From Gemmatimonadaceae bacterium (lineage in GTDB: Bacteria > Gemmatimonadota > Gemmatimonadetes > Gemmatimonadales > Gemmatimonadaceae), in assembly GCA_020851035.1 (NCBI GenBank), contig JADZDM010000023.1:62001-126000 (forward strand): DNA of 64,000 nt, read 5' to 3'. The notes under the pieces are model-generated. The model was not told the origin of the DNA, made no database searches, and saw only the letters and a program-made list of their open reading frames with translations. The position numbers and the translations under genes were made by a program. Numbering within the stretch: the stretch's first letter is position 1; each line of letters opens with the position of its first letter. Below, in pieces: positions 1 through 64,000 of the stretch.

Positions 1-647
1 TGGCGTGGAAGCTGGGGCGTCCCCTCGTGACGGTCGCCTGCCACGACGATCTCTCCGCCACCGACCTGACGGGCCGATACCTGATCCGCGGCGGCGAGAC
101 GGTGTGGGTCGATGGGCCGCTGGCCGTCGCCGCGCGCACCGGTGCCATCTGCTACCTCGACGAGATCGTGGAGGCACGGCAGGACACCATCGTCGTGATC
201 CACCCCCTCAGCGACGACCGGCGCGTCCTGCCGGTCGAGAAGACCGGTGAGACGGTGCAGGCCGCGCCCGGCTTTCAGCTGGTGATCTCCTTCAACCCGG
301 GCTACCAGCACGCGATCAAGACGCTCAAGCCGAGCACCCGCCAGCGGTTCGTGGCGCTGGAGTTCGACTACCCGGAGGCGGCGCGTGAGGTCGAGATCGT
401 CATGCACGAGAGCGGCGTCCCGCGGAAGGTCGCCGCGAACCTGGTCCAGCTCGCACAGCGGGTGCGCCGCCTGCGCGACCAGGGCCTGGCCGAGGTGCCG
501 GGCACGCGACTCCTCGTGGCGACGGCTCGGCTCGTCGCCGGAGGTGTGCCCCTGGCGGATGCGTGCCGCGCCGCGTTCGTCGCGCCGCTGACCGACGATG
601 CCGACCTGCTGGCCGCCATCGACGACCTCGTGGCAGCGTCACTGTAG
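1..647 (+). CDS. norQ: NorQ/CbbQ-type AAA+ ATPase, C-terminal part (5' end outside window)
   Basis: The open frame runs in from the left edge (first full codon at 3), so this is the last ~214 residues of a MoxR/CbbQ-class AAA+ ATPase. Visible family landmarks are the Walker B region ICYLDEIVEARQD, the conserved IHPLSDDRRVLP stretch, the sensor-type motif ISFNPGYQ and the arginine-containing KPSTRQRFVAL block. The P-loop lies upstream of the window. In this family the ATPase works with a VWA partner to insert metal or activate nitric oxide reductase or RuBisCO. The stop codon TAG shares its last base with the GTG start of the following VWA gene, so the two are translationally coupled. The NorQ assignment over CbbQ rests on the NorD-like neighbour. 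Within the window this gene belongs to the native flank, left of the tRNA scar. Confidence 0.88.
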   Translation, partial: AWKLGRPLVTVACHDDLSATDLTGRYLIRGGETVWVDGPLAVAARTGAICYLDEIVEARQDTIVVIHPLSDDRRVLPVEKTGETVQAAPGFQLVISFNPGYQHAIKTLKPSTRQRFVALEFDYPEAAREVEIVMHESGVPRKVAANLVQLAQRVRRLRDQGLAEVPGTRLLVATARLVAGGVPLADACRAAFVAPLTDDADLLAAIDDLVAASL

Positions 648-2614
648 TGGCGCCACGCGGGCGCTCCGGCACCGCGGGCCGCTTCTGGTGGCGCGTCAAG
701 GGTTTCGCTGCCCGACACCGCGAACGCCTCGCGCCGGCGACGACCGCGACGAGCGACACGACGGAGCTCGATGACCTTCGGCGGCGGCTGGAGCTCATGC
801 TCTTCGCACTCCACGGGCGCGCCGTCAGCATCCACGATGCGCCGACGCCCGAGTCGTCCATGCTGGACCGCGTCAAGCGGAACCTCGTGCCGCGACACCT
901 GCGCGACGATCCCATCGCGTGGACCGACGGCGACATGGTGCTGCTCCCGCCGCGGCTCCGCGATCCGCGCGGTGATCCCGCCGGCGGCGTCGCCCAATAC
1001 CGGCTGCTGGCACTGGTGCAGGCGGAGCGGATCGTGCGCGGCACGGCGAGTGTGCTGCCCGCGCTCGCGGAACCGCTCGAGCGTGATCTCTTCCTGTTGC
1101 GCGAATCCATGGCGGTCGAGGCGCGACTCACGCGCGACATCGGCGGCCTGGCCGAGCCCCTCGCGCACGCGCGCCGCGCCGCGCTGAGTGCACGCCCGCC
1201 GCTCGGTGCCCTCACCGCGACCGAGCGCGGCGTCGAAGCGATGGTGCGCGAGGCGCTCGACCCGCAGGCGGCGGAGCACGATCCGGCGCTCGCCGACAGC
1301 ACGCCGGCCGACTCGCTCGCCTGGGCGCGCGTCATGAGCACCTCGCTCAGCGGAGCCTACCTCGGCCTCGCGCCGGTGGCGCACTGGGGTGGGGTCAAGG
1401 GTTCGGTGCAGGCGCCTGCCTCGGACGACGACCCGCCGGGCCGCGACGAGAACGCACCACGCGGCGGCATGCTGCCGCTCGAGACGCGAACGGGAGACCC
1501 GCACCGCGACGGCCGTGAGAGCGACCGCGACGACCCGACGACCGAGGGCGACGCGAGCACCGACGAGCGCAGCGCGCTCGCGACGAAGCGCGCGTCCGAC
1601 CCGGCCAGCGACGACGCGGAGGCGACCGAGTCGCGGGGCGCAGCTGATGCAGCGTTGCTGCAACCGAACGACGAGCGCCCGCCACCGCGCGAGCCCCACG
1701 GATCGCCGGGCGATGCGGAGCCGGGCGTCCAGTATCCCGAGTGGGACCTCAGCGAGGGACGGTATCGTCGGAACGCGGTCACGGTGCGCGAACGCGTCGC
1801 GGAGGAGGCGGACACCACCTGGGCCAGCGACACGCTGCGCCGGAACGCACCGATGGTCCGCCGCATCCGCGAACGCTTCGAGCCGCTGCGCGCGCAGCGG
1901 ATCCGGCTCGGCCAGCAGCGCGATGGCGAGGAGCTCGACCTCCAGGCGTGCGTGCAAGCCATCGTCGACGCGCGGACCGGGCACACACCCAGTGACCGCA
2001 TCTACACGTCCGTGCGGCCCGCGCGTCGCGCCATGACCATCTGCCTCCTCGTCGACGTCAGCGCCTCGACCAGGTTTCCCGTTCCCACCGGGCAGCGCAT
2101 CATCGACGTCGAGCGCGAAGCGGTGCTGCTTGCCAGCGAGGCATTCGACGCCCTCGGCGACGACTACGCGCTGCTGACCTTCTCGAGCCGCGGGGCGCGA
2201 GACGTTCGCGTCCAGACGCTCAAGGACTTCCGCGAGCGCAACGGGTCCGCCGTGCACCGGCGCATCGGCGGGATCGAGCCGGGCGACAACACGCGCCTCG
2301 GTGCGGCGGTGCGGCATGCGGCCGCACGCCTCGTGCAGCAGCCCCTCGGACGGCGGTTGCTGCTCATCCTCTCCGACGGCCGCCCCAACGATTTCGACGG
2401 CTATCATGAGGCCGCCGGCGTCGAGGATTCACGTCAGGCGATCCACGAGGCGCGGGCGGCTGGCGTCTTTCCGTTCTGCATCACCATCGACCAGCAGGAC
2501 GGTCCGGAGTATCTCCCCCGCATCTTCGGCCCCAGCGGGTACACCGTGCTGCGCGAGCCTGAGCAGCTGCCGCTGGCGTTGGTGCGTGTGGTGCGGCAGC
2601 TGCTGGTGCGGTAG
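647..2614 (+). CDS. norD: NorD-like von Willebrand factor A protein
   Basis: A 655-residue protein whose last ~190 residues form a VWA domain with a MIDAS-type motif (LLVDVSAST, near residue 467) and the typical FSSRGARDV, GDNTRLGAAVRHA and ILSDGRPNDFDGY blocks of the NorD/CoxE group. The centre (about residues 270-360) is low-complexity and rich in Asp, Glu, Arg and Ala, probably a disordered linker. I chose the GTG at 647 because it overlaps the norQ stop (TAGTG) and homology-like sequence begins there; the longer open frame to 563 lies inside norQ. NorD and NorQ act together in the cytoplasm to activate nitric oxide reductase. The structural nor genes would be expected left of the window. 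A 1.7 kb antisense open frame here is a GC-rich shadow. Confidence 0.88.
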   Translation: MAPRGRSGTAGRFWWRVKGFAARHRERLAPATTATSDTTELDDLRRRLELMLFALHGRAVSIHDAPTPESSMLDRVKRNLVPRHLRDDPIAWTDGDMVLLPPRLRDPRGDPAGGVAQYRLLALVQAERIVRGTASVLPALAEPLERDLFLLRESMAVEARLTRDIGGLAEPLAHARRAALSARPPLGALTATERGVEAMVREALDPQAAEHDPALADSTPADSLAWARVMSTSLSGAYLGLAPVAHWGGVKGSVQAPASDDDPPGRDENAPRGGMLPLETRTGDPHRDGRESDRDDPTTEGDASTDERSALATKRASDPASDDAEATESRGAADAALLQPNDERPPPREPHGSPGDAEPGVQYPEWDLSEGRYRRNAVTVRERVAEEADTTWASDTLRRNAPMVRRIRERFEPLRAQRIRLGQQRDGEELDLQACVQAIVDARTGHTPSDRIYTSVRPARRAMTICLLVDVSASTRFPVPTGQRIIDVEREAVLLASEAFDALGDDYALLTFSSRGARDVRVQTLKDFRERNGSAVHRRIGGIEPGDNTRLGAAVRHAAARLVQQPLGRRLLLILSDGRPNDFDGYHEAAGVEDSRQAIHEARAAGVFPFCITIDQQDGPEYLPRIFGPSGYTVLREPEQLPLALVRVVRQLLVR

Positions 2615-2991
2615 CGGCGATCGCCACCGTGGCACCACCTGCCCGACACGTCGGCGCGGCGAGCTGGCCGCCGGCGGCGACGCACGCGGCACGCACGCGC
2701 CCTGAGAGCGTTCGCACGCGTTCGACGACGCGATGCCCCGGGGCCAGGATGGCCCCGGCGGTGATCACGAGGTCCGTGACCGGTTCGGTCCAAGGTCACG
2801 GAATGACAAAGCTGGCAGCGCCAGGTGCCCGGACGCCCTGCGTCCCCGCCAGTCGCCCCCGGTTGGCACGGAGGACCGCGGGAACCGCGTCGCGGTCTGG
2901 GACGGCCGTGGGGCAAGGGTGGCAGGCGGCGTCATCCCAGAATCTGGTGCCTCCGCTCCGCATGGGGCATGCAGGCCGGTGGGGAAAACGA
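2615..2991. other. Non-coding gap between norD and tRNA-Gln remnant
   Basis: About 380 bases with no credible gene on either strand: the small open frames are all GC-rich shadows. No promoter or repeat of note is visible, apart from an imperfect TGACC...GGTCA dyad near 2776-2804. Confidence 0.5.
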
Positions 2992-3024
2992 AAGCCCGGC
3001 CGCCAGTTTCGGCAGCCGGGCCCT
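2992..3024 (-). terminator. Rho-independent terminator of the tRNA-Gln gene
   Basis: Read on the minus strand there is a GCCCGGC...GCCGGGC stem with a GAAAC-containing loop, followed by a T-rich run (CTTTCGTTTT, extending to about 2984). It lies directly 3' of the tRNA remnant at 3032-3072, as expected for the native terminator of the disrupted tRNA gene. Confidence 0.8.
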
Positions 3025-3031
3025 CATCCAT

Positions 3032-3072
3032 TGCCCCTCCAGGGCTCGAACCTGGACTCTTCTGATCCAGAA
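3032..3072 (-). tRNA. tRNA-Gln(CTG) 3' fragment, integration scar (att site)
   Basis: On the minus strand the sequence gives a complete anticodon loop TTCTGGA (anticodon CTG), anticodon 3' stem TCAGA, variable AGAGT, T arm CCAGG-TTCGAGC-CCTGG and acceptor 3' strand AGGGGCA plus discriminator A. This is a standard bacterial tRNA-Gln 3' half without an encoded CCA. Upstream of the anticodon loop the next five bases (CCACA) cannot pair with TCAGA and there is no D arm or 5' acceptor strand. The homology therefore stops abruptly at 3072. Such 3' halves are the crossover segments used by tyrosine recombinases, and the fragment marks the island end distal to the reconstituted tRNA. It is not a functional tRNA. 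Confidence 0.88.
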
Positions 3073-3362
3073 TGTGGCTGAGAGGGGCCGTAGAGATGAC
3101 CGGCCGAGCCGCTCCCGACCGGGGTACGACCCGACCGCCGGGCCTGCCGCCGCACCCGGTCGACGGCTGCGGCAGTCCGCCTTCTCGGGCGCACCGCGCG
3201 CGGGCGTCATGCCGGCTCAGGGACCTCTGCCCTACGCGACCGATCAGCGCTGAGCATACGGGCACGCACCGCGTCAGGGCGAGGGCTGATCGCTCTTCGC
3301 TATCATCTCAGCATGCGGCGAAGCGACGAGAAATGCCAGCGCTCGGCGCGCGGAGGTCTCGC
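3073..3362. other. Non-coding island edge
   Basis: The first ~290 bases inside the inferred island hold no convincing gene; open frames across it are extensions of the downstream gene or shadows. A GGAGG Shine-Dalgarno at 3352-3356 serves the next gene. Confidence 0.5.
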
Positions 3363-5099
3363 GTGTCCATGAGCGGCGTCGACCCGACGGCGCACCTGCT
3401 GGGCCAGCCCGATGGAATCGAGCACGCCATGCGCGATTTCCTTGCGGCGCCACCCGGGGTCGTCCAGCACGCCGCAGGCGAAGCGGCGGCGATTGACGTC
3501 GTCGCCTCGATTCTTGCCGCGCAACACCGTCGGTCCGGCTCAGCCGTCCGCGACGCCGCCGCCTGCGACATACTCCGTCAGGCCATCACGCGCACCCAGC
3601 TGGTCCGTCGGCCATCGCGCCAGGGCACCTTCAGTCGCTATCAGTGGCTCTGGTACCTGCGTCGGGCCCCGAACACCGCCTTCGTCGGCGGCGTCGCATC
3701 GACGCTCCCTTACGCGCGCGCGGTCACGGAAGCCCTCGCCGTCGCCACCACGCCTCCCGCGGTCCTGCATCGCGTCGCGGGGCCTGAGGGGCACTTTCCC
3801 CTCACCCGCGACGCCCTTGACGCGGTGGCGTGGCTCATCGGCTACAGCCGGGTCGTGGTCCAGTTGCACAGCACCTACCGACGCTGCGCGAAAGGCAGCA
3901 CGCTCATCCTCGACGCCGAGCGTCTGCGTGCGGGCCAGAATCTCGACTCGTGTGACGATGCGACGCGCCAGGCGGTGCGCACGTACGATCTGCGTCTCGA
4001 CCACCACGGCCCGGAGACCGTCTTCGCCGCGGACGTGGTGGCCTTCGGCGCGCGCGGGTTCGGCGTCCCTGACGGCGACCTGCTCGGTTTTGCCCATACG
4101 GATACGATGCAGTGCAGTCAGGTCCTCCCCGGTCCCCGTGGTCCCTGGGTGTGTCGCTATCTGCCCCAGCGGCTGACCACGACGGCGCTAGAAGCGCTAC
4201 TCGACGATGCACGCCTGAGGGCACCCGGCCTCTGGAAGGTCGACGCGGTAGATCCCATCGCCATGCTCGCGCTGGGTGCCGTCGTCACGCGCGGCGCCAC
4301 CGAAAACCTCGTGACGGTGATGGCGGCGGGCTATGCGCTGATCCATGTCGATGTGCTTCGTGAGGAGTGGGCCGCACCGTACGCGACCGAGATCGCGGCG
4401 CTCCGGCATCGATTCCCGGCGTGGGCCGATCTCTTCGAGTCGGACCTCCTCGCGTTCCTGCGCCGCTGTATGGCGAGCCCCGCGCGAATCTGGCCCCTCG
4501 GGGGCATTCCACTCGCGTTTCAGGCCACGCCGGACCACATCGGCATCGATCTCGCTGCGGCGACACGCCAGTTCCTGAGCACCGTACGCTTTCCGGCGAA
4601 GGAGGGCGATGTGCCCAACGCGCGGAGCCACACGCTCGAGACGCAGGTGCAGGCGCGAATCGATGCCAGCGCATGGCGCCCGCCGCCGGCCCTCCGCGCC
4701 CTTCGAGGTCGGAAGCTGAAGCTGGGCGGCCGCGTGATCGGCGAGATCGATGCCCTCGGGGTCCGCGATGGCATCGCGCTCTTGGTATCGTGCAAGAGCA
4801 TCGCCTACACGGACGCGCACGAACGTGGCGATTATGGGTCGGTCACGAGTGCCACGAAGAAGATCCTGACGGCGCAGAGCGAGAGCGAGGCCCTGCTCGG
4901 CCAGCTGCGCGCGACGCCGGCGGGCGGCAACTACGACTTCTCCGGCGTGTCCGCGCTGCACGGCGTGGTCGTGACCCCGCACGTGTTCTACGTCCCGAGC
5001 CCGCACGTCGACGCGATGACCCTGCCGGGTCTCCGCGCGTATGCGACCGTGGCCGAGCTGCAGCAGTGGCTCGACAGGCGCGCGATGGAGGCACCGTAG
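3363..5099 (+). CDS. Hypothetical protein with PD-(D/E)XK nuclease-like C-terminal domain
   Basis: 578 residues, no recognised full-length family. Around residues 455-480 there is a beta-hairpin pattern GEIDALGVRDG...LLVSCKS that resembles the core of restriction-endonuclease-fold nucleases: Glu461-x-Asp463, then Lys478. The usual acidic residue two positions before the lysine (as in ECK) is a serine here, so catalysis is uncertain. The N-terminal ~400 residues are mixed alpha/beta without a motif I recognise; there is no signal peptide. The start is GTG 3363, six bases after GGAGG; ATG 3369 is the alternative. As the first gene inside the tRNA scar it could belong to island maintenance or defence, but that is inference from position only. 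Confidence 0.65.
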   Translation: MSMSGVDPTAHLLGQPDGIEHAMRDFLAAPPGVVQHAAGEAAAIDVVASILAAQHRRSGSAVRDAAACDILRQAITRTQLVRRPSRQGTFSRYQWLWYLRRAPNTAFVGGVASTLPYARAVTEALAVATTPPAVLHRVAGPEGHFPLTRDALDAVAWLIGYSRVVVQLHSTYRRCAKGSTLILDAERLRAGQNLDSCDDATRQAVRTYDLRLDHHGPETVFAADVVAFGARGFGVPDGDLLGFAHTDTMQCSQVLPGPRGPWVCRYLPQRLTTTALEALLDDARLRAPGLWKVDAVDPIAMLALGAVVTRGATENLVTVMAAGYALIHVDVLREEWAAPYATEIAALRHRFPAWADLFESDLLAFLRRCMASPARIWPLGGIPLAFQATPDHIGIDLAAATRQFLSTVRFPAKEGDVPNARSHTLETQVQARIDASAWRPPPALRALRGRKLKLGGRVIGEIDALGVRDGIALLVSCKSIAYTDAHERGDYGSVTSATKKILTAQSESEALLGQLRATPAGGNYDFSGVSALHGVVVTPHVFYVPSPHVDAMTLPGLRAYATVAELQQWLDRRAMEAP

Positions 5100-5504
5100 G
5101 CGGGCGGACGGGTCGTCTGCGCAAGGCGTCGGTGGCTCTTCCGATGGCGGGTTGGCGCCTCACGGCGAGTCCAGCACGCGCATCCCATCCTCCCTCTGCT
5201 GGAACGGTTGTGCATCTAAAGAGGCGCGCTCGCCCCTGAACATGCTCCTGCGCGGCATCGGCCCCACCGCGGGCCACGGCGGGATGCCAGCCGTGCGCGT
5301 GGATCATGGATGCGCTGCGTTCCGATCCCGGCGGACTGCGACGCCCCCACCGGCGTCCACGCCGGCCTCCGGCCCCGGCCCCGGCCCCCCCCAGCGACAT
5401 GGCCAGATGCTACGGCAGCGGCGACCCAGCCGCGGCTACCCTGCGGCCCTACACTGGCCTGGAGTGGCCCCCACGACCGCAGTTGGTCGCCGGGATCCGA
5501 CCAC
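5100..5504. other. Non-coding gap before the kfrA-like gene
   Basis: Roughly 400 bases without a gene I can support. Open frames through it (for example in frame with the downstream gene from 5310) lack a ribosome binding site and look compositionally random, with Pro/Arg-rich GC runs near 5336-5400. Confidence 0.5.
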
Positions 5505-5532
5505 GCGGAAGCTTCCGGCCGGAAGCTTCCGC
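5505..5532. promoter_or_regulatory. Perfect 28-bp palindrome, candidate operator or partition site
   Basis: GCGGAAGCTTCCGG followed by its exact reverse complement CCGGAAGCTTCCGC. Each half contains the ten-base palindrome GGAAGCTTCC, so the site is a palindrome of palindromes, giving two potential dimer sites 14 bp apart. It ends 26 bp upstream of the ATG of the KfrA-like gene. KfrA-type proteins bind operators overlapping their own promoters, so autoregulation is the simplest reading. Confidence 0.75.
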
Positions 5533-5558
5533 CTCATGCATCACAATGGAGTTCCAGC

Positions 5559-6398
5559 ATGCCGAATGTCCCGAGTGTGAGCGCGCGCGACATGATCGCC
5601 GCCGTCGATCAGCTGTGCGCGGAGAACGACGGCGCGTTCCCCGCTCCGCGCGCCGTGCGCGACCGTGCGCGGGGAGGGAGCCAGGAACGCGCCGAAGCGG
5701 CGATCCTCGCCGTGGAGATCCGGCAAGGCAGGACGCCACACCTGCGCGGCACCCTGCCCTCCGATTTCGAGGCTGAGTTGCCGCCCGCAGCTACCATCGC
5801 GAGCTTGGCGCCTGCGGTGCTGTCCGACCTCCCGTGCATCGCGCAAACCACGGCGGAGCAGTGCTTCGCGGCCATCGGCGTCGCGTTCAAGGCGCAGGTC
5901 GATGGGATCCGCACGCTGTACGATGCGGCGGTCGCGACGTTCGTCGAGCAGACCACGGCCCTGCACGCGCGGCTCACGGTCGCCGCGCGCCATGCGGATG
6001 ATCAGGAGCGACTCGCCCGCGAAGAGACGAATCGTCATGCCGCTGAGCGCGGCGAACTGCGCGAACAGCTGAGCGCTGCCCAGAGCGACGTTCGCACGGC
6101 GGAGCGCGAGCTCATTCTGCGCGCGCAGATGCATGACTCCGCGCTGACGGACGTTCGCGCTGCGGCGCGCGTGAATGACGAGCGGCAGGCGAAGCTGATC
6201 GAGCAGCTGACGAAGGACCTCGCCGCGGAACGCGACGCGTGCCGAACGGCCGAGCGGGCCGTCGCGAGTCTCACGGCGCTGAACGACGGTCTGCGCGCGG
6301 AGAACGCTCGCGTCACCGCGGAGCTGGCCGTTCACGTTGAGCGTGCGGCAACCGCGTCACCGCAGAAGCGTACCCGCGCCACGGCAGCCGCGCGGTAG
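5559..6398 (+). CDS. KfrA-like N-terminal DNA-binding, coiled-coil protein
   Basis: 279 residues. Residues ~5-55 fit the KfrA N-terminal DNA-binding domain (VSARDMIAAVDQLCAEND..., then an RAVRDRA segment and a short helix). From about residue 120 to 260 the sequence is a long Ala/Glu/Arg-rich coiled coil with heptad character (for example EERLAREETNRHA-like stretches and AEREL, TKDLAAERDAC). The basic tail ends KRTRATAAAR. ATG 5559 is preceded by GGAG at 5548-5551 with seven-base spacing. KfrA proteins of IncP plasmids are filament-forming transcriptional autorepressors; chromosomal and island versions are common. The palindrome at 5505-5532 is the likely target. It converges on arsA with a strong terminator between them. 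Confidence 0.78.
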   Translation: MPNVPSVSARDMIAAVDQLCAENDGAFPAPRAVRDRARGGSQERAEAAILAVEIRQGRTPHLRGTLPSDFEAELPPAATIASLAPAVLSDLPCIAQTTAEQCFAAIGVAFKAQVDGIRTLYDAAVATFVEQTTALHARLTVAARHADDQERLAREETNRHAAERGELREQLSAAQSDVRTAERELILRAQMHDSALTDVRAAARVNDERQAKLIEQLTKDLAAERDACRTAERAVASLTALNDGLRAENARVTAELAVHVERAATASPQKRTRATAAAR

Positions 6399-6444
6399 CG
6401 CGGTAGCGCGCTCGCACGCAGCGCCAGCGTGACGCGAATCGGGA

Positions 6445-6482
6445 GCGGCGCAGCAGAAGAAGTCTGCTGCGCCGCGCGTTTT
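6445..6482. terminator. Rho-independent terminator between kfrA-like gene and arsA
   Basis: Perfect 13-bp stem (GCGGCGCAGCAGA at 6445-6457, its complement at 6463-6475), five-base loop AGAAG, then GCG and TTTT at 6479-6482. It is oriented to end the plus-strand gene; the stem could also serve the converging arsA transcript. Confidence 0.88.
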
Positions 6483-8329
6483 CAGCTATTTGCGCGCCAC
6501 GGCACCACCCACGCCTGACCCGCTAACTCCCGCCGGATCCGCGCCAGGTGCGGCGCCTCGAGCGCAGCCCGCGCCGCCAGCAGCGGATGCCGCGTCCCAC
6601 TTGCCGACAGGCTCGCATTCACCACCCACCCGAACGGCTCGATCCCCGCGCGCCGCAGATCCTCCTGCAACCGCGACGCCTCGTGCACCGGCGTCGCCTC
6701 GGCCAGCGTGACGAGCAGCATCTTCGTGTAGACCGGATCACGCAGCCGCGGCAGCAGCGCGCGCACCGCCTCAGGTACCTGCATCGCCGCCGTACGCGCG
6801 ATCTCGCGATGGTACGCCTCCGCCGCGTCGAGCAGCAGCAACGTGTGTCCGGTGGGCGCCGTGTCGAGCACCACGAACGCACCCTCCGCTTCCGCCACCG
6901 TGCGCGCGAACGCGCGGAACACCGCGATCTCCTCCGTGCACGGTGACCGCAGGTCTTCCTCCAGCAACGCCTGCTCCCCCGCATCCAGTCCGCCGACCAC
7001 GCGCGCCGCCTCGTTCGCCGTCGCAATCACCTCGGCCGCGTACGACGCCGTCTCGGCCACCGGGTCAATGCGACTCACCGTCAGCCCCGCAACCGCCGCG
7101 TCCCCAACGGCGGCCGCGATGTGCGCCGCGGGATCGGTGGTGGAGAGGTGCACACGATGCCCCGCACGTGCCAGCGCGAGGGCCAGCGTCGCGGCGAGCG
7201 TCGTCTTGCCGACCCCACCCTTCCCCATCGTCATCACCACACCGTGTCCGTCGGCGGCGATGCGTGCGATGAGTGCCTCCAGCGAGCCGAATCCAGCAAA
7301 CGCGTCGCCGTCGATGGCGCGCAGCGAGATCGGTGTGTCGACGGTCTGGCGCAGTGATGCACTCTCGGCATCGACCGTACTCTCGGCCGCCCGCGCAAAC
7401 GCACGCAGCGCATTCACGCCGGTCAGGTTGCTCGCGATGAGCGGGATGTCCGCACTCGGCAAGCCACGCAGCGCCGCCGGCATCGCGGCCACGGCTCTCC
7501 GCTGCCGCGCGATGAACGTCGACGCGACGGCATCACCATCGGCATCGCCCGTGAGCACGCCGTTGATGACGAGGCGCTGATTGCTGATACCGAGCGCGGC
7601 GAGTTCACCACCCGCACGCGCCGCTTCCCGCAATGCACTCACGTCGGGACGCGTCAGGAGCACGACGGTCGTCGACGTCGGATCGCCAAGCGCCACCACC
7701 GTCGCCGCATACTGCGCCTTGTGCTCCTCGAGGCCGGCCAGCGGACCAAGGCAGCTCGCACCACTGCTCGACGTTGCCAGGAATCCGCTCCACGCCGACG
7801 GAAGACTGAGCAGGCGCAACGTGTGGCCCGTCGGTGCCGTGTCGAAGATCACGCGCTCGAAGTCGCGCGTCAGTGCCGGATCGGCGAGCAACGCAGTGAA
7901 TTCGTTGAACGCCGCGATCTCGACCGTGCATGCGCCGGAGAGTTGTTCCTCCATGCTGCGCACGGCGGCGTCAGGCAGCACGCCGCGGTACGGACCCACC
8001 ATCTTCTCGCGGTAGGTCGCAGCCGCCGCTTCGGGATCGAGGTTCATGATCCAGAGCGTTGGCACACAGGGCACCGGCGTCGGCGTGGTACCCGCTTTCA
8101 TGGCGAAGACGTCGTCGAGATTGGACGCCGGGTCGGTGCTGACAATGAGCGTCCGGCGTCCGGCTTCGGCCAAGCGCAGCGCCGTCGCGCTGGCCACGGT
8201 CGTCTTGCCCACACCGCCCTTGCCGGTGAAGAACAGGTGGCGCGTCGTGTGCCCGACCCACGGCGCGGTGGGTGCTGCCGGTGCAGGCACGCCCACTCTG
8301 CCTGCGCGCGTCGTGCTGATGGTAGTCAT
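6482..8329 (-). CDS. arsA: ArsA, arsenite-stimulated efflux ATPase (duplicated)
   Basis: 615 residues made of two homologous nucleotide-binding halves, the classic ArsA layout. Each half has a deviant Walker A GKGGVGKTT (residues ~36-44 and ~365) and the signature DTAPTGHT. The first half also contains the metalloid-site region SGASCLGPLAG. ArsA is a cytosolic ATPase that energises an arsenite exporter. The start ATG 8329 lies 11 bases after the arsD stop, in the usual arsD-arsA order; an open frame to 8371 would run into arsD. Here the membrane partner is an Acr3-type carrier encoded divergently rather than ArsB. Confidence 0.95.
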   Translation of the reverse strand: MTTISTTRAGRVGVPAPAAPTAPWVGHTTRHLFFTGKGGVGKTTVASATALRLAEAGRRTLIVSTDPASNLDDVFAMKAGTTPTPVPCVPTLWIMNLDPEAAAATYREKMVGPYRGVLPDAAVRSMEEQLSGACTVEIAAFNEFTALLADPALTRDFERVIFDTAPTGHTLRLLSLPSAWSGFLATSSSGASCLGPLAGLEEHKAQYAATVVALGDPTSTTVVLLTRPDVSALREAARAGGELAALGISNQRLVINGVLTGDADGDAVASTFIARQRRAVAAMPAALRGLPSADIPLIASNLTGVNALRAFARAAESTVDAESASLRQTVDTPISLRAIDGDAFAGFGSLEALIARIAADGHGVVMTMGKGGVGKTTLAATLALALARAGHRVHLSTTDPAAHIAAAVGDAAVAGLTVSRIDPVAETASYAAEVIATANEAARVVGGLDAGEQALLEEDLRSPCTEEIAVFRAFARTVAEAEGAFVVLDTAPTGHTLLLLDAAEAYHREIARTAAMQVPEAVRALLPRLRDPVYTKMLLVTLAEATPVHEASRLQEDLRRAGIEPFGWVVNASLSASGTRHPLLAARAALEAPHLARIRRELAGQAWVVPWRANS

Positions 8330-8340
8330 GACGATTCCAT

Positions 8341-8700
8341 TCAGCAGCAGCCTGAGCCGGGCGCGCAGCACGACCCGCCCGCGTCCGCGACCGGCGCCGG
8401 CGTCAACTTGGCCACGAGCTCATCGCGCGTCGGATAGCGGCCGTACGTCAGCACCGCGTCATCGACGAGCACCGCCGGCAGAGCGCCATCGCCGAATGCC
8501 TGCATCAGGCCCTGTACTCGCGCGCTGGCGACGAAGGCCTGCGGCTCCTGGCTCAGCCCCTTCCGGACCACCGTGACGCCTTGAGCGCTCAACCAGCGCA
8601 GGTCACGGGCGATGCGCAGGAGTTCCGGGTCGACGCCGGGGCCGCACAACCCGGTCTCGCAGCACATCGCCGGGTCGAAGACGGCCACGGTGCCGGTCAT
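8341..8700 (-). CDS. arsD: ArsD arsenic metallochaperone
   Basis: 119 residues, the standard ArsD length. It carries the vicinal cysteines of the family: DPAMCCETGLC near residues 10-18 (metalloid transfer site), and the C-terminal GGSCCAPGSGCC pair that occurs in many ArsD proteins. ArsD hands As(III)/Sb(III) to ArsA and weakly represses the operon in some systems. I chose ATG 8700 because the family starts directly before the VFDPAMCC strand. An in-frame ATG at 8775 has a better Shine-Dalgarno (GAGG, six-base spacing) and would add 25 residues, so the true start is open. First gene of the minus-strand arsDA operon, divergent from arsR. Confidence 0.93.
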   Translation of the reverse strand: MTGTVAVFDPAMCCETGLCGPGVDPELLRIARDLRWLSAQGVTVVRKGLSQEPQAFVASARVQGLMQAFGDGALPAVLVDDAVLTYGRYPTRDELVAKLTPAPVADAGGSCCAPGSGCC

Positions 8701-8847
8701 CGGGAATTCCGCCGTCGGCGCTGAGATAGCGACGGTGTCCGACGTGTCGTCCTGCAGAGGAAGCGAGCGAGCCATCGGGTACCTCATGGGGAGAAAGGCG
8801 ATCACCGGCCGGAGGACCACAGGTGGCCATCGCCGGAATTGACATCT

Positions 8848-8888
8848 CATATTCGCTCAAGCAAGTTGCATGCGCTTGCACGAATATG
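8848..8888. promoter_or_regulatory. ArsR operator candidate in the arsD/arsR divergent region
   Basis: Inverted repeat CATATTCG (8848-8855) ... CGAATATG (8881-8888), with a second nested pair CAAGC/GCTTG inside. It is the only A/T-rich patch in the region and sits between the divergent arsD and arsR genes. ArsR-family dimers bind such dyads, so it probably controls both arms. Confidence 0.6.
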
Positions 8889-8920
8889 AAAGTCCTCGAT
8901 TCCCTGACGGTGCCGCTCAC

Positions 8921-9319
8921 ATGACCGCCTGCGCAATTCCAGAGACCGCCGGCGCGCCCGACACCGGCGCGGACCTCGACGACCTCGACGCGCTCTTCAA
9001 GGGCTTCGCCGACCCGACCCGCATTCGCGTCATGAACCTGCTGGTCGCCGGCGAACTGTGCGTGTGCGACATCGTCGAGATACTCGCGCTGCCGCAGCCG
9101 GCGGTGTCTCGGCATCTGGCGTACCTGCGCCGCGCGGGCCTCGTCGAGGCCACGCGCGAGTGGAAGTTCGCGCATTATCGCCTCGCAGAGCCGCGGCATG
9201 CGGTGCATCGCAACATGCTGAACTGCGTGCGCACCTGCTTCACCGGCGTCACCGCGCTCGATGCCGAGCGCGCGCGAGCCCAGGCACGAGTCGCCGAGCG
9301 CACCGCAACGCCCTGCTGA
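8921..9319 (+). CDS. arsR: ArsR/SmtB-family arsenic-responsive repressor
   Basis: 132 residues from ATG 8921. Winged-helix core with DPTRIRVMNLL (helix 2-3), the metalloid-binding ELCVCD (Cys47, Cys49) and recognition helix LPQPAVSRHLAYLRRAGLV; a further CVRTC pair lies near the C terminus. ArsR proteins release DNA on As(III)/Sb(III) binding. The open frame extends to ATG 8870, but that codon lies inside the inverted-repeat operator, so the shorter start is preferred. It heads the plus-strand arsR-acr3-arsC-phosphoesterase transcript. Confidence 0.92.
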   Translation: MTACAIPETAGAPDTGADLDDLDALFKGFADPTRIRVMNLLVAGELCVCDIVEILALPQPAVSRHLAYLRRAGLVEATREWKFAHYRLAEPRHAVHRNMLNCVRTCFTGVTALDAERARAQARVAERTATPC

Positions 9320-9375
9320 ATCGCTCGTATCGCGCAACCGCGGAGCGACACCTCGCATCAGATCCCACGCAGACA

Positions 9376-10491
9376 ATGAGCAGCACCACCACCGCCCGCG
9401 CGCCGCTGTCACCGCGGAACGCGCCGTCCAATCTCGACGCACGCATCCTGCGCCGCCTCTCGACGCTCGACCGCTTCCTGCCGCTCTGGATCTTCGCCGC
9501 GATGGCGCTCGGCCTGCTCCTCGGCCGCATCAACCCCACGCTTGGCGCGACACTCGACCGCGTGCAGCTCAACGGCGTCTCCGTGCCGATTGCCATCGGC
9601 CTGCTCTGGATGATGTATCCCGTGTTGGCGAAGGTGAAGTACGAAACCATCGGCGCGCATGTGCGCGACACGAAGCTGCTCGGCACCTCACTGCTGCTGA
9701 ATTGGGTCATCGGCCCCGTGCTGATGCTCGGCCTCGCATGGCTGTTCCTGCCTGACCTGCCCGCGTATCGCAATGGCCTGGTGCTGATCGGCCTCGCGCG
9801 CTGTATCGCGATGGTGCTGATCTGGAATTCGCTCGCCTGCGGGTCAGGTGAATTGGCTGCGGTGCTGGTGGCGCTGAACTCCGTGTTTCAGATCCTCACG
9901 TACTCGGTGCTGGGCTATCTCTTCCTGACGGTCATCCCGGGCTGGTTTGGTGCCAATACGGCGGCGCTCAACATCTCGATGGGACAGATCGCGACCAGCG
10001 TCGGCATTTTTCTCGGTGTGCCGCTGGTCGCCGGCTATCTCACGCGGAAGGTGCTGCTGAAGGCGAAAGGAGCCGCGTGGTACGACGGCGTGTTCATGCC
10101 GAAGTTCGGACCCACCGCGCTGCTTGGGCTGCTCTACACCATCGTGCTGATGTTTGCGATGCAGGGCAACCGCATCGTGACGCAGCCGATGGACGTGGTG
10201 CGCATCGCGATCCCGATGCTGGTGTACTTCGGCGTGATGTTCGGTGTGGCGTTCTGGCTGTCGCTGCGACTCGGCTTCAACTACGAGACCACCGCCTCGC
10301 TATCGTTCACCGCCGCGGGCAACAACTTCGAGCTGGCCATCGCGGTCGCCGTCGCGACGTTCGGCATCACGTCAGGCGAGGCGCTCGCGGCCGTGATCGG
10401 CCCGCTGATCGAGGTGCCGGCACTGGTTGGCCTCGTGTACGCCTCGCTGTGGGCGCGCCGTCGCTACTTCCCTGCAACACCGGCGGTATGA
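9376..10491 (+). CDS. acr3: Acr3-family arsenite efflux carrier
   Basis: 371 residues, about ten membrane helices. It shows the family signature with the essential cysteine, LARCIAMVLIWNSLACG, plus GPLIEVPALVGLVY and the conserved FTAAGNNFELAIAVA segment. Acr3 exports arsenite from the cytoplasm, alone or coupled to ArsA. ATG 9376 was chosen because homology starts soon after; the open frame further upstream overlaps arsR. It sits 56 bases after arsR and its TGA overlaps the ATG of the arsC remnant (ATGATGA arrangement), so the two were translationally coupled. Confidence 0.94.
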   Translation: MSSTTTARAPLSPRNAPSNLDARILRRLSTLDRFLPLWIFAAMALGLLLGRINPTLGATLDRVQLNGVSVPIAIGLLWMMYPVLAKVKYETIGAHVRDTKLLGTSLLLNWVIGPVLMLGLAWLFLPDLPAYRNGLVLIGLARCIAMVLIWNSLACGSGELAAVLVALNSVFQILTYSVLGYLFLTVIPGWFGANTAALNISMGQIATSVGIFLGVPLVAGYLTRKVLLKAKGAAWYDGVFMPKFGPTALLGLLYTIVLMFAMQGNRIVTQPMDVVRIAIPMLVYFGVMFGVAFWLSLRLGFNYETTASLSFTAAGNNFELAIAVAVATFGITSGEALAAVIGPLIEVPALVGLVYASLWARRRYFPATPAV

Positions 10492-10956
10492 TGAGCGACG
10501 CGCTGCGCATCCTCGTGCTCTGCACCCGCAACTCGGCACGCAGCCAGATGGCCGAGGCGCTATTCGCGACGGCTGGAGCCGGGCGTATCACCGCTGCGAG
10601 CGCGGGATCGGATCCGGGCCCCGGCGTGCATCCGCTCGCGGTCGAGGCGCTGGCGGAACTGGGAGCCGTGGGACGCCGTGATCACGGTCTGCGACGCCGC
10701 ACGCGACGCGTGTCCGTACCTGCCGACGGCTGCACTGACGGCGCACTGGGGCCTCGAGGATCCCGCAGGCGTCAGCGGTGATCATGCGGCGCAGCTGCAG
10801 GCGTTCCGTGCCGCACGCGACGTGCTGCGAGATGCCATCCGCGACTTCCTCACAGCGCTCGACGCGGATAGGCCCGACGCATTGCGCCAGGCCCTCGATG
10901 CCGGACGCGCACGCATCGCACGACACTCCACGACCATCACCACCGACTCGCACTGA
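10491..10956 (+). pseudogene. arsC: arsC, thioredoxin-type arsenate reductase with internal deletion and frameshift
   Basis: The N-terminal half (from ATG 10491, or 10488) reads as a low-molecular-weight-phosphatase-fold arsenate reductase with the CX5R loop CTRNSAR and SAGSDPGPGVHPLAVEALAELG. The continuation, EPWDAVITVCDAARDACPYLP through HWGLEDPA to the end at 10956, is in the +1 frame. Compared with S. aureus-type ArsC, about 17 residues between the helix and the strand before VITVC are missing at ~10665-10670, and the frame changes there. All three catalytic cysteines survive as codons, but no single frame carries them. The N-terminal frame runs on to 10781 with unrelated sequence. Function is probably lost unless the deletion is an assembly artefact. 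Confidence 0.85.
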
Positions 10957-10962
10957 CCCGTC

Positions 10963-11724
10963 ATGCGCTACGCCCTCATCTCCGACATCCACGCGAACCT
11001 GCACGCCCTGGACGCCGTGCTGGCCGACATCGACCGTCGCGGTGACACCGACGCCACGTTCCATCTCGGGGATCTGGTCGGCTACTCGTCGAACCCGAAC
11101 GAGGTCGTCCAGCGCCTCGTCGCGCGCGGCATCAGCGGCATCGCTGGCAACTACGACTCGACCGTGGCAACGGACTACAAGCACTGCGGCTGCAAGAGCG
11201 AGACGCCGCGACAGGAGGAGCTGGCGCACATCAGCTACGAGTACACGCGCGGCGCGGTGACCGCCGAGACGAAGCGCGTGCTGGGTTCCCTGCCCTTCTC
11301 GATGGACATCCGGCCGAACGGTGGCCATGCCTCCGGGCCACGGCTGGTGCTCGTGCATGGCACGCCGACGCTGAACACGCTGTACTGGACCGAGGATCGT
11401 CCGGATGACTTCTGCCTGAAGATGGCTGCGAGCGTGAACCTGAAGCCAGGCGACGTGATCGCGTTCGGGCACACGCACAAGCCGTGGCATCGCGAGGTGG
11501 AGGGGATCCACTTCATCAACACGGGCAGCGTGGGGCGGCCGAAGGATGGGGACTGGCGCGCGGGGTATGTGCGGCTGGAACTCGGGACCGGTGCGGCGAC
11601 GGTGGAGTTCGTGCGCGTGGAGTACGACGTTGAGGCGGCGGCGCGCGGGGTGATCGCCGCGGGATTGCCGGAGGAGTTCGCGGACTTCCTGCGCAGCGGG
11701 GGCAAGCCGGCCGTCCAGGTCTGA
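10963..11724 (+). CDS. Calcineurin-like metallophosphoesterase of the ars operon
   Basis: 253 residues, YfcE/MPE fold: SDIHANLHALDAVL (first metal ligands), HLGDLVGYSSNPNE, GNYDSTV, then LVHGTP and GHTHKPW near residues 130-175 supply the remaining metal-binding histidines. There is no signal peptide, so it is cytosolic. A Cys pair (HCGCKSE, near residue 70) is unusual for the fold and could bind metalloid, which is speculation. The ATG lies six bases after the arsC remnant, so it is the last cistron of the arsR operon. Phosphoesterases of this type recur in ars clusters, but I know of no settled role. Confidence 0.85.
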   Translation: MRYALISDIHANLHALDAVLADIDRRGDTDATFHLGDLVGYSSNPNEVVQRLVARGISGIAGNYDSTVATDYKHCGCKSETPRQEELAHISYEYTRGAVTAETKRVLGSLPFSMDIRPNGGHASGPRLVLVHGTPTLNTLYWTEDRPDDFCLKMAASVNLKPGDVIAFGHTHKPWHREVEGIHFINTGSVGRPKDGDWRAGYVRLELGTGAATVEFVRVEYDVEAAARGVIAAGLPEEFADFLRSGGKPAVQV

Positions 11725-11749
11725 CGGTAGCGGGCGATTGAGGGACGAC

Positions 11750-11785
11750 GCCACGGGATCGCGTGCTTCTGCGGGATCCCGTGGC
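11750..11785 (+). terminator. Hairpin after the ars operon
   Basis: Perfect 11-bp stem GCCACGGGATC (11750-11760) / GATCCCGTGGC (11775-11785), 14-base loop, 25 bases after the phosphoesterase stop. No T run follows, so termination strength is uncertain. Confidence 0.5.
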
Positions 11786-11882
11786 GGTCGAGTTCGACGC
11801 AAGCCAATGCGACCCGACGGTGACACAAGCGGAGGTTCTCTGGGTGCGCGCTGGTTGTGCACGACGCGCGGCGCGTCACAGA

Positions 11883-11949
11883 CATTCGACGGACGATCAA
11901 GGCGTTGCCCGCCGTTGTCTTACTCCGTGATCGTCCGTCTGCCCGAATG
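11883..11949. repeat. Long interrupted inverted repeat upstream of the recombinase
   Basis: CATTCG + ACGGACGATCA on the left is mirrored by TGATCGTCCGT + (CTGCC) + CGAATG on the right; the central arms GACGGACGATCA (11888-11899) and TGATCGTCCGTC (11928-11939) are perfect over 12 bp with a 28-base spacer. It does not border a gene start. A recombination-associated site or old operator is possible. Confidence 0.55.
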
Positions 11950-12184
11950 ACGGTGAGAGTGATGCAGTCGCGAAGTACAACCACAATCAGCGACTCGATA
12001 CCGCGTCCAGTCGAAAAGCAGTCGCTGATCCGTCACCGCGGGTAGCTCGGCACGCTAGCGAGAGCACAGCCGGCGTGTTGCGGAAGGCGGCGGCGCATGC
12101 ACGACGAGAGAATACCGCCGTTCACGCTGTGTTGTTGACGCGTGCGCGAGCGACTCGCGCCCCGCTCAGCGTAATCCGTTGCCA

Positions 12185-12318
12185 TGACCTGACTTGACCT
12201 GAACTCGCGTCAGTGCCCACGCCGCGTTGTTGTCGATCAACCTGCGAATCTCCCCAATGAGGATGCCATTGAAACCCAACAATGATGCCCTCCAAGTTCG
12301 TGACCTGAATTGACCTGA
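12185..12318. repeat. Pair of 18-bp direct repeats upstream of the recombinase gene
   Basis: TGACCTGACTTGACCTGA at 12185-12202 and TGACCTGAATTGACCTGA at 12301-12318, 116 bp apart. Each copy is itself two TGACCTGA octamers in ten-base phase. The second copy ends 104 bases before the recombinase start codon. The surrounding 11786-12421 region has no gene I can support. The layout resembles arm-type binding sites of tyrosine recombinases or an iteron-like array, but this is inferred from structure only. Confidence 0.6.
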
Positions 12319-12421
12319 CCGTCCGTCCCCACAGACGTCGACACGTCCCGCCCCCCCACAACACGCGCGCACCCTGCCGGTGGTCATACGCTGGCGGCAT
12401 CCCTCCCTTGGAGCGCGCACC

Positions 12422-15112
12422 ATGTCTACGTCACATCCGGCACGCCGACGCACCGTCGACCCCCTCAGCATCACTGAGCCTGTCGGCTTTCTCCACCTCG
12501 AGGCGCGGATCACGCCGCACCTCGCCACCGGACTTCGTTCCCGCGCCTTCGGGGACGGCGCACACGTCGGCACTTGGGCACCCGCCACGTTGCGTTCGGC
12601 ATGGAGCACGATGAGGACCGCGCTGATCGCGGCGATGGAGGCGACGCTGCCTGCGGACGAGCGCTCGCCGGCGCGTGCGCTGCACGCCCTGCGCACCGGC
12701 GAGCAGGGCGCTGATGTCCGCTGCCTCCTGCCTGACTTGCCTAGCGTGGCCGCCAGTCTGCGGAAGCCAGGAGCATCGGCTGCGAATGCTGCGAATCAGG
12801 TGAGAATGCTGCGCCGCGCGCTGATTGCCGGATGCACAGACCGGTCGCCACTTCGAGTGAAGCTCGCCGTCCTCCCTGACGACTGGGCCCGCTACATCGC
12901 GTCCATCGATGCGCACCATCCGCGGATCCGCGAAAGCATCCGCAGCGGCGTGTTCAAGCTCGCGACCGCCGCCACCACCGCCGGAGTCCGTTCCCCTGTG
13001 GACATGCCAGCGGACGCCCGCAAGATGGCGTCGTGGCTTCGGGATCGGTTTCCGGCCGACGGTGACTACTTCGCAGTACGCTCTGCCCTGACGCGCCTCG
13101 CGAAGCTGAAGGTGGCGGACGTCGCCATGATCACCGTGCCCGCCCGCCGCTCCGCCGCGATGCGATTGGACGCCGATGGCGCAACGCACGCGGCCATTGC
13201 CGACAGCGTGACACCGGCACTCGCGAAATTCGCGCGCGTTTGGGACAAGGTCGCGGGACGGGGACAGACCGGGTGCGCCCCCGACACGCTCGGGAAGCTC
13301 CGCCTTGGCTTGCAGCGCTTCATCACGTACGCGGCGCATGCCGAGCGTGCCGGCGTGCTGCCGCGGGGCCTTGCACAGCAGCCGACGATTCTGGACTGGT
13401 GGAACACCGAAGTCGCGGTCGCGCTCGCGACCGCAGATCACGCACGCATCGACCTCGGACCGCAGGAAGGTGATGACGACATCATGGACACGAGCAACAC
13501 CTCCACCACCGACGTAGGTCCGGTGAGCACGAATGCGATAGCGGCGGTGCTCGCGTGGGCTGCACGCAATGGTTTGATGCCGAAGGCCGCCGTGCTCGCG
13601 AGCGGCGACCTCCCCCGGTCGGTGCTCGCGGAGCTCGAGTCGATCTGGCGGATGACGGTGCACTGGATGAAGGATGCAGAACGCCGCGGCCGGGTACACG
13701 CGTCGACACTGTCGGCCTATCACACCGCGCGCGCGTCGTATGGCCGCGCGCGTGCAGAGCTGCGCGCCGGAGCGGAGGACGGCGACGACGTTCTGACCAT
13801 CAAGGACAAGGAAGAGGCAGCACAGATGCACTCGCTGCCCTTGCTCCTGGCCGTCGTGTTGCCCTACTGGACGCTGGTGCATCTCCCACGCTTGCAGGCG
13901 CAGGTGGACGCCGTCACACGCAAGCTCTCGGCGCTGCGCGACGCATCACCGGTTGCCACGCACTGGAGCGATGGCAGCCATCGCGACGAGATCGTCGCGC
14001 GTCGGGCGCTCACCAGCGCCATCCGCGCCGGGTTCGTCTTCGTCGCGTTCATCGGCGACCCGCTTCGCATCAAGAATCATTGGGCCGCTCGGTTTGGCAC
14101 TGACGACGCCGAGGTGATGATCGAGGCGGAATTCACCACGGAGGGCCGTATTCGTCGCATCGTTCGGATGCATTCGCGCTTCGGCGGCGAGAAGTTCGCC
14201 AGCGCGCGTAATTCACAGGCGATGCTCAAGACGCGGGACTACGGCACGCGGTCGTGGGACTGGCCACAGGTGGTCGTCGACCACGTCTGGCTCAGGCGAT
14301 ACGTCAACGATGTCTGGTTCCCGTTGCTGCAGCGGGCTGGCGTGCTGCCGGACGGTGCCACGGTGCAGTCCGCGCTCAGCGAGAACCGGTACGCGCTCAT
14401 TCCGACCGATGGCGGGACGCAGCGCCACGCCGATGGCGCGACGGCGCGGCGCGAGCGCGGCGCCGTCGCGCGGTACGCAACTTCGCAGAGCGTCCGTGCA
14501 TTGTTCCGCGAAGCGTTGCTCACTGGCCTCCGAGCCTTCGGCGACTCGGCACTGCCGCTGACGGGTGAGAGCGTCCCTGCGGATGATGAGGCCGCAGCGC
14601 GCCGGTGGCCATGGATCCTCGCACCGCACATCGTGCGGCTGTGGTGGGTGACATACTGTCTCGGTGTGCTGAGCAAGAACGGATTCTCGCTGCGACGGAC
14701 CGACCCTGAGACGGGGGAGAGTCATCTCGTGAACCCCATCGACATCGCGCAGCGCGCAACGACGGACACGCCGAAAACCATGGAGAAGGACTACGAGGCC
14801 TGCTCCGACGTCATGCACCAGCGGACGATGCGCACAGTGCGAGATTGGATGCATCCGCGCGCATACACCGAGGTGACGGACTACCTCGTGATGCCGGATC
14901 GACGCCCAAACTTCGCGACGATGTGGCGTGCGTGGTCGCGCCAACGGACCGACGACGGGATGGGCATGTTGCCGCCTGAGATGATCCGTGCCTTCACCGA
15001 GCGCGAGCGCGGCACCGACCTTCGGGTGCCGCAGATGCGCCGGCGTGCCGTCGGTCAGCGGCCGCCGGCACGGCGGCGCAAGTCGGGAAAGGCCTCGGAC
15101 GTCGAAGCGTAA
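12422..15112 (+). CDS. Large divergent tyrosine recombinase (putative island integrase)
   Basis: 896 residues. The C-terminal third has the order of catalytic residues expected for tyrosine recombinases: Arg549 in GDPLRIKN, Lys591 in GGEKFASAR, His736-x-x-Arg739 in APHIVRLWW, and Tyr791 in PKTMEKDYEAC, preceded by an ATTDTP segment like the usual LGH-x-S..T block. Spacings are longer than in phage integrases (His736 to Tyr791 is 55), and the ~540-residue N-terminal region is far larger than normal. The start ATG 12422 has GGAG eight bases upstream; the frame to 12380 is unsupported. It is the natural candidate for integration at the tRNA-Gln scar 9.4 kb to the left. No signal peptide or membrane segment except a short hydrophobic stretch near residue 480. 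Confidence 0.68.
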   Translation: MSTSHPARRRTVDPLSITEPVGFLHLEARITPHLATGLRSRAFGDGAHVGTWAPATLRSAWSTMRTALIAAMEATLPADERSPARALHALRTGEQGADVRCLLPDLPSVAASLRKPGASAANAANQVRMLRRALIAGCTDRSPLRVKLAVLPDDWARYIASIDAHHPRIRESIRSGVFKLATAATTAGVRSPVDMPADARKMASWLRDRFPADGDYFAVRSALTRLAKLKVADVAMITVPARRSAAMRLDADGATHAAIADSVTPALAKFARVWDKVAGRGQTGCAPDTLGKLRLGLQRFITYAAHAERAGVLPRGLAQQPTILDWWNTEVAVALATADHARIDLGPQEGDDDIMDTSNTSTTDVGPVSTNAIAAVLAWAARNGLMPKAAVLASGDLPRSVLAELESIWRMTVHWMKDAERRGRVHASTLSAYHTARASYGRARAELRAGAEDGDDVLTIKDKEEAAQMHSLPLLLAVVLPYWTLVHLPRLQAQVDAVTRKLSALRDASPVATHWSDGSHRDEIVARRALTSAIRAGFVFVAFIGDPLRIKNHWAARFGTDDAEVMIEAEFTTEGRIRRIVRMHSRFGGEKFASARNSQAMLKTRDYGTRSWDWPQVVVDHVWLRRYVNDVWFPLLQRAGVLPDGATVQSALSENRYALIPTDGGTQRHADGATARRERGAVARYATSQSVRALFREALLTGLRAFGDSALPLTGESVPADDEAAARRWPWILAPHIVRLWWVTYCLGVLSKNGFSLRRTDPETGESHLVNPIDIAQRATTDTPKTMEKDYEACSDVMHQRTMRTVRDWMHPRAYTEVTDYLVMPDRRPNFATMWRAWSRQRTDDGMGMLPPEMIRAFTERERGTDLRVPQMRRRAVGQRPPARRRKSGKASDVEA

Positions 15113-15158
15113 AGCACTGAATCCGTGCGGCAGTGACCGCGGACGGCAGGACACAGAC

Positions 15159-15198
15159 ACGATGAGGGGAGGCGCCGAGCGTACGTTCGCTCATCGTG
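15159..15198. repeat. Inverted repeat between converging genes
   Basis: CACGATGAG (15159-15167) and CTCATCGTG (15190-15198) flank a shorter nested dyad (GAGCG...CGCTC partly overlapping). It lies between the recombinase stop and the 3' end of the minus-strand small gene, so a bidirectional terminator is possible, but no T run is present. Confidence 0.35.
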
Positions 15199-15203
15199 GT
15201 AGG

Positions 15204-15503
15204 TCAGCCGACGCTGCCTTCGTCCGGTGGAAAGAGGAACGCGAGCAGCTCATCGTGATGCTGCTCGAGCAGATCACGACGGATCAGCCACGCGCTCTTG
15301 CCGTGCTTCGGAGGGACCGGGAGTCGTTCTGCACCCTGAAGCGTGTCTGCCCGCACGATACCCAGTCGCTGCTTCATCGGCGTGGGCAGGATGTGCCGTT
15401 GGAGCCAACGACGCTTGCATTCGGGCATGCCAAGCTGCTCGGCGAGCATTGCAAAGGTGAGCCAGTGGCGGAGGCTGGGGCGTCCGCGCCGCGGTGACGT
15501 CAT
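15204..15503 (-). CDS. Small hypothetical protein next to the recombinase
   Basis: 99 residues, basic and helical, no recognised family. Residues ~13-35 (HWLTFAMLAEQLGMPECKRR) could be a helix-turn-helix, followed by a KSAWLIRRDLLEQHHDELL segment. Codon use looks coding on this strand. ATG 15503 was chosen over an eight-codon longer frame. It converges with the recombinase gene; small DNA-binding directionality factors are often encoded beside integrases, but I have no motif proof. Confidence 0.5.
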   Translation of the reverse strand: MTSPRRGRPSLRHWLTFAMLAEQLGMPECKRRWLQRHILPTPMKQRLGIVRADTLQGAERLPVPPKHGKSAWLIRRDLLEQHHDELLAFLFPPDEGSVG

Positions 15504-15670
15504 GGTGATCGGCAGGTCATGCACCAAGGGTCGGCGCGCCGGCCCGCCGGCCGCCAGCCCTCATCCGGGCCATACGCATGGACGTGACTACGCAAGCCGA
15601 GTTGGCGACCTCGCGGTTGGACCTCCTGTGGTGCACAGCGCCCGCAAGTGCCGTCGCTTCCACGACCGCA

Positions 15671-15994
15671 CTATTGTTGCGGCGAGCTCCCCGCAAGAAA
15701 CGGAGCCAGCAGGTCACCTGCCGCGTCGAGGGCGGTGTCCGGGACCCGTACGTCAAGGGTGACCGCTTCCTCGCTGGTGGCCACGGTAAACCGCAGGAAC
15801 GCGCAGCACTCCTGCTCACGTCGCACGAGTTCGCGGACCGGCACGACCGCGTCCGCGGCGTAGACGAGCGTGAGCCGACCGCCCACACGCCGATACGACC
15901 GTAGTGACGCGGTATTGAGCGCGGCGATCCATGCGAGACGATTCGTGTAGTCGGTCGCACCCAAACTGCAGGCCAGTGGTGCCTCTGTGGTCAT
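15671..15994 (-). CDS. Hypothetical protein with EQECCAFLRF motif
   Basis: 107 residues. Contains a conserved-looking block RREQECCAFLRFTVATSEE (near residue 70) in which a vicinal cysteine pair follows an acidic residue, and LACSL near the N terminus. Similar small proteins with an E-x-CC-FF/FL pattern occur near heavy-metal genes, and a thiol role in metal sensing or buffering is conceivable. The function is not established. ATG 15994 gives a compact start; the longer open frame contributes an unrelated Cys/Arg-rich stretch. Confidence 0.55.
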   Translation of the reverse strand: MTTEAPLACSLGATDYTNRLAWIAALNTASLRSYRRVGGRLTLVYAADAVVPVRELVRREQECCAFLRFTVATSEEAVTLDVRVPDTALDAAGDLLAPFLAGSSPQQ

Positions 15995-16223
15995 CGTGCG
16001 GGGTCTCCGGAAGTGCCGTGCAACGGCGATCAAGCGCGAGGTCCAGCAGTGAGTGTTGACCGTGCCGGGCAACGCTGCACCTTCAGGACAGGCACACCGC
16101 ACCCTTTCCCGCGACACGCACGATGCCCCGCATTCCACGACAGGCCACGCGCACGACACGTCCGTCGGCTTCCGAACTGCCGATCAGTCCTGCGGAACGC
16201 CGATGTGACGGATTCGCACGCCA

Positions 16224-16580
16224 ATGATGCCTGTCGACCTGCTAGCGCGGACGGCGGCCATCTACGTCGCCGCCGCTGTCGCCGAAATCGCCGGCTGCTT
16301 CAGCCTGTGGGCCTGGCTGCGCCTTGGCAAGAGTGGATGGCTCCTCCTGCCGGGGGTACTGTCACTGGTGCTCTTCGCCTGGCTGCTGACGCGGGTCGAC
16401 GCGGCGGTGGCTGGCCGCGCCTACGCCGCCTACGGTGGCGTGTACATCATCGCGTCGCTCGCGTGGCTGTGGATGGTGGAGGACGTGCGTCCAGATCGAT
16501 GGGACCTGACTGGTGCGGTACTCTGCCTCGCTGGCGCGGCCATCATCCTGCTCGGCCAGCACGCGACACGTGCACCGTAG
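16224..16580 (+). CDS. ynfA: YnfA/UPF0060-family small membrane protein
   Basis: 118 residues with four hydrophobic helices and the family blocks [27 protein letters not shown] and [25 protein letters not shown]0060 proteins resemble small multidrug resistance transporters; the substrate is unknown. Start ATG ATG at 16224/16227. It stands alone on the plus strand and converges with the CDF transporter gene. Confidence 0.9.
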
Positions 16581-16722
16581 CCAGCTCGACGCCACCTTCC
16601 GCACCGGCGAGCACAGCGAGTGGCGGTGATGGGGCGCGTGTTTCGTCTGCATCGAAAGTCGAGCCAGTCGTGTGCCGTCCGCGTCCACGTCTCGGCAGCG
16701 AGAGTGAGTGACGCACGCGAGC

Positions 16723-17622
16723 CTACACCTGCTCTCGGGCGTGCTGGCTGGGCTCGACGTCACCAGCCGCGGCGAGATCACCCCGCGCATCACGGATGAT
16801 CGCCCCTGCCGACTGCATGAACAGGCTGCCGATGAGTAGCGCGACGACGATATCAGGCCACGCGCTGCCGGTCCACGCAACCAGCCCCGCGGCGATCACC
16901 ACCGCCACGTTGCCCAGCGCGTCATTCCGTGAGAACAGCCAGATCGCTCGGGCGTTGGCGTCACCGGTGCGGTGCGGGATCAGCGTCAGAGCCGCCGCCA
17001 CGTTGACGCCGAGCGCCACTAGCCCGAACACACCCATCAGCTCGGCCTCAGGCGGCTGCCGCTGCACGATGCGATAGATCGTCGTCCCCAGCACGCCAAT
17101 CCCGAGCGCACCCAAGAACACTCCCTGCATGAGCGCCGCACGCGCACGAATGGCCGGTCGCCAACCGAGGGCGATCAGGCCGAGAAAGCTGATCAGGCCA
17201 TCACCGAGGAAGTCGAGGGCGTCGGCTTTCAGAGCCTGTGATCCAGACAGGAAACCGCCGATGGCCTCCACGACGCCGTACCCGGCGTTCAACACGACCA
17301 CGACCCACAATGCCCGACGGTAGGCGCGCGACGCAGTCGTCGCGGAGGTCGCACTGGCGGCGCCGTCGTCCGCGGTGCGCTCGACGGCGGCAGTCACTCG
17401 GTCGAGTCGATATCCAATGCGAGCCACGGCCTGTTCGACGGCCTCCGCCACGCGGGCATCACGCGTCGACATGGACAGGATCTGCGATGCGACGGACACC
17501 TTGACGTCCTGCAGCCCAGGCACGGTGCGAGCCGCCGTCTCGATCTCGCTGGCATCGTGCGCACAGTCCATGCCCGTGACACGGAAGCGCAGCACGAGCT
17601 GCGGTACATCGGTGTGACTCAT
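16723..17622 (-). CDS. HMA-domain plus CDF-type cation transporter
   Basis: 299 residues. The N-terminal ~70 residues form an HMA ferredoxin-like fold (VTGMDCAHDASEIETA), with His-Asp replacing the second cysteine of CxxC. The remainder is a six-helix cation diffusion facilitator: NAGYGVVEAIGGFLSGSQALKADALDFLGD in helices 1-2 and SRNDALGNVAVV in helix 5, the positions of the transported-metal site (an Asn/Asp variant of the usual HxxxD). CDF proteins export Zn, Cd, Co or Fe by proton antiport. Its ATG overlaps the stop of the CadC-type regulator by four bases, so the two form one operon. Confidence 0.88.
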   Translation of the reverse strand: MSHTDVPQLVLRFRVTGMDCAHDASEIETAARTVPGLQDVKVSVASQILSMSTRDARVAEAVEQAVARIGYRLDRVTAAVERTADDGAASATSATTASRAYRRALWVVVVLNAGYGVVEAIGGFLSGSQALKADALDFLGDGLISFLGLIALGWRPAIRARAALMQGVFLGALGIGVLGTTIYRIVQRQPPEAELMGVFGLVALGVNVAAALTLIPHRTGDANARAIWLFSRNDALGNVAVVIAAGLVAWTGSAWPDIVVALLIGSLFMQSAGAIIRDARGDLAAAGDVEPSQHAREQV

Positions 17623-17984
17623 GCGGGTCGGGATGACCCTTCCTCGATGTGCCCCAGGCCTTCTGCGACCAGGCTGGCGACGTGCGAGTCATCGAGCGTG
17701 TAGTAGGCCATCTTACCGTCCTTGCGAACGCGAACGAGGCGCAGCTGCCGCAGCGTGCGCAGCGAGTGAGAGACTGCCGATTCCGACACGCCCACCAGCG
17801 TGGCTAAGTCGCAGACGCAGAGCTCCGCTTGTGCCAAGGCCGTCACGATCTGCAGGCGCGTCGGATCACCGAGCGCCCGGAAGGTTTCGGCAAGCGCGAC
17901 CAGGGTGGTGGCGGCAGGCGCAGTCCGTCGGACGTGCGCCACCTTCGCATCGTCGACACACAGCACCTCGCAGCGGTCGGACAT
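17619..17984 (-). CDS. CadC-type ArsR/SmtB metal sensor repressor
   Basis: 121 residues. It matches S. aureus CadC in length and cysteine layout: an N-terminal C5-x3-C9 (MSDRCEVLCVDDAKV) and ELCVCD with Cys56 and Cys58, together the alpha3N Cd(II)/Pb(II)/Bi(III) site. Recognition helix SESAVSHSLRTLRQLRLV. ATG 17984 aligns with the CadC start; a GTG at 18065 with AGGAG upstream is an alternative that would add 27 residues. It is translationally coupled to the CDF exporter and probably also affects the divergent czc-like operon. Confidence 0.9.
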   Translation of the reverse strand: MSDRCEVLCVDDAKVAHVRRTAPAATTLVALAETFRALGDPTRLQIVTALAQAELCVCDLATLVGVSESAVSHSLRTLRQLRLVRVRKDGKMAYYTLDDSHVASLVAEGLGHIEEGSSRPA

Positions 17985-18090
17985 CCCAGTCGGCTCCGCA
18001 GTCGTGACGGGCGTCCTGATGCTGAGTGATCCGTCAGGACGACGTCGGGGTTGCGTGGTCGGCACGGGGCTCCTAGGTTAGCTGAACGAC

Positions 18091-18104
18091 TGAACGAACG
18101 TTCA
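18091..18104. promoter_or_regulatory. Candidate operator for the CadC-type repressor
   Basis: TGAAC-GAAC-GTTCA, with a neighbouring half-site GCTGAAC at 18081. It lies between the divergent regulator and czc-like operon, ~107 bases upstream of the preferred regulator start. Confidence 0.45.
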
Positions 18105-18230
18105 TACGACGAACAGGATAGTCTGGACCGTACGGCAAGCGCAATCACCGCCACGGCTCGCCCCATCCTCGCTCTCGGTGAGCCAGTCCCCTGCACCACG
18201 TCCGCCCTCACGTCCGATCTCCGGTCCACG

Positions 18231-18641
18231 ATGCTCCGCGCGCTCCGTCGCTCCACGCCTGCTCCGATGCTGCGCCGCCTGATGGCGCTGCTGCTCGGCG
18301 TGTGCGTCAGCGTCATGATCGCGGAGCCGTTGATCGCCGACCAGTGTGACGATGTGGTGTCCCAGTCGGCGACAGCCGGTAACGCCGGTGGTCTGACCAA
18401 GCGCGTCGTATCCGTCGGCGTCGACAGGTCGCCGCAATCCACCGACTCGGAAATTCCTGACGGGCATGCGCTGCACCTGTGCCACTGCAGCCACGTGCAT
18501 AGCGTCACCTTGGCGACCGGACAGCACATTACGGATCGCGTCGACATCACGGACACCACCATCGTCGGCCATTCCGTGCGTCTGCCATCCAGCGTGGTCG
18601 TCGAGCCGCAACGCCGTCCTCCGCGAGCGCACATCGCGTAG
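18231..18641 (+). CDS. Secreted His/Cys-rich small protein, first gene of czc-like operon
   Basis: 136 residues with an N-terminal hydrophobic segment (LRRLMALLLGVCVSVMIAEPLIA), likely a signal peptide. The mature part is polar and contains a metal-ligand cluster GHALHLCHCSHVHSV near residues 79-93. No family assignment; its position before CzcC resembles the small periplasmic proteins (CzcI-like) that lead czc operons. Start ATG 18231 is one of two candidates (ATG 18267 also precedes the hydrophobic stretch) and no clear Shine-Dalgarno is visible. Confidence 0.6.
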   Translation: MLRALRRSTPAPMLRRLMALLLGVCVSVMIAEPLIADQCDDVVSQSATAGNAGGLTKRVVSVGVDRSPQSTDSEIPDGHALHLCHCSHVHSVTLATGQHITDRVDITDTTIVGHSVRLPSSVVVEPQRRPPRAHIA

Positions 18642-18768
18642 TCGCGTCAGCGCCCTGCAGATCCTACCGCACCTGTAGCCTCCTCCTGAGAGCAGCTGAC
18701 GCCCAGTCGCGTCCGTCCACACCCGTGCCGATGCACGAGGTCTGTGGCTGTGCTTCCTCGAGGAATTC

Positions 18769-20205
18769 ATGACCATTGCTTCACCAGTATGCCGCGCGTG
18801 CGGAGTCGACGCGCGCGCCTCCACACATTCGCGACCGACGCGGCACGCGCCCCGTCCCGCGACGAGACGACTTTGGACTCTCGTGATCGCGAGTGCGGCG
18901 CTCGTCACGCCATCGCTGGTCGATGCGCAGCTGACGCGGGATTCGGCGCAGGTACAGAGGACGCAGGACAGCGTCCGTGTGACTCGGGCGCTGGAGCGCA
19001 TCAGCGACGCGGCACGCATCGGCAGTCCGACGCTTCGTGCCGCGCGTGCCACCCGCGATCTCGCCGTCGCGCGGGCTGCTGCAGCGGGTCCGTCGTCGCC
19101 CGCATTCGTCTCCGCGGGACTCTCTGAAGCGCCGGCGCGGACACTGGACCAAGGCAACCTGCGCCTCGAGGTCGGTCGTGACCTGATGACGGGGCCGCGC
19201 CGTCGCGCAGAACGCGCGCTGGCCGACATCGACGTCCGTGCGGCCACCATCGCCATCACGCTCGAGGAACGACGCCTTGCCGGTGTGGTCCTGCGCGATG
19301 TGATCCGTGCAGCGGGTGCGCGCCGGATCGCCGTGCGACTCGCGGGTGAAGACCAGCTGCTCATGGGAGCGGAGGACGGTGTGCGTGGCCGATTCGGTGT
19401 CGGCGAGGCGCGCTATGTCGACGTGCTGCGTGTTCGCACCGAGCGCCTACGGGTGCAGACATCGCGAAGCGCGAGTCTCGCGGAGGTCCGTGCCGCACGC
19501 GCCGGGGTGATCGCCGTACTCACGGGCACGGACGCCGTCGGTGGAGTGGATGCGTTGCTGGATTCGGTGGCTACCGAGGGACTGGCTGACGCGTGGCGCG
19601 CGCTGTTGCCTCCGGTGCCGGCACTCGACTCGTTGATCGCCCTGTCCGAGGAAGCGCAGCTGGCCACGACGAATGCCGCGCGCGTGGACGCGACACGTGC
19701 GCTGGTGCTGGCCGAGCAGCGTTCCCAAGTCAGCGCGTACGCCGGTATCCAGCGGATCGGCCAGGCCAACAACGGCCCGACGTTCGGGCCGTCACTGGGC
19801 GTCACGATGACGCTGCCCTTCTCCGCCGCCCGCAGCAACCGACTCGCGCTCGCCGCAGCGACGCAAGGCATCGCCACTGCGGCCATCGTCCGCGAGGGGG
19901 CCGTGATTGCGGCACGCGCGCGCCTTGCTGCGGCGCGTGAACGCTACAGCGCGGCGCTCGAGCGGCTGGCGACCTTCGACGCGGCGTTGCTTCGCGGTGC
20001 CCGTGACGAACGCGAGAGTGCGCTGTCAGCGTACCGGACCGGCAGTCTTTCCCTGATCGAACTGCTTGACTTCGAGCGCGCGCTGTCACGCGCCGAGATC
20101 GAGCGCATTCACACGCTGGTCGACGCGGCCGACGCGTGGGCTGACCTCCTCGGCGCTGACGACGGTAGTGCTGCGCGCGCCTTTCCTCCGTCCGATGGAC
20201 GCTGA
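18769..20205 (+). CDS. czcC: TolC/CzcC-type outer-membrane efflux protein
   Basis: 478 residues with a signal peptide (LWTLVIASAALVTPSLVDAQ) and two alternating helical hairpin/strand repeats typical of outer-membrane efflux proteins, including the ending motif AYRTGSLSLIELLDFERALSRAEIE. GAGGAA lies just upstream of ATG 18769. It forms the outer-membrane channel of the tripartite exporter whose adaptor (three bases downstream) and pump follow in order. Confidence 0.9.
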   Translation: MTIASPVCRACGVDARASTHSRPTRHAPRPATRRLWTLVIASAALVTPSLVDAQLTRDSAQVQRTQDSVRVTRALERISDAARIGSPTLRAARATRDLAVARAAAAGPSSPAFVSAGLSEAPARTLDQGNLRLEVGRDLMTGPRRRAERALADIDVRAATIAITLEERRLAGVVLRDVIRAAGARRIAVRLAGEDQLLMGAEDGVRGRFGVGEARYVDVLRVRTERLRVQTSRSASLAEVRAARAGVIAVLTGTDAVGGVDALLDSVATEGLADAWRALLPPVPALDSLIALSEEAQLATTNAARVDATRALVLAEQRSQVSAYAGIQRIGQANNGPTFGPSLGVTMTLPFSAARSNRLALAAATQGIATAAIVREGAVIAARARLAAARERYSAALERLATFDAALLRGARDERESALSAYRTGSLSLIELLDFERALSRAEIERIHTLVDAADAWADLLGADDGSAARAFPPSDGR

Positions 20206-20208
20206 CCG

Positions 20209-21484
20209 ATGATCACCTCGACTCCTGTCCTCGACGCGATGCACGCGTCGTTCTTCCCGTCGCTGCTGACCCGTGCCCGAATCACATTCGGCATGGTCGG
20301 CACGCTGACCCTGATGTCCCTCGCCGGTTGCGGCAGTGACCGTGGTGCGCCGGCGACGCGCGCCGATACGCCACCAGCCGGTGACGCTGCCGGACGCGAG
20401 GTGACCGCCGGTGCACAGACCGAAGAGCACGAGGGTGAGCACACCGAGACGGACAAGGTCACCCTGTCGGAGTCAGCGTTCCGCACAGCGCAGATCGACG
20501 TGCAACTGGTGATGGCGGGTTCGGCGCTGAACAACGCCGACGGACTGGTGGTCCCGGGACAGGTCGAACTCGACCCCCGGCGGATCGCGCTCGTGTCCTC
20601 GCGCACGCCTGGTCGCCTGGAACGGTTGTCAGTGGTAGAGGGTGATCGCGTCGGCGCCGGCCAGACGGTTGGTGCCCTGTTCAGCACCGACTTCCTGACG
20701 GCGCAGGTCGACCTGGGCCAGGCAACGCGGCGCGTGCAGACGCTCGCAGGTACGCCGGACGAAACCGGTGCACGCGCGCTCGCCGACGCCGCCCGGCGTC
20801 GCCTTCGATTGCTCGGTGCGAGTGAGGCGGAGATCAATCGCGCGGCCGCTGGCGGCGAACCTGCCAGCACCATGTCCCTCCGCTCGCCAATTGGCGGCAG
20901 TGTCATCGAAGCGCATGTGCTGCCCGGCGCCGCCGTCGAGGCGGGCGCACCGGTGTTCACGGTGGCCGATCTCTCGGTGATCGACGTCGTGGCGGAGGTT
21001 CCTGAGCGGAACCTGCCGCAGGTGCGCACGGGGCAACGCGCCACGATCACCATCGCGGCGTTCGCCGACATGCAGTTCGAGGGGCGTGTCGAACGACTGC
21101 GCGATGCGTTGAACCCGGAAACCCGCACGCTGCGCGCCGTGATCCACGTACCGAACGCCAGCCGTCGACTGCGCCCCGGCATGTTCGCCACCGTCCGCCT
21201 CGACGTCCCGAGCGCGTCGGGCGTCGGTGCCGGCGCACAACCAATCCTCACGATCCCCGAGAGCGCCATCGTCACCGACGGCGAGCGCCGGTTCGTGTTC
21301 GTGGAGACCGGCCCGCGCGCGTACGAACGCCGGGAGGTTCGCACGGCACCACTGTCTGCACCAGGATCCGCGACGCAGCGCACCGCGCTGGTGAGCGTGC
21401 AGGATGGGCTCCGAGCCGGCGAGCGCGTCGTCGTCCGCGGCGCCTTCACGCTCAAGAGCGAACTGGCAAAGGCGGGCCTCAGCG

Positions 21485-21495
<11 letters not shown>
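20209..21495 (+). CDS. czcB: CzcB-type periplasmic adaptor lipoprotein
   Basis: 428 residues. A lipobox-like LMSLAGC at about residue 37 suggests lipidation after a short N-terminal tail. An acidic/His segment (EEHEGEHTETD) precedes the barrel-sandwich core: VSSRTPGRLERLSVVEGDRVGAGQ, LRSPIGGSVIEAHVLPGAAVEAG, then VADLSVIDVVAEVPE and LNPETRTLRAVIHVPN of the beta-barrel and membrane-proximal domains. It links the RND pump to the outer-membrane channel. Its 3' end overlaps the czcA start by 11 bases. Confidence 0.92.
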
Positions 21496-24738
<3,243 letters not shown>

Positions 24739-24742
<4 letters not shown>

Positions 24743-27306
24743 GTCACGCCCGCAGATCGGCAGCACGCTCCCTCACCTCATCTTCAATGTCACCGAACAT
24801 TCGGCTCGACCTGCCCCTGCTGTTGCCCGACGTGCAGGACAGCCGTGATGCCTGCGTCGCACGACTGCTGACTGCACTGCAGGCACGCCCAGGGATCACG
24901 CAAGCGCATGTCCTCGACGTGGGCGCCACCGAGCCCGGTTCCAGCGTCCCAGCGACGACGCCGACGCTGTGCCTGCACTACGACGCCGACCGGGTGACGC
25001 TGACTGAACTGGAAGGGTGGGCACGGTCGGCGGGTGCGTCGATCAGCGAGCAGTTCTCACACCTCTTGTTGCCGATTCGACTGATCGCCACGGAGGATGA
25101 TGGTGGGCGTCTGGAGTCGCTATTACGGGCCGTACCTGGCGTGACGGCGGCCTCGGTCAGCCTCGCGGCGCAGGTCGCACGCGTCGAGTTCGACCGACGC
25201 ATCACGTCGCGCGAGCGCATCGATGCCGCATTGCGCGCTGGATCGGCGACGCCTGCAGCCGGCGCGCGGGGTGTACTCGACGCTACGGAGGCGGCACCGG
25301 CGGCGGTACCACGCGAAGTTGACGGTCACACGGCAGAGGATGGCCACGACCACGACGCTTCCGTGGCCGCTACTGGCGAGGCAGCCGAACCACGGGGCTG
25401 GTATGCGCGCAACCGTGAGCTTGCGTGGAGTCTGTTGTCCGGTGTCCTGCTGCTCGCCGGCTGGCTGGTCGAGCGGAGTGCGTCCCAGCCGCGCTGGCTG
25501 GTCATCGCGCTGTTCGCGGTGTCGTACATCTTCGGTGCCCGCGATAACGTCGGCCATTTTCTGGCCGACCTGCGCCGCGGCAAGTTCCACTTCAACAGCG
25601 ACCTGCTCATGGTCGTCGCGGCGGCGGGGGCCGCCGCGTTGGGCGAATGGGCAGAAGGGGCGTTGCTGCTCTTCCTGTTCAGCCTTGGTCACGCACTCGA
25701 ACACTATGCGCTGGGCCGAGCTCGCAACGCGATCACGGCACTCGCCGAGCTGGCCCCGTCACGCGCGACGGTGCTCCGCGACGTGAATGGCGCGCGACGC
25801 GAGGAGGAAGTCCTCATCGCTGCGGTGCGCCCAGGTGATCTCGTCGTCGTGAAGCCCGCTGAACGTGTACCGGTCGATGGCACGGTGCGAGAAGGCCGGT
25901 CGGGCGTGAATCAGGCGCCGATCACCGGCGAGAGCGTCCCGGTGGACAAGGCGCCTGGTGATTCCGTCTTTGCCGGTACCGTGAACGGTGAAGGCGCGCT
26001 CGTCATCGATGTCACGGTGGCTGTCGGCGACCGCACGCTGGATCGTGTGATCAAACTGGTCTCCGAAGCCCAGACGCAGAAGGCACCCACGCAACAGTTC
26101 ACCGAGCGCTTTGCGCGCGTGTTCGTACCCGTCGTCCTGATTGGTGACGCATTGCTGATCGTGGTTCCGCCGTTGCTCGGACTCCTGTCGTGGCCCGAGG
26201 CGTTCGCGCGTGCGATGGCAGTGCTCGTCGCCGCGTCGCCGTGCGCCCTCGCGCTTGGCACGCCAGCGGCAGTCCTGTCCGGGATCGCGCAGGCCGCCCG
26301 GAACGGTGTGTTGATCAAGGGCGGTGCGCATCTCGAGGCGCTCGGCGGCATTCGCTCGCTGGCGCTCGACAAGACCGGCACCATCACGGTCGGCGAACCC
26401 TCGGTGACGGACATCGTGCCGATGGGTGGCGTGGACGAGCGCACGTTGCTGACCAATGCGGCCTCCGTCGAACGGCGCTCACAACATCCGCTGGCGAAAG
26501 CCGTCGTGCGTGCGGCTGAGCAACGCGCCCTTACACTCCCGGATGCTGGTGAAATGCAGTCGATCACGGCGCGAGGCGTGCGCGCACCAGTCGAAGGCGC
26601 GACGGTCGAGATCGGACGCGCCTTGCTCTTTGAGGATGCCGCAGTCGCGGTGCCCGCTGAAGTCCACTCCGCCGTCGCGCGTCTGGAGCAAGCGGGCCGC
26701 AGCACGATGATCGTGCGACGCGTCGGTCACACACCGGAATTCCTCGGCGTGCTTGGACTTGCCGACGAACCTCGTGCGAACGCACGGGAGACCCTGGTCG
26801 CACTCCGACGCGCCGGCATCGACCGCATCATCATGCTGACGGGCGACAACGCCGGTGTGGGCAATGCCGTTGGCACCGCCGTGGGCGTTGATGAGGTGCG
26901 CGCGGGATTGCTGCCGGAGGACAAGGTGACCGCGATTCAGGAGCTCGCGCTGAAAGGACCGGTGGCGATGGTTGGCGACGGCGTCAACGACGCGCCGGCG
27001 CTCGCACATGCCACGGTCGGCATCGCGATGGGGGGTGCGGGTACGGCGGCGGCGCTGGAGACCGCGGATGTCGCACTGATGGGCGACGACCTGAGTCGAC
27101 TGCCATTTGCCATCGCGTTGTCACGACAGTCGAAGCGCATCATCCGACAGAACCTGTTCGTCTCGCTTGGGGTGATCGCCGTGCTCGTCGTGGCAACGGT
27201 CAGCGGCCTGGCCAGCATTGGGCCCGCCGTCATCGCGCACGAGGGCAGCACGCTCGTCGTGATCGCCAATGCGCTGCGACTCCTGCGATTTCAATTGCCG
27301 CGTTGA
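24739..27306 (+). CDS. P1B-4-type heavy-metal P-type ATPase
   Basis: 855 residues. About 215 residues precede the pump core and hold two degenerate HMA-like folds without CxxC and a His-rich stretch (DGHTAEDGHDHD). Core: TGESVPVDK (actuator), helix-4 motif AASPCALALGTP (SPC), DKTGTITVGEP (phosphorylation Asp), SQHPLAKAV, GDGVNDAPALAHA and a final-helix motif AHEGSTLVVIANALRL. SPC together with HEGST is the P1B-4 signature (CoaT/CtpD/PfeT), linked to Co(II), Fe(II), Zn(II) or Ni(II) export; extra soluble N-terminal domains are less usual in that group. The GTG start overlaps the czcA stop (GTGA); ATG 24787 is an alternative. Cytosolic metal exported here could be passed to CzcCBA. Confidence 0.9.
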
Positions 27307-27342
27307 AGGCTGAGAGCGAACCAACCTCGCGTCGGCAGTGGC

Positions 27343-27816
27343 CTAACCGCCAGGCCGACGCGACTGGTACGCGAAGCCGCTCGCGACCAGCTGGCGCCAG
27401 CGCCTCTGTCGGTGACGATAGAAGACCTGGGCGAACAACCAGATGAGCGGCGTCAACATCCGCGCCCGCACGTCGACCTGATCCCGATACAGGATGCCGC
27501 CCGTCGTCGGCTCGATGGTGATCAGGTGATCCCACACCGGGATCATCGCACTGTGTCCTGCATCCCGAAGCGCAAAGCCGCGCTCGGCGGGCGGCATCGA
27601 GATGACGATGGCCTGTCGGCCGAGCGGTAAAAATCGCAAGAGTGTCAGCGACACCCAGTGGGTACCGGCTGTCCACGTCTCCGGCAGCGGCGCTGCACCG
27701 GCCGACCGGAACGACACCAACGGGTACGCGACGTACTGCAGCAACCGTGTCGTCATGACCTGCGAGACCGCCTGATCGACCGTGCAGGGGAGCACCGTGG
27801 CAATGTCGATTTTCAT
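27343..27816 (-). CDS. SRPBCC-like (polyketide cyclase/START fold) protein
   Basis: 157 residues from ATG 27816. Begins with a short strand and helix pattern (MKIDIATVLPCTVDQAVSQVM) and contains paired strands ending WDHLITIEPTTGGILYRDQVDVRA followed by a long amphipathic helix (MLTPLIWLFAQVFYRHRQRRW), the usual plan of ligand-binding SRPBCC proteins. No catalytic residue is inferred. It converges with the P1B-4 ATPase gene and lies ~100 bases after the porin gene on the same strand. Function unknown. Confidence 0.65.
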   Translation of the reverse strand: MKIDIATVLPCTVDQAVSQVMTTRLLQYVAYPLVSFRSAGAAPLPETWTAGTHWVSLTLLRFLPLGRQAIVISMPPAERGFALRDAGHSAMIPVWDHLITIEPTTGGILYRDQVDVRARMLTPLIWLFAQVFYRHRQRRWRQLVASGFAYQSRRPGG

Positions 27817-27920
27817 GCGATAGGGATGCGGGCGTTCGGAGCGATGGGTCACCGCGGGATACAGTCGAACTGCGTGTGCGCCATCCTGTTCGCAGTGGCG
27901 CACGCTGTGTGGGCGGCTCG

Positions 27921-29201
27921 TCAGAAGTATGTCGCGAACCCCACCTGCCAGCCCGCGCGGCGCACTGTCGGATTACCCAGAAGGTCGCGATGCCATTCCC
28001 GCCGATAGTTGGCCTTGAACACCGTGCTAGCCGATGGACGGAAGCTGAGTCCGGGGACGATGGCACGCACGTCATCCCGGATCGGATCGCCGGTCGACTC
28101 AAAGGTGCCGACGTTGTAGTCGATGTACTCGAGCCTGAGCGCGGCGTTGACGACCGCGCCGCGGATACCCGCGACGCGCGGCTTCCAGATCGGCACCACG
28201 GCGTCGACGTGTGCGCCATGCTGCCGTGAGCCGAACACTTCGATCAGACTGGCCGGCACGGCGACCCGTGTCATCGCCGCCTCGCCACGCAGCGTCATCG
28301 GACCGACGGCCACCGCGGCGTCGAGGGCGGTGATCGAGAGGCGACGTCGGTCGTCGACATCGGCGCCATCGACCCGGAACGTGTTGTAGATCGCACCGTA
28401 GTGCGACAGCCCGACTTCACCATTCCGCCCGCGCTGCACCGCCAACCGGCCCGAGAATGCGGGAGAGCCGTTGTTGTCTTCCGCGAACTGTTCCGGGCGC
28501 TTGCCTGCCGCCAGCAGCGTCCGGCCTTCAGCGTTCAGAATGACACCGTCGCCGAGCCCGTTCGTGAGGTACGCGTCGTACGTCACCGTCACGCCGGGCA
28601 GGCCGCGGAGCGGGATCCGCCCGAGAGCACCGAAGCCGATTTCAGCCAGTGTCGCCGGAATGATGCGTGTCGAGACCAGCGGTCGATCTACAAACTCCCA
28701 CCGTGGTGAGTCGTGGTTCTGGTTGAAGGCGCCGAGCGGCGGCAGCAGGATGCCGGCCCGCAGGACGAATGCCGGATCAATCCGGAAATCCAGCAGTGCC
28801 GCCTCGATGGCGATTTCCTCCGTGCCTTTCTCGAACTCCAGCTCCGCGATGAAGCGCAGCCGCTGTCCCACGGATGAGAACAAGAAGATGTTGAATCTAC
28901 GCATCTCCATCGAGAAGCCGTCGCTGATGCCATCCTGCGTGAAGTGATTGCTGTTTCCTTCCGCATATCCGCCGATGGCGGTCTGGCCGAGCGCGCCGAT
29001 GAAAGGTCGTGAGTAGATGCTGCCTTGCACGCCGCCCGTGTCGCGCGGGAGGCGCGCCGCACGACTGGCGCTGTCAGCTTTTGTCGTGTCACGCTGTTGG
29101 GCGGACGCGAGTGAGGTCATCACGGCAAGGGCAGTGAGCACGGCAACGAACAGCGCGACCGGTCGTGCACGCGAGGGCGGAGGCGGACGCAGCGCGCTCA
29201 T
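27921..29201 (-). CDS. Outer-membrane beta-barrel porin (porin O/P-like)
   Basis: 426 residues with a signal peptide (ALFVAVLTALAVMTSLASAQ) and then alternating amphipathic strands with aromatic girdle residues, for example GYAEGNSNHF, MRRFNIFLFSSVGQRLRFIAELEFEKG and VTVTYDAYLTNGLGDGV, ending in phenylalanine (QVGFATYF) as barrels do. It resembles phosphate-selective-porin O/P-type proteins; the substrate is unknown. Its ATG overlaps the Rieske stop (ATGA), so it is the third cistron of the di-heme/Rieske/porin operon. Confidence 0.7.
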   Translation of the reverse strand: MSALRPPPPSRARPVALFVAVLTALAVMTSLASAQQRDTTKADSASRAARLPRDTGGVQGSIYSRPFIGALGQTAIGGYAEGNSNHFTQDGISDGFSMEMRRFNIFLFSSVGQRLRFIAELEFEKGTEEIAIEAALLDFRIDPAFVLRAGILLPPLGAFNQNHDSPRWEFVDRPLVSTRIIPATLAEIGFGALGRIPLRGLPGVTVTYDAYLTNGLGDGVILNAEGRTLLAAGKRPEQFAEDNNGSPAFSGRLAVQRGRNGEVGLSHYGAIYNTFRVDGADVDDRRRLSITALDAAVAVGPMTLRGEAAMTRVAVPASLIEVFGSRQHGAHVDAVVPIWKPRVAGIRGAVVNAALRLEYIDYNVGTFESTGDPIRDDVRAIVPGLSFRPSASTVFKANYRREWHRDLLGNPTVRRAGWQVGFATYF

Positions 29202-29701
29202 CGTGTCGCCGGGGATGTGATGATGTACACGCTCGTCGCGTCGCTCGTGACGCGGTAGCGCTGCAGCGGACGCTCTGTCGGCCCCTGCAGGATCGCGCCA
29301 TCAAACGTGTATTCACTGCCATGGCAGGGGCACTGCAAGGTGGTCGCTGCTGGCTCGACCTGGCAACCGCGATGCCCGCACCGAGTCGACACGGCGATGA
29401 ACTCGCCGCTGCTCGCGCGATGCAGGTAGATCGGGAGCTCCGATGCGGGATCCTCGACCATCAGGGCGCCGGTACGCTCGAGGTCCACGCGTGGCACGAT
29501 CAACCGGTCACCCTGCCGGACAGGCGTCAGGTATCGCACGCGTGTGGCAGCGCAACCGGTGACGGTGTTCGGAAGCGCACCGACGAGCAGTGCCCCCGCC
29601 ACGATCTCGCTGCGACGCAGGAACTCACGACGGCCGATGCACGGCGCGGCCTCAGTGAGATGCGACCGGGGTGAACCCGAGGTGTCAGCATTGTCGCTCA
29701 T
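29198..29701 (-). CDS. Exported Rieske [2Fe-2S] protein
   Basis: 167 residues. The N terminus has a twin-arginine-like motif (GRREFLRRS) before a hydrophobic stretch and a possible lipobox VTGC, so it is probably exported folded and perhaps lipidated. The cluster ligands are clear: CGHRGC and CPCHGSEY near residues 115-140 (C-x-H...C-x-x-H). It differs in size and context from bc1-complex Rieske subunits. Encoded seven bases after the di-heme cytochrome gene and overlapping the porin gene, so a role in periplasmic electron transfer with that cytochrome is the likely reading. Confidence 0.85.
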   Translation of the reverse strand: MSDNADTSGSPRSHLTEAAPCIGRREFLRRSEIVAGALLVGALPNTVTGCAATRVRYLTPVRQGDRLIVPRVDLERTGALMVEDPASELPIYLHRASSGEFIAVSTRCGHRGCQVEPAATTLQCPCHGSEYTFDGAILQGPTERPLQRYRVTSDATSVYIITSPATR

Positions 29702-29708
29702 AGGCGTG

Positions 29709-31004
29709 TCACAAGGACTGGAGATAGGCGAGCAACCGCTCCTGTTGCCCGGCGGGCAAGGCGTTGAACGCCGCGCGACTGCGCGACCCTTCGCCGCCGT
29801 GCAGGCGAATCGCATCGCGCAGCGACGTAGCGCGACCATCGTGGAGATAATGCGCACGACCGCCCTGGGACCGCGCCGCCAGCCCGAGTCCCCACAGCGG
29901 AGCAGTACGCCACTCAGACGGTTCGGCATCGCCTTCCGTGTACCCGTCGTTCAGCTCCGGTCCCATGTCATGCAGCAGCAGGTCGGTGAACGGCGCAAAT
30001 TCGACGCGATCCAACTGCGCGATGTCGGATCGACCGGTCGTCATCGACGGGCGGTGGCACGACGCGCATCCGATGGCGACGAATGCCTCTTCCCCCTCGA
30101 GCACGGCGGCGTCGGCGACCGAGCGCCGTGGCGGGGGCCGCAGCGTGCGCAGGTAGAACACGACGGCGCTGACGACAGCGGAGCTGACCTCGGGGTCGGG
30201 TACGTTGTCGACTGCCTCTGCGCCGAGTTGCCGGTTGTACAGATCGCGTGGCAGGAGGTCCGTCGTGACCCCCATGTCTTCGGCATAGGCGAAGACGGTT
30301 TGCTGGACGAGGTTGACCACACGCGCCTTCTTGCCGAAGCGACCGATGTAGGCGCCGTTATGCACGCGCGCCGGGGTCGCTCCGCCGGCGACGGAGGTAC
30401 GTGCCACGATGCCGCCGAGGAAGTCCGTCGAATCGATGCGAGCCACGCGCCCGGAGACACCGTCGCCATCGGCGTCCGACGGATCCGCGAGGGCGAGGAT
30501 CGTGGCGTCATCGACCGCCTCGAGAAAGCCGAGTCCGGTGACGGCTGGCGCGGTGAAGCGTGCCACGGCTGTGACGCCGGCTGGCAAGCGCTCAGCGAGG
30601 TAGCCGGCAATGGCGCGGTTCTGGAGTTGTGGCCCGCCCTCCGATTCCATGGGGTTGAATCGGCCGTTCTCCATGACGCCGAATCGCGTCAGGTCGAAGA
30701 CCGGATGCCCCTTCCCCTCGCCCACGTGACAGCCGTCGCAGCTGGTGGCGACGAACAGCGGGCCGAGGCCGTCGGCGGGCGTGAATCGCCGGCCGAACTC
30801 GCCATCGCCGGCGGCGTGGAGGGAGAGTTGCGCACCGGCCAAGCCCTCGACCGGGCCATCGAGCAGCAGTGCGTCGTCAGGGGCGCCGGGCATGAGCACA
30901 TCGCCGCAGCCGCTGAGCGCGACGCAACAGCACACTACCAAACTCAAGCGCTGCAGCAGCGCGGCGGAGTGACGCTCTGGGTGTGTCGGACCTGAAGATC
31001 GCAT
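29709..31004 (-). CDS. Di-heme cytochrome of the DUF1111/di-heme oxidoreductase type, lipoprotein
   Basis: 431 residues. Lipobox CVALSGC near residue 30; two c-type heme motifs, CDGCH (about residue 90) and CASCH (about residue 320). Between them are conserved-looking blocks (RFTPADGLGPLF, VDDATILALADPSDADGDG, HNGAYIGRFGKKA) and after the second heme LLHDMGPEL, RTAPLWGLG and HDGRA, which match the di-heme oxidoreductase (DUF1111) group. ATG 31004 was preferred over an upstream extension. First gene of an operon with Rieske and porin genes. Redox partner and substrate are unknown. Confidence 0.85.
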   Translation of the reverse strand: MRSSGPTHPERHSAALLQRLSLVVCCCVALSGCGDVLMPGAPDDALLLDGPVEGLAGAQLSLHAAGDGEFGRRFTPADGLGPLFVATSCDGCHVGEGKGHPVFDLTRFGVMENGRFNPMESEGGPQLQNRAIAGYLAERLPAGVTAVARFTAPAVTGLGFLEAVDDATILALADPSDADGDGVSGRVARIDSTDFLGGIVARTSVAGGATPARVHNGAYIGRFGKKARVVNLVQQTVFAYAEDMGVTTDLLPRDLYNRQLGAEAVDNVPDPEVSSAVVSAVVFYLRTLRPPPRRSVADAAVLEGEEAFVAIGCASCHRPSMTTGRSDIAQLDRVEFAPFTDLLLHDMGPELNDGYTEGDAEPSEWRTAPLWGLGLAARSQGGRAHYLHDGRATSLRDAIRLHGGEGSRSRAAFNALPAGQQERLLAYLQSL

Positions 31005-31048
31005 CGAGCCCACCCTTGTGGAGCTTAGAACCAGCCGAGTTGCGTACA

Positions 31049-31082
31049 GCAACACTGTATATTTCGCATATCCGAAACACAA
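31049..31082 (-). promoter_or_regulatory. Candidate promoter with nested dyad for the di-heme/Rieske/porin operon
   Basis: In an otherwise GC-rich area there is an A/T-rich patch. On the minus strand TTGTGT (31082-31077) and TATACA (31061-31056) are separated by 15 bases, and the spacer is the near-palindrome TTTCG-GATATG-CGAAA. The spacing is short, as in promoters that need an activator or are blocked by a repressor. Confidence 0.4.
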
Positions 31083-31419
31083 GTCATTGCTACACTAATC
31101 CCTCTCTCGATCCTCAGGTTGCGGGGGAAGGGCCTGCAGGCGCCAGCAATCCCCCCGGAGCACAGGGCGGGCGGCGCGACGCGCAGTGTTTGACACCGAC
31201 GGGAACCAGCCGCTGACCCAGCCAGCTCTCTGGATGTGCTCGGGCGTCCGCGTGGACCGGAGTGTGCGAATTTCGGCGACGTGGAATTGGCTGCGTCGCA
31301 GGCCGATCACCGCGACACTGTCTCCTCATGTGACGCGTGGCAAGCGCACCGCGAGACCGCCGCGCCGCTCGCCGCGTGCGGCCTTCTGGAGGCGACATCG
31401 GCAGCACCACTGATGGAAG
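31083..31419. other. Gene-poor gap
   Basis: About 340 bases without a gene I can support on either strand; the open frames here have random Arg/Ala/Pro composition and no ribosome binding site. Confidence 0.45.
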
Positions 31420-31821
31420 TCAGCGTCGCGCGCGACGCAGCACCAGGTTCCATGTCGTGGCGATCAAGAGCGCGGCGGCGCCGGCGTAGATCATCTGCAT
31501 CGCAGGGAAGCCGTGGACGAGGATCACGCCGCTGGCCATCGAGACTCCACCGGCAGCGCCCAATACCAACGGGCCGATATGTCCATGGCACTGCCGCCCG
31601 CGCCAGAACCCCCACGTCGCGATGCCCAGGGAGGCGAGCATCACAGGCCAGAGCACCGCATCGCTCCGCAAAAAGCCGAGCCCCAGCGCCGTGACGGTGC
31701 CCACGATGATGGGTGTTCCCGCACAGCAGAGCGCGGCGAGGACAGCGCCGATCACGCCGGCGCCATCCGCTGCGGTGGCGACACCGTCACCTCCTCGCCT
31801 CGTAACACCCAGACCAGTCAC
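31420..31821 (-). CDS. MerC/MerT-like inner-membrane metal transporter
   Basis: 133 residues, four hydrophobic helices. The first holds a vicinal cysteine pair (AVLAALCCAGTPI), the mark of mercuric-ion uptake proteins of the Mer superfamily; a polar Cys/His loop (GRQCHGHIG) lies between helices 2 and 3. The GTG start at 31821 overlaps the TGA of the GDCCVxC gene (GTGA), giving coupled translation. It would pass Hg(II) or a similar soft metal across the inner membrane. Because no merA follows, the metal's fate is unclear. Confidence 0.72.
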   Translation of the reverse strand: MTGLGVTRRGGDGVATAADGAGVIGAVLAALCCAGTPIIVGTVTALGLGFLRSDAVLWPVMLASLGIATWGFWRGRQCHGHIGPLVLGAAGGVSMASGVILVHGFPAMQMIYAGAAALLIATTWNLVLRRARR

Positions 31822-32045
31822 GACAGTCCCACCGGCGTGCAACACGACGCCCCATCGCCATCGCCCTGCATTGGCGGACACACGACGCTGCCGAAGGAGC
31901 AGAAGACGCAGCAGTCCCCGGCATTCGGTCGCAGCAGCACCTTGCAGCTCGCACACTCGTGAAAGAACCGGCAGGCGTCGGTCGGCATCGTGAGTTCGTC
32001 GACGTGCCCACAGTCCGGGCAGGTGAGGCGCGACTGGAGTTCCAT
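31818..32045 (-). CDS. GDCCVxC-motif small protein
   Basis: 75 residues with CPDCGH near the N terminus, HECASCKVLL, and then GDCCVFCSFGSVVCPP, the hallmark of the GDCCVxC family (some members are selenoproteins; here all positions are cysteine codons). The pattern suggests a small thiol-rich metal-binding domain. It is the first gene behind the MerR-type promoter and is coupled to the MerC-like transporter, so a role as a metal acceptor or chaperone is a reasonable inference. Confidence 0.85.
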   Translation of the reverse strand: MELQSRLTCPDCGHVDELTMPTDACRFFHECASCKVLLRPNAGDCCVFCSFGSVVCPPMQGDGDGASCCTPVGLS

Positions 32046-32090
32046 GACGGATGAGCTGAGGGGCAGGTGCAGGACTGCGGCGGAGGCAGT

Positions 32091-32121
32091 ACCATACCTC
32101 CGTACCCAAGTACGGAGTCAA
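32091..32121 (-). promoter_or_regulatory. MerR-type promoter/operator (19-bp spacer)
   Basis: On the minus strand TTGACT (32121-32116) and TATGGT (32096-32091) are separated by 19 bases containing the operator dyad CTCCGTAC-CCAA-GTACGGAG (plus-strand 32098-32117). This is nearly the Tn501/Tn21 mer promoter. The overlong spacer is the hallmark of promoters that MerR untwists on metal binding. It drives the GDCCVxC/MerC-like pair and lies next to the divergent merR start. Confidence 0.92.
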
Positions 32122-32125
32122 GACC

Positions 32126-32536
32126 ATGGCACCCGTGCCAGCATCCGGAATGCTGATCGGCGCCTTCGCCGCCGCGGTCGGCGTCGGCATCGAGACGGTG
32201 CGGTATTACGAACGGCGCGGCCTGTTGCCGACATCAGTTGCAGAGCGCGGGCGCGGTCGACGGTATGATGCGTCAGCTGTGTCCAGACTGACATTCATCA
32301 AGGCCGCGCAGGATCTTGGCTTCAGCCTCGATCAGGTGGGCGCGCTGCTGCGGTTGAACGATGGTCGCCATTGCGGCGAGACCAGACAGCTCGCGGAGTC
32401 CAAGCTGCGCGCTGTGCGCCAGAAGCGTGAGGCATTGCTGAAGATCGACCACGCGCTGTCGATGCTGATTGAGCAGTGCGGGACGACTCGTGCCACGGAG
32501 CACTGTCCGTTGATTGCGGCTCTGTCCGCGACATAG
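32126..32536 (+). CDS. merR: MerR-type mercury-responsive regulator
   Basis: 136 residues. N-terminal winged helix (VGVGIETVRYYERRGLLP), dimerisation helix, and Cys83, Cys118 and Cys127, which match the three Hg(II)-binding cysteines 82, 117 and 126 of Tn501 MerR, including the Q-C...H-C-P spacing. The ATG lies nine bases from the edge of the operator dyad. It represses and, with Hg(II), activates the divergent promoter; it is probably autorepressed through the same site. Confidence 0.93.
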   Translation: MAPVPASGMLIGAFAAAVGVGIETVRYYERRGLLPTSVAERGRGRRYDASAVSRLTFIKAAQDLGFSLDQVGALLRLNDGRHCGETRQLAESKLRAVRQKREALLKIDHALSMLIEQCGTTRATEHCPLIAALSAT

Positions 32537-32680
32537 GGCATCGCGAGCGCCGATGGATGGGCGATGCTCGCGCACGAGGCGTGACGCGGATCGGTGTGAC
32601 GGCGCAGTGAGCTGCCCCGTAATCATTCGGCCGAATGTGCTCGACAAACAGACGCGTCAATCGGAGGCACGGAGCCTGCA

Positions 32681-33658
32681 TTATGACCGAGCTCCTGCAC
32701 GCAATGTCAACACCGAAGAGATCTGCGCTCGCACCCACGCGGGCTGCACCAGCGGTAGCGCATGACTCGCCCCGACGTAGACGCGCAGCAGACAGTCCCG
32801 GTGCGACGACGCGAGTTCACGGATCGGTCCGACCGGCGCACTCTCGTCGCGATCTCCGTGCAGGCATAGCATCGGGATCCGGCCCTCGACGGATGCGAGA
32901 TCTGGTGTCAGGTCATAGTCGTAGATGACCTCCCACAGCGTGGACGTGGACGAGCGCCACGTCATCTGGTTCAGGTCTTCGGCCACCTCGCGAGGAACAT
33001 CCCGAATGAGCGAGGGGAGCGCCCAACCAAGGAGACGACGGCTCACCAGACACGCGATGGCCGCCGGGATCATGTGCGTCATGATCCATCCCTCCGCGCC
33101 ACGGCGACCGAAGTACCCCTTCGCGCTTTCGGTACGTCCGAAGTACGGCATGCTCACGAGCACCAACTGTGCGATTTCGTCGGGGTATCGGGCTGCATAG
33201 GTGACAGCCAGGCGTGCACCGAGTGAGTGACCGACGAGCACCAGAGGACCAGTTGCCGCGACGGGTTGCAGCACCTGGCGCAACGCCGCGATGTGCCGGT
33301 CGACGCTGTACTCCTCCCACGGCTTCGGTGAACGACCGAAGCCGAGCAGGTCAACGAGCAACAGACGGGCATTTGCGGTCAGCGCCATGACGCGCGTCTT
33401 CCAGAAGCGTGTGGTCGCGCCGAGGCCGGGGAGAAACACGATGGTCGGGCCGGCGGATGGTGGCGTCGCCTGCAAGGGCTCGGTGTAGAGCGGACGCCGG
33501 GCGTCAGCGCCATCGTCCCCTTCGCTGACGGCCACTGCACCGCCGCCCACGACCGCGACCCCCAACACCACACCGATGCGCTTGAGCGCAGTACGACGTG
33601 ACTGCACCGGACCCACACCCGCGCGCTCCTGCCGCCGGCCCGCGTTGCTCCTATCCAT
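32681..33658 (-). CDS. Exported alpha/beta hydrolase
   Basis: 325 residues. A basic N terminus and hydrophobic stretch (RRTALKRIGVVLGVAVVGGGAV) suggest export, possibly by Tat. The fold markers are PTIVFLPGLGATTRFW (oxyanion region), nucleophile elbow GHSLGA with the catalytic serine, an acid near LCLHGDRDESAP and the histidine in VGASHALPL. The substrate is unknown. It starts two bases after the stop of the P-type ATPase gene, so it is the last cistron of the csp-ATPase operon. An esterase has no obvious place in copper handling. Confidence 0.85.
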   Translation of the reverse strand: MDRSNAGRRQERAGVGPVQSRRTALKRIGVVLGVAVVGGGAVAVSEGDDGADARRPLYTEPLQATPPSAGPTIVFLPGLGATTRFWKTRVMALTANARLLLVDLLGFGRSPKPWEEYSVDRHIAALRQVLQPVAATGPLVLVGHSLGARLAVTYAARYPDEIAQLVLVSMPYFGRTESAKGYFGRRGAEGWIMTHMIPAAIACLVSRRLLGWALPSLIRDVPREVAEDLNQMTWRSSTSTLWEVIYDYDLTPDLASVEGRIPMLCLHGDRDESAPVGPIRELASSHRDCLLRVYVGASHALPLVQPAWVRAQISSVLTLRAGARS

Positions 33659-33660
33659 GC

Positions 33661-36117
33661 TCAGGCAGTCGCGAGGCGATTCCTGCGACGCCGCCCTGCG
33701 CTGCGCAACAGTTTTGACACCTCGATGATCGTGACCGGCACCAGTCCGGCGCCTATCGTTAGTGCGCAGTCGCGCCACGACAGCGGCGTGATCTGCAGCA
33801 CTCGCTGCGCGACGGCGACGTGATGCAATGCGTATTGCAGGATGACCGACGCGACGACCACGACCAGCAGCCGAAGATTGGTGAAGGCACCGACCTCCCA
33901 GAGCACCTTGTCGGCACTCCGTGCCGAGAATGCGCGGAAGAGTTCCCCGAACACGAGGACGGAGAACGCAAGATTGCGCGCCTCCGCCAGCTCGCGTGAC
34001 CGGAGCGCCCACAGGTAGACGCTGAGCGTGACCGCTGCCTGCAACACGCCCGTCAGTACGATGAATCGCCACTGCGCCACGCCAAGCATTGGCTCGTCCG
34101 GCGACCGCGGGGGACGCATGAGCACGTCCTTCTCCGGCGGGTCGAGCACGAGCGCCAGCGCTGGCACCCCGTCCGTCACGACATTGATCCACAACAGTTG
34201 CAGCGGTACGAGGGGAAGCGGGAGGCCGCTCAGCGCCGCAACCAGCATCACCGTCAACTCCGCCATGTTGCCCGACAGCAGATAGACGAGCGTCTTGCGG
34301 ATGTTGTCGAAGATGCCGCGACCCTCGCGAATCGCGGCCACGATACTCGCGAAGTTGTCGTCGGCCAGCACCATGTCCGATGCTTCCCGGGTGACTTCCG
34401 TACCGGTCTGCCCCATCGCGATCCCGACATGCGCTTCCCGTAACGCCGGTGCATCATTGACGCCATCGCCCGTCATGGCGACGACGGCACCGCGCGCCTT
34501 CCACTCGCGAACGATACGGATCTTGTCCTCCGGCGTCGCACGGGCATGAACGACGTCACCAGCCGCGTCGCTCCCGGTCACGATGCCGAGTTCCTTCGCG
34601 ATAGCCGCCGCAGTCAACGGATGGTCACCGGTAATCATCACCGTGGTGATCCCTGCGCGCCGCGCCGTCGCAATCGCTTCGATGGCCTCCGGTCTCGGCG
34701 GATCCGCAATGCCGATCAAGCCCTGCAGCGTTGCCCGCGTCTCATCACCGGCAGGCGCGACTGCCACCGCCAGGACGCGAAGGCCGCGTTCCGCCATTGC
34801 GATGTTCGCGGCCTCGACCCCATCCGGCTGCGTCTCGCACAATGGCAGAATGCTTTCGATGGCACCCTTCAAGTACACTCGCCGATCCTCCCGCTCAATC
34901 GACATGCGCTTGAGGAGCGTGTCGAAGGGTTTCTCCGCGACGCGCGGATTGCTCTCCTCGATCTGCGCACGATGGATGCCCCGCTCGGCGGCCGCGATCA
35001 GGATCGCGAGCTCGGTGGGATCACCAACCCCATCGACGCCGTCCTCCCGCAGCTCGGCGTCCACACATGCGGCAGCGGCCGCGAGCAGCTCCTGACCGTC
35101 ACCACCCCAGACGTCGCGGACGCGCATCACACCGGTCGTGAGCGTCCCCGTCTTGTCTGTGCAGATGACCGTGGCATTCCCCAGCGTCTCGACAGCCGGC
35201 AATCGCCGCACCAGCACATGACGTGACGCCATGCGTTGCACGCCAACCGCCAGCGCGATGGTCACCACGGCCGGCAATCCCTCAGGCACGGCCGCAACCG
35301 CCAGCGATACCGCCACCATGAATACCTCGATGGCCGGCCAGCCACGGATCACGCCAGCGAGGGCGACGATGGCAACGATCCCACCGCAGATGAATAACAG
35401 CGACTTGCTGACGCGAGCCAGGCGGTCCTGCAGTGGCGTCGCACTCTCCTCCGCCGTCGCCAGCAAGTGCGCGATCTTACCCAGCTCGGTCTTCATCCCG
35501 GTCGACGACACGATGGCCGTACCAGTCCCCGTCGAGACTGACGTGCCCATGAAGACGAAGTCCCGACGTTCGGCGAGTGGTGTGTCGGGGCTGGTCAGCG
35601 TCACGTTCTTCTCCACCGGCGCGCTCTCGCCAGTCAGTGCCGCTTCATTCGTCGTCAGCGCATTCGCCTCCACGAGCCGAGCATCTGCCGCCGTCACGTC
35701 GCCGGCTTCCAGCAGAAGCGTGTCGCCGGGCACGACCGTCGCGGCGGGCACCAGCTCGACCCGTCCATCACGCTTGACCCTCGCCCGGGGAGCGGTCATG
35801 GACCGGAGTGCGAGCACGGCGCGTTGCGCCCTGAACTCCTGCATGAAACCGATGATCGCGTTGACCACGACGATTGTCAGAATTGCCCCGGCGTCCAGCC
35901 ACTCACCGAGCACCGCTGAAACCATACCCGCTGCGAGGAGCAACCAGATCACGGGACTCGTGAACTGGCGAAGGAAGAGCGCGGCGGCCGACGCAGCGGG
36001 TTCGAGCGCGAGCTCGTTCGAGCCGAACTCGCGCAGCTTGCGCTCCGCCTCCGATGCCGACAACCCGACCTGCGGCGAGGTCGAAGTCACGTCTGCTGGG
36101 CCAGGGTGCGGAGCCAT
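33661..36117 (-). CDS. P2-type cation-transporting ATPase (Ca2+-ATPase-like)
   Basis: 818 residues. N-terminal cation-ATPase domain (GLSASEAERKLREFGSNEL), actuator TGESAPVEK, helix-4 motif VPEGLPAVVTIALA, phosphorylation site DKTGTLTTG, hinge GDGVNDAPALREA and a C-terminal helix bundle. The PEGLP motif places it with P2A/P2-type pumps (Ca2+ or Mn2+), not with the P1B metal pumps elsewhere in this window. Its ATG shares one base with the stop of the copper-storage gene (TGATG). A P2 pump coupled to a copper-storage protein is uncommon and its ion is unproven. Confidence 0.92.
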   Translation of the reverse strand: MAPHPGPADVTSTSPQVGLSASEAERKLREFGSNELALEPAASAAALFLRQFTSPVIWLLLAAGMVSAVLGEWLDAGAILTIVVVNAIIGFMQEFRAQRAVLALRSMTAPRARVKRDGRVELVPAATVVPGDTLLLEAGDVTAADARLVEANALTTNEAALTGESAPVEKNVTLTSPDTPLAERRDFVFMGTSVSTGTGTAIVSSTGMKTELGKIAHLLATAEESATPLQDRLARVSKSLLFICGGIVAIVALAGVIRGWPAIEVFMVAVSLAVAAVPEGLPAVVTIALAVGVQRMASRHVLVRRLPAVETLGNATVICTDKTGTLTTGVMRVRDVWGGDGQELLAAAAACVDAELREDGVDGVGDPTELAILIAAAERGIHRAQIEESNPRVAEKPFDTLLKRMSIEREDRRVYLKGAIESILPLCETQPDGVEAANIAMAERGLRVLAVAVAPAGDETRATLQGLIGIADPPRPEAIEAIATARRAGITTVMITGDHPLTAAAIAKELGIVTGSDAAGDVVHARATPEDKIRIVREWKARGAVVAMTGDGVNDAPALREAHVGIAMGQTGTEVTREASDMVLADDNFASIVAAIREGRGIFDNIRKTLVYLLSGNMAELTVMLVAALSGLPLPLVPLQLLWINVVTDGVPALALVLDPPEKDVLMRPPRSPDEPMLGVAQWRFIVLTGVLQAAVTLSVYLWALRSRELAEARNLAFSVLVFGELFRAFSARSADKVLWEVGAFTNLRLLVVVVASVILQYALHHVAVAQRVLQITPLSWRDCALTIGAGLVPVTIIEVSKLLRSAGRRRRNRLATA

Positions 36118-36482
36118 CAGCGCAAGTGACCAGCCATGTCCTCACAGGACTCTGCGCTGCGGGCACACATGTCCGCACACTCCTCCATCATCGCATCGCC
36201 AGCACCGAGCGAACGGCAGAAGTTCTCACAGATTCGACAGGCCATGGCACAGACGCCGCACACGGCATCGTGAATCGGCGATCCGCGCAGGACCAGATCT
36301 GCGGCCGTCGCGCAGAGTCGTGCACAGTCGAGCATCGCGGTCTGATGCTCACGTCCTGCATGCTCCCCAGTCATCTCGAGGCAATGCGCCGCGGTCAGGG
36401 TGCACGATGCGTACGTGTTGAGGCACCGTCTCGCGCAGTCCTGCATCATGACATTCTTCTGTTGGTGGTCACTGTCGGACAT
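36117..36482 (-). CDS. Cytosolic four-helix copper-storage protein (Csp/DUF326)
   Basis: 121 residues with 14 cysteines in CxxxC-type spacings along helices (DCARRC, DCARLC, VCGVCAMACRIC, ECADMC), the pattern of Csp four-helix bundles that bind many Cu(I) ions inside the bundle. No signal peptide, so it belongs to the cytosolic Csp3-like type. It is encoded 54 bases after a Cus-type pump gene and coupled to the P2-type ATPase, so it probably buffers cytosolic copper. Confidence 0.93.
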   Translation of the reverse strand: MSDSDHQQKNVMMQDCARRCLNTYASCTLTAAHCLEMTGEHAGREHQTAMLDCARLCATAADLVLRGSPIHDAVCGVCAMACRICENFCRSLGAGDAMMEECADMCARSAESCEDMAGHLR

Positions 36483-36536
36483 CGTCCCTCCCGTCGATTG
36501 TTGCTTCCGTCACAAGACCCCCGCGGCAGGCCGACA

Positions 36537-39500
36537 CTAGGCCAGCGACGGTACCGTCGGATCGCTTGGTGCCATGCGTCCTGGGCCGTCGGTACGATTC
36601 GCACGAGCCGCGGCCACCAGTTGCCGTTCCTTGACCAGTGAGTAAATGGCCGGTACCACTAGGAGGGTCAGGATGGTGCTGCTCACCATGCCTCCAATCA
36701 TGGGCGCGGCGATGCGCTTCATGACGCTCGCACCCGTACCGGTGCCCCACAGGATCGGCAACAATCCGATCATGGTCGACGCAACGGTCATCATCTTGGG
36801 CCGCACGCGTTCGACGGCCCCTTCGATCACGGCCTCGTAGAGGTCCTTCACCGTCGGCACCTTCCCGTCAGCACTGCGCTCGGCCCACGCGCTATTCAGG
36901 TAGACGAGCATGATGACGGCCGTCTCGGCCGCCACGCCGGCCAACGCGAGAAAACCGACCGTCACCGCCACCGACCACTCGTAATCGAGCGCCCACAGGA
37001 ACCAGATGCCGCCGATGAGCGTGAACGGAATCGAGAGCATCACAATCAGCGTCTCGCTGATGCTACCGAAGTTGAAGTACAGCAGCAGGAAGACGATGGC
37101 CAGTGTCGCGGGGACGACGAGCTGCATCTTTGCCGTGGCGCGCTCCATGTACTCGAATTGCCCACTCCATGCCATCGTGTAGCCTGCCGGAAGGACGAGA
37201 TCACGACTGACCACTTGCTTCGCGTCGGCGACGTAGCCCCCGATATCCGTTCCCTCGACGTCCACATACACCCAGGCAGTGGGCTGCGCGTCCTCCGTCC
37301 GGACGACCATTGGGCCCGAGACCTGACGGATGGTCGCGACCTGACCGAGCGGGATCTGGGCGGCACCGCGACTCGGAGCACGGCTGTTGGCGGTTGCCAT
37401 GCCATCGCCCATCGACGCGGGGGCTGTACCTGCGTCGTGGCTCACGGGAACGAGGACGGACGCCAGTCGTTCGGGCGTATCGCGCAGTTCCTGTGGGTAA
37501 CGCACACGGACGCCGTATCGCTCGCGGCCCTCGACGGTCTGCGTGATCGTCATCCCACCGATGGCAGCCGCAATCACCGTCTGGATGTCGCCGACGTTGA
37601 GGCCATGGCGCGCCGCGGCGACGCGGTCGATGTCGATGTCGAGGTAATACCCACTGACGGCTCGCTCGGCGAATCCGCTGCGCGTACCGGGCACCGTCTT
37701 GAGGAGTGACTCGAGCTCCTTGCCGAGCCGCTCGAGCGTGGCCAGGTCCGGCCCGAAGAGCTTCACACCAACGGGGGTGCGGATGCCAGTCGCGAGCATG
37801 TCGATGCGCCCCTTGATCGGCATCGTCCAGGCATTCGTCACCCCAGGCATCCTGACCGCCGAGTCCATGGCGGCGACGAGCCTGTCATAGGTCATACCGT
37901 CTCGCCATTCCGACTTCGGCTTGAGCGAGATCGTGGTCTCCGCCATGTCCAGTCCCGCTGGGTCCGTGGCGGTGTTCGCACGTCCCGCCTTGCCCCAGAC
38001 GCTGGCCACTTCAGGGAATGACTTCAGGATCGCGTCCTGCTGACGCAGCAATTCGCGCGCTCGGGCAACGCTGATCCCAGGCAGCGTTGACGGCATGTAC
38101 AGGATGGTGCCCTCCTCGAGCGGTGGCATGAACTCGCTGCCGATGCGCTGGAATGGGATGTACGTCACGATCAGCGCGGCCGCCGAGAGGCTGATCATTC
38201 CCCAGCGGTGCGCCATCACCCATGCGAGCACCGGGCGGTAGCCGCGAATCATCGCGCGGCTGAGTGGATTCTTCGCCTCGCGATAGATCTTGCCGCGGAT
38301 GAACAGGCCCATCAGCACCGGCACGAGCGTGATGCTGAGCAGACTGGCGGCGGCCATCGCAAACGTCTTCGTCAACGCCAATGGCTTGAAGAGGCGACCT
38401 TCCTGACCCTCGAGCGTGAAGACAGGGATGAAGGAGACCGTGATGATCAGGAGCGAGTAGAACAGCGACGGACCGACCTCCTTGGCCGAGGTCAGTACGA
38501 TGTCCATCCGCTCGCGTGTCGTCAGCGTGGCAGTATCGATGTGTGTCGCACCCGCGGGCGCCCGACGCTCGAGGTGCTTGTGCATGTTCTCCACCATCAC
38601 GATAGCCGCGTCAATCATCTCACCAATCGCAATGGCGATCCCGCCGAGTGACATGATGTCCGCGCCAATGTCGAAGGCGCGGAGGCCGATGAAGGCAATC
38701 AAGACACTGATCGGCAGCGTGATCACCGCCACAAGCGCGGAGCGCACGTGCAGCAGGAACACGACGCAGATGACCGCGACGATGATTGCCTCCTCCAGAA
38801 GCGTCTCACGCACCGTCCCGATGGACTCCTCGATGAGGGCGCTGCGGTCATAGACCGGACGCACGACGACCCCCGGCGGCAGTCCCGACTGGGCATCGCC
38901 AAGCTTTGCCTTGACGCGCTCGATGGTGGCGAGTGCATTCTCACCGAATCGCATCACGACGATCCCGCCGACCGCATCACCGCGCCCATCGAGGTCCGTG
39001 ATGCCACGGCGGACGGCAGGACCGACGGAGACACGACCGAGTTCGCGCACCCGGATCGGCGTGCCTGCCTTCGTCGCACCAACCACCACATTCTCGATGT
39101 CGCCAATGCCGCGCAGGTACCCGAGCCCACGCACCATGTACTCGCGCTCCGACAACTCCATCACCATCGCGCCGACGTCACTGTTGGCCGCCTGGATGGC
39201 GCTCATGACTCGAGTCAGCGGAACGCCGTACGCCTGCAGCCGCGTAGGGTCGATATCGACCTGATACTGCTTCTCGAAGCCGCCAACACTCGCCACCTCG
39301 GCCACGCCGGGTACTGCGGTGAGCGCGTACCGGAGATACCAATCCTGCACACCGCGGAGCTGTGCGAGGTCGAGGCGGCCGGTCGTGTCTTCGAGGGCAT
39401 ACTGATAAATCCAGCCCAGGCCCGTGGCGTCAGGACCGAGTGTCGGCGAGACGTTGGCAGGCAGCCGGCCCTTGATGCCGTTCAGATACTCGAGGACGCG

Positions 39501-39824
39501 CGACCGCGCCCAGTAGAGGTCCGTTCCGTCCTCGAAAATCACGTAGACGAAGGAGACACCGAAGAATGAATACCCTCGTACCGTGCTTGCACCGGGGACC
39601 TTGAGCATCTCGGCAGCGAGGGGATAGGTCACCTGGTCTTCGACGATCTTCGGCGCCTGCTCGCCGTATTCCGTCTGCACGATCACCTGCACATCGCTGA
39701 GGTCGGGCAACGCCTCCAGTGGTGTGTTCCTGATGGCCCAGATGCCGCCGAGCGACAGCGCCAGCGCCATGATGCCGACGATCAGGCGATTCTGCGCCGA
39801 CCACTCGATGAGTCGATTCAGCAT
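36537..39824 (-). CDS. cusA: CusA-type RND Cu(I)/Ag(I) efflux pump
   Basis: 1095 residues. Helix-4 motif AIAIGEMIDAAIVMVEN is the HME4 signature for monovalent Cu/Ag. The three methionines of the E. coli CusA export site are matched in LYMPSTLPGIS, LDMAETTIS and IDMLATGI. Other landmarks are EALPDLSDVQVIVQTEY, EDQVTYPLAAEMLKVPG and GSEFMPPLEEGT. Located five bases after cusB, third gene of cusCBA. It takes Cu(I)/Ag(I) from the periplasm or inner membrane and exports it through CusB/CusC. Confidence 0.95.
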   Translation of the reverse strand: MLNRLIEWSAQNRLIVGIMALALSLGGIWAIRNTPLEALPDLSDVQVIVQTEYGEQAPKIVEDQVTYPLAAEMLKVPGASTVRGYSFFGVSFVYVIFEDGTDLYWARSRVLEYLNGIKGRLPANVSPTLGPDATGLGWIYQYALEDTTGRLDLAQLRGVQDWYLRYALTAVPGVAEVASVGGFEKQYQVDIDPTRLQAYGVPLTRVMSAIQAANSDVGAMVMELSEREYMVRGLGYLRGIGDIENVVVGATKAGTPIRVRELGRVSVGPAVRRGITDLDGRGDAVGGIVVMRFGENALATIERVKAKLGDAQSGLPPGVVVRPVYDRSALIEESIGTVRETLLEEAIIVAVICVVFLLHVRSALVAVITLPISVLIAFIGLRAFDIGADIMSLGGIAIAIGEMIDAAIVMVENMHKHLERRAPAGATHIDTATLTTRERMDIVLTSAKEVGPSLFYSLLIITVSFIPVFTLEGQEGRLFKPLALTKTFAMAAASLLSITLVPVLMGLFIRGKIYREAKNPLSRAMIRGYRPVLAWVMAHRWGMISLSAAALIVTYIPFQRIGSEFMPPLEEGTILYMPSTLPGISVARARELLRQQDAILKSFPEVASVWGKAGRANTATDPAGLDMAETTISLKPKSEWRDGMTYDRLVAAMDSAVRMPGVTNAWTMPIKGRIDMLATGIRTPVGVKLFGPDLATLERLGKELESLLKTVPGTRSGFAERAVSGYYLDIDIDRVAAARHGLNVGDIQTVIAAAIGGMTITQTVEGRERYGVRVRYPQELRDTPERLASVLVPVSHDAGTAPASMGDGMATANSRAPSRGAAQIPLGQVATIRQVSGPMVVRTEDAQPTAWVYVDVEGTDIGGYVADAKQVVSRDLVLPAGYTMAWSGQFEYMERATAKMQLVVPATLAIVFLLLYFNFGSISETLIVMLSIPFTLIGGIWFLWALDYEWSVAVTVGFLALAGVAAETAVIMLVYLNSAWAERSADGKVPTVKDLYEAVIEGAVERVRPKMMTVASTMIGLLPILWGTGTGASVMKRIAAPMIGGMVSSTILTLLVVPAIYSLVKERQLVAAARANRTDGPGRMAPSDPTVPSLA

Positions 39825-39828
39825 CGCA

Positions 39829-41166
39829 TCACCTCGGCCGGTGTCCTGAGTGCGCTTCGGAGGTGTCCGACGGGTTCGCGCGCGCTGGCGAACGTGTCGG
39901 CCGTGCCGGCGGCTTTGGTGACGTCCTCGGCGCCGCCGTCGGCGGTATCGTCATCTCCATCCCCGGCATGTCACCCATACCACCGAGCGCCGTACCCAGG
40001 TTGGACTCCGCATCCACCAGAAAGGTCGCCGAGGCCACCACGGTATCGCCGAGCTGTAGCCCGCGCATCACCTGGATACGTTCAGCTGTAGCCACCCCGA
40101 GCGTGACGCTGCGGGGCTCGAGCTGACCGTCAGCGCGGCGTACAAACACCAGCTGACGCTCGCCTGTAGCCAGCACTGCGCCGCGCGGCACCGTCAGCAC
40201 GGCCGCACGCGCCGTCCCTGTGATGTTGACGGTGGCGTACATGCCGGGCTTCAGTCGCATTCCCCTATTGGTCACCTGCGCGCGCACCCGCGCCGTCCGT
40301 GTCTCCGGGGTCAGGGTGGGATAGATGTATGCGATGCGTCCAGTCCATCGCTCTCCAGGGTACGCATCCAACTCCGCATCGACGACCTGACCGACACGGA
40401 GACTGCGGAGGTCCTGCTCGTACACTTCGGCTTCGATCCAGACCGTGCTCAGATCGGCGACGCGAAAGAGTGCATCGCCGGCCATGATCCGCTGTCCCTC
40501 AGTCACCGCCTTTTCCGTGACGACTCCCTCCGCGCCCGCTCGGAGCGTGAGCGTCCGCTGCACCCGCCCTGTGCTTTCGATGCGCGCAATCTCGTCAGCG
40601 GAGATGTCCCAATAGGCGAGTCGCCGACGCGCCGACACGAGCAGATCATCGGCTCCAGATCGGGTCTCCGTCGTTGCCTCGGCGACCTCACCGGAGAGTC
40701 GCTTCGCAAGCAGCAATTCCTCTTGCGCGCTCACCAGCATCGGCGAGAAGATCGCGAGCAACGGATCGCCACGTCGCACCTGGAGACCGGTGAAGTTCAC
40801 GTACAGCCGTTCCACCCACCCATCGACCTTCGGTGAGATGGTGCGCACACGCGTCTCATCGACCACGACCTGGCCGGCCGCACGGATCTGTCCGGAGAGC
40901 TCCTCGAGCGTCACCGCTGCGAACGTGACGCCGATACGGCGCGCCTGATCTGAACTCAACATCACTGGGGCCGCGCTGTCGGCGCCTCGCGCCATCGCCG
41001 TGTGGTCCTCGCCTGCGGCGTCGGGCGTCGATGGCGTTCGCGTCACCCACCACGTCACGCCAAGCGCCGCAATGGGCAGCAAGACGACGGCCACGATACG
41101 TAGCACGCGCCAGCGTGGCTTGTCTTTAACGGGGGTGACGGGCGCTTCCTTGCCGATCTCTGGCAT
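39829..41166 (-). CDS. cusB: CusB-type periplasmic adaptor
   Basis: 445 residues. One N-terminal transmembrane/signal segment (LRIVAVVLLPIAALGVTWWV), then VRTISPKVDGWVERLYVNFTGLQVRRGDPL (barrel-sandwich), IFSPMLVSAQEELLLAKR (helical hairpin), VADLSTVWIEAEVYEQDL and PETRTARVRAQVTN (beta-barrel). The C-terminal ~45 residues are Met/Pro/Arg-rich. Its ATG shares a base with the cusC stop (TGATG). It belongs to the periplasmic metal-transfer part of the Cus exporter. Confidence 0.93.
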   Translation of the reverse strand: MPEIGKEAPVTPVKDKPRWRVLRIVAVVLLPIAALGVTWWVTRTPSTPDAAGEDHTAMARGADSAAPVMLSSDQARRIGVTFAAVTLEELSGQIRAAGQVVVDETRVRTISPKVDGWVERLYVNFTGLQVRRGDPLLAIFSPMLVSAQEELLLAKRLSGEVAEATTETRSGADDLLVSARRRLAYWDISADEIARIESTGRVQRTLTLRAGAEGVVTEKAVTEGQRIMAGDALFRVADLSTVWIEAEVYEQDLRSLRVGQVVDAELDAYPGERWTGRIAYIYPTLTPETRTARVRAQVTNRGMRLKPGMYATVNITGTARAAVLTVPRGAVLATGERQLVFVRRADGQLEPRSVTLGVATAERIQVMRGLQLGDTVVASATFLVDAESNLGTALGGMGDMPGMEMTIPPTAAPRTSPKPPARPTRSPARANPSDTSEAHSGHRPR

Positions 41167-42497
41167 CAGCGGGACCCTCCATCACGAGCTGGCGGGGATC
41201 GGCGCGGAGACACCGGAGGCGCTCCGACGAGCGGCTGCCCCACGATCATCTCCAGATCGCCCCAGGCACGTCCTTCTGCTGCGTCGAGGGCCAGCAGTTC
41301 CTGACGGTATCGGTTCACGGCCATGCGATTGTCGATGACGGTCATGAAATCCACGCCACCGGTGCGATACGACGAGAGCGATGATGTCGTAGCCGCTTCC
41401 GCCTGTGGCAGGATGCTGGAGCGGTAGAGCACACGCAGTCGACGCGCGCTGGTGAGCGCCGCGCGCACCTCCGTCAGGCGGCTGCGCGTATCTGCACGCA
41501 TGGCGATCAGTTCTGCTTCGGCCATCGCGCGCATCGCCACGCTTTCCTCACGCATCCGGAGCTGTCGTGATCCGGCAAAGATGGGCAGCGATGCCCCGGC
41601 CATCAGGCTGCCCATGCGGTCGATGCCCATGGGCATTCGGCGCTGGCCGTATTGGACGCCGAGCTGCAGGTCGGGCCAGAGTTCGCGGCGCGCCAGGGTC
41701 GCATCTGCGGCTGCGGCTCGTACGTCGGCTGCTCCAGCCGCAAGCATGGGCTGCGTTTCGGATGCCGCCTGCACGAATGTCTCCACGCTCGGCACCTCGT
41801 CTGGAAAGGCTGGAAGTACCGAACGCCCGGCGACGGCGTCGGGGGAGGTGTCTGCGGCCGCCGCCAGCCGAGCACTCGCGCCCTCGAGCATGGCCTCCAT
41901 CCGGACGATCTCCTCATCCATCCGGGCGATTTCCACGCGGGCGCGGAGCACGTCGGCCTGCCGTCCATCTCCGACGCGATACATCGCGGTGGCGACGGCC
42001 GCCACATCCTCCAGCAGCCGCCGCGTCTGCCGTGCAATGGTGAGCGCGCCCTCGAACTGGTAGCGCTCGTAGAACGCCATTGCGGCCGCGGACCGCGCCG
42101 TCCACAGCGCATCCGCAGCACGTGCGTGCACGGCATCAGCGCGGGCGCGGGCTGCGCGGCCAGCAGCGGACAGTTTCCCGGGAAACGGGACCATCTGCAT
42201 GAGCTGCAGCTGCACCATGCCGAGCGCCTCATCGGGCCGGAGCGAGGGCAGCGAGTAGTTCATGAAGCCCACCTGCAGTTCGGGATCCGGCGGACGCCGC
42301 ACGCCCGGGATCCGTGCATCAGCGGCGCGCGCGAGGGCTCTTGCGGCTTGCACGCGAGGACTCCGACTCGCGACCAGCGCATACACCGAGTCGAGCGTCA
42401 GCGCCGACGGAGCACTCTCGAGCGGGGGCACGACTTGGGCGACTACCGGCGTGCCCATCACCGTCCCGATGAGGAGCACGCCGCAGGCTCGTGGCAC
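41166..42497 (-). CDS. cusC: CusC/TolC-type outer-membrane factor
   Basis: About 443 residues if GTG 42497 is the start, which leaves a short signal peptide (ACGVLLIGTVMGTPVVAQ). The mature protein is Ala-rich and helical with two efflux-protein repeats (SPRVQAARALARAADARI ... SSYRTGGVDFMTVIDNRMAVNRYRQELLALDAAEGRAWGDLE). Repeated Met in NYSLP...MVQLQLMQMVPFP is a feature of Cus-type channels. The start is uncertain: the open frame continues to 42878 but the extra region has no coding character. First gene of cusCBA. Confidence 0.85.
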   Translation of the reverse strand: MPRACGVLLIGTVMGTPVVAQVVPPLESAPSALTLDSVYALVASRSPRVQAARALARAADARIPGVRRPPDPELQVGFMNYSLPSLRPDEALGMVQLQLMQMVPFPGKLSAAGRAARARADAVHARAADALWTARSAAAMAFYERYQFEGALTIARQTRRLLEDVAAVATAMYRVGDGRQADVLRARVEIARMDEEIVRMEAMLEGASARLAAAADTSPDAVAGRSVLPAFPDEVPSVETFVQAASETQPMLAAGAADVRAAAADATLARRELWPDLQLGVQYGQRRMPMGIDRMGSLMAGASLPIFAGSRQLRMREESVAMRAMAEAELIAMRADTRSRLTEVRAALTSARRLRVLYRSSILPQAEAATTSSLSSYRTGGVDFMTVIDNRMAVNRYRQELLALDAAEGRAWGDLEMIVGQPLVGAPPVSPRRSPPARDGGSR

Positions 42498-42846
42498 AGA
42501 CCACCGGGACCAGACGCCTCGATCACCTCGATGCGCCCTTGCAGATGCTGCAGTGGTCTGACACCAGTGGTGGTGTCCGCCGTTCACATCCGACAATGGG
42601 ATCACCTCGAAGGGGGCAACGCTCCCGGCACGGCGCGGCACCGCGCGCGTTGACCGGTCCATCAACGCGTCACGTGGACTCCTCTGGTGCTCAGGTTCAC
42701 GATACCTCCACGCGGCGAGCCGCTGCGTCGGGGTTTTGACAGACCCGTGTCCGTGTTCGCCTGACACTTGACACTCGGCCTGAGGTACGTCGCATGGCGC
42801 GCCGCCGTCTCGACTCGGCGCTGATGTGAGTTCGAGGCGACCGCGC
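42498..42846. other. Gap upstream of cusC
   Basis: About 350 bases between the cusC start and the 3' end of the CopB ATPase gene. I see no gene, no strong hairpin and no clear dyad; a TTGACA at 42736 on the plus strand has no matching -10 and points away from cusC. Confidence 0.45.
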
Positions 42847-45099
42847 TCACAACGACGTGCGACGAAGGAGCTGCGCATTGATCGCCACGATGATCGTGCT
42901 CAGTGACATCAGCACCGCCGCGAGCGCTGGCGTGAGGAGAATCCCCCACGGCGCGAGCGCGCCGGCGGCCAGCGGAATCGCCACTACGTTGTAACCCGCC
43001 GCCCACCAGAGATTCTGGATCATTTTGCGATAGCTCGCGCGCGACAGGGCGATGATCCGCGGAATGTCGCGCGGGTCACTGCGCACGAGGACCACGTCGC
43101 CCGCTTCCACGGCGACGTCCGTGCCGGCCCCGATGGCAATGCCGACATCGGCGGTGACGAGCGCCGGCGCGTCGTTGACGCCATCGCCGATCATCGCAAC
43201 GCGCTTTCCCTCCTGCTGCAGTCGCTCGATGTGCGATGCCTTCTCGTCAGGGAGCACCTGCGCCAGTACCGTGTCGATTTTGAGTTCCTTGGCGACCGCA
43301 TCCGCGACGGCTTTTGCGTCGCCGGTCATCATGACCACCTCGATCCCCGCCTCGTGAAGTCGATTCACCGCCTCCACTGATTCTGGCCGGATCGCGTCTG
43401 CGACGGCAAAGGCGGCGAGCGTCCGCTCACCCTCGACGAGGTAGATCACTGCCTGTCCCCGTGTTGCCGCTGCCTGCGCAAACTTCACGAGCGATGCGGC
43501 GGGCGTCACCTTCAGCTGGGCCAGCAGGTTGGGGCCACCCGCCGCCAGCGCCCGTCCCGCCACGGTCGCGCGCACGCCGCGCCCGGGAATCGCTTCAAAC
43601 GAGGTCGCGGCACCAGGCGTGATGCCTCGGTCGGTGGCGCTCAGCACAATCGCACGCGCCACTGGATGCTCGGCGTCGTGTTCGAGCGCCGCGGCCAGTG
43701 ACAGCGCGTCCTCCTCGGAGAGCCCCCCGTCCGTCGCCATCGCGACCACGCGGTGTTCACCAAGCGTGAGCGTCCCGGTCTTGTCGAAGACGACCGTCGT
43801 CACGCGTCGCGCTTCCTCGAGACCGCGTCGATCACGGACCAGCAGGCCATTTCGGGCACCGAGTGTCGTGGAGATCGCCAGCACGAGCGGCACGGCCAGC
43901 CCGAGCGCGTGAGGACACGCGATCACGAGTACCGTGACGAAACGTTCGATGGCCACCGCGACAGTCGCCCCGCTCAGCAGCCACGCGACGAGGGTGATCA
44001 CGCCAGAGCCGAGCGCCACCCACGTCAGCCAGAACGCAGCTCGATCCGCGAGCGCCTGGGCGCGTGATCGCGAGGTCTGCGCCTGCGCGACCAATCGCAT
44101 GATTCCGGCGAGCGCGGTGCGATCACCTGTGCCCGTCACCTCAATCCGGAGCGCACCGGTGCCATTGATCGCGCCTGCGATCACCGTGGCACCGATGTCC
44201 TTCGGCACCGGCGCTGACTCTCCTGTCAGGAGCGCCTCGTCGACGCTGCTGCGACCATCACGGACCACGCCGTCCGCTGGAACGCTCGCTCCCGGTCGCA
44301 CCAACATGATGTTGCCGATGACGAGGTCGTTGACCGAGACCTCCTCGAGCGCTTCGCGACCGTCGGCGGCCACGGTCACGCGCGTCGCCATGTCGGGCAG
44401 CAACTTCGCGAGCTCACCCAACGCGCCCTGTGCCTGCGAGATGGACCGCATCTCGAGCCAGTGGCCCAGCAGCATCACGGTGATCAGCGTGGCCAGTTCT
44501 TCCCACAGCGGCATGCCGGGAAAGCCGAGCGTTACCGCCAGGCTGAAGACGAACGCGACACTGATCGCGAGGGCGATGAGCGTCATCATGCCGGGCAGCC
44601 GATCCGCGATCTCGCGCGCGGCGCCTTTCAGGAACGGTGTCCCGCCGTAGATGAAGAGCACCGTGCCGAACAGCGCCGGTACCAAAGTGCTGCCCGGGAA
44701 ACCGGGTGGTGCGTATCCGAACGCGCTGGGCAGCATGTGGCCCCAGACGAGCGTCGGCAGCATCAGCGCCAGTGACCACCAGAACTTGTCCCGGAACAGG
44801 GCGACCGAGTGACCGGCGTGCTTGTCGTGGCCTTCATGACCCGCGGCGGGGCCGCCATGATCGTCGTGTCCGCCGCCGCGCTTCGGGTCGTCAGCTCGGG
44901 TCACATTCGACGGCTTCGACGTGGCGTTCGCGTGTGTCGCGAGGTTGGAGCCCTGCGCCGCACCCTGCTCCCCGTGCGCGGGATGATCACGAGCGACGTG
45001 TGGTGCCACGACGTCTGCGTCTGGGCCATCACCGCTCGTGACGCTCGGGTGGCCCGCGCCATGATCGGCGTGCTCTCTGGTTGACGATGGATCGGTCAT
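42847..45099 (-). CDS. copB: CopB-type (P1B-3) copper P-type ATPase
   Basis: 750 residues. No HMA domain; instead a ~100-residue N-terminal His/Asp/Gly-rich tail (for example GGGHDDHGG, GHEGHDKHAGHS). Helix-4 motif IACPHALGLAVPL (CPH) assigns it to P1B-3, reported to export Cu(II)/Cu(I) or Ag(I). TGESAPVPK, DKTGTLTLGEH, EHPVARAI and GDGVNDAPALV complete the P-type core, with NYNVVAIPLAAG in the final helices. It is divergent from the blaI/M56 pair, with two copies of the shared operator between them. Confidence 0.94.
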   Translation of the reverse strand: MTDPSSTREHADHGAGHPSVTSGDGPDADVVAPHVARDHPAHGEQGAAQGSNLATHANATSKPSNVTRADDPKRGGGHDDHGGPAAGHEGHDKHAGHSVALFRDKFWWSLALMLPTLVWGHMLPSAFGYAPPGFPGSTLVPALFGTVLFIYGGTPFLKGAAREIADRLPGMMTLIALAISVAFVFSLAVTLGFPGMPLWEELATLITVMLLGHWLEMRSISQAQGALGELAKLLPDMATRVTVAADGREALEEVSVNDLVIGNIMLVRPGASVPADGVVRDGRSSVDEALLTGESAPVPKDIGATVIAGAINGTGALRIEVTGTGDRTALAGIMRLVAQAQTSRSRAQALADRAAFWLTWVALGSGVITLVAWLLSGATVAVAIERFVTVLVIACPHALGLAVPLVLAISTTLGARNGLLVRDRRGLEEARRVTTVVFDKTGTLTLGEHRVVAMATDGGLSEEDALSLAAALEHDAEHPVARAIVLSATDRGITPGAATSFEAIPGRGVRATVAGRALAAGGPNLLAQLKVTPAASLVKFAQAAATRGQAVIYLVEGERTLAAFAVADAIRPESVEAVNRLHEAGIEVVMMTGDAKAVADAVAKELKIDTVLAQVLPDEKASHIERLQQEGKRVAMIGDGVNDAPALVTADVGIAIGAGTDVAVEAGDVVLVRSDPRDIPRIIALSRASYRKMIQNLWWAAGYNVVAIPLAAGALAPWGILLTPALAAVLMSLSTIIVAINAQLLRRTSL

Positions 45100-45317
45100 C
45101 CGCCGCGTACTGGCTTCGACCAGCCACCGCCGCCAGAGTGGGATCTCCTCGACGTGTGCCTGAGACTACCCGGAAAATCACAACGCGTCATGTTCGTGCC
45201 CTCGAGGGAGCCTTCAACGTGCGACACGGACAGGACCAGTCATGGTCATCGACGCTGAACCCGCAGTGAATCGCCGCGGCATTTACCCGGTCGTCGACAG
45301 GATGCCGATGCAGTGCT

Positions 45318-45332
45318 TTTATGCATGATAAA
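45318..45332. promoter_or_regulatory. Operator copy 1 (TTTAT-N5-ATAAA)
   Basis: TTTATGCATGATAAA, one of four TTTAY-N5-RTAAA palindromes in the window, in the copB/blaI divergent region ~220 bases upstream of copB. Strikingly A/T-rich in a very GC-rich setting. Candidate binding site of the BlaI-family repressor. Confidence 0.72.
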
Positions 45333-45385
45333 GGATGAGTGCAACCCACGGCCCTCGTGCCTCACGGCCAGGGCGGGCAGAGTGC

Positions 45386-45419
45386 CCGGGCCGGGCCGGC
45401 CCGGCCCGGCCCGGCCCGG
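45386..45419. repeat. GGCCC-type repeat with a perfect 24-bp palindrome
   Basis: A run of CCGGGCC/GGCCC units; 45386-45409 is an exact 24-bp palindrome of only G and C, followed by more GGCCC units to 45419. It lies between the two operator copies and could extrude as a hairpin. Confidence 0.85.
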
Positions 45420-45453
45420 TTCCCGCCTTGTCCGACTTGCCCGGCTCGTGCAG

Positions 45454-45468
45454 TTTATGCATCATAAA
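45454..45468. promoter_or_regulatory. Operator copy 2 (TTTAT-N5-ATAAA)
   Basis: TTTATGCATCATAAA, one base different from copy 1 and 136 bp away. It ends 35 bases before the GTG start of the BlaI-family gene, suited to autorepression. Confidence 0.75.
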
Positions 45469-45503
45469 GCGAGCGTCCGAAGTCCCACCCACACCCGAGC
45501 CGC

Positions 45504-45989
45504 GTGCCCAGCAAGCGCAGCACTGGAACTGCACCGCGCGGCATTCGCGTCGCGCCGACGTCGCCGCTCCCGCCCCAGTTGCACGACACCATCCGTCTCT
45601 CAGCCGACGGCTTGGCGAAGGTGCTCGGCGATCTGGAAGCGCGCGTGATGGCGGCCATGTGGCGCCTCGGTGCGCCTGCCACCGGGCGCGCGGTTCACGC
45701 GCAGGTCGCAGCGACGCATCAGGTGGCGCTGCTCACGGTGATCACGGTCCTCAACAAGCTGGTGCGGAAGCATCTGCTCCGACGCGAGGAGCGCGACGGG
45801 CTGCTGCATTTCGAGGTCACGATGACCGAGGCGGCCTTCATGGCGCATGCGAGTCGCCGCGTCGTCGAGGGGATCCTGTCATTCAGTTCGGATGCCATGG
45901 CGGCATCGCTGGTCGACGTCCTCGCCGAGCGTGACCCGGATCAGCTGGCGGAACTGGCGCGCCTCATCGAGGAGCGACTGAAGTCGTGA
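45504..45989 (+). CDS. BlaI/MecI/CopY-family repressor without cysteines
   Basis: 161 residues, with a GTG start. The central ~80 residues form the BlaI winged helix (DLEARVMAAMWRLG..., then VALLTVITVLNKLVRKHLLRREERDG as recognition helix and wing), and the C-terminal helices serve dimerisation. There is no cysteine at all, so it cannot sense Cu(I) directly like CopY; relief of repression would require proteolysis by the M56 protein encoded 21 bases downstream, as in BlaI/BlaR1. The genomic context (copB, cus, mco) argues for a copper regulon instead of a beta-lactam one. Confidence 0.88.
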   Translation: MPSKRSTGTAPRGIRVAPTSPLPPQLHDTIRLSADGLAKVLGDLEARVMAAMWRLGAPATGRAVHAQVAATHQVALLTVITVLNKLVRKHLLRREERDGLLHFEVTMTEAAFMAHASRRVVEGILSFSSDAMAASLVDVLAERDPDQLAELARLIEERLKS

Positions 45990-46010
45990 TGACGTCGTGT
46001 GTGCGAGTCG

Positions 46011-47060
46011 ATGCCTGACGGCAGCGCCCACACGCTGACGCTACGTCGCGGCGTCGACGAGCGGGAGGCGCGACATCGGCGAAGGCTGTTGTTCGTCATT
46101 GGCATCCTGCTTCTCGCCGCGACGAGCCCCGTGATGGTGCACCACGCCACGGGTGAGATCGGGACACTGCTCGACGGTCGCGACCACCTCTGGAGCATCT
46201 GCCTGATCGCGCTGCATCAGCTGCTCGACCCAGTGCATTCCGTCTTTCACGTACTGCTCATCGGCGGCGTCGCGTACGCCGTGATTGACCGTGCCCGTGC
46301 CTGGTGGCGCCTCCGTACGACGCTCGGCCTGATCCTTGCGCGGCCCGTCGTCTCGACTGACGGAACATTCGTCGCGGCACGCGCAGCGGCGGTGCCAACG
46401 GACTCGATCCGGCTCGTCGATGGGCTGCCAATTCCCGCCTTCACCATCGGCTGGTTCCGTCCCGTCATCCACGTCAGCACGGAGCTGGAGGGTCAACTTT
46501 CGCAGGCGCAGCTCGCTGCGGTGCTGGCACACGAGTACGCCCATGTCCGCCGACGCGACCCGCTTCGCCTCACGGTGCTGCGTGCGCTGGGGTGTCTGCT
46601 GTTCTGGCTGCCCGCCATGCGACGGCTGGCTGCCGATGTGGCGGACGACGCGGAGATCATCGCAGACGACTTTGCGGTGCGCGGCGATCCTGTCGCGCTG
46701 GCCTCCGCGATCCTGGCGCTCGCGCAGTGGCGCGCGCCGGGTCGCACCGGCGGTGCGTCGTTGCAGCACGGCGGCGCCATCGTCGGTTTCCATCGTGACG
46801 CCATGCTCGACCGGCGGATCAACCGTCTCCTCGGCAACCAATCGAGCATCACCTCGCAGGTGACGAAGCCATCGCTGTTCGGCGCCGGCGTGGCCCTCCT
46901 GCTCGCGTGGGGTTCAGGCCTTGCCGTGGCCCACCCGATGACCAGCCACAGTGACCACTGCACGCACACGCGACTGGCGGCGTACGAACATGTCTTCTGT
47001 CTCGTTGGCCACACTGCCTCGACGGCCCGCGATTGTCCACATCATGGCGACGGCGGCTGA
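46011..47060 (+). CDS. M56-family membrane metalloprotease, BlaR1-like sensor
   Basis: 349 residues from ATG 46011 (GTG 45999 also possible). Membrane helices near residues 27-45, 62-92 and ~298-312 flank the gluzincin motif HEYAH (His174, Glu175, His178), with DDAEIIADDFAV downstream as the third-ligand region. BlaR1 and MecR1 carry a penicillin-binding sensor domain after the last helix. Here there is only a ~40-residue tail that is rich in possible metal ligands: about ten His and three Cys (including HPMTSHSDHCTHT, EHVFC, and DCPHHGD). I infer an extracytoplasmic copper sensor that, when loaded, triggers cleavage of the BlaI-type repressor. Confidence 0.85.
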   Translation: MPDGSAHTLTLRRGVDEREARHRRRLLFVIGILLLAATSPVMVHHATGEIGTLLDGRDHLWSICLIALHQLLDPVHSVFHVLLIGGVAYAVIDRARAWWRLRTTLGLILARPVVSTDGTFVAARAAAVPTDSIRLVDGLPIPAFTIGWFRPVIHVSTELEGQLSQAQLAAVLAHEYAHVRRRDPLRLTVLRALGCLLFWLPAMRRLAADVADDAEIIADDFAVRGDPVALASAILALAQWRAPGRTGGASLQHGGAIVGFHRDAMLDRRINRLLGNQSSITSQVTKPSLFGAGVALLLAWGSGLAVAHPMTSHSDHCTHTRLAAYEHVFCLVGHTASTARDCPHHGDGG

Positions 47061-47111
47061 CGCGCCGTCGTTCGCCACGCCAGCTCTGACTCTTCGTCTT
47101 CCGAGCCGCAT

Positions 47112-47627
47112 ATGCATCGCTCCGTGATCCACCTCATCGCCGTCGCCACTGCCATCACGATTGGCGCACCTGCGGCGCATGGCTCCGTGCGCGATGACGC
47201 ACACGCATCCGACTCGACGCGGGCGTCGACGATGCCGGCGACGGTGACGGATTCCGCCGACGTCGCCGGCGTCGTCAATGCATACCACCGCGCGCTGGCC
47301 GCCGGTGACAGCGCCGCCGCCATGACGCTGCTGGCGCCTGATGCCATCATCCAGGAGAGCGGCAGCGTGGAGACGCGAAGCGACTATGCGGGGCACCACC
47401 TCCCCGGCGACATGCGCTTCGCGCAGGCATTGCCCGGCGTGCGGAGTGCGCAGCGCGTCGTCGTCGTCGGCGACGTCGCGTGGAGCACCTCGACCAGTGT
47501 CACCAAGGGGAAGTACCGTGACCGTGACATCAATTCCGTGGGTGCGGAGTTGATGGTGCTCGGGCGCGTTGATGGTGTGTGGCGGATTCGCGCCATTCAC
47601 TGGTCGTCGCGGACACCACGTGCGTGA
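47112..47627 (+). CDS. Secreted NTF2-like (DUF4440/SnoaL-type) protein A
   Basis: 171 residues. Signal peptide (HLIAVATAITIGAPAAHG), a Thr/Ser/Asp-rich linker, then an alpha+beta cone fold from ~residue 50: VVNAYHRALAAGDSAAAMTLLAPDAIIQESG, then strands ending GVWRIRAIHWSSRTPRA. Proteins of this group bind small ligands or have no assigned role. It follows the M56 gene by 51 bases and probably shares its transcript. A decayed partial copy lies at 48745-48966 and a relative at 49092-49643. Confidence 0.8.
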   Translation: MHRSVIHLIAVATAITIGAPAAHGSVRDDAHASDSTRASTMPATVTDSADVAGVVNAYHRALAAGDSAAAMTLLAPDAIIQESGSVETRSDYAGHHLPGDMRFAQALPGVRSAQRVVVVGDVAWSTSTSVTKGKYRDRDINSVGAELMVLGRVDGVWRIRAIHWSSRTPRA

Positions 47628-47851
47628 TCCAAGGCTGAACGTGCGGGCTCACCTTTTGAGAGTCTTGGGCTCTTGCAGACGAAACGCTCAGCAGACGCTC
47701 ACACAACTTGTTCATTCAAGTCCGCCCCTCTCCCAGCGCGTGAATCGCACGCTTGATCCACATATTGCACAGCGTTCAACATGCTCGTCGCGCCCGAGGC
47801 CGTTGTACAATCGATGATCCGTGTCCGCACCAACTCACCAGAGGTTTGCAT

Positions 47852-48655
47852 ATGGAATTAAAGGCTGCCATCGGAAAGCTAGAGCGCCTTGGACCCGTTC
47901 AGTCGTTGCTTCGGCGTCGCTATGTCCGGCGATTCGCAACCGTCCATGGCACGAATTGCTGGTTGGGCGTCTACGGCAGCTTCGAGGAGGCGCTGCGCGC
48001 GGCACCGCAGACCGCACCGGTCGGGTACAATCATGCGTCGGCGGCATCGCTGTACGAAGATATGGTGAATCGCGTCCAGGCAAAAGACTATCCGGCGCTC
48101 TACTGGTTGCGTCGGACGCTCGACCGCGCGTCGACGGTGTTCGATTTTGGTGGAAACGTCGGGATATCGTATTACGCGTATCAGAAGTACCTGGCTGGCT
48201 GCGGGCCGTCACATTGGACCGTCTGCGATGTGCCAGCGGTGATCAATGCCGGAAGCCGACGGGCTGTCGAGCAAGGCGCCACAGCGCTCCAGTTCACCAG
48301 CAGTTTTTCAGACGCGTCCGGTTGCGATGTGCTCTTCACGGCTGGCACGTTGCAGTACATCGAGTCACCGTTCGACGCGCTCGTAGAGACGCTTTTCAGG
48401 CGTCCGGCGCACATTGTGGTCAACATGATGCCGACGTTACCGGATCGCACGGTGATCACGCTGCAGAATATCGGCATCAGCTATTGCGCATACCGGATCA
48501 TCGAGCGCGGGGCGCTCGCACCGGCGCTGCAACGGCTGGGCTACGTTCTCGAAGATGAGTGGATCAATCCGGAGACCCGTACTCGCATGCCTTACGCGGA
48601 CGATATGCCTGGGATCACCTGGATCGGTCAATATTACCGGCTGGCGGTTTCGTGA
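47852..48655 (+). CDS. TIGR04325-type methyltransferase
   Basis: 267 residues, with GAGG seven bases before ATG 47852. SAM-binding glycine motif VFDFGGNVGISYYAY (residues ~95-110), then WTVCDVPAVINAG, DVLFTAGTLQYIE and HIVVNMMP, the order seen in TIGR04325 methyltransferases, usually found in surface-polysaccharide loci. Its base composition is visibly less GC-rich than its neighbours. It sits between an NTF2-like gene and a decayed copy of that gene, with no polysaccharide genes nearby, so it looks like cargo acquired separately. Confidence 0.85.
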   Translation: MELKAAIGKLERLGPVQSLLRRRYVRRFATVHGTNCWLGVYGSFEEALRAAPQTAPVGYNHASAASLYEDMVNRVQAKDYPALYWLRRTLDRASTVFDFGGNVGISYYAYQKYLAGCGPSHWTVCDVPAVINAGSRRAVEQGATALQFTSSFSDASGCDVLFTAGTLQYIESPFDALVETLFRRPAHIVVNMMPTLPDRTVITLQNIGISYCAYRIIERGALAPALQRLGYVLEDEWINPETRTRMPYADDMPGITWIGQYYRLAVS

Positions 48656-48744
48656 TTGTCTCACGAGAGCCATTGGCATCGCCTGATCAATCGTCGCACA
48701 GCGGTGCTGAGCGCGCTAGCGCTCGGAGTCGTCATATGCACGGT

Positions 48745-48966
48745 TTCCGGGCGACATGCGGTTCGCGTAGGCGCTCGCATGGTTCGGAGTGCGCAGCGGG
48801 GGCCGTCGGCGGCGGCGCGTGGGACACCTCGACCAGCGTCACCAAGGGTGAGTACCGTGACCGCGACATCAATTCCGTGGGTGCAGAGTTGATGGTGCTT
48901 GCACGCGTTGGTGGCGCGTGGCGGATTCGCGCCATTCACTGGTCTTCGCGCACGCCGCGCAGCTGA
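48745..48966 (+). pseudogene. Decayed copy of NTF2-like gene A
   Basis: The DNA from 48745 (GGCGACATGCG...) to the TGA at 48966 closely matches the 3' half of the gene at 47112-47627. The last ~46 codons read TSTSVTKGEYRDRDINSVG... through WRIRAIHWSSRTPRS, nearly the same protein ending. Upstream, an in-frame TAG (near 48768) and indels break the frame, and only a signal-peptide-like stretch (RRTAVLSALALGVVICTVS, ~48680-48740) remains of the N terminus. Confidence 0.8.
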
Positions 48967-49091
48967 TCGTCCGCACCATCGTTCGCACTCACGGTCCGCT
49001 GGCATCACCCGTTCGCCCGTGCCCGCGGTGCCGCATGCCGGAGCACGTCCACCCGTTCATCACCTGACCCTCTGCACCGAGCGAGCCTCCG

Positions 49092-49643
49092 ATGCGTCCC
49101 GTGACTGCAGCGCTGTCCACGCTACTTCCCGCCATTGTCCTGAGTGCGATTGTCGCGCCTGCCGCAGCGTCTGCGCCGGCCAACGATGGCACACGCTCGT
49201 CGACTGCTACGCCTGCCGCCAGCATGTCCGACAGCACGGACGCCATCGCAACGCTCCGCGCCGTCTTCGCCGCAGCGGAGCGCGGTGACCTGCTCGCGCT
49301 GGACTCGCTGTATGCCGGTGAGAGCCTGACCGTGGTGGAAGGTGCGGGCATCAACCGCGGCTGGGCTGACTACCGCGATCATCATCTCGGTCCTGAAATC
49401 AAGGTGATGAAGAACTTCGTGTACCGGCCCGAGGAGATCGAGGTGCACGTCGCCGGCACGACCGCATGGACGACGTTCCGGTACACGCTCAAGGCCGACA
49501 TGAACGGCCGGTCGATTGACAACGTCGGACGTGGCACAGCGATCCTGATCCGGCGAGGCACCGCCGCCAATGGCCGGTGGGTGGTGCGCCACATCCAGAC
49601 GAGCTCGCGCGCGCGGCGTGCGGGTGATCCGCCCGCGACCTGA
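49092..49643 (+). CDS. Secreted NTF2-like (DUF4440-type) protein B
   Basis: 183 residues. Signal peptide (LSTLLPAIVLSAIVAPAAASA), a Ser/Thr/Ala linker, then an NTF2-like domain: AIATLRAVFAAAERGDLLALDSLYAGESLTVVEGAG, DYRDHHLGPEIK and paired strands with TTAWTTFRYTLKAD, ending WVVRHIQTSSRARRAGD. Related to protein A in architecture but diverged. A ~70-bp remnant related to its C-terminal half is at 54354-54427. No function assigned; recurrence in the copper section suggests a link. Confidence 0.8.
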   Translation: MRPVTAALSTLLPAIVLSAIVAPAAASAPANDGTRSSTATPAASMSDSTDAIATLRAVFAAAERGDLLALDSLYAGESLTVVEGAGINRGWADYRDHHLGPEIKVMKNFVYRPEEIEVHVAGTTAWTTFRYTLKADMNGRSIDNVGRGTAILIRRGTAANGRWVVRHIQTSSRARRAGDPPAT

Positions 49644-49700
49644 CCGTCGGACCTGACGACGAGAAAAGATCAGGGGCTTTCGCGCACGCCGGGGCCGCTG

Positions 49701-49717
49701 CACTTTACGAGGAGTAA
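49701..49717. promoter_or_regulatory. Operator copy 3 (CTTTAC-N5-GTAAAG)
   Basis: CTTTACGAGGAGTAAAG: six-base arms, five-base centre, the same geometry as the copB/blaI copies. Upstream of the copC remnant and the TonB receptor gene. Confidence 0.7.
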
Positions 49718-49784
49718 AGGAGCGGTCATCTTCGGGCTCATGTGCGGCGGAACAGTCGGTCAGCCGGCGTGTCGCCCTCGTCTC

Positions 49785-49860
49785 ATGGTCACCTGGCACG
49801 CGGCCGATGCAGGCGGCCGCCCGATGCACGGGACGTACACCTTCTCCGTCGACGCACCGA
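49785..49860 (+). pseudogene. copC: copC C-terminal remnant
   Basis: Frame from 49785 reads MVTWHAADAGGRPMHGTYTF followed by SVDAP, matching the last strand pair of CopC (the intact copy at 55437-55832 has VSWQAAGADGHPMRGSYAF). Nothing else of the domain survives, upstream or downstream. The following ~290 bases to 50153 hold no gene I can support. Confidence 0.7.
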
Positions 49861-50153
49861 CCCCGAAACGATGCGACGCGTGTGACGGTGAGCTGTCTCT
49901 TGACGCGCGCCTTGCGTCCGCATTCAGCATCAGCAGAGAGTGGTGGTATCGCACAGTGTGGCTGTTGTTCGATGGACCTAGGACCGATGAACGCGTCGTA
50001 TCCTCGCTCGCCGTTGAATGCCCACCCTCGCCGGAGGCCGATTCCGAGCTCGAAAGGCGTCGCGCCGGCTTGCCGCCCATTCTCTGCACGCAGCACCGCG
50101 CTTCCGCGGCGTTCAGCACAATCCGCGAATCCACCCATCACCATCTCCTCCCC

Positions 50154-52522
50154 ATGCCCACCTTCGTCAAGCTTCAACGCTCGCGGCTACATCGCAGAGT
50201 GATTGCGCTCCTCGGCCTCGCCTCCGCCCTCGCGGCAAGTCCACTCGCGGCGCAGGAGACAGGAGGCGTCGCGACTGCGCGCGGTCAGGTCGTGACCCCA
50301 GCTGGAGTTCCGGTACCGCGCGCGACCATCGAGTTGCTGCCCGCCGCGGGACGCGCGGGACGCACTGTGCGCACCGATGACAATGGACGCTTCATGTTGA
50401 CGACACCCGCCGCCGGTCGTGCGCGACTGCGTGCGACGTCCATCGGATACGTACCCTCGAGCGTCGAGGTCGACCTCGTCATCGGGCGCGAGGTGACGGC
50501 GAACATCACCCTCGTCGCAATGCCGTCGGTCCTGAATCAGGTCGTGGTGTCCGCCTCGCGCAGCGGCCAGGAACTGGCCAAGGTTCCCGCATCCGTCAGC
50601 GTCGTCTCGGCGGACGTCATTCAGGGGACTGGTCGTCGTAACACGAGCGTGGAAGAAGCATTGCGGAACGTGCCGGGCGTCGTCGTCCGCGACCAGCTTG
50701 GCGGTGCTTCGCGCGCCACCATCGCGATCCGCGGTGCTGGCTCCTCGAACACCTTCGGTATTCGCGGCATCAGGCTCCTGATCGACGGCGTGCCGAAGAA
50801 CAATGCCGGCGGCTCCGGACAGGATCTGGCCAACCTGGACATGTCGTCCATCGCCAGCATCGAAGTGCTCCGTGGCCCTGCGTCAACGTTGTACGGGAAT
50901 CAGGCCGGCGGTGTCGTCTCCATGACGAGCGAGGCCGGAGGCGAGACTCGGCGGCAGGGCAGGTCCTCGGCGGGAGCTTCGGCTTCGCCCGCGTGCACGC
51001 CAAGGCCACCGGCGACGCATTCGGTGGAACCGTGGGATACCTGTTCAGCGCGTGGCGCACGCAGCAGGACGGTTATCGCGACAACTCCAACTTTGACCAG
51101 ACGGGGTTCTCGTCCAAATTCGTCTTCAAGCCGGACGCAAAGAGCACGATCACCGCAGTCATGTCGTACGACAATCTCGGGCAGGACGTGTCTGGTGGCC
51201 TGACCGAAGGCGAGATGCGCGCGACCCCGCGCATCGCGGACTCCACCTCGTTCGCGCGGGTGGGCGGCGTGCGTCTCGACAACTTCGGGCGCTTCGACGA
51301 ATTCCGCTTCGGCCTGAATGTGCAACGGGCACTGACGGCGACCGAGCAGTTCGAGACACAGCTGTTCTATGTGCCGCGGACGATCCACGAAGGCCCTGCC
51401 CTGACACAGTTCATTCAGCAGGGCTTCGAGAACCGCGGCGTGACCGCACGCTTGCTGTCCACCCGGCCCATCGGTTCAGTTGGGAGTCGCTTCACGACGG
51501 GCGTGGACTTCCACGACACGCCCATCCAGACGACGACCACCGGACGGCCCGGCACGGCGGCGGCGGGCACCGCCTTCTCCTCGTTCGACGAACAAGCCAC
51601 CGCGGTGGGCGTCTACGCGTTGGAGGAGCTCGCCCTCGGCACGAAGGTCACCCTGACGGCCGGCGCCCGGTACGACAACATCCGCTTCGCGCAACAGAAC
51701 AAGCTGCGGAGCGCTCAGACGGAGCCTCGCACCTTCACGCGGACGACGCCCAAGATCGGCCTCACGTACCGCGTGAACCCCTCGCTCTCCACCTTCGCGA
51801 ACTTCAGCGAGTCGTTCGAGGCTCCGGTCATCGGCAACCTGCGAAACTCTCCCCGGACGGATGGGGAGTTCATCACGAACCAAGTGGTGAAGCCGCTGAC
51901 GATCCGGACGCTCGAGGTCGGGACGCGAGGCGTGGTTGGTCGTGGCTCCTTCGAGCTCACCGTCTTCACGCAGCGGCTGCGTGACCAGCAGGTGAACGTG
52001 AACTTCGTGCGTCCTGCACCGCTCACCGGACAGTTCGGTGCGCTGGTCAACGCCGCCGAGGTCAAGCAGTCAGGTGTGGAAGCAGGAGCCAAGGTGTCGC
52101 TCACGAGCGCACTCACCTTGGCCGGCACATACACATACTCGGACTTCAGCTACTCCCGCTACGAAGCCGGTCCGAACAACTTCAGTGGCAATGAGCTCCC
52201 CGGAATCCCGAAGCACAATGGATTCGTGGAACTGCGTTATCAGGATTCACGTGGGCTGTCGGGCGGAATCGAGTACCAGTCGGTCGGGAAGTTCTTCGTG
52301 AATGATGCGAACACGGCCGAGAATGCGGCGTACTCGCTCGTCAACCTTCGGGCGGGCTGGGCACTGCAGCTCGGCCGCACGCAGTTCGCCCCCTTCGTGG
52401 CGGTGAACAACGTGTTCTCCGAGAAGTACTCGTCACAGCCGCAGATCAACGCTGGCGCAGGTCGATTCTTCAACCCGCTCCCCGAGATCAACTACGCGAT
52501 GGGGCTGAAGATCAATTGGTAG
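50154..52522 (+). pseudogene. TonB-dependent receptor with a single-base frameshift
   Basis: ATG 50154 starts a signal peptide (VIALLGLASALAASPLAAQ), a carboxypeptidase-regulatory-like domain (~residues 45-125), then the plug: RNTSVEEALRNVPGVVVRD, ...IEVLRGPASTLYGNQAGGVV. At about 50950-50960 (CGGCGGCAGGGCAGG) the coding frame changes by -1, as if one G were missing. From there a second frame continues as a clean 22-strand-type barrel to PEINYAMGLKINW, ending in Trp. Both halves are otherwise intact, so it is either a recent mutation or a sequencing/assembly error. If repaired, the receptor would be ~790 residues. Substrate: a metal complex is inferred from the neighbours only. Confidence 0.85.
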
Positions 52523-52531
52523 CTGACCGTC

Positions 52532-52569
52532 GACGTCGCACTGGTGCTCGTTTGCACCAGTGCGACGTC
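52532..52569 (+). terminator. Strong hairpin after the TonB receptor
   Basis: Perfect 16-bp stem (GACGTCGCACTGGTGC and its complement) with loop TCGTTT, ten bases after the receptor stop. No T run follows. It overlaps the beginning of the longest open frame of the next gene, which argues for a later start there. Confidence 0.6.
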
Positions 52570-52652
52570 GTCGACCGTTCGTCATGGGCATGCGATGTCT
52601 CTCACGTTCCCATTTGTCCGTGTACCGGGTCGCCACCAACGGGGAGCATGCC

Positions 52653-54131
52653 GTGATTGCATCACGAGCGAAGGGACAGATTGCCACCTGGCATCGGTGG
52701 CTGGGCTTGGGGCTGACGGTGCCGCTGCTCGGATGGATCATCTCCGCCGCGGTGATGATGCTCGTCTCGATGAATGCACCGAATGGCCTCGCGGGCATTT
52801 ACGCGCTGAATCCCTACAACTCGGTGGACGTCCGACTGGATGCGGCGACGGTGGATCCGAACACGATCCTTCAGCAGCTCTCGTCAGTCCATCACCTCGA
52901 GCGCATCTACTGGCTGCGACTGCAGTCTCGTGGTCCGCATCTCTGGTACGTCGTGAAGCCAACTCCCTTCGCGCTGGCCATGGTGTTCGATGCGCGCACC
53001 GGAGAACGTCTGGACCCGCTCCCGGACTCGTTACTCGCGACCGTGGCTGGCGAGGCGCTCGTCGGTGCCCGAGTCGTGAAGCTGGAGTCCGCGACCGAGT
53101 ACAATCGCTACTACACGGTTGATCGCCTCCCGGTTGTCCGAGCGCATGTCGACGGACAACAGGAAGCCCGGCTGATCCTCTCGCGTGACGAGGGCCGCAC
53201 GCTTCGCCGCTTGAACGCGGAGTCCGAACGCTTCGAGTGGTGGTATCGCGCGGCCCACGTCAATCAGTTCAGCGCCCACATGGGCCTCTGGACCACACTG
53301 CTCTACCTTTGCGGCGCCGCGGTGATCGTGACCAGCGTGTTCGGCTACATGCTGTTTTGGTGGCGGCGGCCGCGCGCACCTGCAGCCACCCAGGTTGAGC
53401 AGGCCGGACGGCCATGGATGCGCGCGCGGAATCTGCACCGGAAGCTTGGCGTCGTCGCAGGGGGGATCCTCGCCATCCAGATGCTCGTCGGTGCGTATCT
53501 CTGGCTCAGCCTCGGACCGCTGGAAGATCCCTTCCGTGGGAAGACGAGCTTCAGCACCGATTGGCAGGGAGGGTTCTCGACACAGCAGTCGGTCGCGACG
53601 CCGAACGAGGTGCTCAGCCGCGTCGCTGCATCGTTGCCGCCAAGCCCGCGCCCGGTCCAGGCAATCGAGTGGTGGCGGCTCGGCGAGCAGGATGCGTGGG
53701 CGATCACCACGCGCATGGACGAGCCGACGCGCGTCGTCACCGCCTCCGGCGTGTCGATGCAGTCGCTCACTGCTGCTTTGGCCGGCGAAATCGCGCGGCA
53801 GGAGGTCGTCGGCCATCCGCCCTTCGTGTTGGTGGGCGCCTCGACGCAGCTCTCGACGGATCTCAATCGAGTTTTGCCCGTCTACCGGTTTCGATTCGAT
53901 GACCCACAGCGCACCGACGTGTACGTCTCCAATACCACCGGGCAGGTCATTCAGCGCCGCCCATTTTTCTGGCGCATGTTCGGTCCATTCCTGGCCGTTC
54001 ACATGTTTTCGTTCACGGGAAACAAGACCTTCGACGTGATACTCCTGGCATCATTTCAGCTCCTCGTCCTCGGCATGATCGCCTCCGGGTGGCGCGTGCG
54101 TTTCCCTGGAAAGACCAGCCGTGAAGCCTGA
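52653..54131 (+). CDS. PepSY-associated transmembrane protein
   Basis: 492 residues from GTG 52653, which follows GGGGAG by six bases (ATG 52584/52590 are alternatives with no clear ribosome site). Helices near residues 17-40, ~210-235, ~262-285 and ~460-480 surround two PepSY-type periplasmic regions; HRWLGLGLTVPLLGWIIS, HVNQFSAHMGLWTT and NLHRKLGVVAGGILAIQMLVGAYLW match the family. These proteins are often ferric-siderophore reductases or accessory factors encoded next to TonB receptors, as here. Copper or iron reduction is plausible but not shown. Confidence 0.82.
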   Translation: MIASRAKGQIATWHRWLGLGLTVPLLGWIISAAVMMLVSMNAPNGLAGIYALNPYNSVDVRLDAATVDPNTILQQLSSVHHLERIYWLRLQSRGPHLWYVVKPTPFALAMVFDARTGERLDPLPDSLLATVAGEALVGARVVKLESATEYNRYYTVDRLPVVRAHVDGQQEARLILSRDEGRTLRRLNAESERFEWWYRAAHVNQFSAHMGLWTTLLYLCGAAVIVTSVFGYMLFWWRRPRAPAATQVEQAGRPWMRARNLHRKLGVVAGGILAIQMLVGAYLWLSLGPLEDPFRGKTSFSTDWQGGFSTQQSVATPNEVLSRVAASLPPSPRPVQAIEWWRLGEQDAWAITTRMDEPTRVVTASGVSMQSLTAALAGEIARQEVVGHPPFVLVGASTQLSTDLNRVLPVYRFRFDDPQRTDVYVSNTTGQVIQRRPFFWRMFGPFLAVHMFSFTGNKTFDVILLASFQLLVLGMIASGWRVRFPGKTSREA

Positions 54132-54135
54132 CGGG

Positions 54136-54351
54136 ATGTCGGTGCGAACAGATCGCACAGGGCACCGCGCCGTCCACCGTCAGACGCGGCCGCGCCGACC
54201 ATTCGCGAGATCCGACCGCATCGCCCTGATCCTCGGGGTCCTACTGGCGGCGGGGATGTTCGTCTGGGTCAGCGTACGAGCGACGCAGAACCTGCTGAGG
54301 GATCGGACGGTCGGGGAAGGACGAGCAGCTTCGGAGATGGAACGCCATTGA
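54136..54351 (+). CDS. Small single-helix membrane protein
   Basis: 71 residues from ATG 54136 (GTG 54121 overlaps the previous stop). A basic N terminus is followed by one helix (IALILGVLLAAGMFVWVSV) and a short polar tail. It lies directly after the PepSY gene, where small membrane accessory proteins are frequent. No family recognised. Confidence 0.5.
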   Translation: MSVRTDRTGHRAVHRQTRPRRPFARSDRIALILGVLLAAGMFVWVSVRATQNLLRDRTVGEGRAASEMERH

Positions 54352-54353
54352 TC

Positions 54354-54427
54354 CGTGATCGCTGACACGACCGCATGGACCACGTTCCACCAGACGCTGA
54401 CGGGTCGGGGCCGCGTTCTCGCGTGAC
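54354..54427 (+). pseudogene. Remnant of an NTF2-like gene
   Basis: The sequence reads VIADTTAWTTFHQTLTGRGRVLA then stop. DNA around ACGACCGCATGGAC is shared with the NTF2-like gene B (49460-49490), including 22 of 23 consecutive bases. Only this short piece survives. Confidence 0.6.
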
Positions 54428-54450
54428 AGCAACCGCCGAACACGCGCCGA

Positions 54451-55410
54451 CTAACCCTCCGCGGGCGTCGGCGTCGCGACGAGGATCGCTGTCATGAGGA
54501 GCACCAGCAGGCCAAAGGCGAGCTCGACTCGCACAGCCCGAACAAGATCGCCAGCCGCCCGCTCCTCCGAGCGCAGCCGCGGAGTGATCCATCGCCAGTT
54601 CGCGAGTCCAGCGAGTAGCATCGGTGTCAGCACGAGCAGTTTGACGCCAAGCGTCCGTCCATACGTACTGTCGAAGAGCGCGCTGACGCTGCCGACGTGG
54701 AGCCATGCCGCAAATGCACCGGTCACGACGATCAGAGACACTGCGATCAGCGCCACATTCGAGAAGCGGATGATTGCGGTCGCCAGCATCTCGCCGCGCA
54801 TCGGCTCCGCCGTCCGTCGAGAGGATGGCAGCACGACAAGGACCAGCACCGCAATGCCGCCCACCCACGTACCCGCTGCGGACGCGTGCAGTGTGTCAGC
54901 AACGACGGCGAGCGGCCGCAGCGTCTCACTCGATGCGGCGTGTCCCGACAAGGCAAACGACACCGCCAGCACGAGCGCGACGATGGCCCCGATAGACCAC
55001 GCGCGGAGCTGAGCAGCGCCGCGCTGCAGCGTCCATGCGACGAGCGCGCCAACAGCTAACGCGACGGCTTCGACGAGCCACGCGTGTCCCCACAGCGTCT
55101 TGCGCAGCATCGTCAGGACCATCTCCGCCTGAGGCCAGAGCGTCGTGTCGTCGAAAGCATGCGCCTGTGCCCAGAGACGCAGGACCAATGACGATGCGAG
55201 CAACACGAGCGCCACGCGCGACAGACGAATGAGCGATGCCCGCGAGACGCTGTGTGCTGACATCCCGCCGTCGGCAGCGTCCCTGCACCACGTCAGTGAC
55301 GCGCTGACGCTGCCGGCCCAGAGACTGAACGCCACGTATTGCAGCAGGCGCACCGCCACGTAACCGGGCGACTCCACGCCGAATGGCGTCGGCATCACGT
55401 CCATCGGCAC
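54451..55410 (-). CDS. copD: CopD-family copper-related membrane protein
   Basis: 319 residues, eight predicted helices. Family marks include RLLQYVAFSLWAGSVSASL in helix 1, SGHAASSETLRPLAVVADTLHASAAGTWVGG (His pairs typical of CopD) and LLVLTPMLLAGLANWRWITPRL. CopD with CopC is involved in copper uptake or tolerance at the inner membrane. It starts 27 bases after copC on the same strand, so the two form an operon. Confidence 0.9.
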   Translation of the reverse strand: MPMDVMPTPFGVESPGYVAVRLLQYVAFSLWAGSVSASLTWCRDAADGGMSAHSVSRASLIRLSRVALVLLASSLVLRLWAQAHAFDDTTLWPQAEMVLTMLRKTLWGHAWLVEAVALAVGALVAWTLQRGAAQLRAWSIGAIVALVLAVSFALSGHAASSETLRPLAVVADTLHASAAGTWVGGIAVLVLVVLPSSRRTAEPMRGEMLATAIIRFSNVALIAVSLIVVTGAFAAWLHVGSVSALFDSTYGRTLGVKLLVLTPMLLAGLANWRWITPRLRSEERAAGDLVRAVRVELAFGLLVLLMTAILVATPTPAEG

Positions 55411-55436
55411 GTCATGTACCGGCGCCCGGCGCTATG

Positions 55437-55832
55437 TCAGTGCGCGTGCGCGGCGGCCACCGTGAATGCGTACGAACCACGCATCGGATGTCCGTCGGCG
55501 CCGGCCGCCTGCCACGACACCGTGTACCGACCGGGTCCAACCGGCGCCTTGAACGTCGCCACCAGCGTCTTCGGGTCGGCCGCGTCTGCAGCGACGGCGT
55601 TCAGCGCGACCGCGCGTCGTGAGGAGTCGACCATCGTGATCCGGCTCATCGCCGGTTCGAGCGCTTCCTGGAACGTCAGGCGCAGCATGGTGGGTGCCGC
55701 GGTGACCGTGCTGTTCACCGCGGGCGCGGCGGAGACCAGTCGCGGATGCAGCATGGCGTACGCGGGCGCCGCGAACAGTACCGTGGCAACCACGATGCGG
55801 CGCAGCATGAGAGAACGAAGCATATGAGACAC
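55437..55832 (-). CDS. copC: CopC-type periplasmic copper-binding protein
   Basis: 131 residues. Signal peptide (RRIVVATVLFAAPAYA), then a mature N terminus MLHPRLVSAAPAVNSTV with the His of the Cu(II) site, the Met-containing LRLTFQEALEPAMSRITMV, PVGPGRYTVSWQAAGADGHPMRGSYAFTV and a His tail AAAHAH. A cupredoxin-like beta-barrel chaperone of the periplasm. The start is ATG 55832 or 55823. It forms an operon with copD; a decayed relative lies at 49785-49860. Confidence 0.92.
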   Translation of the reverse strand: MSHMLRSLMLRRIVVATVLFAAPAYAMLHPRLVSAAPAVNSTVTAAPTMLRLTFQEALEPAMSRITMVDSSRRAVALNAVAADAADPKTLVATFKAPVGPGRYTVSWQAAGADGHPMRGSYAFTVAAAHAH

Positions 55833-55908
55833 TCGTATTTGAAAGGTGAGGTGCGGCGAGCACTGGCCCGCAGCGAAATGGTTGGTACACCGAACAGCGC
55901 CGAGCCGG

Positions 55909-57270
55909 TCAGACGACGATGCCGTCGCGTTTCAGTTCGTCAGGTGTCGCAGCCCGCGCCACCGTGCCTGGAGGATCGGCGTACCACCCTGGGTCAGTTT
56001 GACCGGTGACACGATCCCGGACCTTCAGCACGGTGAACATGCCGCCCATGTCGACGTGTCCCTTTGGTCCGGGTGCGCCTTGCATCGGGATCGAGTTCCG
56101 CGGTACGGGCATCTTCATCGCGCCATGATCTCCCATGCCCGTCTGGCCCATGGTCATGTATTGCGGCAGCAGCGGTGCCGCTGCCGCGTCGATCTTCGTC
56201 TCATCGACGCCCACGAGATTGACGCCGCTGTGACCCATCTGCGTCATCGTGTGGTGCGTCATGTGGCAATGCATCGCCCAGTCGCCGGAGACGTCTGCAG
56301 AGAATTCGACCGTTCGGGTTGTTCCCACCGGAACCAGCGTCGTGCTCTCCGGACGCTGCGCGGTGCGCTCGACCGGACCGCCATCGGTGCCGACGACGCG
56401 CCATGCCAGTCCGTGCACGTGAATCGGGTGATGACTCATCGCGCTCAGGTTCCCGAAGCGGATGCGCACGTCGTCGCCGCGCTGGATCACGAGCGGCGCC
56501 GTTCCCGGGAACGCCTTGCTGTTGAACGTGAGCACGTTGAACTCCGTCATCTCGTTCGGATCCGGTCGCGCGGTCCCGAGGGCAATCTTCCACTCACTCG
56601 ACAACATCACGAAGTCCTTGTCCGGACGCCGACGCGCGCCGCGCTGATGGATGACGAACATGCCCATCATGCCGAGGGCCTGCTGCGTCATCTCGTCGTA
56701 ATGCGGGTGGTACATGTACGTGCCGTACTGGTCGAGGTCGAACTCGTACATGAACGTCTCGCCCGTTGGGATCGGCGCCTGACTGACGCCAGCGACGCCG
56801 TCCATGCCTGACGGCACGAAGAGCCCGTGCCAGTGAACACTCGTCGGCTCGGGCAACTGATTGGTGACGTAGATCCGAACACGGTCACCCTCGACGGCCT
56901 CGATGGTGGGGCCGGGCGTGCTGCCATTGTAGCCCCAGCACGTTGCCTTGAGTCCGGGCGCAAACTCATGCTGGATTTCACTGGCCGTGAGATGAAACAC
57001 CTTCACGCGATCCACGACGCGAAATGGCAGCGTCGTGCCGTTCGGCGTGATGACCGGGGTGTAATCGCGCCCAGGCTGACCGGGCGAGAGTCGGACTCTC
57101 GGTCGACGGGAGCGCGCCGGCGCCGTCGGAGTCGTCGGTGGCGCTACCGGCTCAGGCATGTGCATGCCAGCATGCTGTGCCTGCACGAGCGACGCCGCAG
57201 CAGCGGTCGCGGCCAGCGCTGTCACGCCCTGCTCCAGCAGGGCACGACGCGAGATTGGTGTGTCGCTCAT
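55909..57270 (-). CDS. Multicopper oxidase (CueO/CopA-like)
   Basis: 453 residues with a Tat-type signal (ISRRALLEQGVTALAATAAAA). All copper-ligand motifs are present: HWHGLF, YHPHYDE, HPIHVHGLAW and MHCHMTHHTMTQM, the last providing the type 1 Cys-His-Met and trinuclear ligands. Such periplasmic enzymes oxidise Cu(I) to Cu(II) with O2. Its ATG overlaps the TolC-like gene stop by four bases, so the channel and oxidase are co-translated behind the operator at 58713. A Met/His-rich segment precedes the C terminus (TMGQTGMGDHGAMKMPV). Confidence 0.95.
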   Translation of the reverse strand: MSDTPISRRALLEQGVTALAATAAAASLVQAQHAGMHMPEPVAPPTTPTAPARSRRPRVRLSPGQPGRDYTPVITPNGTTLPFRVVDRVKVFHLTASEIQHEFAPGLKATCWGYNGSTPGPTIEAVEGDRVRIYVTNQLPEPTSVHWHGLFVPSGMDGVAGVSQAPIPTGETFMYEFDLDQYGTYMYHPHYDEMTQQALGMMGMFVIHQRGARRRPDKDFVMLSSEWKIALGTARPDPNEMTEFNVLTFNSKAFPGTAPLVIQRGDDVRIRFGNLSAMSHHPIHVHGLAWRVVGTDGGPVERTAQRPESTTLVPVGTTRTVEFSADVSGDWAMHCHMTHHTMTQMGHSGVNLVGVDETKIDAAAAPLLPQYMTMGQTGMGDHGAMKMPVPRNSIPMQGAPGPKGHVDMGGMFTVLKVRDRVTGQTDPGWYADPPGTVARAATPDELKRDGIVV

Positions 57271-58694
57271 GGCGTCCTCGGAGATTGCATCGGTCGTCGT
57301 ACACCGCCCGTTGCCTGTTCGTCCGGCCTCAGCGGCTGGAATGAGCCACCGACGGCTTGCTCGAGCCGCGCGCGAAGGCTCCAGTAATCACGCAGCGCCT
57401 CAACGTAGGCCTGCCCCGCGTCGATCTCGGCCTGACGGGCGAGGAGCAGTGTGAACACGCTCTGCTCCATCGCATTCACGAAGCGCTGCGATTCGGCGAC
57501 CAACTTGGCGCGCAGCGGCAGGACCGTGCGCTGCAGATGCACCGCGCGCTCACGCGCTGCCTCGACACGGGCCGCCAGCGCCGTGACGTCGGCGGCGATC
57601 TCGACGGCCAGCGCGTCGTGGCGGTCGACCGCCTGTCGGAACGTGGCACGCGCGCGGGCGACTCGCCCCTGCCCCTGATCGAACAGCGGCAACGGCACGG
57701 TGAGCGTCGCACCGGTGAATCGGCCGTCGGGATCGGTCTCGCGGCCCACGCCGATGCTGCCATCGGGCAGAAGCGCGAACGTGTTCGCGAGTCCGGCGAG
57801 GCGACCAGCGGCAGCGGCGGATTCAAACGCCGCGTGCAGTTCCAGATTCCGCGCCTGCGCGAGCGGCGCCAGCACCTGCACTGGCGGCAGGGTATCCGCC
57901 GGCAAGCCGAGACGCGGCGCCGGAGTCCACGATGAGTCGCTCGTGACGCCCATCACGCGGGCGAGCGCGGCGAGATGCGCGACACGCTCACCACGCGCGG
58001 TCAGTAGCGCCAGGCGCGCATCGGCGGCCATCGCCTGCTGCTGCGCGAGGTCGAAGTCCGAGACGTTGCCGGCATCGTGCAGGGCACCAGCGGCGACGGC
58101 GCTGGCCTCCGTCGCTTGCAGGACGGTGGAACGCAGCTCTTCCATCTGTGCTGCCGCCTGTGCTTCCGCATACGCGACTCGAACATCCGCGACCGTTGCG
58201 ATCACGGCGGCCGCCACGCGCGACTGCTCGGCCGCGTACGCCTGCCGCGCGGCACTGCGACGAGACGGGCGCTGCAGATAGTCGATGAACGGCAGGGCGA
58301 GTCCGAGCTGGAGGATGCCCGGGCCGCCCCCGTCAGCGACGAAACGGCCGCCGCTGAACACCGGGTTCGCGAGAAGGCCTGCCTGCACGACGTCAGCCTG
58401 CGCGATCCCGAGGTCCTCGAACGTCGCCTGCAGCCGCTTGTTGCGGAGCAGCGCGATGCGAATGGCCGTGTCGACGGGGACGACGCCGTGGAGCGCCTGC
58501 GCGGCGTACGCGGCGGCCACGGAGTCGGCCCCGCGATCACGAAGCCAACTCGCCTCGAAGTCAGTGCGGGAGGTAACGGCGCGATTCACTCCGTCGATCC
58601 CGTCGTTCGCCGAGAGGTGCGCACAACCCGAAAGAGCCGCGATGGCCACGCAAAACGCGCTTGCGTGCCGCAGCCGGAACAGAAGGAGATTCAT
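57267..58694 (-). CDS. TolC-family outer-membrane lipoprotein paired with the oxidase
   Basis: 475 residues from ATG 58694. Lipobox AALSGC after a short signal; then the two Ala-rich outer-membrane-factor repeats, with VPVDTAIRIALLRNKRLQATFEDLGIAQADVVQAG at the start of the first and PLFDQGQGRVARARATFRQ at the start of the second. It differs from the CusC-type channel at 41166-42497. Pairing with a multicopper oxidase resembles PcoAB-like or CopAB-like outer-membrane/oxidase pairs, but here the partner is a TolC-type channel. Confidence 0.88.
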   Translation of the reverse strand: MNLLLFRLRHASAFCVAIAALSGCAHLSANDGIDGVNRAVTSRTDFEASWLRDRGADSVAAAYAAQALHGVVPVDTAIRIALLRNKRLQATFEDLGIAQADVVQAGLLANPVFSGGRFVADGGGPGILQLGLALPFIDYLQRPSRRSAARQAYAAEQSRVAAAVIATVADVRVAYAEAQAAAQMEELRSTVLQATEASAVAAGALHDAGNVSDFDLAQQQAMAADARLALLTARGERVAHLAALARVMGVTSDSSWTPAPRLGLPADTLPPVQVLAPLAQARNLELHAAFESAAAAGRLAGLANTFALLPDGSIGVGRETDPDGRFTGATLTVPLPLFDQGQGRVARARATFRQAVDRHDALAVEIAADVTALAARVEAARERAVHLQRTVLPLRAKLVAESQRFVNAMEQSVFTLLLARQAEIDAGQAYVEALRDYWSLRARLEQAVGGSFQPLRPDEQATGGVRRPMQSPRTP

Positions 58695-58712
58695 GCGTCG
58701 GGAATGGGTATG

Positions 58713-58729
58713 CTTTACTGTGCGTAAAG
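58713..58729. promoter_or_regulatory. Operator copy 4 (CTTTAC-N5-GTAAAG)
   Basis: CTTTACTGTGCGTAAAG with the same 6-5-6 geometry as copy 3. It ends 18 bases upstream of the ATG of the TolC-like/multicopper-oxidase operon, in promoter position. Confidence 0.75.
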
Positions 58730-58826
58730 TACGCACTCCCTCCTGAGGCGTCAACCAGAGCGGGTCCCGTAACGCCGGCCGTGCCGGATCGACACGCGGC
58801 CGCCGTCGCTTTCCGGGCGCGGGCAT

Positions 58827-59345
58827 CTACCGCGCCATGCCACGCATCATCCCTGCGTGCATGACGTTCAAGCGTGTCACCCGCGCCAGATGCGCTGGCA
58901 TCATCGCCTTCAACTCCGGACCGCTCATCTCCGGCAACCGGATCAGGTCAGCGCGCAGCGAATCGACGGTCGCCGACCACGCGGCGTCACTCGCCATCTG
59001 CATGTCGCGCATTTCGCCATTCATGCGTGCGATCATGTTCGCCACCAGTTGGCGGTGCTTCGGGAGCATCACCGTCATGGCTTCTCCCGTGGCACCCGTG
59101 ATGGCCATCACGTGCGTACGCATCTCGACGGGCATTCCGGCCATTGAACTATCCATCGTGCCACTCTGGCCCGACATGCTCGCCATCCCCCTCATGGCGG
59201 GCATCCCACCGGTGTCGTTTGCAGCAGACGCACCAGCTGTCGAGCGTGCGCTGTCCTGGTTCTGCGGGCCCTCCGCCTTCGTACAGGCGGCAGCAAGGAG
59301 CGCGAGGAAGGCGCGCATGACGACAGGGCCGAGATGATTATGCAT
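58827..59345 (-). CDS. Met-rich lipoprotein, probable periplasmic copper binder
   Basis: 172 residues. Lipobox LLAAAC after a very short signal (ATG 59345, or 59318). The mature protein has more than 20 methionines in Mx(1-3)M spacing (GGMPAMRGMASMSGQSGTMDSSMAGM and MNGEMRDMQMAS; last part HAGMMRGMAR). No known domain. Methionine-rich stretches bind Cu(I)/Ag(I) in CusF, CueO and PcoC. Last gene after cusA on the same strand, 69 bases downstream, so likely part of that operon. Confidence 0.7.
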   Translation of the reverse strand: MHNHLGPVVMRAFLALLAAACTKAEGPQNQDSARSTAGASAANDTGGMPAMRGMASMSGQSGTMDSSMAGMPVEMRTHVMAITGATGEAMTVMLPKHRQLVANMIARMNGEMRDMQMASDAAWSATVDSLRADLIRLPEMSGPELKAMMPAHLARVTRLNVMHAGMMRGMAR

Positions 59346-59414
59346 GCTGACGAACTCCGATGTGGGTGTGTTGTGAAACGCGTGACGCGATGACTTCTGG
59401 ACGTGCAGCTCGAC

Positions 59415-62400
59415 TCATGTCTCGTGCATCGAAGGTGCCGTCGGTGACGCGGCCCGTCGGACAACAACGCCGAACTCGTTCACGGCGCCACTGACCAACG
59501 CGCGCCGCACCTCGCGCTCCTTCCACAGCGAGTAGATCGCCGGGATCACGATCAGGGTCAGCACTGTGCTAGTGAGCATACCGCCTACCATGGGTGCCGC
59601 GATGCGCTTCATGACATCCGCGCCTGTGCCTTGGCTCCAGAGAATCGGCACGAGACCGGCCATGATCGCCGTCACCGTCATCATCTTGGGACGCACGCGC
59701 TCGACGGCGCCATGCTCGATGGCGGCGTCCACGTCCGCGCGGTGCTTCATGTCGCCGCGCGCCCGACGGTCGTTGTACGCTTGGTCGAGATACAGCAGCA
59801 TGATCACGCCCGTTTCCGCAGCCACGCCCGCGAGGGCGATGAAGCCGATGGCGACGGCGACGCTCATGTTGTATTCGAGCAGCCACAGCAGCCAGACGCC
59901 GCCCACCAGCGCGAACGGCAGCGACAGCATCACGATTGCGACTTCGACCACACTGCGGAAGTTGAGGTACAGCAGTGCGATGATGATCAGCAGCGTGAGG
60001 GGGACCACGATGCGCAGCCGCTGCGTGGCCCGCTCCAGCGACTCGAACTGTCCTGACCATTCGAGGCGATACCCGGGAGGCAGCAGAAGCTTCTCCAGCA
60101 ACAGGCGCTTCGCGTCCTCGACGTACCCGCCGATGTCCCTCCCCTGCACGTCCACGTACACGACGTTGTTGAGGTTCGCGTTCTCCGACTTGATCAGCGT
60201 CGAGCCCTGCACCACGTCCACGCGCGCCAGGTCACCGAGCGCGATCTGCGCACCGCTCGGCGTCATCACGAGGACGCTGCGCAGCATGTCCGGTGAATCA
60301 CGCAGTTCGCGCGGGTATCGCACCAGTACACCGAAGCGCTCGCGACCCGCGATCACCTGCCCTGCATCGACGCCGCCCACGGCCGTGCTGAGCGCCGTCT
60401 GCACCTCCGCGACCGTGAGCCCGTACCGAGCAGCCGCTTCGCGGTTCACCGTCACGTCGAGATACCGCCCACCGACGGCGCGTTCGGCGAAGACGGTATT
60501 TGTACCGGCGACGCCGGGGAGGACGGCTTCGATCTGCCGACCGATGCGGTCGAGCGTGTCGAGTGACGTGCCGAACACCTTGATGCCCACCGGCGTTTTG
60601 ATGCCGGTCGCCAGCATGTCGAGGCGGTTCTTGATCGGCATGCTCCACATGTTGCCGACACCGGGCGTCCGCACGGTGGCGTTGGCTTGCGACACGATGG
60701 AGTCATAGGTCACCCCGGGGCGCCAGTCACGCCGGTCCTTGAGGATCGCAATCGACTCGATCATCGACATTGGCGCCATATCGGTCGCACTCTCGGCGCG
60801 ACCGATCTTCCCCATGACGGTCTGCACCTCGGGAATGCGCGCCAGCGCCGCGTCACGTTGTTGCAGGATCTGGCGCGCCTGCGCGGTACCGACACCGGGC
60901 AACAGCGACGGCATGTCCATGATCGCGCCTTCGTTCAGCGGCGGCATGAACTCGCTGCCGACTCGCAGCCATGGCACGATGCTCACGCCCAGCACGGCGA
61001 CCGCCGCCAGGATCGTCGGCCAGCGGTGCCGCAGGATGAGCGCGATCACGGGCCGGTACGCCCTGATCAGCAGCCGGTTCACCGGATTGGCCGCCTCGGG
61101 CTTGACGCCCGTCCGGATGAACAGGCCCATCATGACCGGCACGAGCGTGACCGAGAGCATGGCGGCTGCGGCCATGGCCAGCGTCTTGGTCCACGCGAGG
61201 GGCTTGAAGAGGCGGCCCTCCTGATCCTGCAGCGCGAACACAGGCAGGAAGGACGCCGTGATGATCAGTAGCGAGATGAAGAGCGCCGGTCCCACTTCCT
61301 GTGCAGACTCGATCACGAGCGTCGCATGCGACCGTGGCCGCCCCTCCGCCTCGTTGCGCTCGATGTGCTTGTGCAGGTTCTCGACCATTACGATGGCCGC
61401 GTCGATCATCGCTCCGATGGCGATGGCGATGCCGCCGAGCGACATGATGTTCGCCGAGAGCCCAAGTGCCCGCATCGCGAGCAGTGCCATCACGATGCCG
61501 ATGGGCAGCGTGACGATGGCGACCAGCGCGCTGCGGGCGTGCAGCAGGAACAGGATCGCGACCAAGGCCACGATGAGTGATTCCTCGAGCAGCTTCTCGC
61601 GCAACGTCGCGACCGCCCGGTCGATCAGGCCGGAGCGGTCGTAGCCCTCGACGAAGCGCACGCCAGCCGGTAGTGCGCGCTGGATCTCTGCCATCTTCGC
61701 CTTCACACTGTCGATCACCTCCCGCGGATTCGCGCCGTAGCGCATCACGACCCAGCCGGTCACGACTTCTCCACGACCATCCAGATCCGCGATGCCTCGT
61801 CGCAAGGCGGGGCCCTCCTGCACAGTGGCGACGTCCTGCACGGTGATTGGCGCGCCGTCCATGCCGGTGCCGACGGACACGTTGCGCAGGTGATCGAGCG
61901 ACGTGAAGCGCCCGCGTCCCCGGACGACATACTCCGTTCCGCCCATCTCGAGCACTCGGCCGCCGACATCCTGGTTCGACGCGCGGACGGCGTCGGCGAC
62001 CTTCGTGATCGAGACGTTGAACGCGAGCAGTTTCGCCGGATCGACCTGCACCTGGTATTCCTTCTCGAAGCCGCCGAACGACGCGATCTCTGCGACGCCA
62101 GGCACCGCCGTCAATGCCGGTCGGACAGTGAAGTCCTGCAGCGCGCGCAGGTCGGCCAGGGTTCGCGTGCCGGTGGTGTCGGCGAGGATGTACTGCATCA
62201 CCCAGCCGACACCCGTCGCGTCGGGCCCGAGCATGGGCACGGCACCGTCGGGCAGCTTGCCGCGCACCGCGTTCAGGTATTCAAGCACCCGTGTGCGTGC
62301 CCAGTAGAGGTCCGTACCGTCCTCGAAGACGACGTACACCGCCGAGAGACCGAACTGCGACATCCCGCGCACGAACTTGATGTTGGGCACCTTGAGCAGC

Positions 62401-62615
62401 TCGGCCTCGAGCGGATACGTGACCTGATCCTCGACGAGCTGTGGTGCCTGTCCCGGCCACTCGGTCATGACGATGACTTGCGCATCGGACAGGTCCGGGA
62501 TCGCGTCGACCGGTGTGGTGAGCAACGCCCAGACACCGGCGGCGGAGACGAGCGCGGTCGTCAGGCAGACGGCAAGCGGATGGCTGACGGACCAGCGGAT
62601 GATGGACTTGAGCAT
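59415..62615 (-). CDS. cusA: CusA-type RND Cu(I)/Ag(I) efflux pump, second copy
   Basis: 1066 residues. Helix-4 motif AIAIGAMIDAAIVMVEN (HME4 class) and the export-site methionine regions MDMPSLLPGVG, PMSMIESIAI and LDMLATGIKTPVG. It is well diverged from the copy at 36537-39824 (for example LSDAQVIVMTEWPGQ versus LSDVQVIVQTEYGEQ), so it is not a recent duplicate. Five bases separate it from the adaptor gene. Pumps monovalent Cu/Ag out through its own CusB/CusC partners. Confidence 0.95.
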   Translation of the reverse strand: MLKSIIRWSVSHPLAVCLTTALVSAAGVWALLTTPVDAIPDLSDAQVIVMTEWPGQAPQLVEDQVTYPLEAELLKVPNIKFVRGMSQFGLSAVYVVFEDGTDLYWARTRVLEYLNAVRGKLPDGAVPMLGPDATGVGWVMQYILADTTGTRTLADLRALQDFTVRPALTAVPGVAEIASFGGFEKEYQVQVDPAKLLAFNVSITKVADAVRASNQDVGGRVLEMGGTEYVVRGRGRFTSLDHLRNVSVGTGMDGAPITVQDVATVQEGPALRRGIADLDGRGEVVTGWVVMRYGANPREVIDSVKAKMAEIQRALPAGVRFVEGYDRSGLIDRAVATLREKLLEESLIVALVAILFLLHARSALVAIVTLPIGIVMALLAMRALGLSANIMSLGGIAIAIGAMIDAAIVMVENLHKHIERNEAEGRPRSHATLVIESAQEVGPALFISLLIITASFLPVFALQDQEGRLFKPLAWTKTLAMAAAAMLSVTLVPVMMGLFIRTGVKPEAANPVNRLLIRAYRPVIALILRHRWPTILAAVAVLGVSIVPWLRVGSEFMPPLNEGAIMDMPSLLPGVGTAQARQILQQRDAALARIPEVQTVMGKIGRAESATDMAPMSMIESIAILKDRRDWRPGVTYDSIVSQANATVRTPGVGNMWSMPIKNRLDMLATGIKTPVGIKVFGTSLDTLDRIGRQIEAVLPGVAGTNTVFAERAVGGRYLDVTVNREAAARYGLTVAEVQTALSTAVGGVDAGQVIAGRERFGVLVRYPRELRDSPDMLRSVLVMTPSGAQIALGDLARVDVVQGSTLIKSENANLNNVVYVDVQGRDIGGYVEDAKRLLLEKLLLPPGYRLEWSGQFESLERATQRLRIVVPLTLLIIIALLYLNFRSVVEVAIVMLSLPFALVGGVWLLWLLEYNMSVAVAIGFIALAGVAAETGVIMLLYLDQAYNDRRARGDMKHRADVDAAIEHGAVERVRPKMMTVTAIMAGLVPILWSQGTGADVMKRIAAPMVGGMLTSTVLTLIVIPAIYSLWKEREVRRALVSGAVNEFGVVVRRAASPTAPSMHET

Positions 62616-62620
62616 GGCCG

Positions 62621-63919
62621 TCAGCGCTTGCTGTTCTTGGTGATGCCCGGCATGCCCTTCATGCCTTTCGTATCCGCGCCCTTCATCTGCATGCCGTCCA
62701 TGCCTTCCATGCCTTGCATGCCGCTGCCCATGCTCAGCATGCTCTTCATCACCTCGCCCAGATTCGACTCGGAGTCCAGGAGGAACTGTGCGGAGGTGAC
62801 GACGCGCTGCCCGGGCTCGACGCCAGCGAGGATTTCCGTGTAGTCACCCGCGGTCGCGCCAACCTCCACGTCCTGCGGCTGCAGTGTGCCGGCACCCAGA
62901 TCGATGAACACCACAGCGCGCTCGCCTGTGCGGAGCACGGCGGAGGTCGGGACCGTGAGCGCGTCACGCGATGGCGTCGACAGGCGCACCAGCGCGTACA
63001 TGCCGGGCCTGAGTGCGCCGTTCGAGTTGTCGAGCGCGATGCGCGCACGCGTCGTCCGCGCGTCCGCCTGCACGGTCGGGTAGACGTACTCGACGCGCCC
63101 GGTGAACGACCGGCCTGGAAGCCCGGTGATCTCGATGCCGGCGGTCGTGCCAGCACGCACACTGGCCGCATCCGCTCCGCGCAGGTCCGCTTCGACCCAC
63201 ACACGCGACAGATCGGAGATCGTGTAGAGCATCTGGCCCGACATCACCGCCTGACCCTGCACGACGGGTCGCTGCATGACGACTCCGGTCGCGGGGGCGT
63301 GCAGTGTGATCGTCTGACGCACACGCCCCGTTCGCAGGATCTCGTCGATCTGCCGCTCCGACACCTCCCAGAGCAGTAGTCGGCGCCTCGCCGCCGCCAC
63401 CAGATCGGTGGAATTGTCCGGCAAGCCTGGCACCGCGCTCTGGCCGAGGGTGCGCTGCAGCCCGGCGGCGAGCAGCAGCTCCTGCTGTGCCGCAACGAGA
63501 TCCGGGGCGTACAGCTCGAGCAGCGGTTGTCCGCGACGCACCGGTTGCCCGGTGACGTTCACGTACAGCCGCTCGACGAATCCGGCGACGCGCGGTGCAA
63601 CCTGCACGACGCGGGTCTCATCGACCATCACGTTGCCCGTCGCCCGTGCCTCATTCGTCAGCGTGCGCATGTCCGCGGTCCCAAAGGTGATGCCGAACGT
63701 GCGGATCTGGCCGGCAGTGAGCGCGACGGAGCCATCAGCGCTCATCGTCATGCCGGTCATGCCCTGCATTCCCTCCATGCCGGCCATGCCGTCACTCGAA
63801 CGCGCCGTTGGCATCGTTCCCTCGCGAGACACACGGCTTCGCCAGATCCACAGCGCGCCGATCACCATCGTGGCCAGTCCGAGTCCGACCAACCATCGCG
63901 TGCGCAGTGCGGCGGTCAT
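62621..63919 (-). CDS. cusB: CusB-type adaptor with Met-rich ends
   Basis: 432 residues from ATG 63919. N-terminal anchor (WLVGLGLATMVIGALWIW), then a Met run MAGMEGMQGMTGMTM, the adaptor core (VVQVAPRVAGFVERLYVNVTGQPVRRGQPL, YAPDLVAAQQELLLAAG, ISDLSRVWVEADLRG), and a C-terminal tail with ~12 Met (SMGSGMQGMEGMDGMQMK). The tails may replace a CusF-like chaperone, which is absent here. ATG overlaps the preceding stop (ATGA). Confidence 0.93.
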   Translation of the reverse strand: MTAALRTRWLVGLGLATMVIGALWIWRSRVSREGTMPTARSSDGMAGMEGMQGMTGMTMSADGSVALTAGQIRTFGITFGTADMRTLTNEARATGNVMVDETRVVQVAPRVAGFVERLYVNVTGQPVRRGQPLLELYAPDLVAAQQELLLAAGLQRTLGQSAVPGLPDNSTDLVAAARRRLLLWEVSERQIDEILRTGRVRQTITLHAPATGVVMQRPVVQGQAVMSGQMLYTISDLSRVWVEADLRGADAASVRAGTTAGIEITGLPGRSFTGRVEYVYPTVQADARTTRARIALDNSNGALRPGMYALVRLSTPSRDALTVPTSAVLRTGERAVVFIDLGAGTLQPQDVEVGATAGDYTEILAGVEPGQRVVTSAQFLLDSESNLGEVMKSMLSMGSGMQGMEGMDGMQMKGADTKGMKGMPGITKNSKR

Positions 63920-64000
63920 GGGAGGATCTCCCTGCCGACGACACGTTCGAGCTCCGCCAGTGTCGTGGCAAAATCCGTGAGCACGCGGAAACACTCCGTC
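63916..64000 (-). CDS. TolC/CusC-type protein, C-terminal fragment at window edge
   Basis: The last 27 codons of a minus-strand gene end at TGA 63916-63918: the frame reads ECFRVLTDFATTLAELERVV then GREILP, the typical end of a CusC-type channel (a helix with ADLERLVGR-like pattern). It completes a second cusCBA order. The rest lies outside the window. Confidence 0.75.
   Translation of the reverse strand, partial: TECFRVLTDFATTLAELERVVGREILP

Follow-up and report, generated by a model that had tools for sequence, protein, structure and literature searches.

A BlaI/M56 Repressor–Protease Pair in a Copper Island of a Gemmatimonadaceae Bacterium and Its Probable Role in Copper Sensing

Results

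A BlaI/M56 Gene Pair Lies within a Copper Island

The window, a stretch of 64,000 nucleotides from a Gemmatimonadaceae bacterium, contains adjacent genes for a BlaI-like repressor and an M56 membrane metallopeptidase, located among genes for copper efflux and oxidation. The genes of this island are as follows.

36537–39824, minus strand: CusA-type RND pump (PF00873, 775 bits)
39829–41166, minus strand: CusB-type adaptor (PF16576, 264 bits)
41166–42878, minus strand: TolC-type outer-membrane channel (PF02321)
42847–45099, minus strand: copper-translocating P1B ATPase (copB) with a His-rich N-terminus, divergent from blaI (TIGR01511)
45504–45989, plus strand: BlaI/MecI/CopY-family repressor (blaI), 161 aa, GTG start (PF03965)
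45999–47060, plus strand: membrane metallopeptidase of family M56, 353 aa, lacking a penicillin-binding sensor domain (PF05569)
47112–47627, plus strand: DUF4440 (SnoaL-like) exported protein, whose relatives elsewhere are preceded by operators
49092–49643, plus strand: second DUF4440/SnoaL-like exported protein
50157–52522, plus strand: TonB-dependent receptor, split over two frames (PF07715, PF00593)
52560–54131, plus strand: PepSY-associated membrane protein (PF03929)
54451–55410, minus strand: CopD (PF05425, 78 bits)
55909–57270, minus strand: multicopper oxidase (PF07732 and PF07731)
57267–58826, minus strand: outer-membrane efflux channel (CusC type), likely start 58694 (PF02321)
59415–62615, minus strand: second CusA-type RND pump (PF00873, 774 bits)
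62621–63994, minus strand: second CusB-type adaptor (PF16576)

The P1B ATPase scored 565 bits against TIGR01511, as compared with a cut-off of 397. A Met-rich exported protein of 172 aa without a Pfam match is encoded at 58827–59345, in the interval that separates the channel gene from the second CusA gene. A direct repeat of 165 nt (86%; 47465–47629 and 48804–48968) copies the 3' part of the DUF4440 gene and flanks a methyltransferase-like ORF (47753–48655), as if the latter had been inserted with partial duplication. The frame break of the TonB receptor, near 50930–51000, is either a frameshift or an assembly error. Rfam gave no match in 36000–64000, which led us to reject the idea that the long TonB-receptor leader holds an RNA element.

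The Repressor Lacks the CopY Metal Site

The repressor scored 66.7 bits against PF03965 (Penicillinase_R; Pfam cut-off 22.6), and the protease 42.8 bits against PF05569 (cut-off 31), in agreement with the gene coordinates and content given in an earlier sequence-only reading of this DNA. BlaI, MecI and CopY form one repressor family, and the solved structures closest to the repressor are 2g9w and 2k4b. The same reading had stated that the repressor has no cysteine and hence cannot sense metal itself. The first part is correct, as its 161 residues include no Cys; moreover, CxC was absent from all 50 orthologues examined, in which the C-terminal CxCxxxxCxC site was not encountered. The second part is too strong, as His could bind metal. 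Three His, namely H65, H72 and H102, all located in the helix-turn-helix half, are conserved among the BlaI orthologues. The CopY model of NCBIfam, TIGR02698, gave 23.6 bits on the repressor, far under its cut-off of 121.95, and a search of the sequences upstream in 50 loci did not find the cop box TACANNTGTA. A CopY-type self-sensing repressor was rejected on the basis of the missing CxC, this low score and the missing cop box. Read by eye, the Asn-Phe of the Staphylococcus aureus BlaI cleavage site was not obviously kept.

The M56 Protease Carries Two Conserved His/Cys Clusters

Four features were located within the protease gene.

46140–46250, plus strand: loop between membrane helices 1 and 2 and the start of helix 2, codons 48–84
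46530–46544, plus strand: zinc-protease motif HEYAH (H178-E-Y-A-H182), codons 178–182
46653–46667, plus strand: BlaR1-type third-ligand motif E219xxxD223
46932–47057, plus strand: C-terminal His/Cys tail, codons 312–353, consensus HPL...HC.H...HLFC...CPH

The catalytic residues H178, H182, E219 and D223, which make up the HExxH and ExxxD gluzincin motifs, were identical in 51 of 51 aligned orthologues. The last membrane helix spans approximately residues 292–311 and the chain stops 42 residues later; accordingly, neither Pfam nor the end of the chain gave any sign of a penicillin-binding domain of the class D type. We found that the 42 residues of the tail include 8 His and 3 Cys, consistent with the earlier description of a protease that keeps HEYAH and carries a His/Cys tail of about 40 residues in place of the penicillin-binding domain. 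The absence of this domain led us to reject a β-lactam sensor.

Among the 51 aligned orthologues, C321, H331 and H348 of the tail were conserved in 51, C334 in 50, C346 in 49, H320 in 47, H312 in 46 and H323 in 44. His and Cys account for eight of the ten best-conserved tail positions, and outside the HPL, (H)C.H, HLFC and CPH elements the tail varies freely in length and sequence. The tail His/Cys are therefore not a matter of chance, being kept while the other tail positions vary. A second cluster of seven conserved His/Cys, which the earlier reading had not noted, was found in loop 1, namely H48 (41 of the 51), H49 (50), H63 (48), C68 (51), H73 (47), H80 (50) and H84 (51). Apart from the two His of HExxH, residues 110–280 include no conserved His. 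The conserved Cys of loop and tail number four, and could form disulfides instead of a metal site.

The AlphaFold2 model of the protease had a mean pLDDT of 82.6, with residues 335–353 below 50, so that a metal site in the tail cannot be modelled. The best structural match of the model in Foldseek was S. aureus BlaR1 (E 3e-4), and its superposition on BlaR1 structure 8exs gave Z 14.5 and rmsd 4.0 over 213 aligned residues. The alignment runs from residues 13 to 268 of the model on residues 24 to 288 of BlaR1, with nothing before BlaR1 residue 24, and hydropathy gave no further N-terminal helix. As the alignment starts at residue 24, helix 1 of the modelled protease is probably the counterpart of the second BlaR1 helix, and the loop that of the EL1 region; in the structural alignment, the loop 1 cluster matches the BlaR1 region containing the extracellular loop EL1. 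BlaR1 homology, hydropathy, charge and the model together suggest that the zinc-protease site is cytoplasmic and that loop 1 and the tail are periplasmic.

An Operator-like Dyad Is Confined to the Copper Island

A 15-bp dyad, TTTAY-N5-RTAAA, likewise missing from the earlier reading, occurs four times in the 4.97-Mb genome, in every case inside the copper island, over a span of 13.4 kb; the expectation for the window is 0, and the reversed pattern has no copy in the genome. The copies, none of which is assigned a strand, are listed below.

45318–45332: operator dyad 1, TTTATGCATGATAAA, 219 bp upstream of the copB start
45454–45468: operator dyad 2, TTTATGCATCATAAA, ending 36 bp upstream of the blaI GTG
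49704–49718: operator dyad 3, TTTACGAGGAGTAAA, upstream of the TonB-receptor/PepSY genes
58714–58728: operator dyad 4, TTTACTGTGCGTAAA, 20 bp upstream of the likely start 58694 (minus strand)

Dyad 3 lies near the long upstream TonB-receptor frame, about 440 bp ahead of the likely start 50157, and dyad 4 precedes an operon for the outer-membrane channel, multicopper oxidase and CopD. The genome holds just two copies of TTTATGCATNATAAA, both located between the divergent blaI and copB genes. A GC repeat of the (GGCCC)n type lies between dyads 1 and 2 (45380–45425), where a long hairpin is possible (fold z-score −2.1). No sigma-70 promoter or terminator was found in this divergent region by a scan that is uninformative for this GC-rich phylum.

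The dyad of the relatives, TTTAC/T-N5-A/GTAAA, was always 15 bp long, in a scan that allowed spacings of 3 to 9. The clade loci contained 107 dyads in 47 of 54 loci, as compared with none in the 18 control loci and with approximately 0.18 expected from base composition, computed on a nearly identical set of clade loci; a perfect dyad was missing in the other seven. In 26 relatives, the strict dyad was found 53 times versus 8 for the reversed control, and about 38 of the 53 lay within 10 kb of the protease gene. The genes located directly behind the dyads could be grouped into a few clusters, namely multicopper oxidase, blaI, CusC channel, DUF4440, CopC/CopD, CopB, DUF4198 and others. A Pfam check of example genes confirmed these families and added a Cys-rich four-helix DUF326 protein and DUF305. 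We also noticed a signal-peptide family, 'QTDYFNTDAGRP', of about 280–290 aa, repeatedly located behind the dyad (L053:7522-8394, L047:279, L054:7349, L062:8476, L076:425 and L091:9652). Its L053 member has no Pfam match, and the family is possibly an unrecognised outer-membrane copper protein.

The Pair Is Linked to Copper Genes across the Clade

Clear orthologues of the M56 protein, roughly 60, were found in 179 genomes of the family, with a score gap to other M56 proteins. The same gap appeared when 395 genomes of the phylum were searched with a profile; the full-length proteins, gene fragments being left aside, had E values near 1e-84 to 1e-26. A scan of named genomes gave 43 loci, all from Gemmatimonadota. 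A BlaI orthologue lay directly upstream of every full-length M56 gene examined in the clade. A copper gene, defined as a copper ATPase, CusA, multicopper oxidase or CopC/D, was present in 49 of 54 clade loci (831 kb) as compared with 0 of 18 control loci (295 kb; Fisher p about 8e-13, a value that is optimistic because some clade loci are near-duplicates or come from one genome, while the contrast itself is not in doubt). As controls we took loci surrounding other M56 or BlaI genes in the phylum, unmatched for BlaI similarity; the four further BlaI genes of this genome were among them. These controls and the genome-wide dyad count led us to reject chance placement beside copper genes. Another M56 group of the phylum (L172–L179; about 400–430 aa, profile E about 1e-20) is not part of the system, as it has no BlaI of this type, copper genes or dyad.

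Short BlaI/M56 Pairs beyond the Phylum

A plasmid search with the window M56 protein gave no match at 1e-5, and distant relatives appeared only at E up to 1. Plasmid-borne pairs of BlaI and a short M56 protein (about 280–330 aa) in Bacillota, Pseudomonadota and Actinomycetota adjoin metal genes: CopZ, a P-type ATPase and a four-helix copper protein in Priestia; CopC–CopD in Paenibacillus lautus and P. urinalis; TolC, an adaptor and CusA/CzcA in Pseudoalteromonas, Glaciecola, Shewanella and Salmonella IncC; and a multicopper oxidase in Streptomyces. The link of BlaI/M56 with metal genes is not universal, as arsenic genes adjoin a Peribacillus copy and the second P. lautus copy has unrelated neighbours. 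A DUF3147–BlaI–M56–TolC–adaptor–CusA/CzcA cassette was observed on conjugative plasmids of Shewanella (L192, plasmid of Shewanella sp. ANA-3) and, once, Salmonella (L193, S. enterica IncC pYULZMPS10).

These plasmid pairs resemble the window pair in gene order, with BlaI followed by M56 beside copA/copZ, copC/copD, TolC–CusA or multicopper oxidase genes. They differ from it in that their M56 proteins show only partial, weak similarity to the window protein and have other His/Cys patterns. The Alteromonadales-type proteins have HWHH and WH in the loop, HH..H at the C-terminus and almost no Cys; the loop of the Priestia protein carries HH and CC..H, and a tail is missing from this protein. Because the copper-linked short M56 proteins of Bacillota are tailless, the tail is not a general requirement, and the sequence patterns of this small sample suggest that the loop is the more general sensor part.

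Discussion

A Proposed Model of Copper-Triggered Proteolysis

The data presented above indicate that the BlaI/M56 pair almost certainly controls copper-resistance genes of a soil-type bacterium. The sequence-only reading, which regarded the pair as re-purposed for metal sensing, is well supported with regard to copper control by the gene context, the genome-wide uniqueness of the operator and the His/Cys conservation. Judging from conserved residues, the pair probably senses copper via His/Cys on the outer side of the membrane. We consider it likely that the pair senses copper, probably Cu/Ag, in such a way that loop and tail bind the metal, the M56 protease cuts BlaI and the regulon is derepressed. 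The same reading had placed the sensor in the tail. It is unlikely, however, that the tail is the entire sensor, as the loop 1 cluster is equally conserved and copper-linked M56 proteins of Bacillota have no tail.

At low copper, a BlaI-like dimer would sit on TTTAC/T-N5-A/GTAAA and repress its own operon, the copper ATPase and the other dyad operons. The position and genome-wide uniqueness of the dyad are direct observations, from which we infer that BlaI binds it. The M56 protein would reside in the inner membrane, with its protease site facing the cytoplasm and loop 1 and the C-terminal tail facing the periplasm. Rising periplasmic copper may then be bound by the His/Cys of loop and tail, perhaps bridging both. 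The EL1 loop of BlaR1 is lodged in the sensor domain, and the drug displaces it (PMC9834060). In the window protein, metal bound by loop and tail might replace this domain, linking the two parts as the BlaR1 sensor domain holds EL1. By analogy with BlaR1 and PetP, a conformational shift would activate the protease, BlaI would be cut, and the genes for copper efflux and oxidation would be derepressed.

Alternative Explanations

Other explanations of the same data differ in what is sensed and by which protein. The pair may control the island while M56 senses copper stress indirectly, through periplasmic disulfide or redox changes at C68, C321, C334 and C346, with the His being secondary. The even number of conserved Cys on the presumed periplasmic side, as well as the oxidases and PepSY proteins of the island, would fit this explanation. 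We nevertheless regard it as rather unlikely, as at least ten conserved non-catalytic His are hard to explain by disulfides, and the Alteromonadales relatives located by CusA-type pumps have His (HWHH, WH, HH..H) and almost no Cys. That the true inducer is another metal (Zn, Cd or Ni) or a mixture, the copper genes being part of a general metal island, seems to us improbable. From their sequences, CusA/CzcA-type RND pumps and TolC channels cannot be assigned to one metal, and Shewanella-type relatives lie by CusA/CzcA pumps, one of them with a HupE/UreJ gene; however, the genes behind the dyads belong to copper families (multicopper oxidase, CopC, CopD, TIGR01511 ATPase and Cys-rich DUF326).

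There is little likelihood that BlaI senses copper itself in a CopY-like manner with unusual ligands, with M56 only clearing BlaI or being incidental. Such sensing would be in keeping with the shared BlaI/MecI/CopY family and the conserved H65, H72 and H102; against it stand the lack of Cys in the repressor, the lack of CxC in all 50 orthologues (0/50), the position of the conserved His in the helix-turn-helix half, the TIGR02698 score of 23.6 against a cut-off of 122, and the fact that the M56 gene never occurs without blaI in the clade. The explanation to which we give almost no credence is an ordinary BlaI/BlaR pair for β-lactam or cell-wall stress placed by chance beside copper genes, as the family names and the other BlaI genes of the genome, which have no copper neighbours, might suggest. 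The missing penicillin-binding domain, the confinement of the dyad to the copper island and the contrast of 49/54 with 0/18 loci with copper genes all argue against this. Taken together, copper sensing by the loop and tail of M56, followed by cleavage of BlaI, is the reading that we prefer.

CueR, CusRS/CopRS and CsoR are the regulators usually invoked for copper resistance in Gram-negative bacteria; a whole branch of the phylum appears to control copper by regulated proteolysis instead. We lean, by a narrow margin, towards the wider view that the pair represents an undescribed regulator family that serves many Gemmatimonadota as their main copper switch, that copper held between loop and tail takes over from the antibiotic-sensing domain of BlaR1 and triggers repressor cleavage, and that the design of a bare M56 protease with a metal-binding loop recurs in several phyla with other ligands. 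BlaI/M56 annotations beside metal genes, often read as antibiotic resistance, should accordingly be read as metal regulation.

Comparison with Known Systems

Our literature search, with subscription journals mostly outside its scope, found nothing relevant on BlaI/M56 copper control in Gemmatimonadota. BlaR1/MecR1 sensors have four membrane helices, with the N-terminus outside. The window pair resembles BlaR1/BlaI of S. aureus in the operon of repressor and M56 protease, the HExxH and ExxxD motifs, the membrane-protease fold and the divergent orientation of operon and resistance gene. In contrast to BlaR1, the window protein has a His/Cys loop and tail instead of the transpeptidase-like sensor domain, and, as judged from the model, appears to lack the first membrane helix. 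CopY of Enterococcus and Streptococcus shares the repressor family and represses a copper ATPase, whereas the window repressor has no CxCxxxxCxC, its presumed operator is TTTAY-N5-RTAAA and not the cop box, and a membrane protease is added.

The closest precedent is PetR/PetP of the cyanobacterium Synechocystis sp. PCC 6803, in which copper causes a PetP-dependent loss of PetR (PMC7896320, PMC13421787). Because this system already performs copper-triggered proteolysis of a BlaI-family regulator, the mode of control is not categorically new, and the earlier claim of a distinct mode of copper control does not hold; the novelty lies in the anatomy of the sensor and in a regulon for copper resistance. 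PetP-like BlaR homologues have been reported from several phyla of marine bacteria, with their role stated as still to be found (PMC10141476). Both systems combine a BlaI-family regulator with a BlaR-family membrane protease that has no β-lactam role, a likeness drawn from the published description of PetP; in the window, the two genes are adjacent and the protease has no PBP domain. However, PetRP switches plastocyanin and cytochrome c6, whereas the window dyads lie on efflux, oxidase and CopC/D genes; no petE/petJ-type target was found, as all four genomic dyads lie inside the copper island. How PetP becomes activated by copper was left open in PMC7896320. The Gemmatimonadota clade supplies about 60 natural variants in which a candidate site is obvious and the operator is clean, which makes the question of copper sensing by M56 proteases testable by mutation.
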